This document shows, piece by piece, positions 1-64,000 of a stretch of 64,000 nucleotides of DNA. The notes under the pieces were generated by a model. The model saw nothing but the letters and a program-made list of their open reading frames with translations, searched no databases and had not been told where the DNA came from. The position numbers and the translations under genes were made by a program. Location of the stretch: the NCBI GenBank assembly GCA_027490755.1, contig JAIXXL010000005.1:1-64000 (forward strand), in the 5' to 3' direction. Source of the stretch: Betaproteobacteria bacterium (GTDB lineage: Bacteria; Pseudomonadota; Gammaproteobacteria; Burkholderiales; UBA3065). How positions within the stretch are numbered: the stretch's first letter is position 1; every line of letters starts with the position of its first letter.

Positions 1-224
1 GGGGTGGGGGCGGCCCACTACCTCGGGTGTCACTTGTTCTCGCTCCTGCTCGCTGCGCTCGAAAGTCGCTTCGAAAAGGACACCCGACGGGGGCCGCCCG
101 TTGGCGGCTTCTGGTGCTGCGCTGACCGTCGCTGGCGGGGCGCATCGGGAAAGCTCTTCGAAGCGGGATGCGAGCGAAGCGAGAGAGCGAGAGGAGCGTC
201 CCGATGGAAGCCACGCCCGCCACT
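1..224. repeat. GC-rich palindromic intergenic element
   Basis: This gene-free stretch is built of nested inverted repeats. Bases 8-16 (GGGCGGCCC) pair with 91-99 and bases 24-31 (CGGGTGTC) pair with 79-86, giving one large hairpin. Bases 133-150 pair imperfectly with 199-222 through CATCGGGA/TCCCGATG and TGGCGGGGCG/CGCCCGCCA, giving a second. The segment from about 123 to 163 is closely similar to bases 1782-1820, so it is a dispersed repeat of the REP/intergenic-palindrome kind. Open frames across it are by-products of high GC. Bases 225-332 hold nothing else that I recognise. Confidence 0.5.
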
Positions 225-332
225 CGGAAGGGCCCGCCCACCACAACCTGATGGAAGACCCGCCCGCTACGACCCGATGCAGGCCGCCATCCACCGTACC
301 CAAGCTAGTGGCCCGCCCGGCACCGAAAACCC

Positions 333-1100
333 ATGCCGCTTGACGCCCTGAGCTGGGCCGATCAGGCCATCCTGCTGGCGGCGGCATTCGTCGCCAACTG
401 GTTCTCGGCGCTGGCCGGGGGTGGCGCCGGGTTGCTGCAGTTCCCGGTACTGATCTTTTTGGGGCTGCCGTTCGCGCTGGCGCTGGCCACGCACAAAATC
501 GCCACGGTGGCGCTGGGGCTGGGCTCGACGCTGCGTCACCTGCAGGGTGAGAGTCTGGAGCGGGATCTCTCAATCGTGCTGCTGGCGGCCGGTGTGCCGG
601 GGGTGGTGCTGGGCGCGCGCTACATCCTCGACGTGCCGGGCGACATCGCGCAGCAGGCGCTGGGCGTGCTGACCATCGGCATGGGGCTCTACAGCATCGC
701 CAAGCCGCAACTGGGCCTGACCGCCGAACCGCGCAACCGCGAGGGCACGGCGCTGGCCATCGGCGCGGCCGGCATCTTCCTCATCGGCATCCTCAACGGC
801 TCGCTGTCCAGCGGCTCGGGGCTGGTGCTGACGCTGTGGCAGATCAAGTGGTTCGGCCTGGACTACAAGCGCGCCACGGCGCACACACTGGGGTTGTGCG
901 GACTGGCGTGGAACGGTACCGGCGCGGTGGTACTGGGCGTGATCGGCGAGGTGGCGTGGGCATGGATGCCGGCGCTGCTGGTCGGTGCGTTCGTGGGTGG
1001 CTACCTGGGTAGCCACTACGCAATCGGCAAGAGCAACGCCTGGGTCAAGCGCGTGTTCGAGGTGGTGACGCTGGCGGTGGGCGCCAAGCTGCTCTTCTAG
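333..1100 (+). CDS. TSUP (TauE/SafE) family permease
   Basis: This 255-residue inner-membrane protein looks like a member of the TSUP family, which moves sulfite, sulfoacetate and related organosulfur anions. It is almost wholly hydrophobic with about eight predicted membrane segments. A glycine-rich stretch near residue 30 (ALAGGGAGLLQFP) and a second Gly/Ser-rich loop near residue 158 (LNGSLSSGSGLVLT) fit the two-repeat TSUP fold, and the length is normal for the family. The start is the ATG at 333; the sequence before it is the palindromic element. The HAD gene follows after 27 bases, so the two may be co-transcribed. The substrate cannot be told from sequence. Confidence 0.8.
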   Translation: MPLDALSWADQAILLAAAFVANWFSALAGGGAGLLQFPVLIFLGLPFALALATHKIATVALGLGSTLRHLQGESLERDLSIVLLAAGVPGVVLGARYILDVPGDIAQQALGVLTIGMGLYSIAKPQLGLTAEPRNREGTALAIGAAGIFLIGILNGSLSSGSGLVLTLWQIKWFGLDYKRATAHTLGLCGLAWNGTGAVVLGVIGEVAWAWMPALLVGAFVGGYLGSHYAIGKSNAWVKRVFEVVTLAVGAKLLF

Positions 1101-1127
1101 CCGCTTGTAAGACGCTCCCCAGACCCG

Positions 1128-1784
1128 ATGAAGACCATGCCCCCCGAACCCCAACACATCCTTTTCGATCTTGACGGCACCCTGATCGACTCCGCACCGT
1201 CCATCCTGGCCGGCTTCGGCGCGGTAGTGGAGCGGCACGGCGTCACCCCGCGGGTGCCGCTGGACAGCCGACTGATCGGCCCACCGCTGCTGCCGACACT
1301 GGAACGCATCACCGGTATCGGTGACCCGGACGCGCTGAAGCAGATGGCCACCACCTTCAAGGCCTCGTATGACAACGAGGGCTACCGGCACACGTTGGTC
1401 TACCCTGGCATCGACGCCGCATTGCGCGCACTGGCTGCCCGCGCCGCCCTGTACATCGTCACCAACAAGCGCATCCACCCGACGCGGCAGATTCTCGACC
1501 ACCTGGGCTGGGCATCTCTGTTCGCCGGGGCCTACGCGCAGGACGCGTTCGAGCCGCCGCTGCCGTCGAAGGCGGCGGTGATCGGCCGGGTGCTGGCCAC
1601 GCACGGTATCTCCCCAGCGGCGGCGCTCTACATCGGCGACCGTGCCGAAGACGGCGAGGCCGCCACCGCGAACGGGCTGGCGTTTGCCTGGGCCACCTGG
1701 GGCTACGGTGTCGACCTCGACCTGGCGCCCTTCATCCGGCCGCGGACGCTGGCGGAGCCGGCGGACTTCGCGTCTTTGGCGTGA
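1128..1784 (+). CDS. HAD-superfamily phosphatase, phosphoglycolate phosphatase-like
   Basis: A 218-residue soluble HAD hydrolase of the Gph/PGP type. Motif I is FDLDGTLIDS, with nucleophile Asp14 and acid/base Asp16. An alpha-helical cap (about residues 20-90) follows, then motif II (YIVTNK), a motif III lysine (SKAAV) and the acidic motif IV (YIGDRAED). All catalytic positions are present. It would remove phosphate from a small phosphorylated metabolite, and phosphoglycolate is the family default. It lies 143 bases before kdsA. No kdsC is visible in the window, so a role in Kdo-8-phosphate dephosphorylation is conceivable, but that is only inference: KdsC is normally a capless HAD enzyme and this one has a cap. 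Confidence 0.85.
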   Translation: MKTMPPEPQHILFDLDGTLIDSAPSILAGFGAVVERHGVTPRVPLDSRLIGPPLLPTLERITGIGDPDALKQMATTFKASYDNEGYRHTLVYPGIDAALRALAARAALYIVTNKRIHPTRQILDHLGWASLFAGAYAQDAFEPPLPSKAAVIGRVLATHGISPAAALYIGDRAEDGEAATANGLAFAWATWGYGVDLDLAPFIRPRTLAEPADFASLA

Positions 1785-1876
1785 CCATCGCTGGCGGGGC
1801 GCAGCGGTGCAAGCTCTTCAGACGGGCGAAGCACCAAAAAGAGTACCCCCACGAAAAGCCCCGCCCGCCACGCCAT
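1782..1876. repeat. Second copy of dispersed GC-rich palindrome
   Basis: The stretch between the HAD gene and kdsA begins with a near-copy of bases 123-163: TGACC, then TCGCTGGCGGGGCGCA, then AAGCTCTTC at matching spacing. It ends with GCCCCGCCCGCCA (1858-1870), which can pair with the GGCGGGGC arm at 1793-1800. Its position just 3' of the HAD stop codon suggests a mobile or terminator-like intergenic repeat. Confidence 0.45.
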
Positions 1877-1920
1877 CATCACCCTGCGATAATCGGGACC
1901 TGGAACCCCAACGCAGCTAG

Positions 1921-2775
<855 letters not shown>

Positions 2776-2776
2776 C

Positions 2777-3793
2777 ATGAGCCAGAGCACACCGAACAAG
2801 GGCCAGGACACCGGCTGGCAACTGGACGACCCGCTGGCCATCGGCCGCCGGGTATTGAGCGAAGAAGCGGCCGCGCTGCAGCGCACCGCCGCCGCGCTGG
2901 GGGCGGACTTCGCGGCGACGGTGCAGGCGGTGCTGGGTTGTCGCGGCCGGGTGGTGGTGTCTGGCGTGGGCAAGAGTGGCCACGTCGGGCGCAAGATCGC
3001 CGCCACCCTGGCCAGCACCGGCACGCCGGCGTTCTTTGTGCACGCGGCCGAGGCCGGCCACGGCGATCTGGGCATGATCACCGCCGATGACATCGTGGTG
3101 GTCATCTCGAACAGCGGCGAATCCGACGAGGTGGTCAACATCGCTGCCTTTGCCCGGCGCTTTGGCGCGCGCATCGTCGCCATGACCGGCAAGCCTGGCA
3201 GCCGCGTGGCGCAGCTGGCCGACATCCACCTGGACAGCAGCGTGACGCACGAGGCCTGCCCGCTGGGTGTGGCGCCGACCAGTTCCACCACAGTGCAACT
3301 GGCGCTGGGCGACGCGCTGGCGATGGCGGCGCTGGCCGGGCGCGGCTTTACCACCGAAGACTTCGCGCGCACCCACCCGCTGGGGCAGTTGGGCCGGCAG
3401 TACTACCTGCGAGTGCGCGACGTGATGCAGGGCATCGCCGAGGTGCCGCACTGCACGCCCGAGACGCGCCTGCTGGATGCCATCCCCGAGATGGCCACCG
3501 GCCGCATGGGCGCGCTGCTGGTGCTGCGCGGCGATGCGTTGGAGGGGCTGTTCACCGAGAGCGACCTGCGGCGCCTGATCACCGGGTCGGGCGGGCAGTT
3601 CGACGCGCTGCTGCAGCGGCAGGTGGGCGATTTTGTGACGCGCGCGCCGATGACCATCAACGCAGACCGCCTGGCTAGCGAGGCGCTGGCGGTGCTGGAG
3701 GAGCGGCGCGTCGGTCGGCTCGTGTGTGTCGACCAAGGGCGCCCAGTCGGCCTGCTGGCGTGGCACAACTTGTTACAGCACAAGCTCGCTTGA
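2777..3793 (+). CDS. kdsD: D-arabinose-5-phosphate isomerase
   Basis: KdsD interconverts ribulose 5-phosphate and arabinose 5-phosphate, the KdsA substrate. The 338-residue protein has the usual order: an N-terminal SIS sugar-isomerase domain (about residues 40-185, with SGVGKSGHVGRK and SNSGESDEV as phosphate-binding loops), then a pair of CBS domains (about 205-335, with GLFTESDLRRLI). Full length compared with E. coli KdsD (328 residues). It starts one base after the kdsA stop, consistent with co-transcription. kdsB and kdsC, often nearby in other genomes, are not in this window. Confidence 0.95.
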   Translation: MSQSTPNKGQDTGWQLDDPLAIGRRVLSEEAAALQRTAAALGADFAATVQAVLGCRGRVVVSGVGKSGHVGRKIAATLASTGTPAFFVHAAEAGHGDLGMITADDIVVVISNSGESDEVVNIAAFARRFGARIVAMTGKPGSRVAQLADIHLDSSVTHEACPLGVAPTSSTTVQLALGDALAMAALAGRGFTTEDFARTHPLGQLGRQYYLRVRDVMQGIAEVPHCTPETRLLDAIPEMATGRMGALLVLRGDALEGLFTESDLRRLITGSGGQFDALLQRQVGDFVTRAPMTINADRLASEALAVLEERRVGRLVCVDQGRPVGLLAWHNLLQHKLA

Positions 3794-3859
3794 CGCGCGT
3801 CACCCTCGCACGCTCCGGCCATGGAAGATGTCTCTCAAGCTTCTTCTCGCGGGCACGTT

Positions 3860-3887
3860 TTTCATATAGGATATGTTTCATATAGGA
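3860..3887 (+). promoter_or_regulatory. AT-rich direct repeats before the secretion operon
   Basis: Two perfect copies of TTTCATATAGGA lie at 3860-3871 and 3876-3887, 16 bases apart, in the only AT-rich patch between kdsD and the outer-membrane protein gene. They sit 76-103 bases before the chosen ATG at 3963. Each contains a CATATAG core that could be a -10 element, or the pair could be a tandem operator or the result of a small duplication. Either would place control of the type I secretion operon here. Function is inferred from position only. Confidence 0.4.
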
Positions 3888-3962
3888 AAGCTCATGCGCG
3901 GGCACTCTTGGGGCGACGTGCCCCTTGGATCACGCGGAACCTCACTTCAGGAGAGCACGGAC

Positions 3963-5315
3963 ATGGCGACACGCCCGACACCCCGCTATCGCCTGCTCGC
4001 CAGCGCGCTGCTACTGCTCGGGTCTGCGCCAGCGTGGTCGATCGACCTCCTCGAGAGTTACCGGCTGGCACTGCAGAACGATCGCCAGTACCGCATCGTT
4101 CAGGCGCGTTCAAGGGCTGAGGCGGAATCGGTGCCGCAGGCCATGTCGCAGCTGTTGCCGAACGTCTCGGCGCAGGTGTCGCGCAATCAGGTTGAACAGG
4201 AACGCACCACCGAAGATCGCCCGACGCAGAAGTTTCCCCGCTACCCCACCGAGACCGACAGCATTCAGCTGCGCCAGCCCATCCTCCGCCTTCGCTCGGC
4301 ATTCGCGTTGCAGCAGGCGCGCGAGGAGGTCCGCGCTGCCGAGGCGGAGGTCCGGCGCGAGCGTCAGGCGGTGGGCGTACGCGTGGCGGCAGCCTACTTC
4401 GAGGCCCTGCTGGCGCGCGACCGGCTCAGCCTGCTCGGCTCACAACGCCGCAACATCGAGACACGCCTGCTCGCGGCCCATAAGGCGCTGGCGGCTGGCG
4501 CTGGGGTGCGCACCGACATCGACGAGGCACGCGCCCAACTGGACAAGATCCGCGCGCAGGAGATCGGCATCAACCAGAACATCCGCAATACGGTGGCGCA
4601 GCTTGAGGTGCTGGTCGGTCAAGGTGTCGAATCGCTTTCGACACTCGACGTCTCGAGGTTGAGTCCGGAATCGTTCGATCCCGGCGAGATCGAGACGCTT
4701 CTTGAACTCGCCATGGAGAAGAGCCCGGAGATCATGGCGCGCGCCGCCCAGGTGGATGCGTCGCGCGCAGCGATCAAGGCAGCGCAGTCAGATCACCTGC
4801 CGACCCTCGATGCGGTTCTCGCCTACAACCGCAGCCTCAGCGACAACCCTTTCTTCCGCAACAGCGAGATCACCACCCAGTCGTACGGCTTCCAGCTCAC
4901 CATCCCGATCTATTCGGGCGGTCTAACCAGCAGCCGTGTCCGCGAGGCGGTGGCACTCTCGGAGGAGAGTCAGGAGCGCTACCTCAACACCATCAACTCG
5001 GCCAAGGTGCAGCTGCGCAAGGACTACGCCGCCATCAAGGAGGGGATCGCGCAGATCAGGGCCTTCGAGGTGGCGCTCGAGTCTGCGGATCAGGCCGTGC
5101 TGTCTAACCAGAAGGGCGTCCTGGCGGGCACCCGCACATCGCTGGACGTGTTGCTGGTCGAACAGCAGCGCAACCAGGTCCAGCTGGACCTGACGCAGTC
5201 TCGCTACCAGGTCCTCAGCACCTGGGTGAGACTGAACAGCCTGATCGGCACCATGGACGAGGAGGAGTTCGCCAGGCTGAACGATCTTCTCGCGGCCGCG
5301 CCGAGTGGCACCTGA
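3963..5315 (+). CDS. TolC-family outer-membrane channel of type I secretion
   Basis: A 450-residue OEP/TolC-type protein that would form the outer-membrane and periplasmic tunnel of the exporter encoded just downstream. Its N-terminus is a signal peptide (positive MATRPTPRYR, hydrophobic core LLASALLLLG, cleavage after APAWS). Two repeats of helix-rich sequence follow, with typical openings (DLLESYRLALQNDRQYR near residue 25; LLELAMEKSPEIMAR in the second half) and a C-terminal GTRTSLDVLLVEQQ segment common in TolC proteins. I chose ATG 3963 because GGAG lies 9 bases upstream and the signal peptide then begins normally; the frame is open back to 3873. It heads the operon with the next four genes. 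Confidence 0.92.
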   Translation: MATRPTPRYRLLASALLLLGSAPAWSIDLLESYRLALQNDRQYRIVQARSRAEAESVPQAMSQLLPNVSAQVSRNQVEQERTTEDRPTQKFPRYPTETDSIQLRQPILRLRSAFALQQAREEVRAAEAEVRRERQAVGVRVAAAYFEALLARDRLSLLGSQRRNIETRLLAAHKALAAGAGVRTDIDEARAQLDKIRAQEIGINQNIRNTVAQLEVLVGQGVESLSTLDVSRLSPESFDPGEIETLLELAMEKSPEIMARAAQVDASRAAIKAAQSDHLPTLDAVLAYNRSLSDNPFFRNSEITTQSYGFQLTIPIYSGGLTSSRVREAVALSEESQERYLNTINSAKVQLRKDYAAIKEGIAQIRAFEVALESADQAVLSNQKGVLAGTRTSLDVLLVEQQRNQVQLDLTQSRYQVLSTWVRLNSLIGTMDEEEFARLNDLLAAAPSGT

Positions 5316-5367
5316 GTTGCCCGCATCAGCCATCCCGGTCACTGGCCAAAGCCCCGGACCCGCCACC

Positions 5368-5988
5368 ATGACGATCCGCTTCAGCGTCACCCTCAACGCA
5401 CGCCCCGATCAGAACGAGCGACTCACGGCATTGCAACGCGTGTTTGTCCAGGCCTGCAACAGCCTGACCCCGCTGGTGCGGGACACGCGCTGCTGGAATC
5501 GGGTCGGCCTGCACCAGATGGCCTACCGGCAGCTGCGAGACCGGTTCCCGCAACTGGGCTCGCAGATGGCATGCAACGTCGTCTACTCGGTATCGCGCGC
5601 GTGCCGGCTGGTCTACCAGAGCAAACGCAGCCCGTGGACAACCGGTCGCGACAAGGAGGGCCCGCTGCCCTTGGTGATCTTCGACGCCGATGCGCCGGTC
5701 TACTTCGACCGCCACACCCTCAGCCTGCGCGATGGTGCAGTGTCGATGTTCACGCTGGATGGCAGGATGCGTTTCGAGGTCGGCCTGAGCCCCGCACAGG
5801 TGTCGAACTTCCTCAACGACCGCCTGCGGGAGGTCATCCTGCGCCGGGACTCCGGCGTGTTCAGTCTCACCTTTCTGTTCACAGGGTCGGGAGATGCCGA
5901 GGTGTCCGGGTCGGGGGATGAGGATCTTCCCGAGTACCTGGTCGTGAAGCAGACCGCCAGCCCGGCGACACTCGCAGGAGCAGCCTGA
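5368..5988 (+). CDS. Small protein resembling the N-terminal part of TnpB, without nuclease domain
   Basis: No firm family name. The 206-residue protein has a helical part (about residues 10-83) and a beta-rich part (about 100-173). Both follow the layout of the amino-terminal half of TnpB/OrfB proteins of IS200/IS605 elements: a start of the type RFSVTLNARPDQNERL, then HQMAYRQLRDRFPQLGSQM (49-67), then a block around VYFDRHTLSLRDGAVSM, GRMRFEV and SLTFLF. The RuvC-like nuclease and zinc-finger parts of TnpB are absent and no terminal sequences of an insertion element are visible. It sits inside the secretion operon, and its stop shares one base with the ATG of the first ABC gene, so it is translated with the exporter. 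An in-frame GTG at 5305 overlaps the preceding gene and is an alternative start. It could be a domesticated RNA- or DNA-binding regulator, or an exporter accessory protein. The resemblance is by eye. Confidence 0.6.
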   Translation: MTIRFSVTLNARPDQNERLTALQRVFVQACNSLTPLVRDTRCWNRVGLHQMAYRQLRDRFPQLGSQMACNVVYSVSRACRLVYQSKRSPWTTGRDKEGPLPLVIFDADAPVYFDRHTLSLRDGAVSMFTLDGRMRFEVGLSPAQVSNFLNDRLREVILRRDSGVFSLTFLFTGSGDAEVSGSGDEDLPEYLVVKQTASPATLAGAA

Positions 5989-7769
5989 TGCCGCCCCCCA
6001 CCCCCGCGAAAACCACACCCGGCAAGGACTCCGAACTGCTGGAAGCGATGCTGGAGCTGATGCCACTGTTCAAACGCGCGCTCTGGTTCAGCGTCGTGAC
6101 CACGCTCCTGTCCCTGGCGCCGATCGTCTACATGCAGGAGGTGTACGGGAGGGTAGTCAACAGCAGGAGTGACGAGACCCTGCTGATGCTCACCATCCTG
6201 CTGCTCGGCGTTCTGGCGATCATCGAGTTCCTCGAGTGGATCCGCGGCGAGGTGATGTCCGGCGCCGGGGTCGACCTCAACGTGAAGCTCGCGGCCCGGG
6301 TCTTCAACGCGAGCTTCGACGCCAACCTGCTCAAGATCCCGGGCGCCACGCAGGCTCTCGCCGACCTTCGCGAGATCCGCAACTTCTTCGGCAGCCCGGC
6401 CACCCCGGCCCTGCTCGATGCCCCGCTCTCCCTGTTCTTCCTCGTGCTGATCTTCTTCATCAACCCGCGGATGGGGTTCTTCGCCTGTGCCGGCGCGGTG
6501 CTGATGGGGGTGACCAACGTCGTCGCCGAACGCCGCATCAAGCCGGCCATGGAAGCCGCGCAGAAATCGGCCTCCGAGGCGCAGGCCTATGCAGGCTCGA
6601 CCATGCGCAACGCCCCGGTCATCGAGGCGATGGGGATGATGGGGGCCATCGAGGCGCGCTGGCTCAAGCTGCAGCGCAAGTTCCTCTACCACCAGGCCCT
6701 GGCCTCCGACCGTGCCGGCGGCAGCGCGGCGATGTCGCGTCTGCTCATGATGGCGCAAGGCTCGCTGCTGCTCGGCTTCGGTTGCTTCCTGACGCTCGAG
6801 GGCGTTCTCGCCGACGGCGGCGCGAGCATGATCATCGCCTCGATCCTTGGCGGTCGCGCGCTCCAGCCTCTGGTGCGCCTGATCTCGATGTGGAAGCAGG
6901 TGATCTCGGCGCGACAGGCATACGGCCGGCTGGACCAGTTCCTCAAGGCGGTCCCGGCGCGAGACCCCGGCATGCCCCTGCCGCCGCCGAAGGGGCGATT
7001 AAGCGTCGACGGCGTCGTGGTGAACGCGCCGGGCCTGCCGGTGCAGATCCTGCGCGGCGTGAGCTTTGCCGCGGAACCCGGCGAAGCGGTGGCGGTGGTG
7101 GGGCCATCGGCGTCGGGCAAATCCACGCTCGCCCGCGCGCTGGTGGGGGTCTGGCCGCTCGCGGCCGGGGCGGTCCGGCTCGACGGCGTCAGCGTGCACA
7201 CGTGGCACAAGTCGGAGCTCGGCCGCAACATCGGCTACCTGCCGCAGGATGTCGAGCTGTTCGATGGCAATCTGGCGGAGAACATCGCGCGCTTCGGCGA
7301 GATCGACGACGCCGCGCTCGACGCCGCGATCGATGCGGTCGGCCTGCGTGCCACCGTGGATGCGCTCCCGGACGGCGTCGCCACCCAGATCGGTGACGAC
7401 GGAGCCACCCTCTCCGGCGGCCAGCGCCAGCGCGTCGGCCTGGCGCGCGCCATCTACGGGCTGCCGCGCTTCATCGTGCTCGACGAACCCAACTCCAACC
7501 TCGACGAGAGCGGCGAGCGAGAGCTGCTGGGCACCATCGCATCGCTCAAGTCGCAGGGCTGCACCGTCATCGTGATCACCCACCGCACGAGCGTGCTGCC
7601 GGTGGTCGACAAGATGCTGCTGCTTGCCGAGGGTCAGGGGCGGATGTTCGGCCCACGCGACGAGGTGCTCGCCCGGCTCCGTGGCGCCCCGCCCCAGCCC
7701 GCCGTGCCGGCAGCGGCCACGGCGCCCAGCGCAGCTCCCGGCAACGGCACCACGGTGGCAGCATCATGA
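5988..7769 (+). CDS. Type I secretion ABC transporter (PrtD/HlyB type), first copy
   Basis: A 593-residue inner-membrane ABC exporter subunit: membrane domain about residues 25-320, nucleotide-binding domain about 340-570. The ATPase carries Walker A GPSASGKST (Lys378), signature LSGGQRQRVGLARAI, Walker B FIVLDEPNSNLD with the catalytic Glu, and an H-loop ITHR, so it should be active. No C39 peptidase or peptidase-like domain precedes it, as in PrtD, LipB and RsaD, which export RTX proteins with C-terminal signals. The ATG overlaps the TGA of the TnpB-like gene by one base, and the stop overlaps the next start by four (ATGA). The C-terminal 30 residues are an Ala/Pro-rich tail. Confidence 0.94.
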   Translation: MPPPTPAKTTPGKDSELLEAMLELMPLFKRALWFSVVTTLLSLAPIVYMQEVYGRVVNSRSDETLLMLTILLLGVLAIIEFLEWIRGEVMSGAGVDLNVKLAARVFNASFDANLLKIPGATQALADLREIRNFFGSPATPALLDAPLSLFFLVLIFFINPRMGFFACAGAVLMGVTNVVAERRIKPAMEAAQKSASEAQAYAGSTMRNAPVIEAMGMMGAIEARWLKLQRKFLYHQALASDRAGGSAAMSRLLMMAQGSLLLGFGCFLTLEGVLADGGASMIIASILGGRALQPLVRLISMWKQVISARQAYGRLDQFLKAVPARDPGMPLPPPKGRLSVDGVVVNAPGLPVQILRGVSFAAEPGEAVAVVGPSASGKSTLARALVGVWPLAAGAVRLDGVSVHTWHKSELGRNIGYLPQDVELFDGNLAENIARFGEIDDAALDAAIDAVGLRATVDALPDGVATQIGDDGATLSGGQRQRVGLARAIYGLPRFIVLDEPNSNLDESGERELLGTIASLKSQGCTVIVITHRTSVLPVVDKMLLLAEGQGRMFGPRDEVLARLRGAPPQPAVPAAATAPSAAPGNGTTVAAS

Positions 7770-9565
7770 CGACCGCATCGACGATCAACCGCTCGGTCAG
7801 CGCCATGACCGGCGCCGGCGAGCCAGGGCCTCGCGCCGACCTCCCCCCTGGCGCCGAGCCACCGCTGCTCACCGCGCTCAAGGCGTTCCATCGCGAGTTC
7901 GTGGTGGTGGGGATCATGAGCCTGGTCGTCAACATCCTCATGCTGGCGCCCACGCTCTACATGCTGCAGGTCTACGACCGGGTGATGATCAGCCAGAGCA
8001 AGCTCACGCTGCTGGCTCTCACCCTGATCGTGGTGTTCCTCTTCTCGGTGATGGCGTTCTCCGACCTCATGCGCTCGCGAATGATCGTACGCATGGGCGT
8101 GAGGCTCGACGAGGTGCTCAACGGCACCGTGTTCCGCTCCAGCTTCGCGCAGCAGCTGCGAAAGGCCGGCAACAACCCGACGCAGGCCTTCGCCGACCTC
8201 ACCATGCTGCGCCAGTACATCACCGGGCCCGGCATCTTCGCCTTCTTCGACGCGCCCTGGGCGCCCATCTACGTCGGCGTGATGTTCCTCCTGCACCCCT
8301 GGCTCGGCATCACCTCGCTCATCTTCATCGCCATCCAAGCCGGGATGGCCTGGCTCACGCATGTGCTCACGACCGACGCCAACGAGGCCTCGATCGAGGA
8401 GGAGCGCGACCTGAATGCCTTCCTCTTCACCAAGATGCGCAACGCCGAGGTGATCGAGGCCATGGGCATGGTCGACAACCTCCGCAAACGCTGGTGGGAC
8501 CGTCAGGTCGAGAGCCTGCGGGTGAGCATGCGCAGCAATGACATGCAGCATCGCATGATGGCAATCACCAAGGGATTGCAGTACGCAAAGGCCTCGCTCT
8601 CGCTTGCAGTCGGCGCGCTGCTTGTGATCCGCGGCGAACTCTCGGTAGGCTCGATGATCGCGGCGAACGTGCTCATGGGCCGGGCATCGCAGCCGTTCGA
8701 GATGCTGGTGGGCGGTTGGCGCGGCTTCACCTCGGCGCGACTGGCGTACGACCGCCTCAATACCCTGCTGCTGGACCACCCGCCGGCGACCGGACGCCAT
8801 GCTGGCGCCCGCCCGCAGGGTCAGCTGACGCTTCGCGACCTTATGGCCACCGCACCGAACCGCGCCGAGCCCATCCTCAAGGGCCTCAACGTCGACCTGC
8901 CGGCAGGCCAGGTGATCGGTGTGGTCGGGCCTTCGGGTTCCGGTAAAACAACTTTGGCCAAGTGCCTGGTCGGCATCTGGCCGGATACGCAGGGCGAGGT
9001 GCTGCTCGACGGCATCCCCCTCTCGCAATGGGACCGCGAGGCGATCGGCCCCCACATCGGCTACCTACCGCAGGACGTCGAGCTGTTCACGGGCACCATG
9101 GCGGAGAACATCTCGCGCTTCGGCGAGGTCGATGCCGACGCGGTGGTGGCCGCGGCAAAGAAGACTGGCGTCCACGACCTGATCCTGCGCTTCCCCCGCG
9201 GCTACGACAGCGGCATCGGCGAGGCCGGCAGCGTGCTCTCGGGCGGACAGCGACAGCGCGTGGCACTGGCGCGCGCCATCTACCGGTCGCCCGCGCTGAT
9301 CGTGCTCGACGAGCCCAACGCAAACCTCGACGAGGCCGGCGAGCAGGCGCTGGAGGCCACGCTCGGGCAACTGCGCGAGGAGGGCAGCACGATCTTTCTC
9401 ATCACCCACCGGCCCGGCATCCTGCGTGTGGCCGACCACCTGCTCGTGATGGAGGATGGCCGGATCCGGCACAGCGGCCCGCGCGACGAGGTGATCGCAG
9501 CATTGCGAGCGCCCGTCAACCCGACCGATGCCGCGCCCGAGCCGCCGGCTGTCCCCGCGGCCTGA
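7766..9565 (+). CDS. Type I secretion ABC transporter (PrtD/HlyB type), second copy
   Basis: A 599-residue paralogue of the preceding gene with the same layout: membrane domain about residues 45-335, ATPase about 355-585. Walker A is GPSGSGKTT (Lys394), signature LSGGQRQRVALARAI, Walker B LIVLDEPNANLD, H-loop ITHRPG. Both copies therefore keep complete catalytic motifs, unlike heterodimeric exporters with one degenerate site. The pair could form a heterodimer, or serve two substrates through the shared adaptor and channel. Translation is coupled through the ATGA overlap with the first copy, and the HlyD-type gene follows after 45 bases. A second in-frame ATG lies at 7805. Confidence 0.93.
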   Translation: MTTASTINRSVSAMTGAGEPGPRADLPPGAEPPLLTALKAFHREFVVVGIMSLVVNILMLAPTLYMLQVYDRVMISQSKLTLLALTLIVVFLFSVMAFSDLMRSRMIVRMGVRLDEVLNGTVFRSSFAQQLRKAGNNPTQAFADLTMLRQYITGPGIFAFFDAPWAPIYVGVMFLLHPWLGITSLIFIAIQAGMAWLTHVLTTDANEASIEEERDLNAFLFTKMRNAEVIEAMGMVDNLRKRWWDRQVESLRVSMRSNDMQHRMMAITKGLQYAKASLSLAVGALLVIRGELSVGSMIAANVLMGRASQPFEMLVGGWRGFTSARLAYDRLNTLLLDHPPATGRHAGARPQGQLTLRDLMATAPNRAEPILKGLNVDLPAGQVIGVVGPSGSGKTTLAKCLVGIWPDTQGEVLLDGIPLSQWDREAIGPHIGYLPQDVELFTGTMAENISRFGEVDADAVVAAAKKTGVHDLILRFPRGYDSGIGEAGSVLSGGQRQRVALARAIYRSPALIVLDEPNANLDEAGEQALEATLGQLREEGSTIFLITHRPGILRVADHLLVMEDGRIRHSGPRDEVIAALRAPVNPTDAAPEPPAVPAA

Positions 9566-9610
9566 CCCGGCAACACGCTCGTCCGAACAACACGCCCCAG
9601 GAACACACCC

Positions 9611-10981
9611 ATGCAGACCCCCGCACTGAAACCGCCGATCCAGGATGCCGACATCGTCGACGAGGGCCTCAAGCTCCAGACCGACACGCGCCGGGTCGCT
9701 CGCGTCGGCCTGTGGGTGTTGGGGATCGGCTTTGGCGGCTTCCTCGTCTGGGCAGCAGTGGCACCGCTGGATGAGGGTGTGCCGACCATGGGCACGGTGA
9801 CCATCGACACCAAGCGCAAGCCAGTGCAGCACGTCGGCGGGGGCACGGTCAAGGAAGTGCTCGTCCGTGAGGGGCAGGCGGTCGAGGAGGGGCAGCCGCT
9901 GGTCCGGCTGAGCGACGCCTCCATCCGCGCCGAGTGGGAATCGGTGCGGCAGCAGTATTTCGGTCTGCGGGCCATGGAAGGCCGATTGATGGCCGAACAG
10001 CTGAACAGCACGCAGATCAGCTTCAGTCAGGACCTTCTCGACGCCGCCAAGGAGGATCCCGAGATCGCCCGCCACGTGAGCGTACAGAAGCAGCTGCTGC
10101 TGTCGCGGCGCTCGTCCATCGATGCCACGCTAGGCTCGATCCGCGAATCGATACGCGGGCTCGAGGCGCAGATTGATTCCTACGGACACATGATCGACGA
10201 ACGGGAACAGCAACGCGCGCTCATGCGCCAGCAGCTGGCGGGCATCCGCGACCTCGTCGCGGAGGGTTACGCCCCGCGCAACCAGCAGCTCGAGCTCGAG
10301 CGGTCGCTGGCCGAGATCGCCGCGAACGTCTCCGACCTCCATGGCCGGCAGGCGAGCGCCAGGCAGAGCATCCTCGAGTTGAAGCAGCGCTCGATCACGC
10401 AAAGGAGCGAGTTCCAGAAGACCACCGACGGCGAACTGGCTGGGGTGCGCCGCGAGGTCGGCGGTCTGGGCGAACGATTCCGGGCGGCGAGCCTGCAGCT
10501 CGAACGCACGCTGATCCGCTCTCCGGCCGCCGGGCAGGTAGTGGGTCTGGCGGTGCAGACGGTGGGGGCGGTGGTGGCACCCGGCCAGAAGATCATGGAC
10601 ATCGTGCCCGAAGACGAATCGCTCATCCTCGAGTCGAAGATCCCGCCGCACCTGATCGACCGCGTCCGCACCGGCGACCCAGTGGATGCTCGCTTCTCGG
10701 CCTTCGCCCACGCACCGCAACTGGTCGTCGAAGGCAAGATCGTGTCGATCTCGCAGGACGTGCTGAGCGACCCGACGGCGCCCCAGATACCCGGGGCCTT
10801 GCACGACTACTACCTTGCGCGCATCGCCATCACCCCGGACGGCGTGGCCAAGCTCGGCAACCGCAAGATGCAACCCGGGATGCAAGTCGAAGTGGTGGTC
10901 AAGACCGGCGAGCGCACGCTCCTGACCTATCTGCTGCATCCGCTCATCAAGCGCGTCGCAGCATCCATGAAGGAAGAGTGA
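9611..10981 (+). CDS. HlyD-family periplasmic adaptor of type I secretion
   Basis: A 456-residue membrane-fusion protein linking the ABC transporter to the TolC-like channel. It has a short cytoplasmic N-terminus, one membrane helix (about residues 32-57, VGLWVLGIGFGGFLVW), a lipoyl-type half-motif after GGGTVKEVLVREGQAVEEGQ, a long coiled coil (about 100-300, rich in Glu, Arg and Gln), and the second lipoyl half (LIRSPAAGQVVGLAVQ) followed by beta-barrel segments. Length is typical of PrtE/HlyD. It is the last gene of the operon and ends 12 bases before the convergent nnrD stop. Confidence 0.94.
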   Translation: MQTPALKPPIQDADIVDEGLKLQTDTRRVARVGLWVLGIGFGGFLVWAAVAPLDEGVPTMGTVTIDTKRKPVQHVGGGTVKEVLVREGQAVEEGQPLVRLSDASIRAEWESVRQQYFGLRAMEGRLMAEQLNSTQISFSQDLLDAAKEDPEIARHVSVQKQLLLSRRSSIDATLGSIRESIRGLEAQIDSYGHMIDEREQQRALMRQQLAGIRDLVAEGYAPRNQQLELERSLAEIAANVSDLHGRQASARQSILELKQRSITQRSEFQKTTDGELAGVRREVGGLGERFRAASLQLERTLIRSPAAGQVVGLAVQTVGAVVAPGQKIMDIVPEDESLILESKIPPHLIDRVRTGDPVDARFSAFAHAPQLVVEGKIVSISQDVLSDPTAPQIPGALHDYYLARIAITPDGVAKLGNRKMQPGMQVEVVVKTGERTLLTYLLHPLIKRVAASMKEE

Positions 10982-10993
10982 GCCGAACCGGTT

Positions 10994-11953
10994 TCAACCA
11001 CTGCTGACGCCTGCGCCGGCGTCAGCGAGCTCCGCGAGGATGGACGAGATCAGCGGAAGTAGCGCACTCGCCGTCGGATGGGCGGCAGGCATCATCTCGC
11101 CGGCACGGCCATGCACCCAGACGCCGAGCCGGGCCGCGACCGGTGCTGCCAGCCCCCGCGCGAGCAGTGCTCCGATCAGGCCGCTCAACACATCGCCAGT
11201 GCCGGCGGTGGCAAGACGCACGCTGCCGGTCGGGTTGCAGGCGACCTCGACCGTCCCCGCACCGTCACCTGTTGGGCCGGGTTTGCACCACGCCACCAGT
11301 GTTCCGGCGCCCTTGAGGACCACCACGGCGTGGTACCGCTGGGCCAGCGCCCGGGCTGCCGCCAGGCGGTCCGCCTGGACGGCCGCCACACCCTGGTGCA
11401 GCAGCCGCGCGGCCTCGGCAGGATGCGGCGTGATGACTGCCGCAGCCTGACCTTCGACGCAGCCCGCCCGGCACCACAAGCGTTCGGCCAGATCGGCGCG
11501 CCTTGAGAGCAGGTTGAGCGCGTCGGCATCAAGAAGAAGTGGCAGGCGCGCATCGAGCGCAGCAACCAGCAGACCCGAGGCCTGCGGCGCCGCGCCCATG
11601 CCGGGGCCGAGGACCAGCGCCGTAAGTGGAAGGCGCGACCCCGGTTCCTCCCCGGAGAGGGTCGATGGAGGCTCCCAGCCTGCCAGCAGCGACTCCGCCC
11701 GGCGCAACATCAGCTCCGGATAGAGCGGGTCGACCACCGGCGATGCCGGGTCCAGTTGGCCGACATAGACCCGCCCGACACCGGCGTGCAGCGCCGCCCG
11801 CCCCCCCAGCCAGGCGGCACCGACCATGCCCGCTGCCCCACCGATGATGCCCACCGACCCGCGCGAACCCTTGTGCGCATCGGGCAGCAGGCGCAGCGGC
11901 GCAAGATCGAGCGTGGTCGGGTCGATGAGCGCAGGGGCGGAAGTTGTAGTCAT
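10994..11953 (-). CDS. nnrD: ADP-dependent NAD(P)H-hydrate dehydratase
   Basis: NnrD repairs hydrated NAD(P)H by ADP-dependent dehydration in the cytoplasm. The 319-residue ribokinase-fold protein shows GSVGIIGGAAGMVGAAWLG near residue 30, LVLGPGMGAA in the middle and the C-terminal signature ATAGTGDVLSGLIGALLARG with the catalytic Asp. It is the stand-alone dehydratase; the NnrE epimerase domain found fused in E. coli is absent here. The ATG at 11953 begins directly before the conserved region. A further upstream start is unlikely because that part reads as low-complexity Arg/Ser sequence and would overlap the start of purL. It is divergent from purL across 197 bases. Confidence 0.9.
   Translation of the reverse strand: MTTTSAPALIDPTTLDLAPLRLLPDAHKGSRGSVGIIGGAAGMVGAAWLGGRAALHAGVGRVYVGQLDPASPVVDPLYPELMLRRAESLLAGWEPPSTLSGEEPGSRLPLTALVLGPGMGAAPQASGLLVAALDARLPLLLDADALNLLSRRADLAERLWCRAGCVEGQAAAVITPHPAEAARLLHQGVAAVQADRLAAARALAQRYHAVVVLKGAGTLVAWCKPGPTGDGAGTVEVACNPTGSVRLATAGTGDVLSGLIGALLARGLAAPVAARLGVWVHGRAGEMMPAAHPTASALLPLISSILAELADAGAGVSSG
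11003..11026 (+). terminator. Possible terminator hairpin after the secretion operon
   Basis: GCTGACGCC (11003-11011) and GGCGTCAGC (11018-11026) form a perfect 9-bp stem with a six-base loop, 22 bases after the HlyD stop codon. There is no T run, and the hairpin lies inside the 3' end of the convergent nnrD gene. It could end secretion-operon transcripts or could simply reflect coding sequence. Confidence 0.3.
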
Positions 11954-12150
11954 GTTGGGAGCATAGAGCGGCAGAGGCTCAAGCGGTGTAGCGCGGGCGC
12001 TCGGTCGCGCGACGGTTGCTGACTTACGCAAGATGGTGGACCTCCCCGATGATGAGGCCCGACCACGCAACGGCGAAGGCCGCCACCGGCGTATCATGGA
12101 AGCTCTGTCGTGGCACCACCGCGTCACCCCAGCCCGAGCCCTTGCCGAAC

Positions 12151-15100
12151 GTGCCCATCCTGACCCTGCGCGGCCGCCGCGCACTCTCCGATTTTCGCCG
12201 CGACAAGCTGCTGCAGTCACTGCGGGCGCAGATGCCCGACCTGCAGGGTGTGGCCACCGAGCAACGCTACTTTATCGACTGCGAGCGGCCGCTCACGGCG
12301 GAGGAACAAGGCCGGTTGGAGGTCCTGCTGGACGACCCCTCGGTGCCAACAGAGACGCTGCCGCGCGGACCCACCCTGCTGGTCACGCCGCGGCTGGGCA
12401 CCATCAGCCCGTGGTCGTCCAAGGCCACCGACATCGTGCACAACTGCGGCCTGACAGTGGTGCGCCGCATCGAACGCGGCACCGTGTTCACGCTGGCGAT
12501 GAACCGCGCCCTATCCGGGGCAGAGCGTGCAGCCGTGCTGGCCGCCATCCACGACCGCATGACCGAGTCGGTGATCATCGAGGCGCAGGTTGACGCGCTG
12601 TTCACGCGTGCCGCGCCAGCGCCGCTGGTAACAGTGGATCTGGGGCTGGGCGTGGCGCTGCCGGCCGACGCCGATGATGACGTGCTTGACGCACGCCGTG
12701 GCCGCGCCCAGGCCGCGCTGGCGCAGGCCAACGTGGAGCTTGGCCTGGCACTGGCGCCGGACGAGATCGACTATCTGGTCGACGCCTACACCACCCTCGG
12801 CCGCAACCCCAGCGACGCCGAGCTGGTGATGTTCGCGCAGGCCAACAGCGAGCACTGCCGGCACAAAATCTTCAACGCGGATTTTGTGGTGGACGGCGAG
12901 GCGCAGCCGCAGAGCCTGTTCGCCATGATCCGCGAGACGCACAAGGCGAACCCAAAGCACACCCTCAGCGCCTACTCCGACAACGCCGCGGTGATGGCCG
13001 GCAGCACCGTGCCGCGCTTCTACCCGCGCGAGGTGCCGGCCACCGGCGCGCGCGAGTACCAGTACTCGGTGGAGCCGGTGCACACGCTGATGAAGGTGGA
13101 GACGCACAACCACCCAACGGCAATCGCTCCGTTTGCCGGTGCTGCCACCGGGGCCGGCGGCGAGATCCGCGACGAGGGCGCCACCGGACTGGGCGCAAAG
13201 CCCAAGGCCGGGCTGTGCGGCTTCAGCACCAGCCACCTGCGCGTGCCGAGCGTGGACCTGCCGTGGGAGGCCGGCGGCGTGGGGCGGCCAGACCGTATCG
13301 TCAGCGCGCTGCAGATCATGCTGGACGGGCCTATCGGCGCGGCGGCGTTCAACAACGAGTTCGGCCGGCCGAATCTCTCTGGTTACTTCCGCACCTTCGA
13401 GCAGGTGGTGGACGGCCGTGTACGCGGCTATCACAAGCCGATCATGATCGCCGGCGGCATCGGCAACGTCGCCGAGCCGCACGTATTGAAGCATGGCTTC
13501 CCCGCCGGGTCGCTGCTGATCCAGTTGGGCGGGCCGGCGCTGCGCATCGGGCTGGGTGGTGGCGCGGCTTCGAGCCTGGCCACCGGCGCCAACGCAGCCG
13601 ACCTGGACTTTGACTCGGTGCAGCGGGGCAACCCCGAGATCCAGCGCCGCGCGCAGGAGGTGATCGACCGCTGCTGGCAGATGGGCGAGTCCAACCCCAT
13701 CCTGCTGATCCACGACGTGGGTGCAGGCGGCCTGAGCAACGCATTCCCCGAGCTGACGCACAGCGCCGGCTGCGGCGCACGATTCGAGCTGCGCAAGGTG
13801 CCCAACGAGGAACCGGGCATGAGTCCGATGGAGGTGTGGTGCAACGAGGCGCAGGAGCGCTACGTGCTGGCCATCGCGCCCGAGCGCCTGGGCGCCTTTA
13901 CGCAGATCGCCGAGCGCGAGCGTTGCCCTTTCGCGGTGGTGGGCACCGCCACCGCCGAGGGTCAGCTGGTGGTGAGTGACAGCCACTTTGGCAACCGCGC
14001 GGTGGACCTGCCGCTGGAGGTGCTGCTGGGCAAGCCACCCAAGATGCGCCGCGACGTGGCGCGCGTGGTGGCGCAGGGCGACGGCTTTGGCATGCCGGCA
14101 GCGAACGGCCGCGGTGCGGCGCTGGCCACGGAGCTGCGCGGCACCGCGCTGCGTGAGGCGGTGCTGGACGTGCTGCGCCACCCCACCGTGGGCGACAAGA
14201 CCTGGCTGATCACCATTGGCGACCGCACCGTGGGTGGCCTGACTGCGCGTGATCAGCTGGTGGGCCGCTGGCAGGTGCCGGTGGCCGATGTGGCGGTGAC
14301 CACGCTGGGCTACACCACCTTGCGGGGCGAGGCATTCGCCATGGGCGAGCGCACCCCGCTGGCAGTCTTGGACGGCCCGGCCAGCGGCCGCATGGCCATC
14401 GGCGAGGCGATCACCAACCTGGCGGCGGCAGATGTGCCGTCGCTGCAGCACGTCAAGCTGTCTGCCAACTGGATGGCCGCGTGCGGGCAGCCGGGCGAGG
14501 ACGCGGCGCTGTTCGACACCGTGCGCGCCGTCGCGCTGGACTTCTGCCCGGCGCTGGGCGTGGCCATCCCGGTGGGCAAGGACTCGCTGTCGATGACGAC
14601 GCGGTGGGACGAGCACGTCGTCAGCTCCCCGCTGTCCCTCATCGTCACCGCCTTCGCCCCGGTGGGCGACGCCGGCGCCACGCTAACCCCTGCGCTGCGC
14701 GACGGCGACACGCGGCTGGTGCTGGTCGATCTGGGGCGTGGCAAGAACCGCCTGGGCGGCAGCATCCTGGCGCAGACGCGCGGACGCATCGGCCACGCCG
14801 TGCCCGACTGCAATAAGCCGGCACGACTGAAGGCCATGTTCGACACCGTGCGCGCGCTGGCGCGCGAGGGCCGCATCCTGGCCTATCACGACCGCTCCGA
14901 TGGCGGCCTGCTGGCGACGGTGGCGGAGATGCTGTTCGCCAGCCGCATGGGCGCCACGCTGGACTGCACGCAGGACGACTTTGCCGGCTGGCTGTTCAAC
15001 GAGGAACTGGGCGCGGTGCTGCAGGTGGCCGAATCCAATGTCGACCATGTGCTCAAGGCATTCGCCGCGGCCGAACTGGAGAACGCGGTCAGCGTGATCG

Positions 15101-16107
15101 GCCGGGTGGAGACGGCGCAGCGTCTGCTGCTGCGCCAGCGCGGCACGCCGCTGCTGGAGCTCGGCCTGCACGAGATGCTGGCCGCCTGGCGCCAGACCGG
15201 CCACGCCATGCAGCGCCTGCGCGACAACCCTGACTGCGCCGACCAGGAGCAGGCCCGGGCGCTCTCCGACGCGTCCGCGTTGTCGGCGCACCTGACGTTC
15301 GACCCGGCGCAGGACCCGGCCGCGCCCTACATCAGCAAGAGCGTGCGGCCGCGAGTGGCCATCTTGCGCGAGCAGGGCGTGAACGGGCAGATGGAGATGG
15401 CAGCCGCCTTCACCCAGGCAGGGTTCGCCGCCATCGACGTGCACATGAGCGACATCATCGCCGGCCGTGTCAACCTGCGCGACTTCAAGGGCCTGGCGGC
15501 GTGCGGCGGGTTCAGTTACGGCGACGTGCTGGGCGCCGGCCAGGGCTGGGCCAAGTCGATCCTGTTCAACGAGCGTGCGCGCGAGGTAATGGAGGCGTTC
15601 TTCCACCGTACCGATACCTTCGCACTGGGCGTGTGCAACGGCTGCCAGATGATGGCGAGCCTGGCGCCGATGATCCCGGGCGCCCACCACTGGCCGCGCT
15701 TCGTGCGCAACCACAGCGAGCAGTTCGAGGCGCGTCTGGCCATGGTGGAGGTGCTGGAGAGCCCGTCCATATTGTTGGCCGGCATGGCCGGCAGCCGCAT
15801 GCCGGTGGTGGTCAGCCACGGCGAGGGCCGCGCCTGGTGGGCCGACCCGCACGAGGCTGGGCGCGTGCGCGTGGCCATGCGATACGTAGACGGCCACGGC
15901 CAGGCCACCGAAAACTACCCCGACAACCCCAACGGCTCGCCGGGCGGAATCACCGCCGTGACCACCCCCGACGGCCGCACCACCATCCTGATGCCGCACC
16001 CGGAGCGTGTGTTCCGCAGCATCCAGATGAGCTGGCGGCCGGACGCCTGGGGCGAGCGTAGCCCGTGGGCGCGCATGTTCGGCAACGCGCGGGTGTGGGT
16101 AGATTGA
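12151..16107 (+). CDS. purL: Phosphoribosylformylglycinamidine synthase, single-chain form
   Basis: PurL converts FGAR, glutamine and ATP to FGAM in purine synthesis. The protein is the long proteobacterial type (1318 residues; E. coli 1295): N-terminal PurS-like domain, linker ([19 protein letters not shown]), two AIRS-like ATP domains ([30 protein letters not shown]), and a C-terminal glutamine amidotransferase with nucleophile Cys1162 in GVCNGCQMM and the LMPHPERVF end. I chose GTG 12151 because [16 protein letters not shown] matches the family start. The frame is open back to 12016, but that extension has no family character. No strong ribosome site is seen before the GTG. The gene stands alone. 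Confidence 0.96.
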
Positions 16108-16163
16108 GATCAGACGACGCAGCGCAGACTTGTTCTCTCCCGCGGCATCGGTAACATGGGCCG

Positions 16164-16811
16164 ATGATCTCTCTCCCCCTGCTCCGCCAGTTCCCGATGT
16201 TCGCCGACATGGACGACGCGGCCGCGGTGCGGCTGTGTGAACTGGCGCGGCTGGTCGAAGCACCGCGTCGGCATCTGATCGTCGAAGCCGGCAGCGAGGG
16301 CGACGGCGCTTATCTCCTGGTGTCGGGCAAGGTCAAGGTGTTCCTGGCCGACGAGGATGGCCGTGAGGTGATCCTGGGCACGCTGGGGCCTGGCGAAGTT
16401 TTCGGCGAGATGAGCCTGATCGATGAACTGCCCTGCTCCGCGCACGTGGAGACGCAGGAGGCGTGCACACTGGCCCGGCTCGCCAAGACGGATTTTCTGA
16501 ATTGTCTGGATGGCGACAGCCGCTTGGCGCGCGCCGTCATGCGCAATCTGGCGACGCGGCTGCGTCAGGCTGATGCGCAGATCGAGCGCTTGGCCCTGTT
16601 CAGCGTGGAGGAGCGGGTGCTGCAGTTCCTCATCGATCACAGCACTGTGGTGGATAAGAGACGGGAATTGTTGCCCCCGTCCAAGCAGGACATCGCACGC
16701 ATGGTAGGGGCATCCCGCGAGATGGTGAGCCGGGTGATGCGCGCCCTCGAAGAGGCCGGCCGCATCCGCAGCGAAGGCAAGACCCTGGTGCTGATCGACG
16801 ACCCGGCGTGA
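16164..16811 (+). CDS. Crp/Fnr-family transcription regulator
   Basis: A 215-residue regulator with an N-terminal cyclic-nucleotide-binding beta-roll (about residues 10-125: [19 protein letters not shown] and [20 protein letters not shown]) and a C-terminal Crp-type winged helix (about 150-210, with recognition helix in [20 protein letters not shown]). The phosphate-contacting Arg-Ser of cAMP-binding proteins is Cys-Ser here (LPCSAHV), so cAMP is not a safe guess for the ligand. No FNR-type cysteine cluster is visible near the N-terminus. Its stop overlaps the GTG start of mutS by four bases, so the two are probably co-transcribed. Confidence 0.9.
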
Positions 16812-19426
16812 GCGGTAGCGACCACACCCCGATGATGCGCCAGTACCTGGCGCTGAAGGCCGAGCACCCCGACCGCCTGCTGTTCTACCGGATGGGCGAC
16901 TTCTACGAGCTGTTCTACGACGACGCGCAGCGCGCCGCACGTCTGCTGGACATCACCCTGACACACCGCGGCCAGAGCGCCGGCGCGCCGATCCCCATGG
17001 CCGGCGTGCCCCACCACGCCGCAGAGCAGTACCTGGCGCGGCTGGTGCGGGCCGGCGAGTCGGTGGCGATCGCCGAGCAGATCGGCGACGTCGCCACCGC
17101 CAAGGGCCCGGTAGAGCGCGCCGTGGTGCGCATCGTCACCCCCGGCACGCTGAGCGACGCGGCGCTGCTCGACGAGCGTCGCGATGCGCCGCTGCTGGCG
17201 CTGTGCGTGGTCGATGGCGTGGCCGGCGCGGCATGGCTGACGCTGGCCAGCGGCGAGCTGCGCATGGCCGAGCTGCCCGCGCGCGAGCTGCCGGCGCTGC
17301 TGGCGAGAATCCAGCCGGCGGAGCTGCTGCTGGCGGAGGGCGCCGAGCGGCTGCTGGACGGGGTGTTGGGCCGGGCACCATCGGTCACCACCCTGGCGCC
17401 CTGGCAGATGGACGCCGCCAACGGCAGCCGCGCGCTGTGCCAGCAGTTCGGCGTGCAGAGTGTGGCGCCGTGGGGCTGCGACGAGATGCCGCTGGCGCTG
17501 GGCGCCTGCGCCGGACTGCTGGACTACTGCCGGCACACGCAGCGGCAGCACCTTGCCCACCTGCGCCCACCGCGGGTGGAGCGCAGCGACGACCTGCTGC
17601 ACATGGACGCCGCCACGCGCCGCAACCTCGAGCTGACCGAGACGCTGGGGGGCCAGCGCGAGCCCACCCTGCTGAGCGTGATCGACAGCACATGCACCGC
17701 CGCCGGCAGCCGCTGGCTGCACCGCGCCCTGCACCACCCGCTGCGCGCCGGCCACGAACTCGATCACCGCGAGGCCACGGTGGCGGCGCTGCGCGCCGGG
17801 CCCGAGCCATTGCGACAGGTGCTTGCGGGCGTGTGCGACGTCGAGCGCATCGCCGCCCGAGTGGCGCTGCGCAGCGCTCGCCCGCGCGACCTTGCCGCGC
17901 TGCGCGACACCCTGCGCCTGCTGCCCGACATCACCGGCGAGCTGGCGCGACTGGCGCTGCGCGGGCCGAGCGGCGAGCTCAAGGACCTGGTCGGGCGGCT
18001 GGTGTCGCCGGATGCCGTGCTGATGGCTCTGGCGACCACGCTGGCGCCGCAGCCGGCAGCAAGCCTCAAGGACGGCGGCGTGATCGCCGAGGGCGCCGAC
18101 GCCGAGCTGGACGAGCTGCGCGCGCTCGACTCCGGCTGCGGTGACTTCCTGCTTTCTCTTGAGGCGCGAGAACGCGAGCGCACTGGCATCGCGACTCTCA
18201 AGGTGGAATACAACCGCGTCCACGGCTTCTACATCGAGGTCGGGCGCACACACGCGGACAACCTGCCGGGCGAGTACCGGCGCCGGCAGACGCTCAAGAA
18301 CGCCGAGCGCTACATCACGCCGGAGCTGCAGGCGTTCGAGGACCGCGCCCTCTCCGCCCGCGAACGCGCGCTGATGCGCGAGCGGCAGCTGTACGAGGCG
18401 TTGCTGGACACGCTGCAGCCGCACCTGCCGGCATTGCAGCGGCTGGCCGCCAACCTGGCCTGGATAGACGCCGCGGCGGCGCTGGCCGAGCGCGCCGAGG
18501 CCCTGAACTGGGTCGCGCCGCAGTTCCGCCACGAGCCTGGCCTGCTGCTGCGCGACAGTCGCCACCCGGTGGTGGAGGCTGCGGTGGAGCGCTTCATCCC
18601 CAACGACTGCGAGTTCTCGGCGCACCGCCGGCTGCTGCTGGTGACCGGCCCCAACATGGGCGGCAAGTCGACCTGGATGCGACAGGTGGCGCTGTGCACA
18701 CTGCTCGCGCACATCGGCAGCGCGGTGCCAGCGAGCCACGCCGAGTTCGGCCCGATCGACCGCATCTTCACGCGGGTGGGCGCGAGCGATGACCTGGCCA
18801 GCGGGCGCAGCACGTTCATGGTGGAGATGAGCGAGGCGGCAACGATCCTGCACAACGCCACCGAGACCAGTCTCGTGCTGATGGACGAGATCGGCCGCGG
18901 CACCTCGACCTGGGACGGGCTGGCGCTGGCGTGGGCCATCGCCCGCGCACTGCTGGTGAGCAACCGCTCGCTCACGCTGTTCGCCACGCACTACTTCGAG
19001 CTCACTGCCCTTTCCACCGACCATCCGACGCTGGCCAACGTGCACGTGGAGGCGGCCGAGCACGCCGGCGGTGTGGTGTTTCTGCACAAGGTTCAGCCGG
19101 GCCCGGCCAGCCGCAGCTACGGCATCCAGGTGGCGCAACTGGCCGGCGTGCCGGCGGCAGTGCTGCGCGAGGCGCGGGTGCGGCTGGCCATCCTAGAAGC
19201 CACCGCGGCTTCAGGTGGGGGAGCGGCGGCGGCGCAGGGCAGCCTGTTCGCACCCGCGCTTGCGGCGGGGGCAGTTGCGGCGCATGGCACCGAGGTTCAG
19301 CGAGGCGAGGTGGAGCGGCGCGCCCTGGAGATGCTGAGCGAGATCGATCCGGATGCGCTCAGCCCGCGAGAAGCGCTGGAGGCGTTGTATGCGTTGAGGG
19401 AAGCGCTTAACGAAGACGCTAAGTAG
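16808..19426 (+). CDS. mutS: DNA mismatch repair protein MutS
   Basis: MutS recognises mismatches and small loops and starts methyl-independent or MutL-directed repair. The 872-residue protein is full length (E. coli 853). The mismatch-reading Phe-x-Glu lies in MGDFYELF (Phe32, Glu34). Connector, lever and clamp regions follow, then the ATPase with Walker [15 protein letters not shown] (Lys620), [18 protein letters not shown], Walker [17 protein letters not shown] and [10 protein letters not shown]. The start GTG at 16808 overlaps the regulator stop; an ATG eight codons later is an alternative. A strong hairpin lies 28 bases after the stop. Confidence 0.97.
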
Positions 19427-19453
19427 TTATTACCCGATGCCACCAGTGAGAAA

Positions 19454-19480
19454 AAGAGGCCCGCTGTACGCGGGCCTCTT
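19454..19480 (+). terminator. Hairpin terminator after mutS
   Basis: AAGAGGCCCGC (19454-19464) and GCGGGCCTCTT (19470-19480) form a perfect 11-bp stem around loop TGTAC. An A-rich run precedes it (AAAA before the stem), so with the terminal TT it may work in both directions, although the 3' T-tract is short. Confidence 0.75.
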
Positions 19481-19625
19481 GGCTGGCTCAACGCGGCCCT
19501 AAAGCAACCATCAACTGAAGACCCCGAAGTCCGTCACATTTTGTTTGACGCCGAGTTATGCAACCGAGCTGCGGGCTGGGAGAAGGGGATCGTCGAAAAG
19601 AATGTGCAGGATCGGCGCCGGGCGA

Positions 19626-19976
19626 TCTGCCGGCGGCGCCTTGCTGGTCCACCTGCTGTCAAAACTCCAGGAGCAGACCAGAGTGGTCATTACCAGCAAC
19701 CTCAACCTCACCGAATGGGCGAATGTGTTCGGCGACCCGAAGATGACCACGGCACTGCTTGACCGCCTGACCCATCACTGCCACATCGTCGAGACCGGAA
19801 ACGACTCTTGGCGCTTCCGGAACAGCTCGGCGAAACGCCAAAAGACCGACCGTCAAACCGCCACAGAGAGACCCAAAGCCAAAAACCTGTCCACAACCTG
19901 ACCGATATACTGGCCGCCACTGGGGTGGGTCAGATTTGGATTAAAACCCAGGGTGAGTCCTGCGCCGATATCGACA
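19626..19976 (+). mobile_element. IS21-family remnant: 3' end of istB and right end
   Basis: From about 19626 to the stop at 19901 the reading frame matches the C-terminal third of the IstB ATP-binding helper of IS21 elements: [16 protein letters not shown], then [39 protein letters not shown]. The N-terminal part with Walker A and the whole istA transposase are missing, so this is a broken copy. After the stop, a GGGTCAGATTTGGATTAAAA segment and a following partial repeat ending in CGACA near 19976 look like an IS21 right end with its internal repeats. The frame is open upstream to 19545, but that part has no likeness to IstB. Bases 19481-19625 hold nothing else recognisable. Confidence 0.75.
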
Positions 19977-19991
19977 ACGGCACCTCCAGAG

Positions 19992-20489
19992 TCAGGATTG
20001 GTTTGCCGGGGCCGCCTGTTCGTCGACCGCCCAAGGCGCCTCGATGTCCCATCCGGCGTGGCGCTGCCGGTTCCAGAATGCCTGCAGCAACTGGTGCGCC
20101 CGCGGACGGTCGCATGCGAAACTGGCCGAACCACCGGCACCCCTGAGATTCAGCGACAACCGCGCGCCATTGACGGAGACATCGACCGAATTGAGCAGCC
20201 CGAACTGCTCTGTGGCCCGTTTGCTGGCCGGATCGTCGGGACCCTTTGGCGCCCCCGCGGGTTTCAGTTGCGCCACGATCTCCTGGTGCTTCGCCGAGAA
20301 GACTTCCGGCGGCTGGCCCCGAGCCAGGAGATCGAACGTTGACCGGAGAAGCAACTTCAGCATGCGGCGGCTCAGCCAGAACAGCACGCCCGCCCGGCGA
20401 CCGCTCAAGCGCACCCAGAGGCGGTCCTCCGAGTCGCTGTAGCCGATGGTTATCTGGGTAAAGTTCGGGGTTGCTTCAGAAGTCGGCAT
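19992..20489 (-). CDS. Protein of unknown function
   Basis: A 165-residue soluble protein that I do not recognise. It has an N-terminal half with YSDSEDRLWVRLSGRRAG and a short amphipathic helix (SRRMLKLLLRSTFDLLARG), a charged middle, and a C-terminal half with beta-like segments (DVSVNGARLSLNLRG) ending in a helix and a Trp-containing tail. There is no signal peptide or membrane segment. The start is uncertain: the ATG at 20489 and an in-frame GTG at 20531 are both possible, and neither has a clear ribosome site. It follows the poly-gamma-glutamate hydrolase-like gene on the same strand and probably shares its transcript. The IS21 remnant abuts its 3' end. Confidence 0.6.
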   Translation of the reverse strand: MPTSEATPNFTQITIGYSDSEDRLWVRLSGRRAGVLFWLSRRMLKLLLRSTFDLLARGQPPEVFSAKHQEIVAQLKPAGAPKGPDDPASKRATEQFGLLNSVDVSVNGARLSLNLRGAGGSASFACDRPRAHQLLQAFWNRQRHAGWDIEAPWAVDEQAAPANQS

Positions 20490-20546
20490 GGCGCGGATTA
20501 TGTCAGAGTGAGGGAGACTGGACTCGTTCACCAGCAGGGGCGATCT

Positions 20547-21116
20547 TCACGAATCGAGCGCCGATCGGATCGCCGCGATGACTAGCGGTTCAAGCCGCCC
20601 CTCGCGCACCGGATCGGTGAGCTCGACCTGCACACCCATGCCGGTGCCCCCACGGTTGCAGATGTTGCTGGGCTGGCGGCCGGGGAAGCGGTGCCCCTCC
20701 GTCTGGCAGGGCACGCCGCTGGCGGCGAACGCATCGGCGATGCGAGCCTTCAGGATCTCGTCCAGCCCGCCGAGCAGCACCTTCTCCTCGAGCCCGTTGC
20801 ACCCATGGATCGTGACCACGCGCTCGCAGCGCGCGATGAGACCCAGGCAACGCGGATCATCAAAGCGGCTGCTCGCCAGATGCAGGTTCTCGTAGTTGAG
20901 CGTCGGCAAGCGCCCTTCGAGCAGGTAGAGGTTGTACTCGTCGCCGGCGATCTGGCGGGCGATGTTCGACACACCGCGCTCGATCGGATCGCCGTGGATG
21001 GCGACCACGGCGGCAGTGGACGCCCGCTGCAGCACCTCGACAACGAAGTCGCGACCCTCGGTGAAGCGCGCGCAGAGTTCGGCAAAACCGGTGAGGTGGT
21101 CGGAAGGGATTGACAT
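20547..21116 (-). CDS. Poly-gamma-glutamate hydrolase family protein (PghP-like)
   Basis: A 189-residue protein resembling the PghP family of zinc-dependent poly-gamma-glutamate hydrolases, first known from Bacillus phages. Visible marks are AIHGDPIERGVSNIARQIAG (His-x-x-Pro-x-Glu; residues about 38-57), LYLLEGRLPTLNYENLHL, RVVTIHGCNG with a second His, GLDEILKARIADAF, SNICNRGGTGMGVQVELT and a C-terminal helix. The ATG at 21116 gives the usual length; longer reading is open upstream but lacks family likeness. No signal peptide is seen, so the site of action is unclear. It is divergent from the propeptide-RTX gene across 133 bases. Confidence 0.75.
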   Translation of the reverse strand: MSIPSDHLTGFAELCARFTEGRDFVVEVLQRASTAAVVAIHGDPIERGVSNIARQIAGDEYNLYLLEGRLPTLNYENLHLASSRFDDPRCLGLIARCERVVTIHGCNGLEEKVLLGGLDEILKARIADAFAASGVPCQTEGHRFPGRQPSNICNRGGTGMGVQVELTDPVREGRLEPLVIAAIRSALDS

Positions 21117-21249
21117 GCGGGTTTCGGCCGGAAGCTGCGAAGGCTGACGCAGGCCATAGCCGTTTGTCCAGTCCAAGGCATCGTGATAGCGTTCGCCGAT
21201 GTTGCAAGCTCGGCAATCTCCGGGGCCCATCCCACGTAAGGTGACGCAC

Positions 21250-22971
21250 ATGGCTTTCAGCCTGACCGGCCGCACGTCCTCCGTGGAGGCTGAGGCGGCA
21301 AAATCCGAGACAGCGCCCGAGTACGCCCCCGGCCAGTTGATTGTCGGCCTCGACCCCTCAGTCGCCGATGCCCTAGAACTGCTGCTCGGCGCGATCGACG
21401 GGTCGATCCTCGCCAGTGACCTCGGTGGCAACGGTGTAGTGCTGATCAGCGTGCCTGTCGACACCGACATCCCGGCCACCGTCCGTAAAGCCGCCCAGCT
21501 GCCCTTCGTCACCTACGCCGAGCCCGATCACGTGGTGACGATCCAGTTGGAGGCACCGGTGCAGGAGACACTCGACCCGCCGATCCTGGTCGTTTGCCCA
21601 CCACCCGAGCCTTGTCTGCCCAAACCCTACCTGCTCGACACGCGCTTCGAGACGCTGCTCGCCGGTGACGGCGTGACCATCTCGGGCTACGTGGAACTCA
21701 CCGTGGGGCCCGGCTTCAGTTCCAGAAACGAGTACGACGCGGACTTTAATCTGCGCTCCAGCGAATACCGCGACAGCAGAGGCGCTCGCTCCATTACGGT
21801 GCGCGAGACCTTGGTCGAAGATGGCGTGGTGGTCGGCCACATCGATACCAGTTCGGGCAGCGGCGAGGGCTGCGCCTGGAAATCTCGCACGTGCTACGAC
21901 GCGGCCTTCAACCTGGTCGAGGCCACCTACGCTGACAATCAGGGCTACCAATCGACCACCAGTCGCAGTGAGATCCTCGACGAGTCAACTGGCGAGTTGA
22001 CCGGGTACGAGGTGACCAGTCGTGGCGGCGGCAACGGCTACACATACCACTCGGTCGAAACCTTCGACGCCAGTTACCGGTTGCTGTCGTCCGAATACGA
22101 AAGTGGCGACTACCGGTCGTCCTACCAGCTGGAACCGCAGTTTGACCCCGATACCGGTGAGCTGACTGGGTACGTAAGCACTTACACGTGGAGCGATGGC
22201 AGCGGCACCTACACCTTCAGCAACCAGTTCGATGCCAACTGGAACTACGTCTCTGGTGACAGCGACACCCCTGGGGTCGTTCTGGACGACGGCCCGACCA
22301 GCCTGCCCCTCCTCTTCCTCGACGCGCAGACAGTCGAGGCCGATGCCACGTCCAGAGCCGCGGCCATCGGGCCTGCGCCGATCGACAGTACCAGCGAGAC
22401 CGGCGCACGCTTGCAGGGCACGCAGAGCGACGATGTCTTCCTGATCGATGACGCGCGCGATCGCGTACGCGGCAACAAGGCAGGTGACGATACGGTCATG
22501 AGCGAGACGCTCTCGCTCGACCTGAGTCGCCGCAACCTGAACGGCATTGAGGATGCAGTCCTGATGGGCTGGAGCGACCTCGACCTGCGCGGCAACCGCG
22601 GCGACAACGAACTGCACGGCAACGCCGGCGACAACCGCATCGATGGCGGCGCTGGAGCAGACACGCTGTTCGGCGGTTTTGGCTCGGATGTGTTCGTCAT
22701 CCGCATCGGGCAAAAGGGCGCCGCGGATGTCGTGACCGACTTCACCAGTGGCGAAGACAGCATCGCGCTGCTCGGCAGCGCCTTCCGCCGCCTGTTCGAT
22801 GCCGACGGCGAACTGCGCGGTGGCGTCCTCGGCGACCGCCTGCTGTTCGACGCGAGCAGCGGCGAACTCAGCTTCGACCGGGACGGTGCAGCGGGTCGTG
22901 GGACGGCCAAGGTCATCGCCGTGCTGGTCGGCGTCGACGAGGTCACGGCCAGCGATTTCACGCTCGGCTGA
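21250..22971 (+). CDS. Secreted RTX protein with protease-propeptide-like N-terminus
   Basis: A 573-residue protein with three parts. Residues about 20-100 resemble the propeptide/inhibitor I9-type domain before subtilases (APGQLIVGLDPSVADALE, then LPFVTYAEPDHVV), yet no serine-protease domain follows. Residues about 125-340 hold several degenerate repeats with a pattern of Tyr-Asp, then SSEYRDSRG or SSEYESGDY, then TGELTGY. Residues about 385-573 are a C-terminal RTX region (GNRGDNELHGNAGDNRIDGG, GGAGADTLFGGFGSDVF) followed by the DFTSGEDSIAL segment common in serralysin C-termini, ending in ASDFTLG. It lacks a Sec signal and should leave by type I secretion. Start ATG 21250 has AAGGTGA six bases upstream. 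Confidence 0.8.
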   Translation: MAFSLTGRTSSVEAEAAKSETAPEYAPGQLIVGLDPSVADALELLLGAIDGSILASDLGGNGVVLISVPVDTDIPATVRKAAQLPFVTYAEPDHVVTIQLEAPVQETLDPPILVVCPPPEPCLPKPYLLDTRFETLLAGDGVTISGYVELTVGPGFSSRNEYDADFNLRSSEYRDSRGARSITVRETLVEDGVVVGHIDTSSGSGEGCAWKSRTCYDAAFNLVEATYADNQGYQSTTSRSEILDESTGELTGYEVTSRGGGNGYTYHSVETFDASYRLLSSEYESGDYRSSYQLEPQFDPDTGELTGYVSTYTWSDGSGTYTFSNQFDANWNYVSGDSDTPGVVLDDGPTSLPLLFLDAQTVEADATSRAAAIGPAPIDSTSETGARLQGTQSDDVFLIDDARDRVRGNKAGDDTVMSETLSLDLSRRNLNGIEDAVLMGWSDLDLRGNRGDNELHGNAGDNRIDGGAGADTLFGGFGSDVFVIRIGQKGAADVVTDFTSGEDSIALLGSAFRRLFDADGELRGGVLGDRLLFDASSGELSFDRDGAAGRGTAKVIAVLVGVDEVTASDFTLG

Positions 22972-23032
22972 AGCCCCACACGCCGCCACGCCACCGCTAG
23001 CAGCGCCCCCGGGGCCTCAGGCAGGCCCCGGC

Positions 23033-23482
23033 TCAGCGCACGCCGAGCAGTTCCACGTCGAAGATCAGCGTGGCGTTTGGCGGAATCACACCGCCGGCAC
23101 CGCGCGCGCCGTAACCCATCTCGGCGGGAATCACCAGCGTGCGCTTGCCGCCGATCCTCATTCCGGCCACGCCCTCGTCCCAGCCGCGGATGACCATGCC
23201 GCCACCCAGCGGAAAGCTGAACGGCTGCCCGCGGTCCAGCGAGCTGTCGAACTTCTTGCCACGCCCTTCAGCCGCAGCCGGGTCGTAGATCCAGCCGGTG
23301 TAGTGCACCGAGACCATCTTGCCCGGCGTGGCCTCGACGCCTGCGCCGACCGTGCGGTCGATCTTGGCCAGCGCGGTGACGGGCGCCTTGGGCAGGTCGG
23401 CTGGGCCGGCGGCATCGGCATCGGTGATGGAGGCGACGCTGGCGAGGGTGGCGAGTCCGAGGAGGGTGCTGAGGAGTTTCAT
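23033..23482 (-). CDS. FKBP-type peptidyl-prolyl isomerase, periplasmic
   Basis: A 149-residue FKBP that speeds cis-trans proline isomerisation. A signal peptide covers about residues 1-25 (MKLLSTLLGLATLASVAS, cleavage near DADAA), so it acts in the periplasm. The single FKBP domain (about 55-149) has VSVHYTGWIYDP, KFDSSLDRGQPFSFPLGGG, VIRGWDEGVAGMRIGGKR and GYGARGAGGVIPPNATLIF, with the usual ligand-pocket residues. A 247-base gap separates it from the divergent EI24 gene; nothing clear lies in that gap. The propeptide-RTX gene converges with it. Confidence 0.93.
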   Translation of the reverse strand: MKLLSTLLGLATLASVASITDADAAGPADLPKAPVTALAKIDRTVGAGVEATPGKMVSVHYTGWIYDPAAAEGRGKKFDSSLDRGQPFSFPLGGGMVIRGWDEGVAGMRIGGKRTLVIPAEMGYGARGAGGVIPPNATLIFDVELLGVR

Positions 23483-23729
23483 GCAAGGCTCCGGGTGGTC
23501 GGCTGCAGGGCCGGTGGTGAGAGCCGGAATGATGCATCAGTCGCGGGCCGAGTGGGCGGCGGATCTGAGCGCGACGCACGCGACCCTTTGTGACGCATGC
23601 GAGCCCCAGGGATGCCGGGACTCGGAGTCCGGCCGATCGGCGGCCCACCCACCGCAGCACCACACAGCGAACGCACGGCACGGGGCCGCGTCAAAGTCGG
23701 AGGCCCACCCGTATGGCAGCATCGCCCTC

Positions 23730-24539
23730 ATGCAAAAGATCTTCGACGCCCTCACCCGCGCCCTCGCCAGCCTGCTGCACCCGCAGATGCTGCTGCTGTG
23801 CATCGCGCCGCTGCTTCTTGCGGGGCTGGTGTGGCTGGTAGTGGTGGCGCTGACCTGGTACGACGGCTGGATGTGGATGCGCGGCACGCTCGAGAGTGGG
23901 CTTGGCGCGGCCGGGTCGACAGCGGAATCGCTGGCCGGGCCTTGGGCCGGGCGGGTGGAGCCGCCCGAGTGGATGCACGGCATGATGGTCATGGATGGCG
24001 AAGCGATCGCCGGCGGGCTGCTCGCAGTGGCCACCGGCGCGCTCTTGCTCGTGCTCTTGGTGCCGGCGGTGTGGATGACCGCGCTGGTGATCTTTGCACT
24101 CATCGCCATGCCGTGGACGGTGAGCCTTGTCGGCCGCCGCGACTACCCGGGCCTCGAGCGGCTCGAGGGTGGCAACTGGCTGGGCAGCCTCTGGAACGCG
24201 GTGGTGGCGGTCGCGGTGTTCGTAGTGCTGTGGCTCCTCACGCTGCCGCTGTGGCTGCTCGGCGGGCTCGGCGCACTGCTCGGGCTGGCACTCACCGGCT
24301 GGGTGACGCAACGCCTGCTGCGCTACGATGCGCTGGCGTTGCACGCCACCGCTGCCGAGCGGCGCCTGGTGATCGAGCGCGCCGGTGGGCGGCTGTGGCT
24401 GCTCGGCATCGTCATCACACTGCTGGCGATCGTGCCGCTGTTCAACTTGGTGCTGCCGGTCTACGCCGGCCTGGCGGTGACACACCTGTGCCTGATGGAA
24501 CTGGCAGAGGTGCGGCGCGAGGGGCCGGTGGTCGGCTGA
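23730..24539 (+). CDS. EI24 domain-containing membrane protein
   Basis: A 269-residue inner-membrane protein of the EI24/CysZ-like superfamily. Hydrophobic segments lie at about residues 20-45, 95-135, 160-195 and 220-255, and an opening of the type IFDALTRALASLLHPQMLLL matches the family. Some relatives (CysZ) import sulfate, but the role of this branch is not known to me. The ATG at 23730 is chosen because the family-like sequence begins there, although the frame is open far upstream through a low-complexity stretch. It ends five bases from the convergent glycosyltransferase stop. Confidence 0.8.
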   Translation: MQKIFDALTRALASLLHPQMLLLCIAPLLLAGLVWLVVVALTWYDGWMWMRGTLESGLGAAGSTAESLAGPWAGRVEPPEWMHGMMVMDGEAIAGGLLAVATGALLLVLLVPAVWMTALVIFALIAMPWTVSLVGRRDYPGLERLEGGNWLGSLWNAVVAVAVFVVLWLLTLPLWLLGGLGALLGLALTGWVTQRLLRYDALALHATAAERRLVIERAGGRLWLLGIVITLLAIVPLFNLVLPVYAGLAVTHLCLMELAEVRREGPVVG

Positions 24540-24543
24540 CCGA

Positions 24544-26220
24544 TCACCCGGCTGGTGCGCCCGGCGGCGGGTCCACAACGCGCAGGGCGCCCGATTTGAC
24601 CAGCCAGACCAACCCGCGAAACACGTGAGCGCGCCGCGGCTCGGCGATCCCCTGTACCAGATCGGCGGCTGGCCGGGGGCCTGATGCGGCCACCTCCATC
24701 ACCTGCCGCAACTCCTCCCGAGTGGGTAGCACGATGCGCGCGAAATCTACCATTGCAAGCTGCCGATCCGAATCGACCCGCTGCAGCAGACGCTCCATGT
24801 CGTCGATGGACGGCGCGAGCAGGGTCTGTAGTTCGAGTTGCCTGCTCGGATACACGGCGAACGCGTGGAAGGGATCGAGCCGGGCTGGCCAAGGATTCGC
24901 GAGCGGGTGCAGGCTCGCCCCACCAGACCGACGCGATTCGGCGAGTCGGGCCCACAAAGCCTCGTACTGCGGAATGATCGCGGCCCAGTCGTAGACAGCG
25001 CGCGCCCGCTCGCGCCCGGCCTCGCCGAACCTGCGGCGCAGCTCGGCCGACTCGATCAGACGCACGAAAGCCTCTGCAGCAGCATCGACATCGACCGCCA
25101 CCAGAGTGCAGGTATGGCCGCAGTACATGTCGTAGGTGTCGAGCTCGAGCGCGTGGCGCAACGCTAGGTCCCCGCCATGCCCCGCTTGTGGCATCAGCGT
25201 CGGGATGCGGAACCCGTCGACGCCGTCGCGCACCGTGTCGCGATAACCATCCCAGTCGCTCACCACCACCGGCAGACCTGCTGCCATCGCCTCGATCGGC
25301 ACGAGGCCGAAGGTCTCCTGGATATTGTCCGAGAGGCTGCAGAAGATGTCTGCGGCGGCCCACGCTGTCCGTCTGTCCTTCGCCTCGCGGCCGTCGAGGT
25401 TGCGAACCGGGACATCTGGACACGTCCGGCCCGCAGCCTCGGCATATGCCTTGGCGATGAACTCGTTGGCGTGCCAGCCACACTCCACCAAGAGCACCTC
25501 GCGCCCGGTGCGCTCGCGCGCCGCCTGCAGCGCCCGGTACATGGCCAGCGGATGAGCCTTGGCATGAAAGCTGAGTCGCCCCATGAACAGCACCACCAGC
25601 GTGTCCTCGGCCACACCCAGCCGCGCGCGCGCGGCGGCGCGTTCCCCAGCCTGAAACGAGAAGTCAGCGGTGTGGATGCCGAGCGGGATGACCGGGAACT
25701 GCGGCAGCACCAGCCTCTGCACTCCAAGGCGTTGCACCAGATAGTCGGCCTGCGCCTGCAGGATGCGCTCGACATTGTCTCTGACCGCCGTGCTGGTGCA
25801 GATCACAGCATCCCATGGCTGCACCGGAGCGGTGAGGAGGTCGGCGATCGCATCCATGGCCCTGTCGCTGCTGGTGGTGTGGGTGATGCCGCAAAGGCTC
25901 CACGACGCGTGGCCGAAAAAGGATCGCTGCCAGGCCTGCTCGCCGATGCCGGGGCCCGGGCAGTAGAGGGCCCCGGGCCGCGCCAGTTGATCGAGGTTCC
26001 CCGCCTGAACCACGTGGACCCCCTCATCACGTCCCAGAGCCCTCGCGGTATCGGCAAAATGCTGACCATGCTCGCGACGCATCGCCTGCACCCAGAGCTC
26101 ACCACGCTCACCGTGGGTCAGAAAGCCCCGCAGAAAGCTCTCGCCAGCGGCGTTCCGCCCCATCAACTTCGGGCCGGAGGTCGTGTAGGCCTCGGGGTGG
26201 TAGAGGATGGCTGCAGTCAC
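24544..26220 (-). CDS. GT4-type glycosyltransferase with C-terminal extension
   Basis: A 558-residue retaining GT-B glycosyltransferase. The acceptor half (about residues 1-210) opens with AAILYHPEAYTTSGPKLMG. The donor half includes VVLFMGRLSFHAKAHP and the GT4 motif ETFGLVPIEAMAAGLPVVVSD (about 310-330), whose Glu pair binds the nucleotide sugar. After the Rossmann part (about residue 430) comes a further region of some 120 residues with no family I know. It stands alone among housekeeping genes, and donor and acceptor cannot be told. Confidence 0.85.
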   Translation of the reverse strand: MTAAILYHPEAYTTSGPKLMGRNAAGESFLRGFLTHGERGELWVQAMRREHGQHFADTARALGRDEGVHVVQAGNLDQLARPGALYCPGPGIGEQAWQRSFFGHASWSLCGITHTTSSDRAMDAIADLLTAPVQPWDAVICTSTAVRDNVERILQAQADYLVQRLGVQRLVLPQFPVIPLGIHTADFSFQAGERAAARARLGVAEDTLVVLFMGRLSFHAKAHPLAMYRALQAARERTGREVLLVECGWHANEFIAKAYAEAAGRTCPDVPVRNLDGREAKDRRTAWAAADIFCSLSDNIQETFGLVPIEAMAAGLPVVVSDWDGYRDTVRDGVDGFRIPTLMPQAGHGGDLALRHALELDTYDMYCGHTCTLVAVDVDAAAEAFVRLIESAELRRRFGEAGRERARAVYDWAAIIPQYEALWARLAESRRSGGASLHPLANPWPARLDPFHAFAVYPSRQLELQTLLAPSIDDMERLLQRVDSDRQLAMVDFARIVLPTREELRQVMEVAASGPRPAADLVQGIAEPRRAHVFRGLVWLVKSGALRVVDPPPGAPAG

Positions 26221-26313
26221 TGGGTGGCTCGCGTGTCGGTGCGTGATGAGGTTTGGGTCCGGAAGCGACCTGGCCGACCTGCCGGGAAGCCTCCCTAAGA
26301 TCCGGATGACCCG

Positions 26314-27180
26314 CTAGTGAAGGCTACCAGTGCCATCGAATAGATTACCGGAGTTGAATACGGCGCCGAGCATCGAAGCGTCGAAGCGATAAGTCTGATT
26401 GCAGAACTCACAGTCGACGCGCAACTCGCCCTGCTCGTCGAGCACCGACTGCGCCTCCTCGCGACCGATCATGCGCAGCATGCCCTCGACCCGCTCGCGC
26501 GAGCAGCGGCAGCCGAAGCGCGGCTGGCGCGGGTCGTAGACGCGCAGGTCCTCCTCGTGGAACAGGCGGCGCAGAACCGTGACCGGCGGCGTGCCGAGCA
26601 GCTCGTCGGCGCCCAGCGTGGCCAGCAGCGCCCCGACCCGCTCCCAAGCGTCGGCGTCGGCGGAGGACTGGTCAGGCATGCGCTGCAGCAGCAGGCCGCA
26701 GGCGGAGGCGTCGTTGCTGGCCAGCAGCAGGCGCGTGGGGATCTGCTGCGAGCGGTCCATGTAGTCCTCGATGGCCGGGCCGACCGCGTCCGACTCCACC
26801 GGCACGATGCCCTGGTAGGGCTCACCGGCCAGGATGTCGAGCACCACGCTGAAGGTGCCGCGGCCGAGCAACTGCGCCAGCCCACCGGCCGGGGCATCGC
26901 CCTCCCAGTCGGCGGTGGCGCGAATGTCGAGGCTGTCGCGGGCCTCGGCCACTGCCAGCTTGAGCGCGCCCTGGCCCTGCAGTTGCAAGGCCACCGAACC
27001 CTCGAACTTTAGGCTGGCGGCCAGCAGCGCAGAGGCGGCCGTCATCTGGCCGAGGATGTCACGCACGGCAGAGGGATAGCTGCGGTGGGCGTTGATCGCG
27101 GCCCAGGTGTCCTGCAGGCGGACGATCTCGCCGCGGATGGCGGAATCGACAAAGTCGAAGCGGATCAGGGTGTCGGACAT
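26314..27180 (-). CDS. hslO: Redox-regulated chaperone Hsp33
   Basis: Hsp33 is a cytoplasmic holdase switched on by oxidative unfolding. The 288-residue protein (E. coli 292) has the N-terminal domain (IRFDFVDSAIRGEIVRLQ and so on), the linker, and a C-terminal zinc-binding switch with four cysteines in the usual CxC...CxxC arrangement (GCRCSRERV and CEFCNQTY). All four are present, so the redox switch should be intact. It ends with a short tail. Its neighbour upstream on the same strand is separated by 108 bases. Confidence 0.96.
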   Translation of the reverse strand: MSDTLIRFDFVDSAIRGEIVRLQDTWAAINAHRSYPSAVRDILGQMTAASALLAASLKFEGSVALQLQGQGALKLAVAEARDSLDIRATADWEGDAPAGGLAQLLGRGTFSVVLDILAGEPYQGIVPVESDAVGPAIEDYMDRSQQIPTRLLLASNDASACGLLLQRMPDQSSADADAWERVGALLATLGADELLGTPPVTVLRRLFHEEDLRVYDPRQPRFGCRCSRERVEGMLRMIGREEAQSVLDEQGELRVDCEFCNQTYRFDASMLGAVFNSGNLFDGTGSLH

Positions 27181-27288
27181 TGCCGGATTGTAGCCGCGCA
27201 GCCCCGCGAGACGGCGCCGGTGATGGACGGATCAGGCTGCCGGGGTGGTCACCGGCGGTTGTTGTGCATGCGCGCCTGGGTTGCGGGG

Positions 27289-28068
27289 TCAATCGCCTCG
27301 GGGGGTGCGCAGATTCGTCTCGATCTTGGCAAAGATGAGGTAGAGCGCGATCAGCATGAACAGGCCGAAGGCGATGGCCGCTGCGGTCGCCTGCCCGGTC
27401 AGCTTGGCGGCTGCCTCCAGCGCCTCGCGGGCCTTGGTCGCCTCCTCCTCGGAGATGCGGCTTTGCTCCGATTCCAGAAACTTGCCCCACGCCTTGCTGT
27501 GGAAGTTGCCCAACTCGTCATGCAGAAAGTTCTCCTGCAGCGCCGGCACCTTGCCGGACTTGATCAAGGCCTGCAGTGGCTTGGACTTGGCACCGGCACA
27601 GATGAAGTCCCGGCGCTCGTTGGCCCAGACCTCGCCCCAACCGTCGGCGTCACCACGCTCGTTGAGCCACTCGATCTCGCGCTTGAGAATCGAGTCCCAA
27701 TCCTGCTGCTCGAACAGTTCAGGGTGCGTGGCCTTGAGCGAATCCTTGGTGCAGGCGATGATCGCCTCGGCCTGTCTGTTGTAGCTGCCCTTCTGTGGCA
27801 CCTCGGGCGCGGCGTCGTCCTTCTCCTGCGGTTTCGGCTCGGCCTTGTCACCGTCGAGCGACTTCAGGTAGTCGTCAAACTTGATCTGCCCGGTAGCGGA
27901 ACGCGGCTCCGACGCCGAGCTGGGGTCACTTTTAAGCCAGTTGCCGAGGGCCATGGCGCCAAGCGCCAGCGCACCCACCAGCGACAGCGCCATCACGGCG
28001 AGCAGCACCCACTTGAAGATGCGCAGGAACAACTCCTCGACCCGGGTCTCCATCGAGTTGCCAGGCAT
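27289..28068 (-). CDS. Two-TM protein of unknown function
   Basis: A 259-residue protein I cannot assign. An N-terminal membrane helix (about residues 20-43, VLLAVMALSLVGALALGAMAL) and a C-terminal one (about 225-248, AAAIAFGLFMLIALYLIFA) enclose a charged region. That region includes an acidic Pro-rich linker (about 65-95), a Trp-rich segment (ILKREIEWLNERGDADGWGE), one Cys at IIACTKDS and one at DFICAG, and a coiled-coil-like stretch before the last helix. Start ATG 28068 has AAAGGAG spaced five bases before it; a longer frame upstream lacks such a site. It is divergent from mtfA. The two cysteines could pair if the middle is periplasmic. Confidence 0.8.
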   Translation of the reverse strand: MPGNSMETRVEELFLRIFKWVLLAVMALSLVGALALGAMALGNWLKSDPSSASEPRSATGQIKFDDYLKSLDGDKAEPKPQEKDDAAPEVPQKGSYNRQAEAIIACTKDSLKATHPELFEQQDWDSILKREIEWLNERGDADGWGEVWANERRDFICAGAKSKPLQALIKSGKVPALQENFLHDELGNFHSKAWGKFLESEQSRISEEEATKAREALEAAAKLTGQATAAAIAFGLFMLIALYLIFAKIETNLRTPRGD

Positions 28069-28220
28069 CTCGTCTCCTTTGGATGTTTTTTGGGAACAGC
28101 AGGACGGGCGAGTATATCCAGACCCGACGCCGGCCATGCCCGTCACTCCGGCCTGGCCCGGGGGCGGGCTGGGTTGTCGGTAACGGGTGCCGCGTTGGCC
28201 GAAGCCATTAGCATGCACGG

Positions 28221-28973
28221 ATGCTGAACTGGCTCCGCCGCCTCCGTGCCCCTGCCGAGATCGTCATCGACGAGCCGCACTGGGCACGCCTGCGCCGCCG
28301 ACTGCCGCTGCTGGACGGCATGGACGCGGGCGATCTGGCGCGGCTGCGGCAAACCAGCGGGCGCTTTCTGGCGACCAAGTCGGTCTACGGCGCGCGCGGC
28401 CTGGAGCTGGACAGCGACATGCAGCTGCTGATCGCGGCGCAGGCCTGCCTGCCGGTGCTCAACCTGGGGCTGGAGGCGTACGAGGGCTGGCAGGACGTGA
28501 TCGTCTACCCCGACGAGTTTGTGCCGGTGCTGGAGTGGACGGACGACGCCGGCGTACAGCACAGCCGCGCCGAACCGCGCATCGGCGAGGCCTGGGCGCG
28601 CGGGCCGCTGGTGCTGTCGTGGGCGGACGTGAAGGCCGGCGGCCGCGGCGACGGCTTCAACGTGGTGATCCACGAGTGCGCGCACAAGCTCGATATGCTG
28701 GATGGCGACGCCAACGGCTGCCCGCCACTGCACGCCGGCATGTCGCGGGCAGATTGGCACGCGGCGTGGTCGGCGGGGTTCGACATGTTCCGCGCGCGGA
28801 CGCAGCGCATGGCGTGGCTGGACCCCTACGCCGCCGAGAGCCCGGAGGAGTTCTTTGCGGTGATGAGCGAGGCGTTCTTCGAGCTGCCGTGGGAGGTGCG
28901 CGGCGCATTGCCGGACGTCTACCAGCAGCTGGTTGCGTTCTACCGGTGGGAGCCGATGGCGCGGGCGTCTTAA
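28221..28973 (+). CDS. mtfA: MtfA-type zinc peptidase (M90)
   Basis: MtfA in E. coli is a zinc aminopeptidase that binds the glucose-PTS repressor Mlc. This 250-residue protein (E. coli 265) shows the HExxH site as HECAH (His151, Glu152, His155) followed by KLDMLDG, the PEEFFAVMSEAFFE helix with the third zinc ligand region, and a typical N-terminal half (VYGARGLELDSDMQLLIAAQ and VIVYPDEFVP). The motifs are complete, so it should be active. Whether an Mlc partner exists cannot be judged here. recJ follows 36 bases later. Confidence 0.93.
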   Translation: MLNWLRRLRAPAEIVIDEPHWARLRRRLPLLDGMDAGDLARLRQTSGRFLATKSVYGARGLELDSDMQLLIAAQACLPVLNLGLEAYEGWQDVIVYPDEFVPVLEWTDDAGVQHSRAEPRIGEAWARGPLVLSWADVKAGGRGDGFNVVIHECAHKLDMLDGDANGCPPLHAGMSRADWHAAWSAGFDMFRARTQRMAWLDPYAAESPEEFFAVMSEAFFELPWEVRGALPDVYQQLVAFYRWEPMARAS

Positions 28974-29009
28974 GTGGGGGCAGCCCCCTACAGTTGTTGG
29001 CAGAATCCA

Positions 29010-30728
29010 ATGATGACGATCTCTCGCCGCACCACCCCAAACGACGTTGCCGAACGCCTGCAAACGCACGCCGCATCCCCCCTCCTCGCCCGCCTGTTCG
29101 CTGCCCGCGGCATCAGCGCGCCGGAGCAACTGGAGCACGAGTTGGCGCGGCTGCTGCCGTTCGAGGGCATGCGCGGAATCGACGCTGCTGCTGGCCGGCT
29201 CGCGGAAGCCATCCGTGACCAGCAGCGCATCCTCATCATCGGTGACTACGACGCCGACGGCGCGACCGCCACCGCGCTGGGCGTGCTCGGGCTGCGGGCG
29301 ATGGGCGCGCAGGTGGACTTCCTCATCCCCGACCGGCTCACGCTGGGCTACGGGCTGTCGCCCGGCGTGGTCGAGATCGCTGCCGGTATGCAGCCAGACC
29401 TGCTGGTCACCGTGGACAACGGCATCGCCGCCTTCGACGGCATCGCTGCGGCGCAGGCGCGCGGTATAGAGGTGCTGGTGACCGACCACCACCTGGCCGG
29501 CGAACGTGTGCCAGGCTGCATCATCGTCAACCCCAACCAGCCCGGCTGCGGCTTTCCCAGCAAGTGCATCGCCGGGGTGGGGGTGATGTTCTACGTGCTG
29601 ATGGCGCTGCGGGCGCGGCTGCGGGCTGAGGGCCGGCTGCCCAACGGCCCAGACGGCCGCACTGGCGGGCCGAATCTGGCGCAGTGGCTCGACATCGTCG
29701 CGCTCGGCACCATCGCCGACGTCGTCCGACTCGATCACAACAACCGCATCCTGGTGGCGCAGGGGCTGGCACGCATCCGCGCTGGCCGGGCTCGACCGGG
29801 GTTACTGGCGCTGCTGCGCGTGGCTGGCCGCGACCACACGCGCTGCAGCAGCACCGACATCGGCTTCGCGCTGGGGCCGCGCATCAACGCCGCCGGCCGC
29901 ATCGCCGAGATGCGCATCGGCATCGACTGCCTGCTCGCCGACGACCCCGCCGAGGCCGACCGGCTGGCGCAACGACTGGACCGCATCAACCGCGAACGGC
30001 GAGACCTGCAGGCCGACATGCTGGAGCAGGCGCAGGCGGCGTTGGAGGGCGTGGACGTGGCCGAAGGCGCCAGCATCTGTCTCTACGACGCCGACTGGCA
30101 CACCGGTATCGTCGGCCTGCTGGCTGGGCGCCTGAAGGAGGCGCACCACCGGCCGACCATCGTCTTCGCGCCGGACGCCAACGGCGTGCTGAAGGGCTCG
30201 GGGCGGTCGATCCCCGGCCTGCATCTGCGCGACGCCATCGATCTGGTCGACCGCCGCTGCCCCGGCCTGATCAAGCAGTTCGGCGGCCACGCGGCGGCGG
30301 CCGGGCTGAGCCTGGCCAAGGATGGCTGGGAGACGTTCGCCGAGGCCTTCGAGGCGGTGTGCGCGGAGACGCTGGACGCGGCGGCACTTTCACGAGTGGT
30401 AGAGAGCGACGGCGAACTGGCCGTAGCCGAGTGCGATATCGGCAGCATCCGTGCACTGGACGACGTGCCGTGGGGACAGGGCTTCCCGCCACCGTCCTTC
30501 GACGGCATCTTCGAGGTGCTGCAGCAACGGGTGGTGAGTGGCGGGCACCTCAAGATCACCCTTCTGCATCGGGACACCTACGGCGCCAAGGCGCGCCGCG
30601 ACGCCATCCTGTTCGGTCGTGCGGAACCGGTACCAGATCGCATCCGTGGCGTTTACACGCCGTCCGTCAACCAATGGAACGGGCGGGTGAGCGTGCAGTT
30701 CACACTGCAGCACTGGGATGTGGCCTAG
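29010..30728 (+). CDS. recJ: Single-stranded-DNA-specific exonuclease RecJ
   Basis: RecJ degrades single-stranded DNA 5' to 3' in recombination and mismatch repair. The 572-residue protein (E. coli 577) holds the DHH-family motifs in order: GDYDADGATATALG, VTVDNGIAAFDG, VTDHHLAGERVPGC, and later DTHIG-type region and DHHA1 motif FGGHAAAAGLSL, then an OB-fold C-terminus. ATG 29010 (a second ATG follows at once) is preferred to the upstream GTG at 28974, whose extra residues lack family likeness. In the same direction as mtfA. Confidence 0.95.
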   Translation: MMTISRRTTPNDVAERLQTHAASPLLARLFAARGISAPEQLEHELARLLPFEGMRGIDAAAGRLAEAIRDQQRILIIGDYDADGATATALGVLGLRAMGAQVDFLIPDRLTLGYGLSPGVVEIAAGMQPDLLVTVDNGIAAFDGIAAAQARGIEVLVTDHHLAGERVPGCIIVNPNQPGCGFPSKCIAGVGVMFYVLMALRARLRAEGRLPNGPDGRTGGPNLAQWLDIVALGTIADVVRLDHNNRILVAQGLARIRAGRARPGLLALLRVAGRDHTRCSSTDIGFALGPRINAAGRIAEMRIGIDCLLADDPAEADRLAQRLDRINRERRDLQADMLEQAQAALEGVDVAEGASICLYDADWHTGIVGLLAGRLKEAHHRPTIVFAPDANGVLKGSGRSIPGLHLRDAIDLVDRRCPGLIKQFGGHAAAAGLSLAKDGWETFAEAFEAVCAETLDAAALSRVVESDGELAVAECDIGSIRALDDVPWGQGFPPPSFDGIFEVLQQRVVSGGHLKITLLHRDTYGAKARRDAILFGRAEPVPDRIRGVYTPSVNQWNGRVSVQFTLQHWDVA

Positions 30729-30923
30729 TGATCGCCGGCCGGGCTGTTGGCCAGATCAAGGGGAATGCAGAGGCCCGCTTCGCGGATGAACTTCCACAAC
30801 ACCTTGGTCCGTCGAATGGAGTACATCACCGTCGCCGTGCCAGTCCCCATGCCCGGCAGATCCCATATGCCGGCAGAGATCCCGGTCGGCGGTGACCCCG
30901 GCCTGGCCATCGGAACTCTCCGC

Positions 30924-31445
30924 CTAACGGTCAATCGCGACTCGCTTGCCGGTCAGTTCATCGACCAACCATCGCAGCGAGAACGCCCAAGCCTTTCCTT
31001 TTACCGCTTCGAGGAGGGAAGCGAGGTGCCCCGGCAGCCAGAAGTTGTCATCATCCAGGTAGGCCACCCGCCGTGAGTTGGCCATGAAGCTGAGAATCGC
31101 GCGGAGAGAACCCCAATCGCTCGCCGAATGGACACCACCATTTCGAAGCGACGTAGAGTGAGGCAACTGCAGCAAACACACGGCGACGTTACCGGAGCGA
31201 CGTCCGATCAGATCGAGAAGGTCTTCAAGAGCCCCTCTGGCGACGTCAACCCCGATAAGAATCTGGATACGGCCGATCCCCTACTGCGCGTAGACCGACT
31301 GCACGGCCCGGAGCAGTTCCGGGCGCAGTTTCGTCGGGATAACCACCGCGACGTCGGCGGGAAGCTGCGGACCGGTGTCATCGAAAAAGTAGCTCGCGCA
31401 GTACATGGGTAATGGAATGTCTGGTCGCCCTGTCGCAAGGTTGAT
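30924..31445 (-). pseudogene. Broken family-2-like glycosyltransferase
   Basis: On the minus strand one frame reads RPDIPLPMYCASYFFDDTG, then DVAVVIPTKLRPELLRAVQS, a typical GT-A opening, then an in-frame TAG at 31283-31281, then continues as GRIQILIGVDVARGALED and MANSRRVAYLDDDNFWLPGH with the DDD-type metal/nucleotide motif and LASLLEAVKGKAWAFSLRWL. It ends at a stop at 30924, far short of a complete enzyme (only about 160 residues remain). So there is both an internal amber and loss of the 3' part. A fragment in another frame (about 30730-30920, GTGTATVMYSIRRTK) may be the detached C-terminus. Bases 31446-31606 hold no feature I recognise. Confidence 0.7.
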
Positions 31446-31606
31446 CCAATGTCTCTTCAATCAGCCAATCCAGCCAACGGTTCCCCGAGGAATCGCGGCC
31501 GCACGCAAACGGGTCTCGCGACTTGGCCCGGGACTGACGGTGGAAAGCTCCCAGACCTTGGAACCAAGTCAAAGCCGCCCGGGCGCGTGAGGTAGACCAT
31601 CGGGAG

Positions 31607-34387
<2,781 letters not shown>

Positions 34388-34490
34388 TCGACTCGCATCG
34401 CCTGCCTGCGCTGGTCGGCTGGCGAGCGCCGCGCGACGTCTCTGTGCAGCCTGATAGACTCATCGCTGATTGCACGATAAGTCTTCATAC

Positions 34491-35546
34491 ATGTCTGCCG
34501 CAGCACGAAACGACCCGTCAATGGTGTTAGCGACCTTCCGGCTACTCAACACGCCAGCGGCCGCTGTGCCGCAAGAGGCCGCAGTGCTCCTCTGCGAGGG
34601 GCCGCCGCGGGCATGGTTCATCTTGGACCCTGGCATTGCAGGCGCATTGCTGCGTTCCGATCGGGTGATCCCAACCTCGGGACAGCGTTACTACGCAGCG
34701 GTGTCGGGCCTCGCCCGCAGCGACTTTCCGCTGCTGAGCGAGGCGTTCGAACGCACGCCCCTCTCTCTCAGCGGCAGCGCACACCGCGATGCGCGTTCGA
34801 GAATCACGCCCCTCTACCGGCGGGTGGAGGCCGGGATAGACCATTGGATCGACGCGTTCTGTGCCGCCTACCTTGAGGATCTGCGCACCCGTATTGCACC
34901 GGACCTCATGCAGGCGGCCTCGGACTTCAGCGACCGGGTCAGCCGCGCGATGGCGGCCAGAGAACTCGACATCGGCTGGCAGGAAATCCCGCCAGTCCCC
35001 AACGAGATCTTCATGCTTTTCCCCAGCGCCGCCCGCTTGCGACAAATCGAGGAGAAGTTCGCCGCGATCCATGACATGGTGACCACCTGCCTGCGAAGTC
35101 AGGGGCGGGATTCGGAGGACTTCTGGCCCATCTTTACGTTGATGATGATGAATCGTGACGCGATGCAAGGTACTCTCGCGCACATGTTTTGCCATCTGGC
35201 GCGTGGAACGGTTCTCGGGTCAGCATCGGAATGCGCGATCGCGGCGAGCAACGTCAGTCTGCTGCAATGCCGCGAGGTGGTCGAGGACTGCGAGATCGCT
35301 GGCCACTCCTGGTCATGCGGCGATCTTCTCCAGATTTCGCCCTATCTGCTGCACCAGCGCGCCCCGCCGCCAGCAGGAACCGACTTCACGTTCGGGGCCG
35401 GACCGCACGCCTGCCCGGGTCGCAAGCTGAGCCTGCGCATCCTGGATGCGCTCATCAGGGCGTTGCGCACCCAACCTCTGCCCGAAGGTTTTTTCATCCC
35501 GATCCCCCGACTTTTCCGACAGATCATCTTGACAGCCGAAACATGA
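34491..35546 (+). CDS. Divergent, shortened cytochrome P450
   Basis: A 351-residue P450-like protein, shorter than the usual 400. The haem-ligand loop is complete (FTFGAGPHACPGRKLSLRIL, Cys308). Other core marks are altered. In the I helix, where D/E-T-T is usual, it reads NRDAMQGTLAHM, with Ala-Met in place of the Thr pair. In the K helix, the ExxR position reads as ECAI, with no Arg. The stretch between sheet 1 and the haem loop (HQRAPPPAGTDFTFG) is about a dozen residues shorter than usual. It should bind haem, but ordinary oxygen activation is doubtful. It overlaps the acyl carrier protein gene by ATGA. Bacterial P450s acting on carrier-bound acyl groups are known (BioI-like, NikQ-like), which fits the neighbours. 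Confidence 0.82.
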   Translation: MSAAARNDPSMVLATFRLLNTPAAAVPQEAAVLLCEGPPRAWFILDPGIAGALLRSDRVIPTSGQRYYAAVSGLARSDFPLLSEAFERTPLSLSGSAHRDARSRITPLYRRVEAGIDHWIDAFCAAYLEDLRTRIAPDLMQAASDFSDRVSRAMAARELDIGWQEIPPVPNEIFMLFPSAARLRQIEEKFAAIHDMVTTCLRSQGRDSEDFWPIFTLMMMNRDAMQGTLAHMFCHLARGTVLGSASECAIAASNVSLLQCREVVEDCEIAGHSWSCGDLLQISPYLLHQRAPPPAGTDFTFGAGPHACPGRKLSLRILDALIRALRTQPLPEGFFIPIPRLFRQIILTAET

Positions 35547-35818
35547 CCCAAGCCAGCCAACCTCCGGAGTTGGACCGACTCCCCGAAATCATCGAGTTCT
35601 CGGTGCAGCACCTTGAACTCGACATCGAGCCGGCCAAGGCCGCCAACGAATCCCTCGCCGCACTGGGCATCGACTCGCTCGAACTCCTCTCACTCACGGG
35701 CGCGCTGGAGGAGACCTTCGGCGTCACCTTCGACCCTGATCGTCTTCAGGATGCTGCCAAGGCCAGCAAGCCCCTGACCCTTGCCGAGACGCTTTGCCTG
35801 ATGGCTTCGGCGTCATGA
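35543..35818 (+). CDS. Acyl carrier protein
   Basis: A 91-residue carrier protein with the phosphopantetheine site LGIDSLELLSL (Ser45), an acidic helix II region, and ETFGVTFDPDRLQD typical of ACP helix III. It is longer than E. coli AcpP (78) by extra N-terminal residues. The ATG overlaps the P450 stop and its own stop overlaps the next start (ATGA both times), so all three are translated as a unit. No ketosynthase, acyl-CoA or acyl-AMP ligase, or phosphopantetheinyl transferase is in the window, so the loading step is not encoded here. Confidence 0.9.
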   Translation: MTQASQPPELDRLPEIIEFSVQHLELDIEPAKAANESLAALGIDSLELLSLTGALEETFGVTFDPDRLQDAAKASKPLTLAETLCLMASAS

Positions 35819-36891
35819 CGACTGCCAGGCGTCCCGCCGCGGGCCATCACCTTTTCTGGAGTACTGGCGAGGGCAAGTTGCTGCACTATCGGGTTCGGGG
35901 ACGGAACGGGCAGGTCCCCGCCACCCGTGACATCTCCATCTGGAGCTTGCGAAAAAGGTTCCCGCTGTTCGTGCAGTGGCTCTCGCTCGCTCGCACGTTG
36001 CGCACGGGCACCATCCATCGCCGCACCCATAGCCTCGCGGTGGCGGCCCTTGCCGCGATCGGTGAGGACCGACCCCGCGAACCCGAGGTCAAGTTGCCCC
36101 TGGAGTCGCGCCGCTCGCTTTTCGGCATGCTCATGCTGGGCCCGCAGCGTGCTATCGCCCGCATGGCGGAGCGCCTGCAGACGGTCGGCAGCACACTCAC
36201 CCCCAACTACCGCAAGATGCTCTCGGCCCTCACTCCGGCGTTCGATGACGCGGCAGACCTGCCCTTCCTCACCTGCCGACCGAACATCTATCTCTGGCTC
36301 CCTCCCGGGAGCGAGAACGAGTCGCGGGTACTGGTCTGTTTCTGTACGAGCAGCAACTCGCTCAACGCGCCGTTGCCGGTCGCACACGCGGCGCTTGCCG
36401 CTCGTGGCGTACCCATCTGCTACGTGTTCAACCGCAAGGGGCGCTTCGCCCACAAGGGCCTCCCCGGAATGGATGCGGACCTGTCGGCGCGCGCCATCGG
36501 CCACTTGCTCGACCGACTCGGCCTGCCCGAGCGCTATGGCCTCGGTACCTCGCTGGGCGGCTACACCGCGTGCCGATACGCCGCCGGGCTGGGTTTGCGG
36601 AGGGTGCTCAACTTTTCCGGTTGGCCGGACAAGGGCAACGAGGCATATACCGACCTCGAGTGCATGAACAAGGCCCTCGGCACATTTCCACTGGACGGCA
36701 TACTCACGGTGCTCTCGAGCACCGATGCCAATGACCGTTCCATCGTTGAGTCCTACGACAAGGGTGGCTTTGTCACACAGCGCGTACTCCTCGACACACC
36801 GACGCATGGCTCGCTGCTGGGCGCGATCATCGAAGACCGTCTGGACGGCCTCCTCGGCTGGCTCCTTGAGGGCCGAGCCCTGGAAAACTGA
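35815..36891 (+). CDS. Alpha/beta-hydrolase-fold protein
   Basis: A 358-residue protein whose C-terminal half (about residues 160-350) is an alpha/beta hydrolase: VLVCFCTSSNSLNAPLPVAH as strand and oxyanion region, nucleophile elbow GLGTSLGGYTA with Ser246, and a late His in TPTHGSLLGAI. An acid in the TDANDRS loop near residue 305 could complete the triad. The N-terminal half (about 1-155) is basic and mostly helical and has no family I know. Because it overlaps the ACP gene, a thioesterase or acyltransferase acting on the carrier-bound group is the simplest reading. No signal peptide, so cytoplasmic. Confidence 0.75.
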   Translation: MTTARRPAAGHHLFWSTGEGKLLHYRVRGRNGQVPATRDISIWSLRKRFPLFVQWLSLARTLRTGTIHRRTHSLAVAALAAIGEDRPREPEVKLPLESRRSLFGMLMLGPQRAIARMAERLQTVGSTLTPNYRKMLSALTPAFDDAADLPFLTCRPNIYLWLPPGSENESRVLVCFCTSSNSLNAPLPVAHAALAARGVPICYVFNRKGRFAHKGLPGMDADLSARAIGHLLDRLGLPERYGLGTSLGGYTACRYAAGLGLRRVLNFSGWPDKGNEAYTDLECMNKALGTFPLDGILTVLSSTDANDRSIVESYDKGGFVTQRVLLDTPTHGSLLGAIIEDRLDGLLGWLLEGRALEN

Positions 36892-36937
36892 GCCCTGGCG
36901 AGGCGCCGCCCTTCGAAGACCCACCCCCACTGCCATC

Positions 36938-38215
36938 ATGCGCATCCTCTTCGTTCATCAGAACTTCCCGGGCCAGTTCAAGCACCTGGCGCCCGAGCTG
37001 GTCAAGCGCGGACACCACGTGGTGGCCACCAGCATGCGGCGCGACTCGCCAAAGATTTGGAACGGCTTGCAGGTCGTCCGCTATCAGGCGGCCCGCTCAT
37101 CGACCAAGGACATCCACCCCTGGGTCACCGACATCGAGACCAAGGTCATCCGCGGGGAAGGGTTCTTCCGCCTCGCGCTCAAGCTGCGCGAGCAGGGCTT
37201 CGAACCTGATCTGGTGATCGCCCACCCGGGCTGGGGCGAGACCCTCTTCGTCAAGGATGTATGGCCTCGCGCCAAGCTCGCCATCTACTGCGAGTTCTTC
37301 TACCGCAGCCACGGCGCGGATTCCAACTTCGACCCGGAGTTCCCCTTGACCGACCCGGGCGACTCGTGCCGCATCCGCCTCAAGAACGTCAACAACATCC
37401 TCCATTTCGACTTGGCCGATGCGGCCATCTCCCCCACGCACTGGCAGGCGAGCACCTTCCCGGAGCCCTTCCGCAGCAAGATCCGCGTCATCCATGACGG
37501 TGTCGACACCGCACACCTCAACCCCGACCCGGAAGCGCGCGTGACCCTGACGCGGGAGCCGGCCCCGGGCAGTGCGGCCGATGCCGCACGCAACGTGACG
37601 CTGTCGCGGCAGGATGAGGTGCTCACCTTCGTCAATCGCAACCTGGAGCCCTACCGCGGCTTCCACACCTTCATGCGGATGCTCCCCGATCTGCTGGCGG
37701 CCCGGCCCGGCCTGCAGGTTGTGGTGGTTGGGGGCGATGGCGTCAGTTACGGCTCGAGCCCCAAGGGTGGCGGCACCTGGAAGGCGGTCATGCTGCGCGA
37801 GATGGGGCACCGCATCAGCCCGGCCGACTGGGATCGTGTCCACTTCGCGGGCAAGGTGCCCTACCCGGACTTCGTCAGGTTGCTGCAGGTCAGCACCGTT
37901 CATCTCTACCTCACCTACCCCTTCGTGCTGAGTTGGTCCCTGATCGAGGCGATGTCCTGTGCCTGCGCGATCGTGGCCAGCGACACGCCGCCCCTGCTGG
38001 AGGCGATCGAGGATGACGTCACCGGCCGTTTGGTCGATTTCTTCGACACGAGCCGGATGCTCGGGGCGGTGATCGAGCTGCTGGACGACCCGGGCGCGCG
38101 GCGCCGACTGGGCGAGGAGGCGCGTAAGCGGGCGCTTTCCAGTTACGATCTGCGCACCCGGTGCCTCCCCGCCCAGGTCGAATGGGTGGAGGAACTCCTG
38201 AAGCCCGACCACTAA
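36938..38215 (+). CDS. GT4-type glycosyltransferase
   Basis: A 425-residue GT-B glycosyltransferase opening MRILFVHQNFPGQFKHLAPE, with the phosphate-binding FVNRNLEPYRGFHTFMRMLP in place of the more common GRL loop, GGDGVSYGSSPKGG, and the donor-site motif FVLSWSLIEAMSCACAIVAS. The family includes sugar transferases of polysaccharide and natural-product glycosylation. The ATG at 36938 begins exactly at the conserved N-terminus. It follows the hydrolase by 46 bases and the next glycosyltransferase by 8 bases downstream, so it is probably part of the same transcript. Confidence 0.88.
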   Translation: MRILFVHQNFPGQFKHLAPELVKRGHHVVATSMRRDSPKIWNGLQVVRYQAARSSTKDIHPWVTDIETKVIRGEGFFRLALKLREQGFEPDLVIAHPGWGETLFVKDVWPRAKLAIYCEFFYRSHGADSNFDPEFPLTDPGDSCRIRLKNVNNILHFDLADAAISPTHWQASTFPEPFRSKIRVIHDGVDTAHLNPDPEARVTLTREPAPGSAADAARNVTLSRQDEVLTFVNRNLEPYRGFHTFMRMLPDLLAARPGLQVVVVGGDGVSYGSSPKGGGTWKAVMLREMGHRISPADWDRVHFAGKVPYPDFVRLLQVSTVHLYLTYPFVLSWSLIEAMSCACAIVASDTPPLLEAIEDDVTGRLVDFFDTSRMLGAVIELLDDPGARRRLGEEARKRALSSYDLRTRCLPAQVEWVEELLKPDH

Positions 38216-38223
38216 GGCCTGCG

Positions 38224-40035
38224 ATGCCAAAGAGAACCCAAGCTGTAAGCCAACCCGCGCCGCCGGCGCCCGAGGCCAGCCGGCGGGTGAGCATCACGAT
38301 CGATGGCAAGCGTCTGGCAGAGGCCTACTCAGGCGGCAACGTCGATGAACTGGTCAAGTCGATCGTTCAGTGGTGTGCACCGCTGGCGCGGATGAACCTG
38401 CTCAAACCACTGAATGGGCAGCAGGTACAAGCGCTCGACGACAGCCTGTCGGCGGTTGCCTTCTATCTCACGCGGACGGGGCTCGACTTCAAACGGTCGC
38501 ACGTGCTCAAGCTCGTGCAGATGCATTCGGTGCTTGCAAACCTCTCCGCCCTGTCATCGTTTGGCGGGACTAGCCAATGGCTGCGCCAATCAATCATCGG
38601 CGGTCGGCCGAGCCTGGCGACCTTCTATTTCGCCAACTCGCGCTGCGAGGAGACCATCCCGCGCAGTGCCCTGTTCGACATCGACCCCGAGATCGCCTCG
38701 GAGTGGTACGGCCTCTACTTCACAGCGGTGCGCGGCTTCCACAATACGGTGGCACGCGAGAACCTGCGCACGCAACTGCGCTTCTGGGACGAACGCATGC
38801 GCTGCCGTTGGGCGGTCTCCAACGGCTATATGCAGTCGACCTACATCGACCCTGCCGCCGACCGCATCTACAAGCAGCGATTCAACCAGCTGGTGCAGCG
38901 CCAGTACGCCGGCTTTGCCATCCGCAACCAGCCGCGCGGCAATCGTATCGCGGTGGTCACCGGGCGCTGGTCCAAGGTGAACCCGACCTACAAGAACCGC
39001 TACCCGCTGTTCAAGGCGTTGGCGGAGCGCTACAGCCTCAGCCTCGTCCACGTCGGGCCGCCGCGCAAGGACCTCGAGCACGACATCTTCGAGGACACGC
39101 ACCACGTGCAGATCAAAGGAGAGCGGTTCGAGACCGATTTCCTCTTCGACAACGACTACGACATGGTCTTCTACCCGGACATCGGGATGAACGTCGAGTC
39201 GCGGTTCCTCAGCAATCTGCGCCTGGCGCCGATCCAGCTCACAACCAACAGCCACCCGGTGAGCACTTTCGGGTCGCAGATCGACTATTTCGTGACTGGC
39301 GCAGAGTCCGAGGAGTCGCCGGCGCTGGCGAGCCAGCACTATTCCGAACGGCTGCTGCTCATCCCGGGCATCGGCACGCACCCGGTGACACCCTCTTACG
39401 TCCCGCGATCACCCAAGAAGCCAGCCGATCCGCTTCTCATCGGCTGCGGCTGGGGCTCGCTCAAGTTCAACGACGACATGCTGCGCCTGCTGTGCAGGAT
39501 CCGCGACCGCGCATCGCGGCGGGTGGTGTTCCGCTTCCTGCCGACGCTCAAGGTGGACGGCGGCGGGTTCCTCGTCTTCCTCAAGGATCTCGAGGCGCAC
39601 CTGGGCAAGGACGCGGTGCAGCTGTTCCCAAGCCAGCCCTACGAACGGTACATGGACCGCCTGGCCGAGTGCACGCTGGCGCTCGACCCTTTCCCGTTCG
39701 GGGGCAACACCACCATCGTCGATTGCATGGCGCTCCGTCTGCCGATCGTCACACGCTGCGGGTGGCAGTTCTACAACCTCGCCGGCCCGGTGATGCAGAC
39801 GCGCTTCGGCGTGCATGAGCTCTCAGCGCGGACCGACGACGAGTATGTCGACATGGCGCTGCGCCTGATCGACGATGAGCCATTCCGCCAGCGCATGGTG
39901 GATGCCATCCAGAACGACCACATGGCCGACCGGCTCGCCACGCTGAGCAGTGCGGAACGCTTCGTCGAGGCGATGACGCACCTCATGGAGAAGCGCCCCG
40001 ACCCACGCGAGCGGGCGCCGCTGGTCTTTACCTGA
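38224..40035 (+). CDS. GT41-like (HMW1C/SPINDLY type) glycosyltransferase
   Basis: A 603-residue soluble enzyme. The N-terminal half (about residues 30-240) is helical. The C-terminal half is a GT-B fold: LLIGCGWGSLKFNDDMLRLL, RVVFRFLPTLKVDGGG, and the donor loop LALDPFPFGGNTTIVDCMAL followed by LPIVTRCGWQFYNLAGP. The PFPFGGNTTIVD loop is the hallmark of bacterial HMW1C-like protein N-glycosyltransferases and of SPINDLY/OGT. Such enzymes glycosylate proteins in the cytoplasm with UDP-sugars. No TPR repeats are obvious. It faces the giant RTX gene across a shared terminator and is last in a row starting with the P450. The acceptor is unknown; protein or small molecule are both possible. Confidence 0.78.
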   Translation: MPKRTQAVSQPAPPAPEASRRVSITIDGKRLAEAYSGGNVDELVKSIVQWCAPLARMNLLKPLNGQQVQALDDSLSAVAFYLTRTGLDFKRSHVLKLVQMHSVLANLSALSSFGGTSQWLRQSIIGGRPSLATFYFANSRCEETIPRSALFDIDPEIASEWYGLYFTAVRGFHNTVARENLRTQLRFWDERMRCRWAVSNGYMQSTYIDPAADRIYKQRFNQLVQRQYAGFAIRNQPRGNRIAVVTGRWSKVNPTYKNRYPLFKALAERYSLSLVHVGPPRKDLEHDIFEDTHHVQIKGERFETDFLFDNDYDMVFYPDIGMNVESRFLSNLRLAPIQLTTNSHPVSTFGSQIDYFVTGAESEESPALASQHYSERLLLIPGIGTHPVTPSYVPRSPKKPADPLLIGCGWGSLKFNDDMLRLLCRIRDRASRRVVFRFLPTLKVDGGGFLVFLKDLEAHLGKDAVQLFPSQPYERYMDRLAECTLALDPFPFGGNTTIVDCMALRLPIVTRCGWQFYNLAGPVMQTRFGVHELSARTDDEYVDMALRLIDDEPFRQRMVDAIQNDHMADRLATLSSAERFVEAMTHLMEKRPDPRERAPLVFT

Positions 40036-40139
40036 CACGCCAATGAGCTATGCCAGCGACACCCGGCTCACGCTGAGGTGTCTGGAAAGGTAATGCGCGC
40101 GCGTGCCCCTTGCCGGCGCGCATCGGCTCCAGTCGAGAT

Positions 40140-40171
40140 AACAAAAGCCCGGCCGAAGCCGGGCTTTTGTT
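40140..40171. terminator. Bidirectional terminator between glycosyltransferase and giant RTX gene
   Basis: AACAAAAGCCCGGC (40140-40153) and GCCGGGCTTTTGTT (40158-40171) make a perfect 14-bp stem with a CGAA tetraloop. The A-rich left and T-rich right arms give a usable U tract in both directions, suiting the two convergent genes that end at 40035 and 40234. Confidence 0.9.
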
Positions 40172-40233
40172 GCCACCAGTTCTCGGAGCGGATGGGCTGA
40201 AGCCTTACTGCACGCCCAACATCCGTTCAGAGA

Positions 40234-43200
40234 TCATGCGTCAGCCGGAGGAGAAGTTGGCTCCAGAGGCGTGAAGCCCACCAGTATGACCATCGACTCA
40301 TTGGTCAGCAGGTTCTGGTTGTCGACACTGCCATCGGTCCTGAAGAAGAGCAGGTCATCACCCTCGCTGTCGAACTCGAATCGGTTGGTGACCTCATCGT
40401 AGTTGCCGACCGCGTAGTACGCGCTGTTGTCCTCAAGGTTCCGATAGTTCCAGGGCCCCGACAACGAATCCGGCCTGACGAGACTGTAGAACAACACGTC
40501 GCCATCTGCGTCGAGGACATCGTTGAAGCCATCGAAATCGTTCACGCCATCGTTGTTGTTATCCAAGTCCCCGAAGACGAAGTCGACACCGTTGAACCCA
40601 CCCAAGTCGAGGCTATCGACGTTACCCCCTCCAGCGATGGAGTCGTTCGCGACCTGGAAGTCGTAGATCAGATCGACCTGGTTGCGCCCATCGATGTCGT
40701 CCTGGAACTCCAAGAAGTCGCCCTCGAACACCAGTCGCTCATCCCTCAAGCTACCGGAGAGAGGTGCGACACCGTCATCGGCTCCTTGGGCAAAGTAGTC
40801 GCTGCCACCTGCCGGCGTGTTGCCGAAGTTGAAGTCCAGTGCCGGGTCGTTGTGGTCCCCGAAGCCGGAGTCAAGGTCAAAGTTGCCGCCATAGATGACC
40901 TGTGCGCCATCACCAGCTTCGATGAAGTCGTTGCCAAGGCCACCAACAACGATCTGGGCGTCTTCGGTCACCTCGATGAAGTCATCCCCGTTGCCACCCA
41001 ACACAAGAACGGCGTCGCTGTGGATGTGGATGTCGTCGCCGAGGTCGCTGCCCTGGACCGTCTCGAAGCCGATCACATAGGCATCACCGAGACTGATACC
41101 GCCCGCCATCGAGTCCTCGTTACCGATACCCGCCAGGATGAGCAGGTCATCGCCGAGTCCACCATCGAGCGTGGCGATAAAGTCACCGCCGCCGATCGCG
41201 AAGTCATTGCCAGCGATGTAGAGCAGGTCGTCGCCGCCGCCAAGATCCAGGTATCGGAGGTCCGAGGTCACAGGATCGTCATTGCCGCCATCGTTGATGA
41301 TGACGAGATCGTAGGCCCCGCTACCGAAGACCGACTCGACTGAGCTGCCGGCACCCCCGTCAGAGAAGAACGGGGAATCGACATCCTCACCCTCGTTCAG
41401 CACCAGTCGTCCACCCGCAAGCAGGTTGATGACGTCGTCGCCGTTGCCGCCGAACACCGTGGCATTGGCCTCGTCGTGGAAGTTGAAGGTCGCCCCGGCG
41501 AAGCCATCGCGAATGATGACAGTGTCATCGAGGTTGCCGTCAGCCCTGATGTCGACCGTCACCTCCTCGGTATTGACGAGGAACAACCCTTCGACGCCAT
41601 GGAAAGATAGCTCGGCATTCTCGTGGTTCGAGAACACGACCGCGACATCCTCTCCAGAGCCACCGACCAACGTGACGTTGTCGAACTCGGAAGTAAACGG
41701 TGCGTCAACATTCCCGAACTCCGCCGAAAGATCGGCGAAACCAAGAGTGAAACTGTCATCGCCGCCAGCCCCATCGACAGTCACGTTCTCGATGCTGCCG
41801 TAAGTCTCGAGCGAGATGTCGTTGTCCTCGCCGTTGCTGCGCAACAGGCGGAGGCGGTCGGTTCCGAACAGTTCTCCGTCAGGCCCGCCGTCAACCAGCG
41901 AGATATCGCCTTGGCCACCGTCGGCAAGGATGAGCTGCTCGAACCCGTCGAACTGGCTGAGATCGATGTTATCGAAGACGTCGGGGTCACCCGCGCTCGA
42001 GTGGTTGCCGGTCAGGATCAGGGTGTCGAGCCCGTCACCACCATGGATGAAGAATCCATCCCCAGCGGCGTCCTCACCGTCGATACGGAACAGCTCGACC
42101 GTGTCATCGCCACCACCGGCATCGACGGATACACGCGCCAGACCATTTGCGCTGATGCTGATCGAATCATCGCCATCGCCGGCATCGACAGTGACATCTT
42201 CGATGTTGCCGCCCAACCACGAGTAGCCCGCGATCAGGTCATTCGCATCGTTGAAACCATCGGCGAAGGTCACCGTGGTGAGGACCAGCGAATCATCGCC
42301 GTCACCCAGGTTGAACTCCGATCCCCCATCGATGTTGCCGCTCGCCGCGACCACCAACGCATCGTCGCCATCGCCGGTCGTGACGTCGACGTTGCGGACG
42401 TTGCCGTCGTCGTTGTTGCCGAGGTCGGCGTAGAGGTTCACGGAACCGCCACCGTCACCGGTCTGGACAGTCGTGTTGACGATGCTTTCGCCGGAGACGA
42501 GCGTGATCTCGTCAAAGCCATCCCCGGCCTCCACTACCACGGCATCGATGTTGCCACCATCGAAGGCGTAGGACTCGACGTCGACCACGTGGCCGTCGTA
42601 TTCGAAACCGGTCACCGGAGCCACATCGGTGCTGGTGAACAGCGAGAGGCCGTTGTTGCCGTCGCCGAGGTCGAAGGTCGAGTTGGCGATCCTGTCTGCC
42701 GCGCCACCAGTGACAACGTCGTCGCCGCTGCCGAGGATGACTGTCACGTCCTCGATATCGCCGTGGATGTTGTTGAACCCATCAAAAAGCTCGTTGTCGT
42801 TCACGTCGGCGAAGAGTTCAACGGTGTTGTCGCCGTCACCGACGTCGATCAGAACGCCTCCGATGGTACCGCCAGCAACGATGCGAACATTGTCGCGGCC
42901 ATCACCGCCAGTCACGGTCGTCTGGTTGATATCAAACGGAACAAAGCCTCGTAGTTCGTACGCCTCGGGATCGAAGAACACTGAGTTGTCGAGTGTGTCG
43001 TCCTCGTAGCCGCGGATGGTGTCGAGCTCCGTGCTGGTGAGGAGCCGGATGAAGTTGTCTCCATCCCCAAGATCGAACCGTGCGTCGCCGTTTTGGATGC
43101 TGCCACTGAATACCGCGAGCACGGTGTCACTACCACTACCCGCGTTCACTGTGAGGTCACCATCTTTGCCGCCGAGATCAGAGAAGAGCGACACGAGGTT

Positions 43201-46200
43201 ATCGCCATTGCCGACATCGATAAGGATCGACTCGTCGAGGCCGTCACCAGAAATCAGCGAAACGACATCGTCGCCAGAGCCACTCCTGATGGTGACATCG
43301 TAGATATCCCCTTCTCTGGCCAGCGCGTCACCCTCGACCAAGCCGAAGGCGTTGGTGTTCACAAGCGTGACGACGTTGTCGCCATCGCCAAGATCGAGCT
43401 CGACATTTGAGATGTCGCCATTTCCGGCGAGCAGCACAGTGTCGGCGTCACTGCCGCCGATCACAACCACACTCTCGATGTCCCCACCGTCGACAGCGCT
43501 GAGGCCCGCATACAGCGAGGCGCTGTTCGTGCCATCGCCAAGATCGAGCTCGACATTTGTGATGTCGCCGTTTCCGGCAAGCAGCACGGTGTCGGCGCCA
43601 CTGCCGCCGATCACAACCACACTCTCGATGTTCCCGCCGTCGACAGCACTGAAGCCCGCATACAGCGAGGCGCTGTTAGTGCCATCGCCAAGGTCGATGA
43701 GGATCGCGCCGCTGTCGAGGTCGTTGTCATCAACAAGTGTGACCGAGTCGTCGCCGCTACCAGCGGTGACGGTGACCCGCTCGATACCGCCGAAGCTGTC
43801 ACCCAACTCGAGATCTTCCACCTCCTCCAGAGCAGTACCGTCGAGGAACGAGGCGACGTCGGTGCTAGTGACCAGCAAGGCGGCATTGTCGCCTTCGCCC
43901 AGGTCGACCACCAAGTCGCTGATGTTGCCCGCAGCCGCGAGAACAACGACATCGCTGCCATCACCCCCGAACAGGGTCGTGACGACTTCTTCGCTGCTGT
44001 CGTCGATGCTGGGGGTGAAGGCGCCATCGATGTTGCCGTCGGCGAACAGCAGGATCGTGTCGTCACCCTCGCCGCCGTCGATCAGCGTGCCGAACGAGAA
44101 CTCGCCCTCGCCATTGCTGGCGTTGCCGTCGGTGTCGACGACGTACTCACGGATGTCCTCGGCCGAAACGAGCGTGATGAGATCGTCTCCCGACCCACCC
44201 TCGACGCTAAGGCCCTTGAGGTCACCGCCGTCGATCGCATATTCGCCTTCGATGTTGCCGAGCAGGCTGCTGTTGGCGATCAGGATGCTGTCATCGCCGT
44301 CGCCAAGATTGAAGGTCGAATCCCAGATCTCACCACTCGCGGCGACGGAGACAGAATCGTCGCCCTCGCCACCGAACAGCTCGACCGAAGAGATGACACC
44401 CTCGTCTTCGCCGTCCAAATCCGCATAGAGACGGACGAGATCGTTGCCGGCACCGGCGTCGATGGAGACACCCGGCTCGATGTCGAGCAGGGCCCCAAGC
44501 ACCGGGCTGCCAGACGAATCACCACCGAAGTTATTTGGCGATGTGCCGATGTCTTCACCAGACAGCAGCGTGATCTCATCGTCGCCGTCGCCTGCTTCCA
44601 CCGTGACGGCGTTGATGTTGCCACCGTCGATGAACTCTGCACCGCCAACCGATCCGAGATCGGTGCTGGTGGTCAGCGTGAGGCTGTCATCGCCACTGCC
44701 AAGGTCGGCCGTGATGAGTTCGATATCCTCGCCCGACGCCATCAGCACGTCGTCATCGTCGTCGCCCGTATCAACCTCGACGGCAATGATGCCGCCGCCG
44801 GACTGGAGACCCGCGAAGATCTCGACTACGTCGTCACCACTGCCAGTGAAGATACCGCCGTCAAGGATCTCGGCGGCGTTTCCAGCGAATGTCTGGGCAG
44901 CCGTGTCCGCGGCCTCTGTGGCCGCCTCCGCTGCTTCGAAGGGATCTGCGCCAGAATCCAAAGCCTGCTCAAAGGCCGATTCATAGACCTTTTGGCGGAA
45001 GTCTTCGAGGTCGGGCACGAGCGTGTCGAAACGGGTTAGGAACGCGACGTTGTTGGCAGCCAGCGAGACCTGGTCGTCGCCGTCGCCGGTGGTCACATTG
45101 ACCAGGCCGATGCCGCTAGCGAGGCCGAAGCCGTCGTTCAGGAACCCTCCGGGCAGGTCTTCGCCAACGGCGTCCACGTTGCCGGCGTAGAGGCGGACGA
45201 CGTCATCGCCCGAGCCGAGGTCGAAGCTGCTGAGGCCGATGGCATCTGGTGCCACCGCGATCACCGTGTCGTCACCGCCCTCTTGATCAACCACCTCGAC
45301 GCCAAGGATGACGTCCGGGTTCGGAGTGCGGCGTCTGATCGTGTCCTCGACGCCTGCGTAGAGCTCGATCAGGTCATTGCCTGCACCGCCGTCGATCGAC
45401 AGCGGGGCGAGGTCAAACTCGAAGTCCTCGCCGTCGACGACAGCCGCCGCCGCTGCGAGCAGCGACACTGCGTCGAGGGACTGGGTAGGATCGAAGGGGA
45501 CTTCCCCTGTCTGGATGTCCAACAGCCCGAGAATGTCTTCGCCAGCGACCAGACGGATCTGGTCGTCGCCTGCACCGCCTGCAATGGTCAGCCCGACGAT
45601 GTCATCGCCGCTCAGGAAGCCGTCTTCGCCATCCGGGCCGAGGCTCTCGATGGGACCAAAGCCGGTGCTGGTAAGGACGTCGAGGACGTCATCACCACTG
45701 CCAAGGTCGATGCTCGAAGCACGAATATCGCCGCCCGCACCGATCGAGACGACGTCGTCGCCGGCGCCGCCATTGACGGTGGAATCAGACAAGTCGACAT
45801 CTTGGGGGGGCCAGACGAAGGACTCGTAGGGGCCGGCGTAGAGAGAGATCTCGTCGTCGCCAGCACCACCCTCAATGGAGATACCGCTGACATCTTCCCC
45901 AGAGAGCAAGACGATACGGTCATCACCAGCGCCGCCGTCGACAGTCACGTCGTCGATCTCACCCGAATCGAAGTCTTCGCCACGGATGTCACCCACCAGC
46001 GTGGTGTCGGCAATGACCTGCAGGAGGTCGTCGCCCGCGCCGAGGAAGAATTCCGAATCGTGGACCTCGTTGGCAGACACGGCGAGCACGTTGTCGTCAC
46101 CGGTGCCGGCGGTCACGGTCGTGTAGTGGACGTGACCCTCTTCGTCTTCCTCGAGTTCGGCATACATGGCGATGGTGTTGTCGCCGTTGCCGGCGTTGAT

Positions 46201-49200
46201 GAACACCTCTATGTCATCCGCCGCATCGATGAGGATGCGGTCGTTGCCGCTACCAGCGGTGATCGAGACATCCTCGATATCGTCGCCCGTCGCGTCGTCA
46301 CCGATGGAATCGTCTTCGGTAAGGTCGTTGACGTTGAAGCCGTCGAAGTCGAAATCTTCGGGCGCTGCGTATTCCGTGGTGGTGAACAGGCCGAGCAGAT
46401 TGTCGCCATCGCCCAGATTGAAGTGCGTACCGCCGCCGCTACCACCAATCTCCGAGGCGGCAGCGGCAACGACCGTATCGTCACCAGAACCAGCATTGAC
46501 GGTGGCGCGGTTGATGTCGGCATCCTCATCGTCCGGGTCCGACAGGCCGGCATACAAGCGAACGGTGTTGTCGCCGTCGCCAACGTCGATGAGAGCTTCA
46601 TCGCCCTCGTCCTCGCTGATGCCTTCATCGGCAATGATCGTGACGTTGTCGTTGCCGCTGCCAGCCGTGATGGTGACGTTCTTTACCTCATCGCCAATGC
46701 CACCGAAGTCGATGTCGTCGGCAAGGACGTCGCCGTCCGGGAACAGGCTCACATCGCGGTCGCCCGCGGTATCCAGGAAGGTGCTGGTCGCCAGGACGAT
46801 GACGTTGTCACCATCGCCCAGCGAGAAGGTGCTGTCTTCGACGTCATCTGTCGCGGCGGCAACGACCGTGTCATCGCCGCTGCCGGCGATCACCGTGACA
46901 TTGTCGACCTCGTCACCACTGGAAGATCCGTCCCCTACGTCAGGATCGGAGTAGAGGCGCACGAGATTGTCGCCGTCGCCGACGTCGATGAACACACCGC
47001 CCGTCGCGCCGATCTCACCACCGGCCACGATAAGGACAGTGTCATTGCCGTCGCCCGCAGTCACGGACACGGCGTCGATATCGTTACCATTGAAGCTTTG
47101 CCCCTCAACCGCACCAAACTCGGTGCTGGTGATCAGGCTGACATGGTTGTCGCCATCGCTCAGGTCGATCGACGCGAGGAAGATGCTGTCGCTCGCAGCG
47201 TATTCGACAGTGTCGTCGCCGTCGCCGGCGACCACAGCTGTAGCGAAGATCGCCCCGTTCCCGGCCAGATCTCCGCCGAACAGCGGCAAGCCAGAGGAGA
47301 ACCCATCGCCATTGTCGTCGAGGTTCGAGTGGATCCGGACGATGTTGTCGCCCTCGCCGAGGTCGATGCCGCCATCAAGTGCATCACCGAAAGCCGTCGA
47401 CACGCGGGAGTCGAACTCCGTCAAGAGCAAATTGAGCAACTCAACTGCGCGGGGGTCGAAGTCAGGATCTTCCAAAGACGCGTCGAGGGCAGGCTCGAGC
47501 GATTCGTCAACGAGGTTCGAGAAGAATTCTTCGCCATCGGGCATGGCGAAAGCGACACCTTCCGCGAGGATCGAGACCTCATCGTCCCCGTCACCGGCGT
47601 CGATTTTCAGGCCAAGGACCGGCCCGCCGCCACTACCACCAGCCAGAACGTCGCCCAGGTCATCACTGGCGATGATGTCAATGACATCGTCGCCGCCGCC
47701 CAGATCAAACGTATTGAACAAGAGGGCATCACCGGCCTTTGCCTCGATGTAGTCGTTGCCATCACCGGCGTAAACAGAGACGCCGGCGGATTCGAGGGCA
47801 GGGAAAGACTCATCCAACAATGCATCGAGCGACACCAAGGAGCTGTCGACCGCTGTGGCGATGTCTTCGGCGCTCGGAGGGCTCGATTCGGGATCGTCAG
47901 CGCTCTCGTCCGCCAGACTGGTCAGGAGGCTGCGCAGGCCCTCGCGGTCGACCAGATCGAGGTCGACCTCGCTCGGGCGAGCGCCGCCGATGATGTTACT
48001 GGCATCGAGGCGGAGCTCATCGTCGCCGCGGCCGAGGTCGAAGGTGCTCCTCAGGATGTTGTCGCTGGCGTCGACCAGAACGATATCCTCACCATCCCCA
48101 AGGTCGAACTCGCCCTCGACGATGTTGGCCTCGACGAGAACGGAATCATCGCCATTGCCCGCGACGATGTCGAGCGAAACGACACCTGCGTCAACAGCAC
48201 CGACGATGCTGTCGACGTTTCCGAATCGGGTGTCAAGAGCGGTATCGGCGTTGAAGCCGAAACCGCCACTGTCGCCGACGATCAGGACGTCATCACCCTC
48301 GCCTAGGTCGAACGTGCCGCTGAGGACATCCGAGCCCTCGACCACCACCGAATCGTCGTTGCCACCGACATTCGCAAACAGTGTTACCGATGCGGAAGCG
48401 CCACGGACCACGACGAGGTCCTCGTCGTCGCCGGTCTCGACGAACATGAGCGGGATGAGGTCTTCGCCGTCGCTGTCGTTGTCGCCGTCGATGACGATGG
48501 TGTTGTTACCGTCGCCGGCGCTGACGTAAACCACCCCCTGGTAAGTGCTCGGGAGATCCCCCTCCTCAACGAAATTGTCAAGGACGAGCCCATCAGGCAC
48601 AGCCAAAAGATTGGCGGCAACCTCGACCCGGTCGTCGCCGTTGCCGAAGACCAACGCCTCGATGCTACTCACATTGCCTGCAGCATCGTCGAGAAGCTCA
48701 TAGCCACCGGCTGCGCCATCGATATCAAAGACCAAGGTGTCAAAGCCGCTGCCACCAGCGACGGTCTCTTGATCCGAAAAGTCGCCGTCGGCTGCGCCGC
48801 CCGAACCACTGAAGCTGCCAGCGACGAAGAAGACGTCGTCGCCATCGCCGCCGAGCAGGGAGTCATTGCCTGCGCCGCCCACGATGGTCTCGTCGAGACC
48901 GTTACCGACGATCGTGTCGGTGCCTGCGCCGCCGAACACGGAGACGATGCCCGAACCAGCCAGATTGACGTGATCGGAGAGCTCGCTCAGGCGGAGCCCC
49001 TCGACTTCGCTGATGTTCCGACCGTCGCCAGGCCGGTATGCGCTCGAGGGGGAACCGACGGCCCCGGTGAAGACGATGAAATCATCACCCGTACCGCCAG
49101 AGATGGTGTCGTTCAGGCCAAGAGAGCCCGCAGCCGAACCGGCTCCGCCGAAGACGAAGGAATCGTTACCGCCACCGCCCCGCAGGACATCGGCGCCGCT

Positions 49201-50850
49201 GTCGGCCCCACCGCCAGAGACGGTGTCGTTCGCGAAGAAGGTGTCGTCGCCATCACCGCCGAGCAGCGAGTCGTTGCCTGCGCCGCCGCGCAGAACATCG
49301 TCGCCGATGCCGCCAAGGATGGTGTCGTCGCCCCACCCGCCGGAGATGGAGTCGTCACCCGCCTCACCGTCGAGCAGCTGGTTGACCGAACCCGGCACGG
49401 TATCGAACTGCCCCGAACCACCGCTGATGTCGTCATTACCACCGCCGCCTCGCACCGCACCGATGGTGCCGCGGCTGCCAAGGCTGATCGAGTCGTCATC
49501 GCCCGAGCCCAACACCGACTCGACACCGGTGACGATAACCGCCCGGTTCTCGACTGTCGCACCAAGGTCCAGAGAAGCACCCGCGGTCAGGACGATGGCG
49601 TCGCTGCCGACACCGCCGTCGATCGTATCGATACCATCTTCCGAGGAACCGATAACGAAGCGGTCGTCTCCCGCATCGCCGAAGAGTTGGTCACTACCCC
49701 GTTCTCCAAAGAGACTGTCGTTGCCGTCGCCGCCAGAAAGGCGGTCGTTGTCCTCACCACCGAGAAGCCTGTCGTCGCCAGTGCCACCGATGAGGGTGTC
49801 ATTACCGTCATCGCCTAGCAGGCTGTCGCTGTCCTCGTCACCGAGCAGACTGTCGTTGCCATCGCCGCCGATCAGCGTGTCGTTGCTGTTGTAGCCTTGG
49901 ATGGTGTCATTGCCCAATCCACCAAGGACCGTGTCGCCAAGCACGACGGTGCCGATCAGAAAATCGTTGCCCGCGCCGCCATCGAGGTAATTGATGCCCG
50001 TCGACGGACCTTGCCCGTACAGCGAGAACCGATCGTTTCCGCTGGCGAGTTCGATGCGCTGGACATTGCTTCGCCCCGAGCTGTCCCTGTCGATCCTCGA
50101 GACAAAGGCCTCGATGGTGACGCCGGCATTGGGGCTTGAAGCCACTGATGCGTTGTTGGAGAGAAAGCGCTCGCCGCCAGGCTCACCCGGCGCTGGTCGC
50201 CTAGTGCCCACAACCATGTTCTGGATGGCGCCCGGGCCATCTTCGAAACGGAGGGTGTTGATGCCGCTGCCGCCCGAGATCGAATCGGTCGTCGGGGAAA
50301 AGTCCGCGGTCCCGGCGCGGAAGATGAAAACGTCGTTTCCATCGCCGCCGACAAGCGTGTCCCGGCCGTTCCCCGACAACCCGCCGCTAAAGCTATCGGT
50401 ACCGATGCTCCGCAGCGTGTCGTTGCCCGCCCCGCCGATCAGAAGGTCGTCGCCGCCATCGCCGACCAGCGAATCGTTGCCATTGCCTGCCGTGACGATG
50501 TCGTTGCCAAGCCCGCCACGCAAGGTGTTGTTGCCGACGAGATCGGTGAGCCGGTCATTGCCGGAGCCGCCGTCCATCAGGTCGTTGCCGGAAGCACCGG
50601 AGATGGTGTCGTTGCCCGCGTCGCCGTAAAGAGAATCGTGACCAGTGCCGCCATCGATGCTGTCATTACCCTCGAAACCCCGAAGCAGGTCGTTGCCGTC
50701 GCGCCCAAGCAAGGTGTCGTTGCGAGAGGTCCCTAGCAAAGTGTCATCGCCGAGCGTGCCCTGCCTTAATGAGAGGGCGTTAACCGCACTGCTGGCGGGC
50801 GTGGCCGAAGCGACTGGAGTCGGGATCCTTCCGGGTTTTTTGACGGCCAT
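40234..50850 (-). CDS. Giant RTX beta-roll repeat protein (3538 residues), surface or S-layer candidate
   Basis: The protein is 3538 residues, very acidic, almost without Lys, and I found no Cys. After a basic, Pro-rich N-terminus of about 25 residues (MAVKKPGRIPTPVASATP) come classic GGxGxD nonapeptides (about residues 32-165 and 285-560: GNDTLLGRDGNDLLRG and the like). Then comes a long region of looser repeats of about 70-80 residues pairing GSGDDxV with FxLGDGDN and an L.TST segment, to about residue 2800. The last 700 residues have fewer repeats and end VILVGFTPLEPTSPPADA. Helical, non-RTX inserts occur near residues 960-985, 1107-1150 and 1937-1990. No Sec signal, enzyme, or LapG-type retention domain was recognised. 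Export by the type I system at 4-11 kb is likely. GGAG lies six bases before ATG 50850. Adhesin or S-layer protein are the main options. Confidence 0.88.
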   Translation of the reverse strand: MAVKKPGRIPTPVASATPASSAVNALSLRQGTLGDDTLLGTSRNDTLLGRDGNDLLRGFEGNDSIDGGTGHDSLYGDAGNDTISGASGNDLMDGGSGNDRLTDLVGNNTLRGGLGNDIVTAGNGNDSLVGDGGDDLLIGGAGNDTLRSIGTDSFSGGLSGNGRDTLVGGDGNDVFIFRAGTADFSPTTDSISGGSGINTLRFEDGPGAIQNMVVGTRRPAPGEPGGERFLSNNASVASSPNAGVTIEAFVSRIDRDSSGRSNVQRIELASGNDRFSLYGQGPSTGINYLDGGAGNDFLIGTVVLGDTVLGGLGNDTIQGYNSNDTLIGGDGNDSLLGDEDSDSLLGDDGNDTLIGGTGDDRLLGGEDNDRLSGGDGNDSLFGERGSDQLFGDAGDDRFVIGSSEDGIDTIDGGVGSDAIVLTAGASLDLGATVENRAVIVTGVESVLGSGDDDSISLGSRGTIGAVRGGGGNDDISGGSGQFDTVPGSVNQLLDGEAGDDSISGGWGDDTILGGIGDDVLRGGAGNDSLLGGDGDDTFFANDTVSGGGADSGADVLRGGGGNDSFVFGGAGSAAGSLGLNDTISGGTGDDFIVFTGAVGSPSSAYRPGDGRNISEVEGLRLSELSDHVNLAGSGIVSVFGGAGTDTIVGNGLDETIVGGAGNDSLLGGDGDDVFFVAGSFSGSGGAADGDFSDQETVAGGSGFDTLVFDIDGAAGGYELLDDAAGNVSSIEALVFGNGDDRVEVAANLLAVPDGLVLDNFVEEGDLPSTYQGVVYVSAGDGNNTIVIDGDNDSDGEDLIPLMFVETGDDEDLVVVRGASASVTLFANVGGNDDSVVVEGSDVLSGTFDLGEGDDVLIVGDSGGFGFNADTALDTRFGNVDSIVGAVDAGVVSLDIVAGNGDDSVLVEANIVEGEFDLGDGEDIVLVDASDNILRSTFDLGRGDDELRLDASNIIGGARPSEVDLDLVDREGLRSLLTSLADESADDPESSPPSAEDIATAVDSSLVSLDALLDESFPALESAGVSVYAGDGNDYIEAKAGDALLFNTFDLGGGDDVIDIIASDDLGDVLAGGSGGGPVLGLKIDAGDGDDEVSILAEGVAFAMPDGEEFFSNLVDESLEPALDASLEDPDFDPRAVELLNLLLTEFDSRVSTAFGDALDGGIDLGEGDNIVRIHSNLDDNGDGFSSGLPLFGGDLAGNGAIFATAVVAGDGDDTVEYAASDSIFLASIDLSDGDNHVSLITSTEFGAVEGQSFNGNDIDAVSVTAGDGNDTVLIVAGGEIGATGGVFIDVGDGDNLVRLYSDPDVGDGSSSGDEVDNVTVIAGSGDDTVVAAATDDVEDSTFSLGDGDNVIVLATSTFLDTAGDRDVSLFPDGDVLADDIDFGGIGDEVKNVTITAGSGNDNVTIIADEGISEDEGDEALIDVGDGDNTVRLYAGLSDPDDEDADINRATVNAGSGDDTVVAAAASEIGGSGGGTHFNLGDGDNLLGLFTTTEYAAPEDFDFDGFNVNDLTEDDSIGDDATGDDIEDVSITAGSGNDRILIDAADDIEVFINAGNGDNTIAMYAELEEDEEGHVHYTTVTAGTGDDNVLAVSANEVHDSEFFLGAGDDLLQVIADTTLVGDIRGEDFDSGEIDDVTVDGGAGDDRIVLLSGEDVSGISIEGGAGDDEISLYAGPYESFVWPPQDVDLSDSTVNGGAGDDVVSIGAGGDIRASSIDLGSGDDVLDVLTSTGFGPIESLGPDGEDGFLSGDDIVGLTIAGGAGDDQIRLVAGEDILGLLDIQTGEVPFDPTQSLDAVSLLAAAAAVVDGEDFEFDLAPLSIDGGAGNDLIELYAGVEDTIRRRTPNPDVILGVEVVDQEGGDDTVIAVAPDAIGLSSFDLGSGDDVVRLYAGNVDAVGEDLPGGFLNDGFGLASGIGLVNVTTGDGDDQVSLAANNVAFLTRFDTLVPDLEDFRQKVYESAFEQALDSGADPFEAAEAATEAADTAAQTFAGNAAEILDGGIFTGSGDDVVEIFAGLQSGGGIIAVEVDTGDDDDDVLMASGEDIELITADLGSGDDSLTLTTSTDLGSVGGAEFIDGGNINAVTVEAGDGDDEITLLSGEDIGTSPNNFGGDSSGSPVLGALLDIEPGVSIDAGAGNDLVRLYADLDGEDEGVISSVELFGGEGDDSVSVAASGEIWDSTFNLGDGDDSILIANSSLLGNIEGEYAIDGGDLKGLSVEGGSGDDLITLVSAEDIREYVVDTDGNASNGEGEFSFGTLIDGGEGDDTILLFADGNIDGAFTPSIDDSSEEVVTTLFGGDGSDVVVLAAAGNISDLVVDLGEGDNAALLVTSTDVASFLDGTALEEVEDLELGDSFGGIERVTVTAGSGDDSVTLVDDNDLDSGAILIDLGDGTNSASLYAGFSAVDGGNIESVVVIGGSGADTVLLAGNGDITNVELDLGDGTNSASLYAGLSAVDGGDIESVVVIGGSDADTVLLAGNGDISNVELDLGDGDNVVTLVNTNAFGLVEGDALAREGDIYDVTIRSGSGDDVVSLISGDGLDESILIDVGNGDNLVSLFSDLGGKDGDLTVNAGSGSDTVLAVFSGSIQNGDARFDLGDGDNFIRLLTSTELDTIRGYEDDTLDNSVFFDPEAYELRGFVPFDINQTTVTGGDGRDNVRIVAGGTIGGVLIDVGDGDNTVELFADVNDNELFDGFNNIHGDIEDVTVILGSGDDVVTGGAADRIANSTFDLGDGNNGLSLFTSTDVAPVTGFEYDGHVVDVESYAFDGGNIDAVVVEAGDGFDEITLVSGESIVNTTVQTGDGGGSVNLYADLGNNDDGNVRNVDVTTGDGDDALVVAASGNIDGGSEFNLGDGDDSLVLTTVTFADGFNDANDLIAGYSWLGGNIEDVTVDAGDGDDSISISANGLARVSVDAGGGDDTVELFRIDGEDAAGDGFFIHGGDGLDTLILTGNHSSAGDPDVFDNIDLSQFDGFEQLILADGGQGDISLVDGGPDGELFGTDRLRLLRSNGEDNDISLETYGSIENVTVDGAGGDDSFTLGFADLSAEFGNVDAPFTSEFDNVTLVGGSGEDVAVVFSNHENAELSFHGVEGLFLVNTEEVTVDIRADGNLDDTVIIRDGFAGATFNFHDEANATVFGGNGDDVINLLAGGRLVLNEGEDVDSPFFSDGGAGSSVESVFGSGAYDLVIINDGGNDDPVTSDLRYLDLGGGDDLLYIAGNDFAIGGGDFIATLDGGLGDDLLILAGIGNEDSMAGGISLGDAYVIGFETVQGSDLGDDIHIHSDAVLVLGGNGDDFIEVTEDAQIVVGGLGNDFIEAGDGAQVIYGGNFDLDSGFGDHNDPALDFNFGNTPAGGSDYFAQGADDGVAPLSGSLRDERLVFEGDFLEFQDDIDGRNQVDLIYDFQVANDSIAGGGNVDSLDLGGFNGVDFVFGDLDNNNDGVNDFDGFNDVLDADGDVLFYSLVRPDSLSGPWNYRNLEDNSAYYAVGNYDEVTNRFEFDSEGDDLLFFRTDGSVDNQNLLTNESMVILVGFTPLEPTSPPADA
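43381..43680 (-). repeat. Tandem 150-bp duplication inside the giant RTX gene
   Basis: Bases 43381-43530 and 43531-43680 are tandem copies with about 10 differences in 150 by direct comparison. They encode two 50-residue units of the type ELDLGDGTNSASLYAG, then SAVDGGDIESVVVIGGS, ADTVLLAGNGDI. Other repeats in the gene are much more diverged, so this duplication is recent. Confidence 0.9.
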
Positions 50851-51166
50851 GCTTTTCTCCGAACTTGTTTAGCAGGTGGTGATTCGAGACTACGCAGACG
50901 TTTAAATTCAGGCAGAGGCGGGTAAGTGCAACGCCACCGGTGACAGCAAAGGAGGCCCCAAAACCTGGCAAGCCTCTGATTGAAAACACGAAAGTGCTTC
51001 AGGATGCGAGGCGACACCGGGACGAGGTTCTTCCCAATAGTTGCGAGCGTAGCGGATGACAGGCTAGAAGTGCAAATCATTGAGCAATGAGCGAAGACGG
51101 ATAAAACGCTCGCGAAAGGTCAAGGTCCTTCGCTCAGCAGCTATCGCTACAGGGCAAACTGTCGGC
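50851..51166. other. Intergenic region between divergent genes
   Basis: These 316 bases separate the giant RTX start (minus strand) from the methyltransferase start (plus strand) and must hold promoters for both. The ribosome site GGAG for the RTX gene is at 50857-50860 on the minus strand. I see no convincing -35/-10 pair, strong hairpin or small gene. The frame open from 51080 into the methyltransferase does not look coding before 51167. Confidence 0.5.
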
Positions 51167-52330
51167 ATGAGACCGATGCCAGCCGACCAGCACTGCTTCG
51201 CGCCCTGCCCGCGCGGCCTCGAACAGGTCCTCACCGACGAACTGAGGGCATTGGGGGCAGAAGCGGTCGCGGCGAGGCCAGGCGGGGTAGCCTTTCGCTC
51301 GAGCATAGAGGGTGTGCTGCGCGCCAATCTCGAGAGCCGCTTCGCCAGCCGCATCCTGCTGCGCGTGGTGCAGAAGCCCTACCGCACCGAGCACGACATC
51401 TACAAAGCCGCGCGCGGCATCGACTGGGACGCCTGGTTCGATGTCGGCCAGACGATCAAGGTAGAGACCAACGGCATCCGAGCACAGGTGAAGAGCCTCG
51501 ATTTCGTCTCGCTCAAGGTGAAGGACGCGGTCTGCGACGTCTTCCGCGACGCATGCGGCGACCGGCCGAGCGTGAACACCCAGCGCCCCGACCAGCGCAT
51601 CCACGTCTTCCTCGACGAGCAAGAGGTTACGCTGTACCTCGACACCAGCGGCGAGGCGCTGTTCAAGCGTGGCTACCGGCGCGGCGCGGGCGAGGCGCCG
51701 CTGCGCGAGAACCTCGCAGCAGGCATCCTGTGGCTTGCCGGTTGGACACCCGACCGGCCTCTGTTCGACCCGATGTGCGGCTCAGGGACGTTCCTGACGG
51801 AAGCCGCGATGATGGCCATGGACCGCGCGCCGGGGCTCGGACGCGAATTCGCCTTCGAGCGATTCACGGGCCTCGAAGGAGGGCTGTGGCAGGGCCTGCG
51901 CGAGGCGGCCATTGCGCGCGTCAAGCCGCTACCGGCCAGGCTCATCTCCGGCCGCGACGAGGACGCCACCGTCCTCGAACACGCACGCAGGCATCTGGCC
52001 GCGCTGGGTTGCGCGCCGCAGGTCGACCTGCAGGTGGGCGACGCGCTATCCGCCGAGGCGCCAGAGGCGTCCGGGGTGATGGTGATGAACCCGCCCTACG
52101 GCGAGCGCATGGGCGAAGCCGAGGCGTTGGCGGCGTGGTATCCGCGCCTGGGCGACTGGCTCAAGCGGCGCTTCGCCGGCTGGGATGCATGGATCCTCAC
52201 CGGCGACATGAAGGGTATCCGCAGCATCGGGCTGGCCCCGTCGCGCAAGATACCGCTATTCAACGGCGCGATAGAGTGCCGGTTGCTGCGATATGAGATG
52301 GTGGCGGGGGTGCGGCGGCGGGGTGGTTGA
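51167..52330 (+). CDS. THUMP-domain RNA guanine-N2 methyltransferase (RlmL N-half type)
   Basis: A 387-residue class I SAM methyltransferase with an N-terminal ferredoxin-like plus THUMP region (about residues 5-160: FAPCPRGLEQVLTDELRALG), then a UPF0020 catalytic domain (about 165-385) with DPMCGSGTFLTEAAMMA for SAM and NPPYGERMGE, the N2-guanine/N6-adenine catalytic motif. It corresponds to the m2G2445 half of E. coli RlmL (702 residues, a fusion with RlmK). The stand-alone form is common in betaproteobacteria. ATG 51167 fits the family start; ATG 51176 is possible. Probably modifies 23S rRNA. Confidence 0.88.
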   Translation: MRPMPADQHCFAPCPRGLEQVLTDELRALGAEAVAARPGGVAFRSSIEGVLRANLESRFASRILLRVVQKPYRTEHDIYKAARGIDWDAWFDVGQTIKVETNGIRAQVKSLDFVSLKVKDAVCDVFRDACGDRPSVNTQRPDQRIHVFLDEQEVTLYLDTSGEALFKRGYRRGAGEAPLRENLAAGILWLAGWTPDRPLFDPMCGSGTFLTEAAMMAMDRAPGLGREFAFERFTGLEGGLWQGLREAAIARVKPLPARLISGRDEDATVLEHARRHLAALGCAPQVDLQVGDALSAEAPEASGVMVMNPPYGERMGEAEALAAWYPRLGDWLKRRFAGWDAWILTGDMKGIRSIGLAPSRKIPLFNGAIECRLLRYEMVAGVRRRGG

Positions 52331-52385
52331 CACCCTTGGCCAGACACCGGCACCAAGAACTGATGAGTAGCGGGCGACAGCAGCG

Positions 52386-53882
52386 ATGAGACTGATACAA
52401 GTGATCCTTTGCGGTGGGGCCGGGACCCGGCTATGGCCGATGTCGCGCGAGGCGGAGCCCAAACAATTCTTACCGTTGGCTGGAGGGACCCGCAGCCTGC
52501 TGCAGGACACCGCGCTCAGGCTACGCCGACTTCCGCCCATGCTAGAGCGACTCGCGGACGGACGAGGCGCGGTGGTGGACCCGACACCGATCCTTGTGAC
52601 CCAGGAGGACACCCGCTTCCTGGCGGCCAGCCAACTTGCGGCGGTCGGTGTCTCGACGGAGCAGATCGTGCTCGAACCGGTCGGCCGCAACACCGCACCG
52701 GCACTGACGCTGGCCGCCCTGCAGGCGCAGGCCGCGCTGCCGGGCGAAGACCCGGTGCTGCTGGCGATGCCGGCCGACCATGTGATCGCCGACGAGCAGG
52801 CTTTCGTGGCCGCGGTCGCGGGCGCGCTGTCGGCCGCTCTGGAGGGCGCTGTCGTGACCTTTGGTATCAAGCCGAGCAGGCCCGAGACGGGGTACGGCTA
52901 CATCCGTGCTGCCGCTGGCGACGCCGAACCTACGGAGGGCGGCCCAGTCGTCATTGAAGCCTTCATCGAGAAACCCGACGCGGCCACGGCTTCAAGCTTT
53001 GTCGAGGACGGGCGCCATCTGTGGAACAGTGGCCTGTTCATGATGCGGGCGAGTGTGTGGCTGCGGGCCCTTGGCCACTACCGGGAGGACATCCTCAACG
53101 CCTGCACACTCGCCATGCGGAGCGCGCGCCGTGACCTTGACTTCGTGCGCCCGCTGGCCGATGCGTTCAGGGCCTGCCCGGCGGAGTCGATCGACTACGC
53201 GGTGATGGAGCATCTGCCCGCCGATAGGGGCTTGGGCATCCCGGCGAGGGTCATGGCGGTCGATGCCGGATGGAACGACGTCGGGGCCTGGGACGCCCTG
53301 CACGACGTCCTGCCCAAGGACGCCGATGGCAACGCGGTGGTAGGTGATGTACTGCTGCACGAGTCCCGCAACAGCCTGGTGTTCGCCAGCCACCGCACAG
53401 TGGCCGCACTCGGCGTCCAGCGTCTGGGTATCATCGAGACCGCGGATGCAGTGCTGGTCGTGGACCTGGAGTGCACACAGTCGCTGAAACAAGTAGTCCA
53501 GCGCCTCAAGGCCGGGGGCGGTTCTCTTGCCTTCACGCATCGCAAGGTCCACCGCCCGTGGGGCTGGTACGACAGCCTGGATGCCGGGCCGGGTTTCCAG
53601 GTCAAGCGCATCGTGGTGACTGCTGGCGCCAGCCTGAGCCTGCAGCTGCATCACCGCCGCGCCGAGCACTGGGTCGTGGTGAGGGGCACGGCGGAGGTTA
53701 CAAACGGAGAGCAGGTCTTCGTGCTGCAAGAGAACCAGTCCACGTATATTCCGATGGGCCAGAAGCACAGGCTCAAGAACCCCGGCGATGCGCCGCTCGA
53801 GATCATCGAGGTGCAATCCGGCGATTATCTGGGCGAGGACGACATCGTCCGCTTCGAAGATACGTTCGGCCGCGCGGGATGA
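52386..53882 (+). CDS. manC: Mannose-1-phosphate guanylyltransferase / mannose-6-phosphate isomerase
   Basis: This bifunctional enzyme makes GDP-mannose from mannose 1-phosphate and GTP and can interconvert mannose and fructose 6-phosphates. It has 498 residues. The N-terminal nucleotidyltransferase (about 1-350) has ILCGGAGTRLWPMSREAEPK and FIEKPDAATA. The C-terminal cupin isomerase (about 385-490) has HRPWGWYDSLDAGPGFQVK, LQLHHRRAEHWVVVRGTAEV with metal ligands and QKHRLKNPGDAPLEIIEVQ. It heads the GDP-sugar set manC-gmd-rmd, supplying the gmd substrate. Confidence 0.96.
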   Translation: MRLIQVILCGGAGTRLWPMSREAEPKQFLPLAGGTRSLLQDTALRLRRLPPMLERLADGRGAVVDPTPILVTQEDTRFLAASQLAAVGVSTEQIVLEPVGRNTAPALTLAALQAQAALPGEDPVLLAMPADHVIADEQAFVAAVAGALSAALEGAVVTFGIKPSRPETGYGYIRAAAGDAEPTEGGPVVIEAFIEKPDAATASSFVEDGRHLWNSGLFMMRASVWLRALGHYREDILNACTLAMRSARRDLDFVRPLADAFRACPAESIDYAVMEHLPADRGLGIPARVMAVDAGWNDVGAWDALHDVLPKDADGNAVVGDVLLHESRNSLVFASHRTVAALGVQRLGIIETADAVLVVDLECTQSLKQVVQRLKAGGGSLAFTHRKVHRPWGWYDSLDAGPGFQVKRIVVTAGASLSLQLHHRRAEHWVVVRGTAEVTNGEQVFVLQENQSTYIPMGQKHRLKNPGDAPLEIIEVQSGDYLGEDDIVRFEDTFGRAG

Positions 53883-53895
53883 GCGTTGGCGTTGA

Positions 53896-55005
<1,110 letters not shown>

Positions 55006-55917
55006 ATGAGGATCCTGGTCACTGGCGCGGAGGGCTTTACTGGCATGCATCTTTGCGCAGCGGCGCGGTCGCAAGGCCACGAGGTGGTTCCACTCGCGGC
55101 GCAATTGCAGGATGCAGTTGGATTGGCCCGGGAGGTGCGCGCTGTCGCGCCGGAGGCAGTGTTACATCTGGCCGCGATCAGCTTTGTGGGTCACGGGTGC
55201 GCTGCTGACTTTTACGCGGTCAATACGGTGGGGACTATCCAGCTTCTCGATGCCCTCGACGCGCTGCCGCTTGCGCCGAGGTGTGTGCTGCTTGCCAGCA
55301 GCGCCAACGTCTACGGCAACAACCCACATTCACCGATCGATGAGGACGCTGAACTCGCCCCGGCCAACCATTACGCGGCGAGCAAGGCCGCGATGGAGCT
55401 GCTGGCGCGCCGGTATGTGCCGCGACTGCCGATTGTGATCACCCGCCCCTTCAACTATATCGGCGCGGGGCAAAACGGGCATTTCGTTATCCCCAAGATC
55501 ATCGATTACTTCGCCCGACGGGCGCCCGTGATCGAACTCGGAAATCTGGAGGTGTTGCGGGAATACAACCCGGTGTCTTTCGTCTGCACGGCTTACCTGC
55601 ACCTGCTGGAACACGGCACGCCGGGAAGCACTTGGAACATCTGCTCCGGCATCAGCTGGTCGCTGCACCAGATCATCGACATGCTGCGCGACATGACCTC
55701 ACATGACTTGGAGATCCGGGTCAATCCGGAATTGGTGCGGGCAAATGAAGTGCACCGCCTGTGCGGTGACCCGAGGCGACTGCGGGAAAGCTTCGCGACA
55801 CAGGCAGCGCAGTGGCCAATGGAAGGCTGGGGAACACCCTCCGCCATGCGTGCGCTTGCCAATGACCTTTTGGTATCCGCCCAGCACGCGCCCTCAAGCC
55901 AACCCAGACCCAAATGA
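55006..55917 (+). CDS. rmd: GDP-6-deoxy-D-mannose (GDP-D-rhamnose) reductase
   Basis: Rmd reduces the gmd product at C4 to GDP-D-rhamnose. The 303-residue SDR has the NAD(P)-binding VTGAEGFTGMHLCAAA, LLASSANVYGNN with the catalytic Ser, NHYAASKAAMELLARR (Tyr-x3-Lys), and RPFNYIGAGQNGHFVIPKI typical of Rmd proteins. No C3-epimerase feature of GDP-fucose synthase is apparent, and the C-terminus shows the DPRRLRESF pattern near 250. D-rhamnose is thus a likely sugar of the polysaccharide made here. It ends five bases from the next gene's stop on the opposite strand. Confidence 0.88.
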   Translation: MRILVTGAEGFTGMHLCAAARSQGHEVVPLAAQLQDAVGLAREVRAVAPEAVLHLAAISFVGHGCAADFYAVNTVGTIQLLDALDALPLAPRCVLLASSANVYGNNPHSPIDEDAELAPANHYAASKAAMELLARRYVPRLPIVITRPFNYIGAGQNGHFVIPKIIDYFARRAPVIELGNLEVLREYNPVSFVCTAYLHLLEHGTPGSTWNICSGISWSLHQIIDMLRDMTSHDLEIRVNPELVRANEVHRLCGDPRRLRESFATQAAQWPMEGWGTPSAMRALANDLLVSAQHAPSSQPRPK

Positions 55918-55921
55918 TGCC

Positions 55922-57040
55922 CTAGCCCGCGACACCCCCCCTCAAGCAGAATTCTTCAACCTCATCGACGAACCTCTCCAGCGAGTTGCTCCTCGACCAC
56001 TCAACACGGGCAAGCTCTGCCGCAGCGGCAACGCGCCGATAATCTGCTGCGACACGCTGCAATGCACCGACCATATCTCTAGCGGAGGTTCCGTGAAACA
56101 CTGCGCCGTTGGCGTATGTGCGAATCAGTCCGCTGATCGACGTGCCGCCGGGACCTATCATCGGCACGCCGCACGCCACCGCCTTCCAGGCAATACCCGA
56201 CCCATTCAAGCGATACCACTGCTTCTCGTAGGGCAAAATCACCGCATCAGCCTCATTAATCAGGTCAGAAAGATCCTCAACGTAGCCAACGACCTTCAAA
56301 CGGTCGTCATACCTGTCTACGAATTTTATCGATTCGGACGAATCTTGCATTATGAGTTCGAAACCAGCGTCAAGAATAGCCGGAACCAGCTCCCGTAGCG
56401 ACTCGTTCTTATACTGCCGCTGGTGGCCCAGAACCGCCACCCTCGTCAACGAGCCCGGAGCCCTGGTTCTTTTATAGCCATCAAACGGCACCGGCAGCTT
56501 CGAGATATTTAGACCGTCCTTCTGAAGAACGGATTCATAATCCAGCAACAACTCCCTCTCAAATACACCGATCTTCGTGTCGGAATCTGTTCTGGGGGTC
56601 GAGCGGAATGCCCTTTGCCACATGGTTCGGAGCGTATCCACGGGCCAATTCACAGGCAAATGAAAAACCCCCATGACCGCCTGCTTTCTGCTCACGCTTG
56701 ACAGCGCTATGAACTGCTCCAGAAAAAGGTTCGGAAACACAAAGAGATCTGACCTCGGGATTCGACCGAGGTCCCTGGCCACAAGCGACGACTGGTACCG
56801 CATATAAAATTCTTCCCCCATGAACCGTTGGTTCATATAGGGGTTGGTTTTCAGAGTCGCGCGAACCTCGGCATGGCCAGCCAACTTGTCCATGACAAAC
56901 CTGTCGCATCTCTCGTTGGCGAATACCCTTATTGAGTAGCCACGCATGGACAGGGCACGACTGAGACCGAAAATCAAGTCAAAGTGGTGCCCCGCCCTCC
57001 CATGCAGGCCAGGGTCAATAAGCGTGATGATCTTCTTCAT
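55922..57040 (-). CDS. Glycosyltransferase, GT4-like, in AT-richer DNA
   Basis: A 372-residue protein whose C-terminal half looks like a GT-B donor domain: VAVLGHQRQYKNESLRELVP, then VGYVEDLSDLINEADAVILPYEKQWYRLNGSGIAWKAV (long run split here only for description), and CGVPMIGPGGTS. The N-terminus (MKKIITLIDPGLHGRAGHH) fits an acceptor domain. ATG 57040 is 22 bases after the stop of the preceding gene on the same strand; an earlier in-frame TTG overlaps that gene. Base composition is clearly less GC-rich than in the flanks, and the pair of minus-strand genes interrupts the plus-strand locus, suggesting later acquisition. Confidence 0.7.
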   Translation of the reverse strand: MKKIITLIDPGLHGRAGHHFDLIFGLSRALSMRGYSIRVFANERCDRFVMDKLAGHAEVRATLKTNPYMNQRFMGEEFYMRYQSSLVARDLGRIPRSDLFVFPNLFLEQFIALSSVSRKQAVMGVFHLPVNWPVDTLRTMWQRAFRSTPRTDSDTKIGVFERELLLDYESVLQKDGLNISKLPVPFDGYKRTRAPGSLTRVAVLGHQRQYKNESLRELVPAILDAGFELIMQDSSESIKFVDRYDDRLKVVGYVEDLSDLINEADAVILPYEKQWYRLNGSGIAWKAVACGVPMIGPGGTSISGLIRTYANGAVFHGTSARDMVGALQRVAADYRRVAAAAELARVEWSRSNSLERFVDEVEEFCLRGGVAG

Positions 57041-57062
57041 TTTTAGGTGTTTTCCCGGACAT

Positions 57063-58205
57063 TCATGTGACGCTTGTCCCGACAAGATAACCGCGGAACG
57101 ACGCTTGCCGCGCCAACAATTTTAGGAACCCTCGCCCGAGATTGTCTTGCGTCGCGCTTGGCTCGGGGACCTCCAACCAAGCTTTCGAGCGCCCACTTTT
57201 GAATACTATTGCACCCACTTCCAGGCTGCCATATCTGCCAGGCAACGGCGTTCTGGAGTGCAGAGACTCTTCATCGACCACTAGGAGTGGCTCGGGCTTC
57301 ACATGTATTTGGAAGCTGCCGCTATGAGCTTTCCTGGACTTGAAATCAACAAACTGCGCTGTAAACCATTGCGGGTTCTCGTCGCTCCATCTGAAAACAA
57401 GGTTTTTTGTGAATCTTTGCTCGCAGTTCAGAATTTCCGCATGCGCCCCAGGCGCGCCACTGTTCAACAGCATTCCCCACAAATCAAATACGCCCTGGAC
57501 ATCCAGCGACAACGGGCAGTGTTCATTGACTATAGAAAAAACTCCAGAGCAGAGGGAAGAACTTCGCCTAACAACCTCGCCCTTGAAATCTCCCGGATAA
57601 AAAACAAAAAACTGCCCAAAATTGTAATTGGCCTGCTTTGTAACCAGCCGGGCACGCCTTGCCGAAAAGCAAAATTCTCGAACAAACAATGCAAGCGCCT
57701 TTTGAACCCCCGGGGAAAGGTGTGACGGGTCGCGCATGAGTTCTGCCACCGGAACACCCTTTCGTTTCAGGAAACGCAAAACCGCGCAGAGATCGAGCAG
57801 ACAAACGTCGAAAGCCGCAGCAAACCTCCGCATCATCGATTCAAAGGGAGAAGGTTGTTCGAGTTGTGACTCGGTCGGCAGACCGAGGATCAAGGGTATC
57901 GCGCCCGCCTCTCGGACGCGGTAGACGATCGCCTGCAAAACCTCAAACAACTCGTCTGCCGCCCTGATACCTGCGTGCAGCATTCCAGCATCGTTGATGT
58001 AGTTATCCAGCACCACGACGTCGAAATCGCGGAGATCAAGGCCTTCCGTAACGACCGTAGCGAACGAGAGTGCAGAAGCCCCGACCGACTTATTGCATAC
58101 AACCACGTCGCCTTGTCTCGCCAAGATTCCCGGGAAACTGTCTTGCAAAATGCAGTTGGAGGTTCCGAGCACCAGGAGGCGTGGGGCGGTTCTTTGGCTT
58201 CTCAT
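57063..58205 (-). CDS. SGNH/GDSL-like hydrolase fold protein with unknown C-terminal domain
   Basis: A 380-residue protein. The N-terminal part (about residues 5-190) has SGNH features: LVLGTSNCILQDSFPG with a candidate nucleophile Ser, VVVLDNYINDAGMLHAG with the block III Asn, and RDPSHLSPGVQKAL with the Asp-x2-His. SGNH enzymes in polysaccharide loci often add or remove acetyl groups. The second half (about 200-380, for example NFGQFFVFYPGDFKGEVV and GAIVFKSGRSKAWLEVPEPS) looks beta-rich and matches nothing I know. ATG 58205 is chosen over the upstream TTG-type frame. Its AT-richer composition is shared with the gene downstream, with which it forms a minus-strand pair. Confidence 0.65.
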   Translation of the reverse strand: MRSQRTAPRLLVLGTSNCILQDSFPGILARQGDVVVCNKSVGASALSFATVVTEGLDLRDFDVVVLDNYINDAGMLHAGIRAADELFEVLQAIVYRVREAGAIPLILGLPTESQLEQPSPFESMMRRFAAAFDVCLLDLCAVLRFLKRKGVPVAELMRDPSHLSPGVQKALALFVREFCFSARRARLVTKQANYNFGQFFVFYPGDFKGEVVRRSSSLCSGVFSIVNEHCPLSLDVQGVFDLWGMLLNSGAPGAHAEILNCEQRFTKNLVFRWSDENPQWFTAQFVDFKSRKAHSGSFQIHVKPEPLLVVDEESLHSRTPLPGRYGSLEVGAIVFKSGRSKAWLEVPEPSATQDNLGRGFLKLLARQASFRGYLVGTSVT

Positions 58206-58480
58206 CGGCTCGGGTCGGCAAGTGGCGGAGTGCGCCCACCGCTCCCTTTTGAGTCTGGCAGGCGTAGGGATGGTCGAGTCAAGGGTACACAAGCAAAGAT
58301 CCGCGGGCCGACTCGTTTCCTCGTCTGACGAAAAGTAGCAGGACGCAACCATTGTCGGAGGTCTCTGGCAGAATGCCGTTAAGCCCCGTGGCAGCGCGGA
58401 GGCGGCTTGGGGTGGGGCGCTCGCGCCGTGGATGCCCCCAAGATCCCCCGGCCGAAAGCGACAGGACGCGCCCCGAAACC

Positions 58481-59329
58481 GTGAAGACCGCCCTCGAACG
58501 CTTTGTCATGACTGTGTCGTGCCACGACACGGACCAGATTCCGAAAGTCGCTGACGCAGGGTTTCTGCGGGAGATCGACGGGCAGAGCGTCCAGATCATG
58601 CACGAAGGCACGCTAGTGGCAGCGGGAGCCTACTGCGGCGACTGGATGACCGACATCATCCGCAGCTTGCGCGGCCATCACGAACCGCAGGAGGAGTTCG
58701 CGTTCCACCACTTGCTGCGTTACGTCCGCCACAAATCCGTCATCGTCGAGCTAGGGGCTTGGTGGGGTTACTACACCAACTGGTACCTGCGCGCCATACC
58801 GCTGTCGAGAGCGCTTTGCGTGGAGCCCGACCCAGTTAATCTGGCGGTATGCAGAACGAACCTCCGCCTCAACAGCAACGAACACCGTGCCAGACTGATC
58901 GCAGCATGTGCGGGCGCCACGGAGGGCCTGACCGGGATTCCTGCGCAAGCGGTGAATGACGGTGCACCACTCATCGACATGAGCGGGATCATGAAGCTGG
59001 TCGACGATCAGTTTGTCGAGGTCCTGCACCTCGACATTCAGGGTGCAGAGCTTCCATTTTTGACGTCCATGCGGCGCGCGGTGGCGAGGCAGAAGGTTCG
59101 GTTTGTCGTAGCATCGACCCATCATGAATCGTTTTCGGGTTCGGACACCACGCACGCGGATTGCCTCGACCTGCTTCGGGGCATGGGTGCGCACATTCTT
59201 TGCGAACACTCGGTCAGCGAGTCCTACAGCGGCGACGGACTTATCGTGGCTAGCTTTCTCGATGCGGATCAGGTGATCGAGTTGCCACCGATCAGCCGCA
59301 ACAGAGCCGCCAACTCGCTGTTTGGTTGA
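58481..59329 (+). CDS. FkbM-family methyltransferase
   Basis: A 282-residue class I methyltransferase-like protein. The SAM site includes SVIVELGAWWGYYTNWYLRA and an acidic strand end ALCVEPDPVNL; the FkbM-type motif HLDIQGAELPFL is near the middle. FkbM enzymes O-methylate hydroxyls of sugars and other small molecules. The N-terminus includes CHDTDQIPKVADAGF and a HHEPQEEFAFHHLLRYV segment. GTG 58481 starts the family-like part, though ATG 58373 in the same frame is possible. The frame overlaps the fusion gene that follows if that one starts at its upstream TTG. Confidence 0.8.
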   Translation: MKTALERFVMTVSCHDTDQIPKVADAGFLREIDGQSVQIMHEGTLVAAGAYCGDWMTDIIRSLRGHHEPQEEFAFHHLLRYVRHKSVIVELGAWWGYYTNWYLRAIPLSRALCVEPDPVNLAVCRTNLRLNSNEHRARLIAACAGATEGLTGIPAQAVNDGAPLIDMSGIMKLVDDQFVEVLHLDIQGAELPFLTSMRRAVARQKVRFVVASTHHESFSGSDTTHADCLDLLRGMGAHILCEHSVSESYSGDGLIVASFLDADQVIELPPISRNRAANSLFG

Positions 59330-59348
59330 TGTAACGGGCACTGAGCAG

Positions 59349-61043
59349 ATGGCACACGAGGTCTCGATCCAGGCGGGGGTCTCCGCGCCCGGTCGGCGCG
59401 CAAAGGACATCTACGATCTCTTTGACCGGTCCGGCGAGGACCCGGCCTACTACTTTTTCCACATCCCGAAAACTGCGGGCACCAGCCTCACAAGCCTGCT
59501 GAAGGGTTTGTTTGGCCCGGACAACACCTGCCCGGCCCGGCTCTGGTCGCAGATGCTGGACATCGATCCGGTACAGCGCGACCGCTACGCCCTCTACGCC
59601 GGCCACTTCTACACCATGCTGAACTGCGTGGTGGATCGTCCCCTGCGCAGCTTCGTGTTCCTGCGCGACCCGGTCGAGCGTGCGGTGTCGCACTATCGGC
59701 ATATCCTGCGTGCCCCGGACCATTATCTGCACGCCTTGGCCCACCAGTCAGGGACCCTCGAAAGGTTCCTCCAGCAACCGGTCGCGCGGCACATGTTCAA
59801 TGACTTTCAGGCCAAAGCGTTGGTTCGACGGTTCGACCCCATCGCGATCGCGAGCACTTTGCCTGCAGCCGCCCTGCGGCAGGCCCAACTGGAAAAGATC
59901 ATCGAGACGCAAGACGTGGGACTTGCTGGACACGAATTGATGAACCGCGCCCAGAAGGCTCTCGACAGGTTCGCCTGCGTCGGCATCACCGAACGTTTCG
60001 AGGAATCCGCGTGGTTGTTGGCCAAAACCTTCGGATGGGATTTCGCGGGAGCAACCCCGACCGAGAACGCTTCGACAGAGAAAGACGAAGACCACCGGGT
60101 CTCACAAGCCGACCTCGACCGTCTGGCGTCGCTCAACGCCGTGGACGTAAGGCTCTATCGCCATGCTCAGGGCTTGCTCGCCAAGGGCCTGTACCAACGG
60201 AGGCACCCATCGGTCATCCCGGCAAAGGTTTTCGTGAGTCATGCGCAAAACCTTGAGGATGTGATGCTCTGGCGAGCGCTGAGGGGCGTTGAAGAAGGCT
60301 TCTACATTGATGTGGGGGCCTGGAAACCTGATGTCGATTCCGTGACAAAGGCCTTCTACCAGCGGGGTTGGAGGGGCATCAACATAGAGCCAGACGCGCA
60401 AATCTGCGCGACCCTCGAAGAAGCGCGCCCCCGCGACGTGAACCTCGCTTTGGCGATTGGCCAGAGGGACGGGCGCACCACGTTTACCGCTATCCCTGAA
60501 ACCGGGTTGTCTACGCTGGACCCGGCTATCGCAGCACGGCTTGTTTCGGACGGATGGAAAGCCGAAAAGCGGGACATCAAGGTCACCACGCTCGCAAAAA
60601 TCTGGGCACAGCATGTGCCGCCTGGCCAGCCGGTCCACTTCCTCAAGATCGATGTCGAAGGTTTGGAGAGATCCGTACTGCTTGGCAATGACTGGCGCCG
60701 GTTCCGGCCGTGGGTCGTGGTCGTGGAGGCGACCCTGCCAGGCACTCAGGTCGAGTGCCACGCCGACTGGGAACCCATCCTGCTAAAGGCACGCTACCTC
60801 CTCGTGTACGCGGATGGGCTCAACCGCTTCTATGTGGCAGAGGAGCGTCGAGACCTTCCCTGGGCCTTCCGCTACCCCCCAAACGTTTTTGACTCGTACA
60901 AAAAAGTTTCCGGCGAAGCCGAGGGCAAAGCCGTCACGTCACGAACACCTCACAAGCCCCCGATCAATGGGCTACCGCGTGAAGCAGCACTAGCCTGCAT
61001 CGACCTCCTGCGACTGGCCCCAAACACAACAGGAATCGGCTGA
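59349..61043 (+). CDS. Sulfotransferase fused to FkbM-type methyltransferase
   Basis: A 564-residue two-domain protein. Residues about 25-250 form a sulfotransferase with PAPS-binding YFFHIPKTAGTSLTSLL (5'-phosphosulfate loop) and FVFLRDPVERAVSHYRH (3'-phosphate loop). Residues about 290-510 form an FkbM methyltransferase with EGFYIDVGAWKPDVDS, GINIEPDAQICATLEEARP, HFLKIDVEGLERSVLLGN and ADGLNRFYVAE. The enzyme could sulfate and methylate the same glycan or modify a chain end. ATG 59349 is chosen; a TTG at 59322 overlaps the preceding gene. A linker of charged residues (about 245-275) joins the halves. Confidence 0.83.
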   Translation: MAHEVSIQAGVSAPGRRAKDIYDLFDRSGEDPAYYFFHIPKTAGTSLTSLLKGLFGPDNTCPARLWSQMLDIDPVQRDRYALYAGHFYTMLNCVVDRPLRSFVFLRDPVERAVSHYRHILRAPDHYLHALAHQSGTLERFLQQPVARHMFNDFQAKALVRRFDPIAIASTLPAAALRQAQLEKIIETQDVGLAGHELMNRAQKALDRFACVGITERFEESAWLLAKTFGWDFAGATPTENASTEKDEDHRVSQADLDRLASLNAVDVRLYRHAQGLLAKGLYQRRHPSVIPAKVFVSHAQNLEDVMLWRALRGVEEGFYIDVGAWKPDVDSVTKAFYQRGWRGINIEPDAQICATLEEARPRDVNLALAIGQRDGRTTFTAIPETGLSTLDPAIAARLVSDGWKAEKRDIKVTTLAKIWAQHVPPGQPVHFLKIDVEGLERSVLLGNDWRRFRPWVVVVEATLPGTQVECHADWEPILLKARYLLVYADGLNRFYVAEERRDLPWAFRYPPNVFDSYKKVSGEAEGKAVTSRTPHKPPINGLPREAALACIDLLRLAPNTTGIG

Positions 61044-64000
61044 ATGCGCATCCTGATCGACCTGCAAGGCGCGCAAACGGCCAGCCGCCTTCGTGGGGTG
61101 GGGCGCTACATTCTCAACCTTGCACGCACGATGGTGCAGAAAGGCCGGCACGAGTACCTGATCGGCTTGAATGGTCAATTGGGAGACAGCATCGACGCCC
61201 TCAGGGCGGAGTTCGATGGCTTGTTGCCGCCTGAGAACATTCGGGTCTGGGATACAGCAGGCGCAGGGGCCGGGAACCGACCTGGGGATTCCAGAGGCCA
61301 GCGCATCGGTGAACTGCTCCGCGAGGGCTTCATCGCCAAAAATCGCCCCGATTGGGTATTGGTTGGAAGCCTCTTCGAAAATTCAGGGGTTTGCAGCGTA
61401 AGTGAACACTGCCCGATGCGAACCGCGGTGGTGCTGTACGACCTTATCCCGATGATTTATCCGGATTCCTATCTGCCGGAACCGCGGGACCGCCTCTGGT
61501 ACCAGAAGAAACTCGGCAACCTTCGGCGAGCCGACCTGCTACTGAGCATCTCCGCATCGTCTACGCGAGAAGCCGAGCGCCTCCTCGGCTTCGAGGCCGA
61601 GAAGGTCCAGACGATCGGTGCCGGTAGTGGCGCGATTTTCCAGCCGGGCGTGCTGACAGCGGAAGAGAGCCGGGGGCTCGGTGAAGCATTCGGGATCCGT
61701 CGACCATTCGTCATGTACACGGGTGGCGACGACCCCAGAAAGAATGTCGACCGACTGCTCGAAGCCTACGCATCGCTGACACCCGCGTTGCGGGCAGGAC
61801 ACCAGTTGGTCCTGGTCTACGCGATCAGTGAAGGAAGCCGGGTACGCCTGATGCAACTTGCCAAGGCTCTCGGTTTGGATCCGGAAGAAATCTCGATAAC
61901 CGGGTACGTGAATGACGATGAGCTCGTCGCTCTCTACCGGGCATGCAAACTTTTTGTTTTTCCCTCGTGGCACGAAGGCTTTGGCCTGCCTCCCGTGGAG
62001 GCCATGCGCTGCGGCAGGGCAGTCATCGCTTCCGACGCGACCAGCCTGCCCGAAGTCGTCGGGCGGCGCGACGCATTGTTCGATCCTTTTGACGTAACGG
62101 CCATCGCCGCATCGATCGCGCGCGGCTTGACCGATGATGCGTGGCGTGAGGACCTTGAGAGACACGGCCCGACACAAGCTGCACGATTCACCTGGGAAGC
62201 AACAGCAGACCGTGTGCTCAAGGCGTTGGAGTCGCAGCCAACCGCGGCACCACGTGCCGAACTGCCGCATTGCCGGCCCCGCCTCGCCTATGTCTCGCCA
62301 CTGCCCCCCGAACATTCGGGCATCGCCGAGTACGGTGCCTTGATCCTGCCCGAACTCGCTCGGTGGTACGAGATCGAGGTCATCGTCGCGCACAGGGACG
62401 TGGATGACCCCTGGATCATTGCCAATTGTCCCGTGAGGAGCGTCGACGAGTTCCGTACCCGCGCAAAGACCTACGACCGGATCGTTTATCAGTTCGGGAA
62501 TTCGACGTTTCACGCGCACATGTTCGACCTGCTCGCGGAACACCGGGGTGTGGTCGTGCTGCACGACTTCTTTTTGTCGGGTGCGCTAGCCGCCAGACAC
62601 GAAAGACTCGGGCGAGCAAGATACGCTGCGGCGCTTATGCCGAGCCATGGTTACGAGGCGATCTGTCGGCAGGCCCAAAGCCGCAACGACTGGGACGCGT
62701 TGATGCGCTACCCGGCAAATCTCCCGGTGCTCCAGCGAGCACTGGGAATCATCGTCCACAGTCAGCATGCGCTCGACCTCGCGAACTCGTGGTACGGCAG
62801 CGAGTACACCAGAGACTGGAGCGTTGTGCCGCTGCCCAAATTGCCGCCGGCCGTGTTCAACCGCGATGTGGTCCGCCGAGAGTTGGGCGTGACCCAGGAC
62901 GAGCTACTGGTTTGCAGCTTCGGGATGCCGGACCCGACCAAATTGAGCCACCGCCTCCTGCGCGTCTGGCTAGATTCGCCGCTCCTCTCCAATAGCCGCG
63001 CAAGACTGGTGTTCGTGGGCGAGCATCCGACAGGTAGTTACGCCCGCTCCCTGCAGAGATTCCTCGAGGAGCACGGCCGGGCGCACCGCGTGCAGTTCAC
63101 TGGTTGGGTCGATCAAAAGACCTTTCGACACTATCTCGAAGCGGCCGACATCGCGGTGCAACTGCGCACGCTCTCCCGGGGTGAGACGTCGGCCGCGGTT
63201 CTGGATTGCCTGAACCACGGCCTACCAACCATCGTGAATGCGCACGGGAGCTTGGCCGAACTCGACACGGACACCGTCTGGATGCTCCCGGATGACTTCT
63301 CCGACGATGAACTGGTCGATGCCGTCACCGCGCTAGCCAAAGACCCAGATCGGCGAGCCGCGCTCCGCGCCCGATCCCAACGAAAGATGCGGTCTGGTCA
63401 CCTCCCCGGGAGATGCGCCAAACGCTGCGCTGAGGCTATAGAGCGCGCCTACGGAGATTGGGAACAGGGGGAAGGCGCTGTCCTGAAGAAACTGGCAGCG
63501 ATGCACCTGACCGAACAAGAATTGCGGCGGATCTCCGTCGCATGGGCCAGGAACAACCCGCCCGGGCCTCGCCAGAAACAGTTGCTGGTTGACATCTCAG
63601 GCCTTGACCCAGAGCGCATCAGCGGCATCTCGAGGGTCGTAAGGGCCATCCTGTTGGAGTGGCTAAGGCGGCCTCCAGAAGGCTACCGGGTTGAGCCGGT
63701 GCACACTTGCAAGGGATGGCAAGGTTACCGCTACGCCCGTCGTGCCACGCTAGGATTGCTCGGTTCCCCCTCAGACTGGGCACGAGATGAAGCCGTAGAG
63801 GCGTGGCCGGGGGATGTTTTCGTGGGGCTCCATCTTAATCAGCCGGGGACGGTGGATCAGTACAAGCACCTTGCCGCCTGGAAGAACAGAGGCGTTGCGA
63901 TCTGGTTCGTCGTTTACGATCTGCTGCCAATCCTCCGACCCGAATGCTTCGAGCAGGAAGTGTCGCGTTGGCATATTGAATGGTTGAAACGGATCTGCAG
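61044..64000 (+). CDS. Multi-domain glycosyltransferase, 3' end beyond window
   Basis: The frame is open for 985 codons and runs off the window. It begins directly after the fusion gene stop. Domain 1 (about residues 1-395) is GT4: MRILIDLQGAQTASRLRGVG, then VMYTGGDDPRKNVDRLLEAY and FPSWHEGFGLPPVEAMRCGR. Domain 2 (about 410-790) is a second GT-B unit: YVSPLPPEHSGIAEYGALIL, then VVLHDFFLSGALAARH and VQFTGWVDQKTFRHYLEAAD. A third unit seems to begin near residue 845 with QLLVDISGLDPERISGISR. The MRILIDLQ-SR-RG-GRY opening and repeated domains recall polymerising mannosyl- and rhamnosyltransferases of O-antigen assembly such as WbdA. Confidence 0.85.
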   Translation, partial: MRILIDLQGAQTASRLRGVGRYILNLARTMVQKGRHEYLIGLNGQLGDSIDALRAEFDGLLPPENIRVWDTAGAGAGNRPGDSRGQRIGELLREGFIAKNRPDWVLVGSLFENSGVCSVSEHCPMRTAVVLYDLIPMIYPDSYLPEPRDRLWYQKKLGNLRRADLLLSISASSTREAERLLGFEAEKVQTIGAGSGAIFQPGVLTAEESRGLGEAFGIRRPFVMYTGGDDPRKNVDRLLEAYASLTPALRAGHQLVLVYAISEGSRVRLMQLAKALGLDPEEISITGYVNDDELVALYRACKLFVFPSWHEGFGLPPVEAMRCGRAVIASDATSLPEVVGRRDALFDPFDVTAIAASIARGLTDDAWREDLERHGPTQAARFTWEATADRVLKALESQPTAAPRAELPHCRPRLAYVSPLPPEHSGIAEYGALILPELARWYEIEVIVAHRDVDDPWIIANCPVRSVDEFRTRAKTYDRIVYQFGNSTFHAHMFDLLAEHRGVVVLHDFFLSGALAARHERLGRARYAAALMPSHGYEAICRQAQSRNDWDALMRYPANLPVLQRALGIIVHSQHALDLANSWYGSEYTRDWSVVPLPKLPPAVFNRDVVRRELGVTQDELLVCSFGMPDPTKLSHRLLRVWLDSPLLSNSRARLVFVGEHPTGSYARSLQRFLEEHGRAHRVQFTGWVDQKTFRHYLEAADIAVQLRTLSRGETSAAVLDCLNHGLPTIVNAHGSLAELDTDTVWMLPDDFSDDELVDAVTALAKDPDRRAALRARSQRKMRSGHLPGRCAKRCAEAIERAYGDWEQGEGAVLKKLAAMHLTEQELRRISVAWARNNPPGPRQKQLLVDISGLDPERISGISRVVRAILLEWLRRPPEGYRVEPVHTCKGWQGYRYARRATLGLLGSPSDWARDEAVEAWPGDVFVGLHLNQPGTVDQYKHLAAWKNRGVAIWFVVYDLLPILRPECFEQEVSRWHIEWLKRIC

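Follow-up and report, generated by a model that had tools for sequence, protein, structure and literature searches.

Cytochrome P450s are usually recognized by an ExxR motif together with a Cys loop, and one of them, P450 BioI (CYP107H1), is a full-length, canonical enzyme of about 395 residues that acts on a fatty acyl chain bound to an acyl carrier protein (ACP). The BioI gene lies within a bio operon, and the enzyme works with the AcpP of its host. RhlA, PhaG and BioH are proteins of the alpha/beta-hydrolase fold that also act on ACP substrates, and HMW1C-type GT41 glycosyltransferases are encoded beside a giant surface protein, which in their case is a two-partner-secretion adhesin. RhlA and PhaG are reported to divert acyl groups of fatty acid synthesis into rhamnolipid and polyhydroxyalkanoate (PMC7054101, PMC3762805). 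P450s of the CYP157 family have an incomplete ExxR motif and keep the haem Cys (PMC3599690); they are reported to be linked to conservons, not to ACPs.

The locus described here lies in a 64,000-nt stretch of DNA (the window) from a metagenome-assembled genome (MAG; 2.06 Mb, 79% complete). Its P450-like protein resembles BioI as a P450 that would work with acyl-ACP, and BioI structures match its predicted model, but it is about 45 residues shorter, has no ExxR motif and is paired with a private ACP. As in CYP157, ExxR is incomplete and the haem Cys is kept. A hydrolase-fold partner for acyl-ACP, as in RhlA, PhaG and BioH, is proposed here by analogy, although no significant sequence similarity of the window protein to a named family was found. 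A GT41 gene again stands beside a gene for a giant surface protein, which is in this case a putative RTX/type I secretion (T1SS) cargo, whereas HMW1C systems have no counterpart of the gene trio. Because P450s that act on carrier-bound acyl groups and P450s without ExxR are both known, the trio is not categorically new; we regard it as real and unusual, and the mechanism proposed below as plausible.

Gene organization

An earlier note on this sequence had described three genes, joined by two ATGA overlaps, for a P450-like haem protein, an ACP with an intact DSL serine and an alpha/beta-hydrolase with a GTSLGG elbow, with two glycosyltransferase genes downstream and no ketosynthase, ligase or adenylation domain nearby, and all of these features were recovered. 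The three genes lie on the forward strand. The P450-like ORF (351 residues) occupies positions 34491-35546, with 34470 as the other possible start, and its 3' end, ACATGACC, shares an ATGA at 35543-35546 with the start of the ACP gene (35543-35818; 91 residues). The 3' end of the latter, TCATGACG, holds the second ATGA (35815-35818), on which the gene for the hydrolase-like protein begins (35815-36891; 358 residues). Since these ORFs form an uninterrupted run with GC3 values of 0.75-0.89, they are not chance ORFs. A GT4 glycosyltransferase gene (36938-38215, forward strand; PF12000, E = 1e-65, and PF00534) begins 46 nt 3' of the hydrolase gene and is followed, after about 8 nt, by the gene for an HMW1C-like GT41 glycosyltransferase (38224-40035, forward strand), the longest ORF of which runs from a GTG at 38161 and has an in-frame ATG as codon 22 at 38224. 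Given these short gaps, the five genes probably form one transcript; a scan for promoters and terminators gave no signal above that of shuffled sequences. Domain scans of roughly 30 window proteins recognized none of the ketosynthase, adenylation or ligase type.

A shortened P450-like protein without ExxR

The P450-like protein keeps the haem-thiolate loop (FxxGxxxCxG) as FGAGPHACPG at residues 301-310, with Cys308 as the haem Cys, although its score against PF00067 (16.5 bits) is under the gathering cut-off of 22.8 and it falls below every curated P450 cut-off tested in Pfam and NCBIfam. Alignment with 23 other P450s, found through the haem motif of the window protein, shows that the Cys loop, a His-x-x-x-Arg-like site in the C helix and the conserved Arg that follows the K helix are kept. 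The K-helix ExxR site, however, is aligned with CAIA, and the I-helix (A/G)GxD/ET site reads MNRDA, in which the Asp is kept and the Thr is replaced by Ala. Loss of the J-helix region shortens the segment from the I to the K helix, and the meander lacks some 10 residues, so that 40 residues separate the conserved Arg from the Phe of the haem loop compared with 49-61 in all 23 comparators. Judged by sequence, this set of losses in a 351-residue P450 appears to match no named family; P450s from Streptomyces and Kitasatospora (L084, L090, L092) also lack the ExxR Arg, but have 414-486 residues and a normal meander (49 residues). An AlphaFold model computed from a supplied alignment of P450s (pLDDT 77) predicts an overall P450 fold, and every Foldseek match listed is a P450, the best having an E value of 5e-9 with TM-scores of only 0.52-0.63. 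Complexes of BioI with acyl-ACP are among the top 50 matches, which is not specific because about 1400 P450 chains match at an E value of 0.001.

The carrier protein and the hydrolase-like protein

The 91-residue protein is clearly an ACP (PF00550, E = 3e-9; 37.3 bits against a cut-off of 20.8) with the DSL serine in GIDSLELL, and it is distinct from the separate housekeeping-type AcpP of the same genome (C41:91600, E = 0.15). The MAG holds a single gene for an AcpS-type phosphopantetheinyl transferase (PPTase). The ACP is acidic (pI 4.1) and the hydrolase-like protein basic (pI 9.7). In the latter, GTSLGG and THGS motifs are present, with Ser246 and His331 as candidate residues, though its match to PF00561 (E = 0.07; 13.2 bits) is under the Pfam cut-off of 25.8. 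Sequence comparisons found no significant similarity of this protein to any named family, and its structure model, with a pLDDT of 35, is too uncertain to be used.

Recurrence of the P450-ACP pair

Searches for homologues of the P450 or the hydrolase did not find the full trio in samples of the class (274), order (200 and 325) and phylum (398 and 329), nor among the listed matches from plasmids, viral contigs and pattern scans of genome contigs. These searches were samples and motif scans, not exhaustive; in the pattern scans, scrambled versions of the query were added to the query alignments and served only to fix the search motif. The scan with the hydrolase pattern returned nothing, and weak hydrolase matches elsewhere were mostly chance frames. 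That with the P450 pattern returned at least 29 P450s, and none of those listed stands with an ACP. When an ACP profile was run over every ORF of all retrieved loci, an ACP beside a P450 was found only in the window and in genome G864, so that ACP adjacency is uncommon among P450s.

G864 belongs to the same order but to another family. Its P450-like protein of 345 residues is co-linear over 294 residues with the 351 of the window protein (21% identity, pairwise E = 5e-6), and a P450 from Kitasatospora reaches a comparable full-length score. The distance from Arg to haem-loop Phe, counted on the sequence, is 38 residues compared with 40 in the window P450; the ExxR site reads KLSR, with the Arg kept and no canonical ExxR, and this protein also falls under the Pfam and NCBIfam cut-offs. 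Its gene overlaps by 8 nt that of an 86-residue ACP (32 bits; DIDSLGKLEM), after which, in place of the hydrolase gene, comes a gene for a 316-residue protein (L127:7295-8245) in which no known family was recognized and which is a candidate partner enzyme there. A likeness of this protein to LpxL-type acyltransferases was noted by eye only, and we do not claim it. The earlier note had proposed a search for the same trio in other genomes, with its non-conservation as grounds to refute the reading; in the samples searched, the full trio fails on this count and the P450-ACP core passes once. The core thus occurs again in G864 with another third gene, which makes that gene exchangeable; from these sequences, our reading is of a P450-ACP core with a changing third gene, in two instances. 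Common descent of the two pairs is likely but not proved, because the P450 tree leaves the window and G864 proteins, both on long branches, unjoined (a joint clade has an AU p value of 0.45 and is neither shown nor rejected).

Other short or plasmid-borne P450s were also encountered. Two short Burkholderiales P450s beside ArsR-type regulators (L111, L102) were rejected as orthologues. Of two P450s on Streptomyces plasmids, H2 is ordinary (410 residues, no annotated ACP nearby) and H1 lies in a stretch without annotation. Short P450-like proteins of Nocardioides (L095, L098, L099, L105; 368-418 residues) have no adjoining ACP, and their I helix reads AAGxQVP in place of AGxDT.

Genomic setting

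The trio was found in one of the five genomes of the genus. In congener G407 the segment at 34388-51079 is missing between the same flanks, the P-type ATPase and rlmL genes being direct neighbors, whereas 16.7 kb, from the P450 gene to an RTX gene, separates them in the window; in G323, recJ and rlmL are direct neighbors. The segment is variable and was probably acquired. In congener G367, which has no trio, the opposite side of rlmL holds a different GT41 gene together with a sugar gene; this stretch ends at the same homoserine-dehydrogenase and aminotransferase genes as the locus of the window, which extends to about 72 kb on the contig. The site is a variable surface-glycan site. Across the genus, the glycan genes at the recJ/P-type ATPase-rlmL and rlmL-homoserine dehydrogenase sites differ by species (the window compared with L059, L060 and L061). 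After rlmL, the window itself holds manC, gmd, an SDR gene, a glycosyltransferase gene and genes for an FkbM methyltransferase and an FkbM-sulfotransferase fusion (59322-61043) between 52386 and 61043.

The GT41 protein matches solved HMW1C-type N-glucosyltransferases (NGTs; 8.7e-28) and scores 107 bits against the NCBIfam NGT equivalog, for which the cut-off is 1000, and we thus describe it as HMW1C-like and not as a demonstrated NGT. Convergent with it is the gene for an RTX repeat protein of 3538 residues (40234-50850, reverse strand; PF00353, E = 3e-31), which has 38 N-x-S/T sequons compared with 25.1 +/- 4.7 in shuffled sequences, a mild excess. It is a possible target of the GT4 and GT41 enzymes, and could plausibly be exported by the type I secretion set at 3873-10981 on the forward strand (OEP, two ABC ATPases and HlyD). 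A second T1SS cargo is likely to be the 590-residue protein encoded upstream of the trio at 21199-22971, in which a prodomain of the fervidolysin type is accompanied by an RTX repeat.

Proposed mechanism and alternatives

We propose that a private acyl-ACP is oxidized by the small P450 and that the hydrolase-fold enzyme then releases the product or transfers it, a reading to which we give a probability of about 0.5. The two-gene core would act on an acyl (or aminoacyl) group bound to the ACP through a thioester, and the gene overlap would lead to production of P450 and ACP in a fixed ratio. Once primed by a PPTase, the ACP could receive its acyl group in exchange with fatty acid synthesis, from acyl-CoA through a PPTase, or through transacylase action of the hydrolase-fold enzyme, of the kind known for PhaG and RhlA. 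The P450 would then dock the holo-ACP and oxidize the chain, as BioI does with acyl-ACP, and the hydrolase-fold protein would free or transfer the product, as RhlA, PhaG and BioH do with ACP substrates; this product may feed the surface glycan or glycosylated-adhesin locus of this genome. We infer every step after priming, as well as the ACP carrying the P450 substrate, catalysis by the P450 and the role of the hydrolase. More tentatively still, and with some doubt on our part, the cassette might be one not described before, a minimal ExxR-less P450 family that is obligately paired with its own ACP, has an exchangeable third enzyme to set the fate of the oxidized acyl group and is inserted at different loci, in this genome within a surface-glycoprotein island.

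Judged from its sequence, the P450 may be catalytically dead because ExxR and the I-helix Thr are absent, in which case it would dock to the ACP and the hydrolase or regulate them, and the hydrolase-fold enzyme would do the chemistry alone. The joint loss of these motifs, the J-helix region and meander residues, together with the failure to reach any curated cut-off, points in this direction. Retention of the Cys loop, the C-helix site and the downstream Arg argues the other way, however, and loss of ExxR is not by itself proof of inactivity, since CYP157 P450s also lack it (PMC3599690); on balance, we think an inactive protein unlikely. Degeneration of the P450, the lack of a recognized loading enzyme nearby and the finding of the trio in one of five genomes of the genus might also indicate a decayed, non-functional remnant of a larger NRPS/PKS-type cluster. 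Such an origin is quite improbable given three intact, overlapping ORFs in which the DSL Ser, the GTSLGG elbow and the haem Cys are all preserved, and given the overlapping P450 and ACP genes in G864.

The earlier note had suggested acyl tailoring for transfer to a protein or glycan; in such a module, an oxidized group would be placed on the sugar chains made by the neighboring enzymes or on the RTX protein. The first part of this idea, that the P450 and the hydrolase act on an acyl group attached to a carrier, fits the genes, and the P450-ACP pair occurs again in G864; a connection with the glycan or the RTX protein is local to this site, where closely spaced GT4 and GT41 genes, the giant RTX protein, T1SS genes and nearby sugar-nucleotide, sulfotransferase and FkbM genes speak for it. 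This second part is weakened, however, because no glycosyltransferase or RTX gene was recognized among the genes examined around the G864 pair. In addition, G367 has a GT41 gene at rlmL but no trio, and no acyltransferase was recognized. Acylation of lysines in the RTX protein in the manner of HlyC appears unlikely from its composition (0.2% Lys) and because no HlyC family match was found among the window proteins scanned, as the note had also remarked. Overall, acylation of the glycan or glycoprotein strikes us as somewhat doubtful. A route in which the P450 cuts a long-chain acyl-ACP and so yields a short diacid for making biotin, or something related to it, would account for a trio that resembles BioI, ACP and BioH in kind, and for the BioI-ACP structures that match the model. 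We consider it highly improbable, as other P450s match the model equally well and no biotin gene was recognized among the window proteins scanned.

Returning to oxidation of a private acyl-ACP, the gene set hints at a small, little-known acyl-modifying cassette, the P450-carrier pairing of which is found in one distant bacterium too. A private ACP without a loading domain would make it a stand-alone acyl-oxidation cassette that is easily testable, and if its product feeds surface-protein glycans, acyl chemistry would be added to a GT41-type system. Moreover, an enzyme of 350 residues that is active despite lacking ExxR, the I-helix Thr and some of the meander would change the definition of a minimal P450, and such P450s would escape current annotation, as both copies fail the Pfam and NCBIfam cut-offs. 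Elsewhere in the same genome lies a gene for a canonical P450 (G000:C45:7284-8477, L117; PF00067, E = 5e-68).
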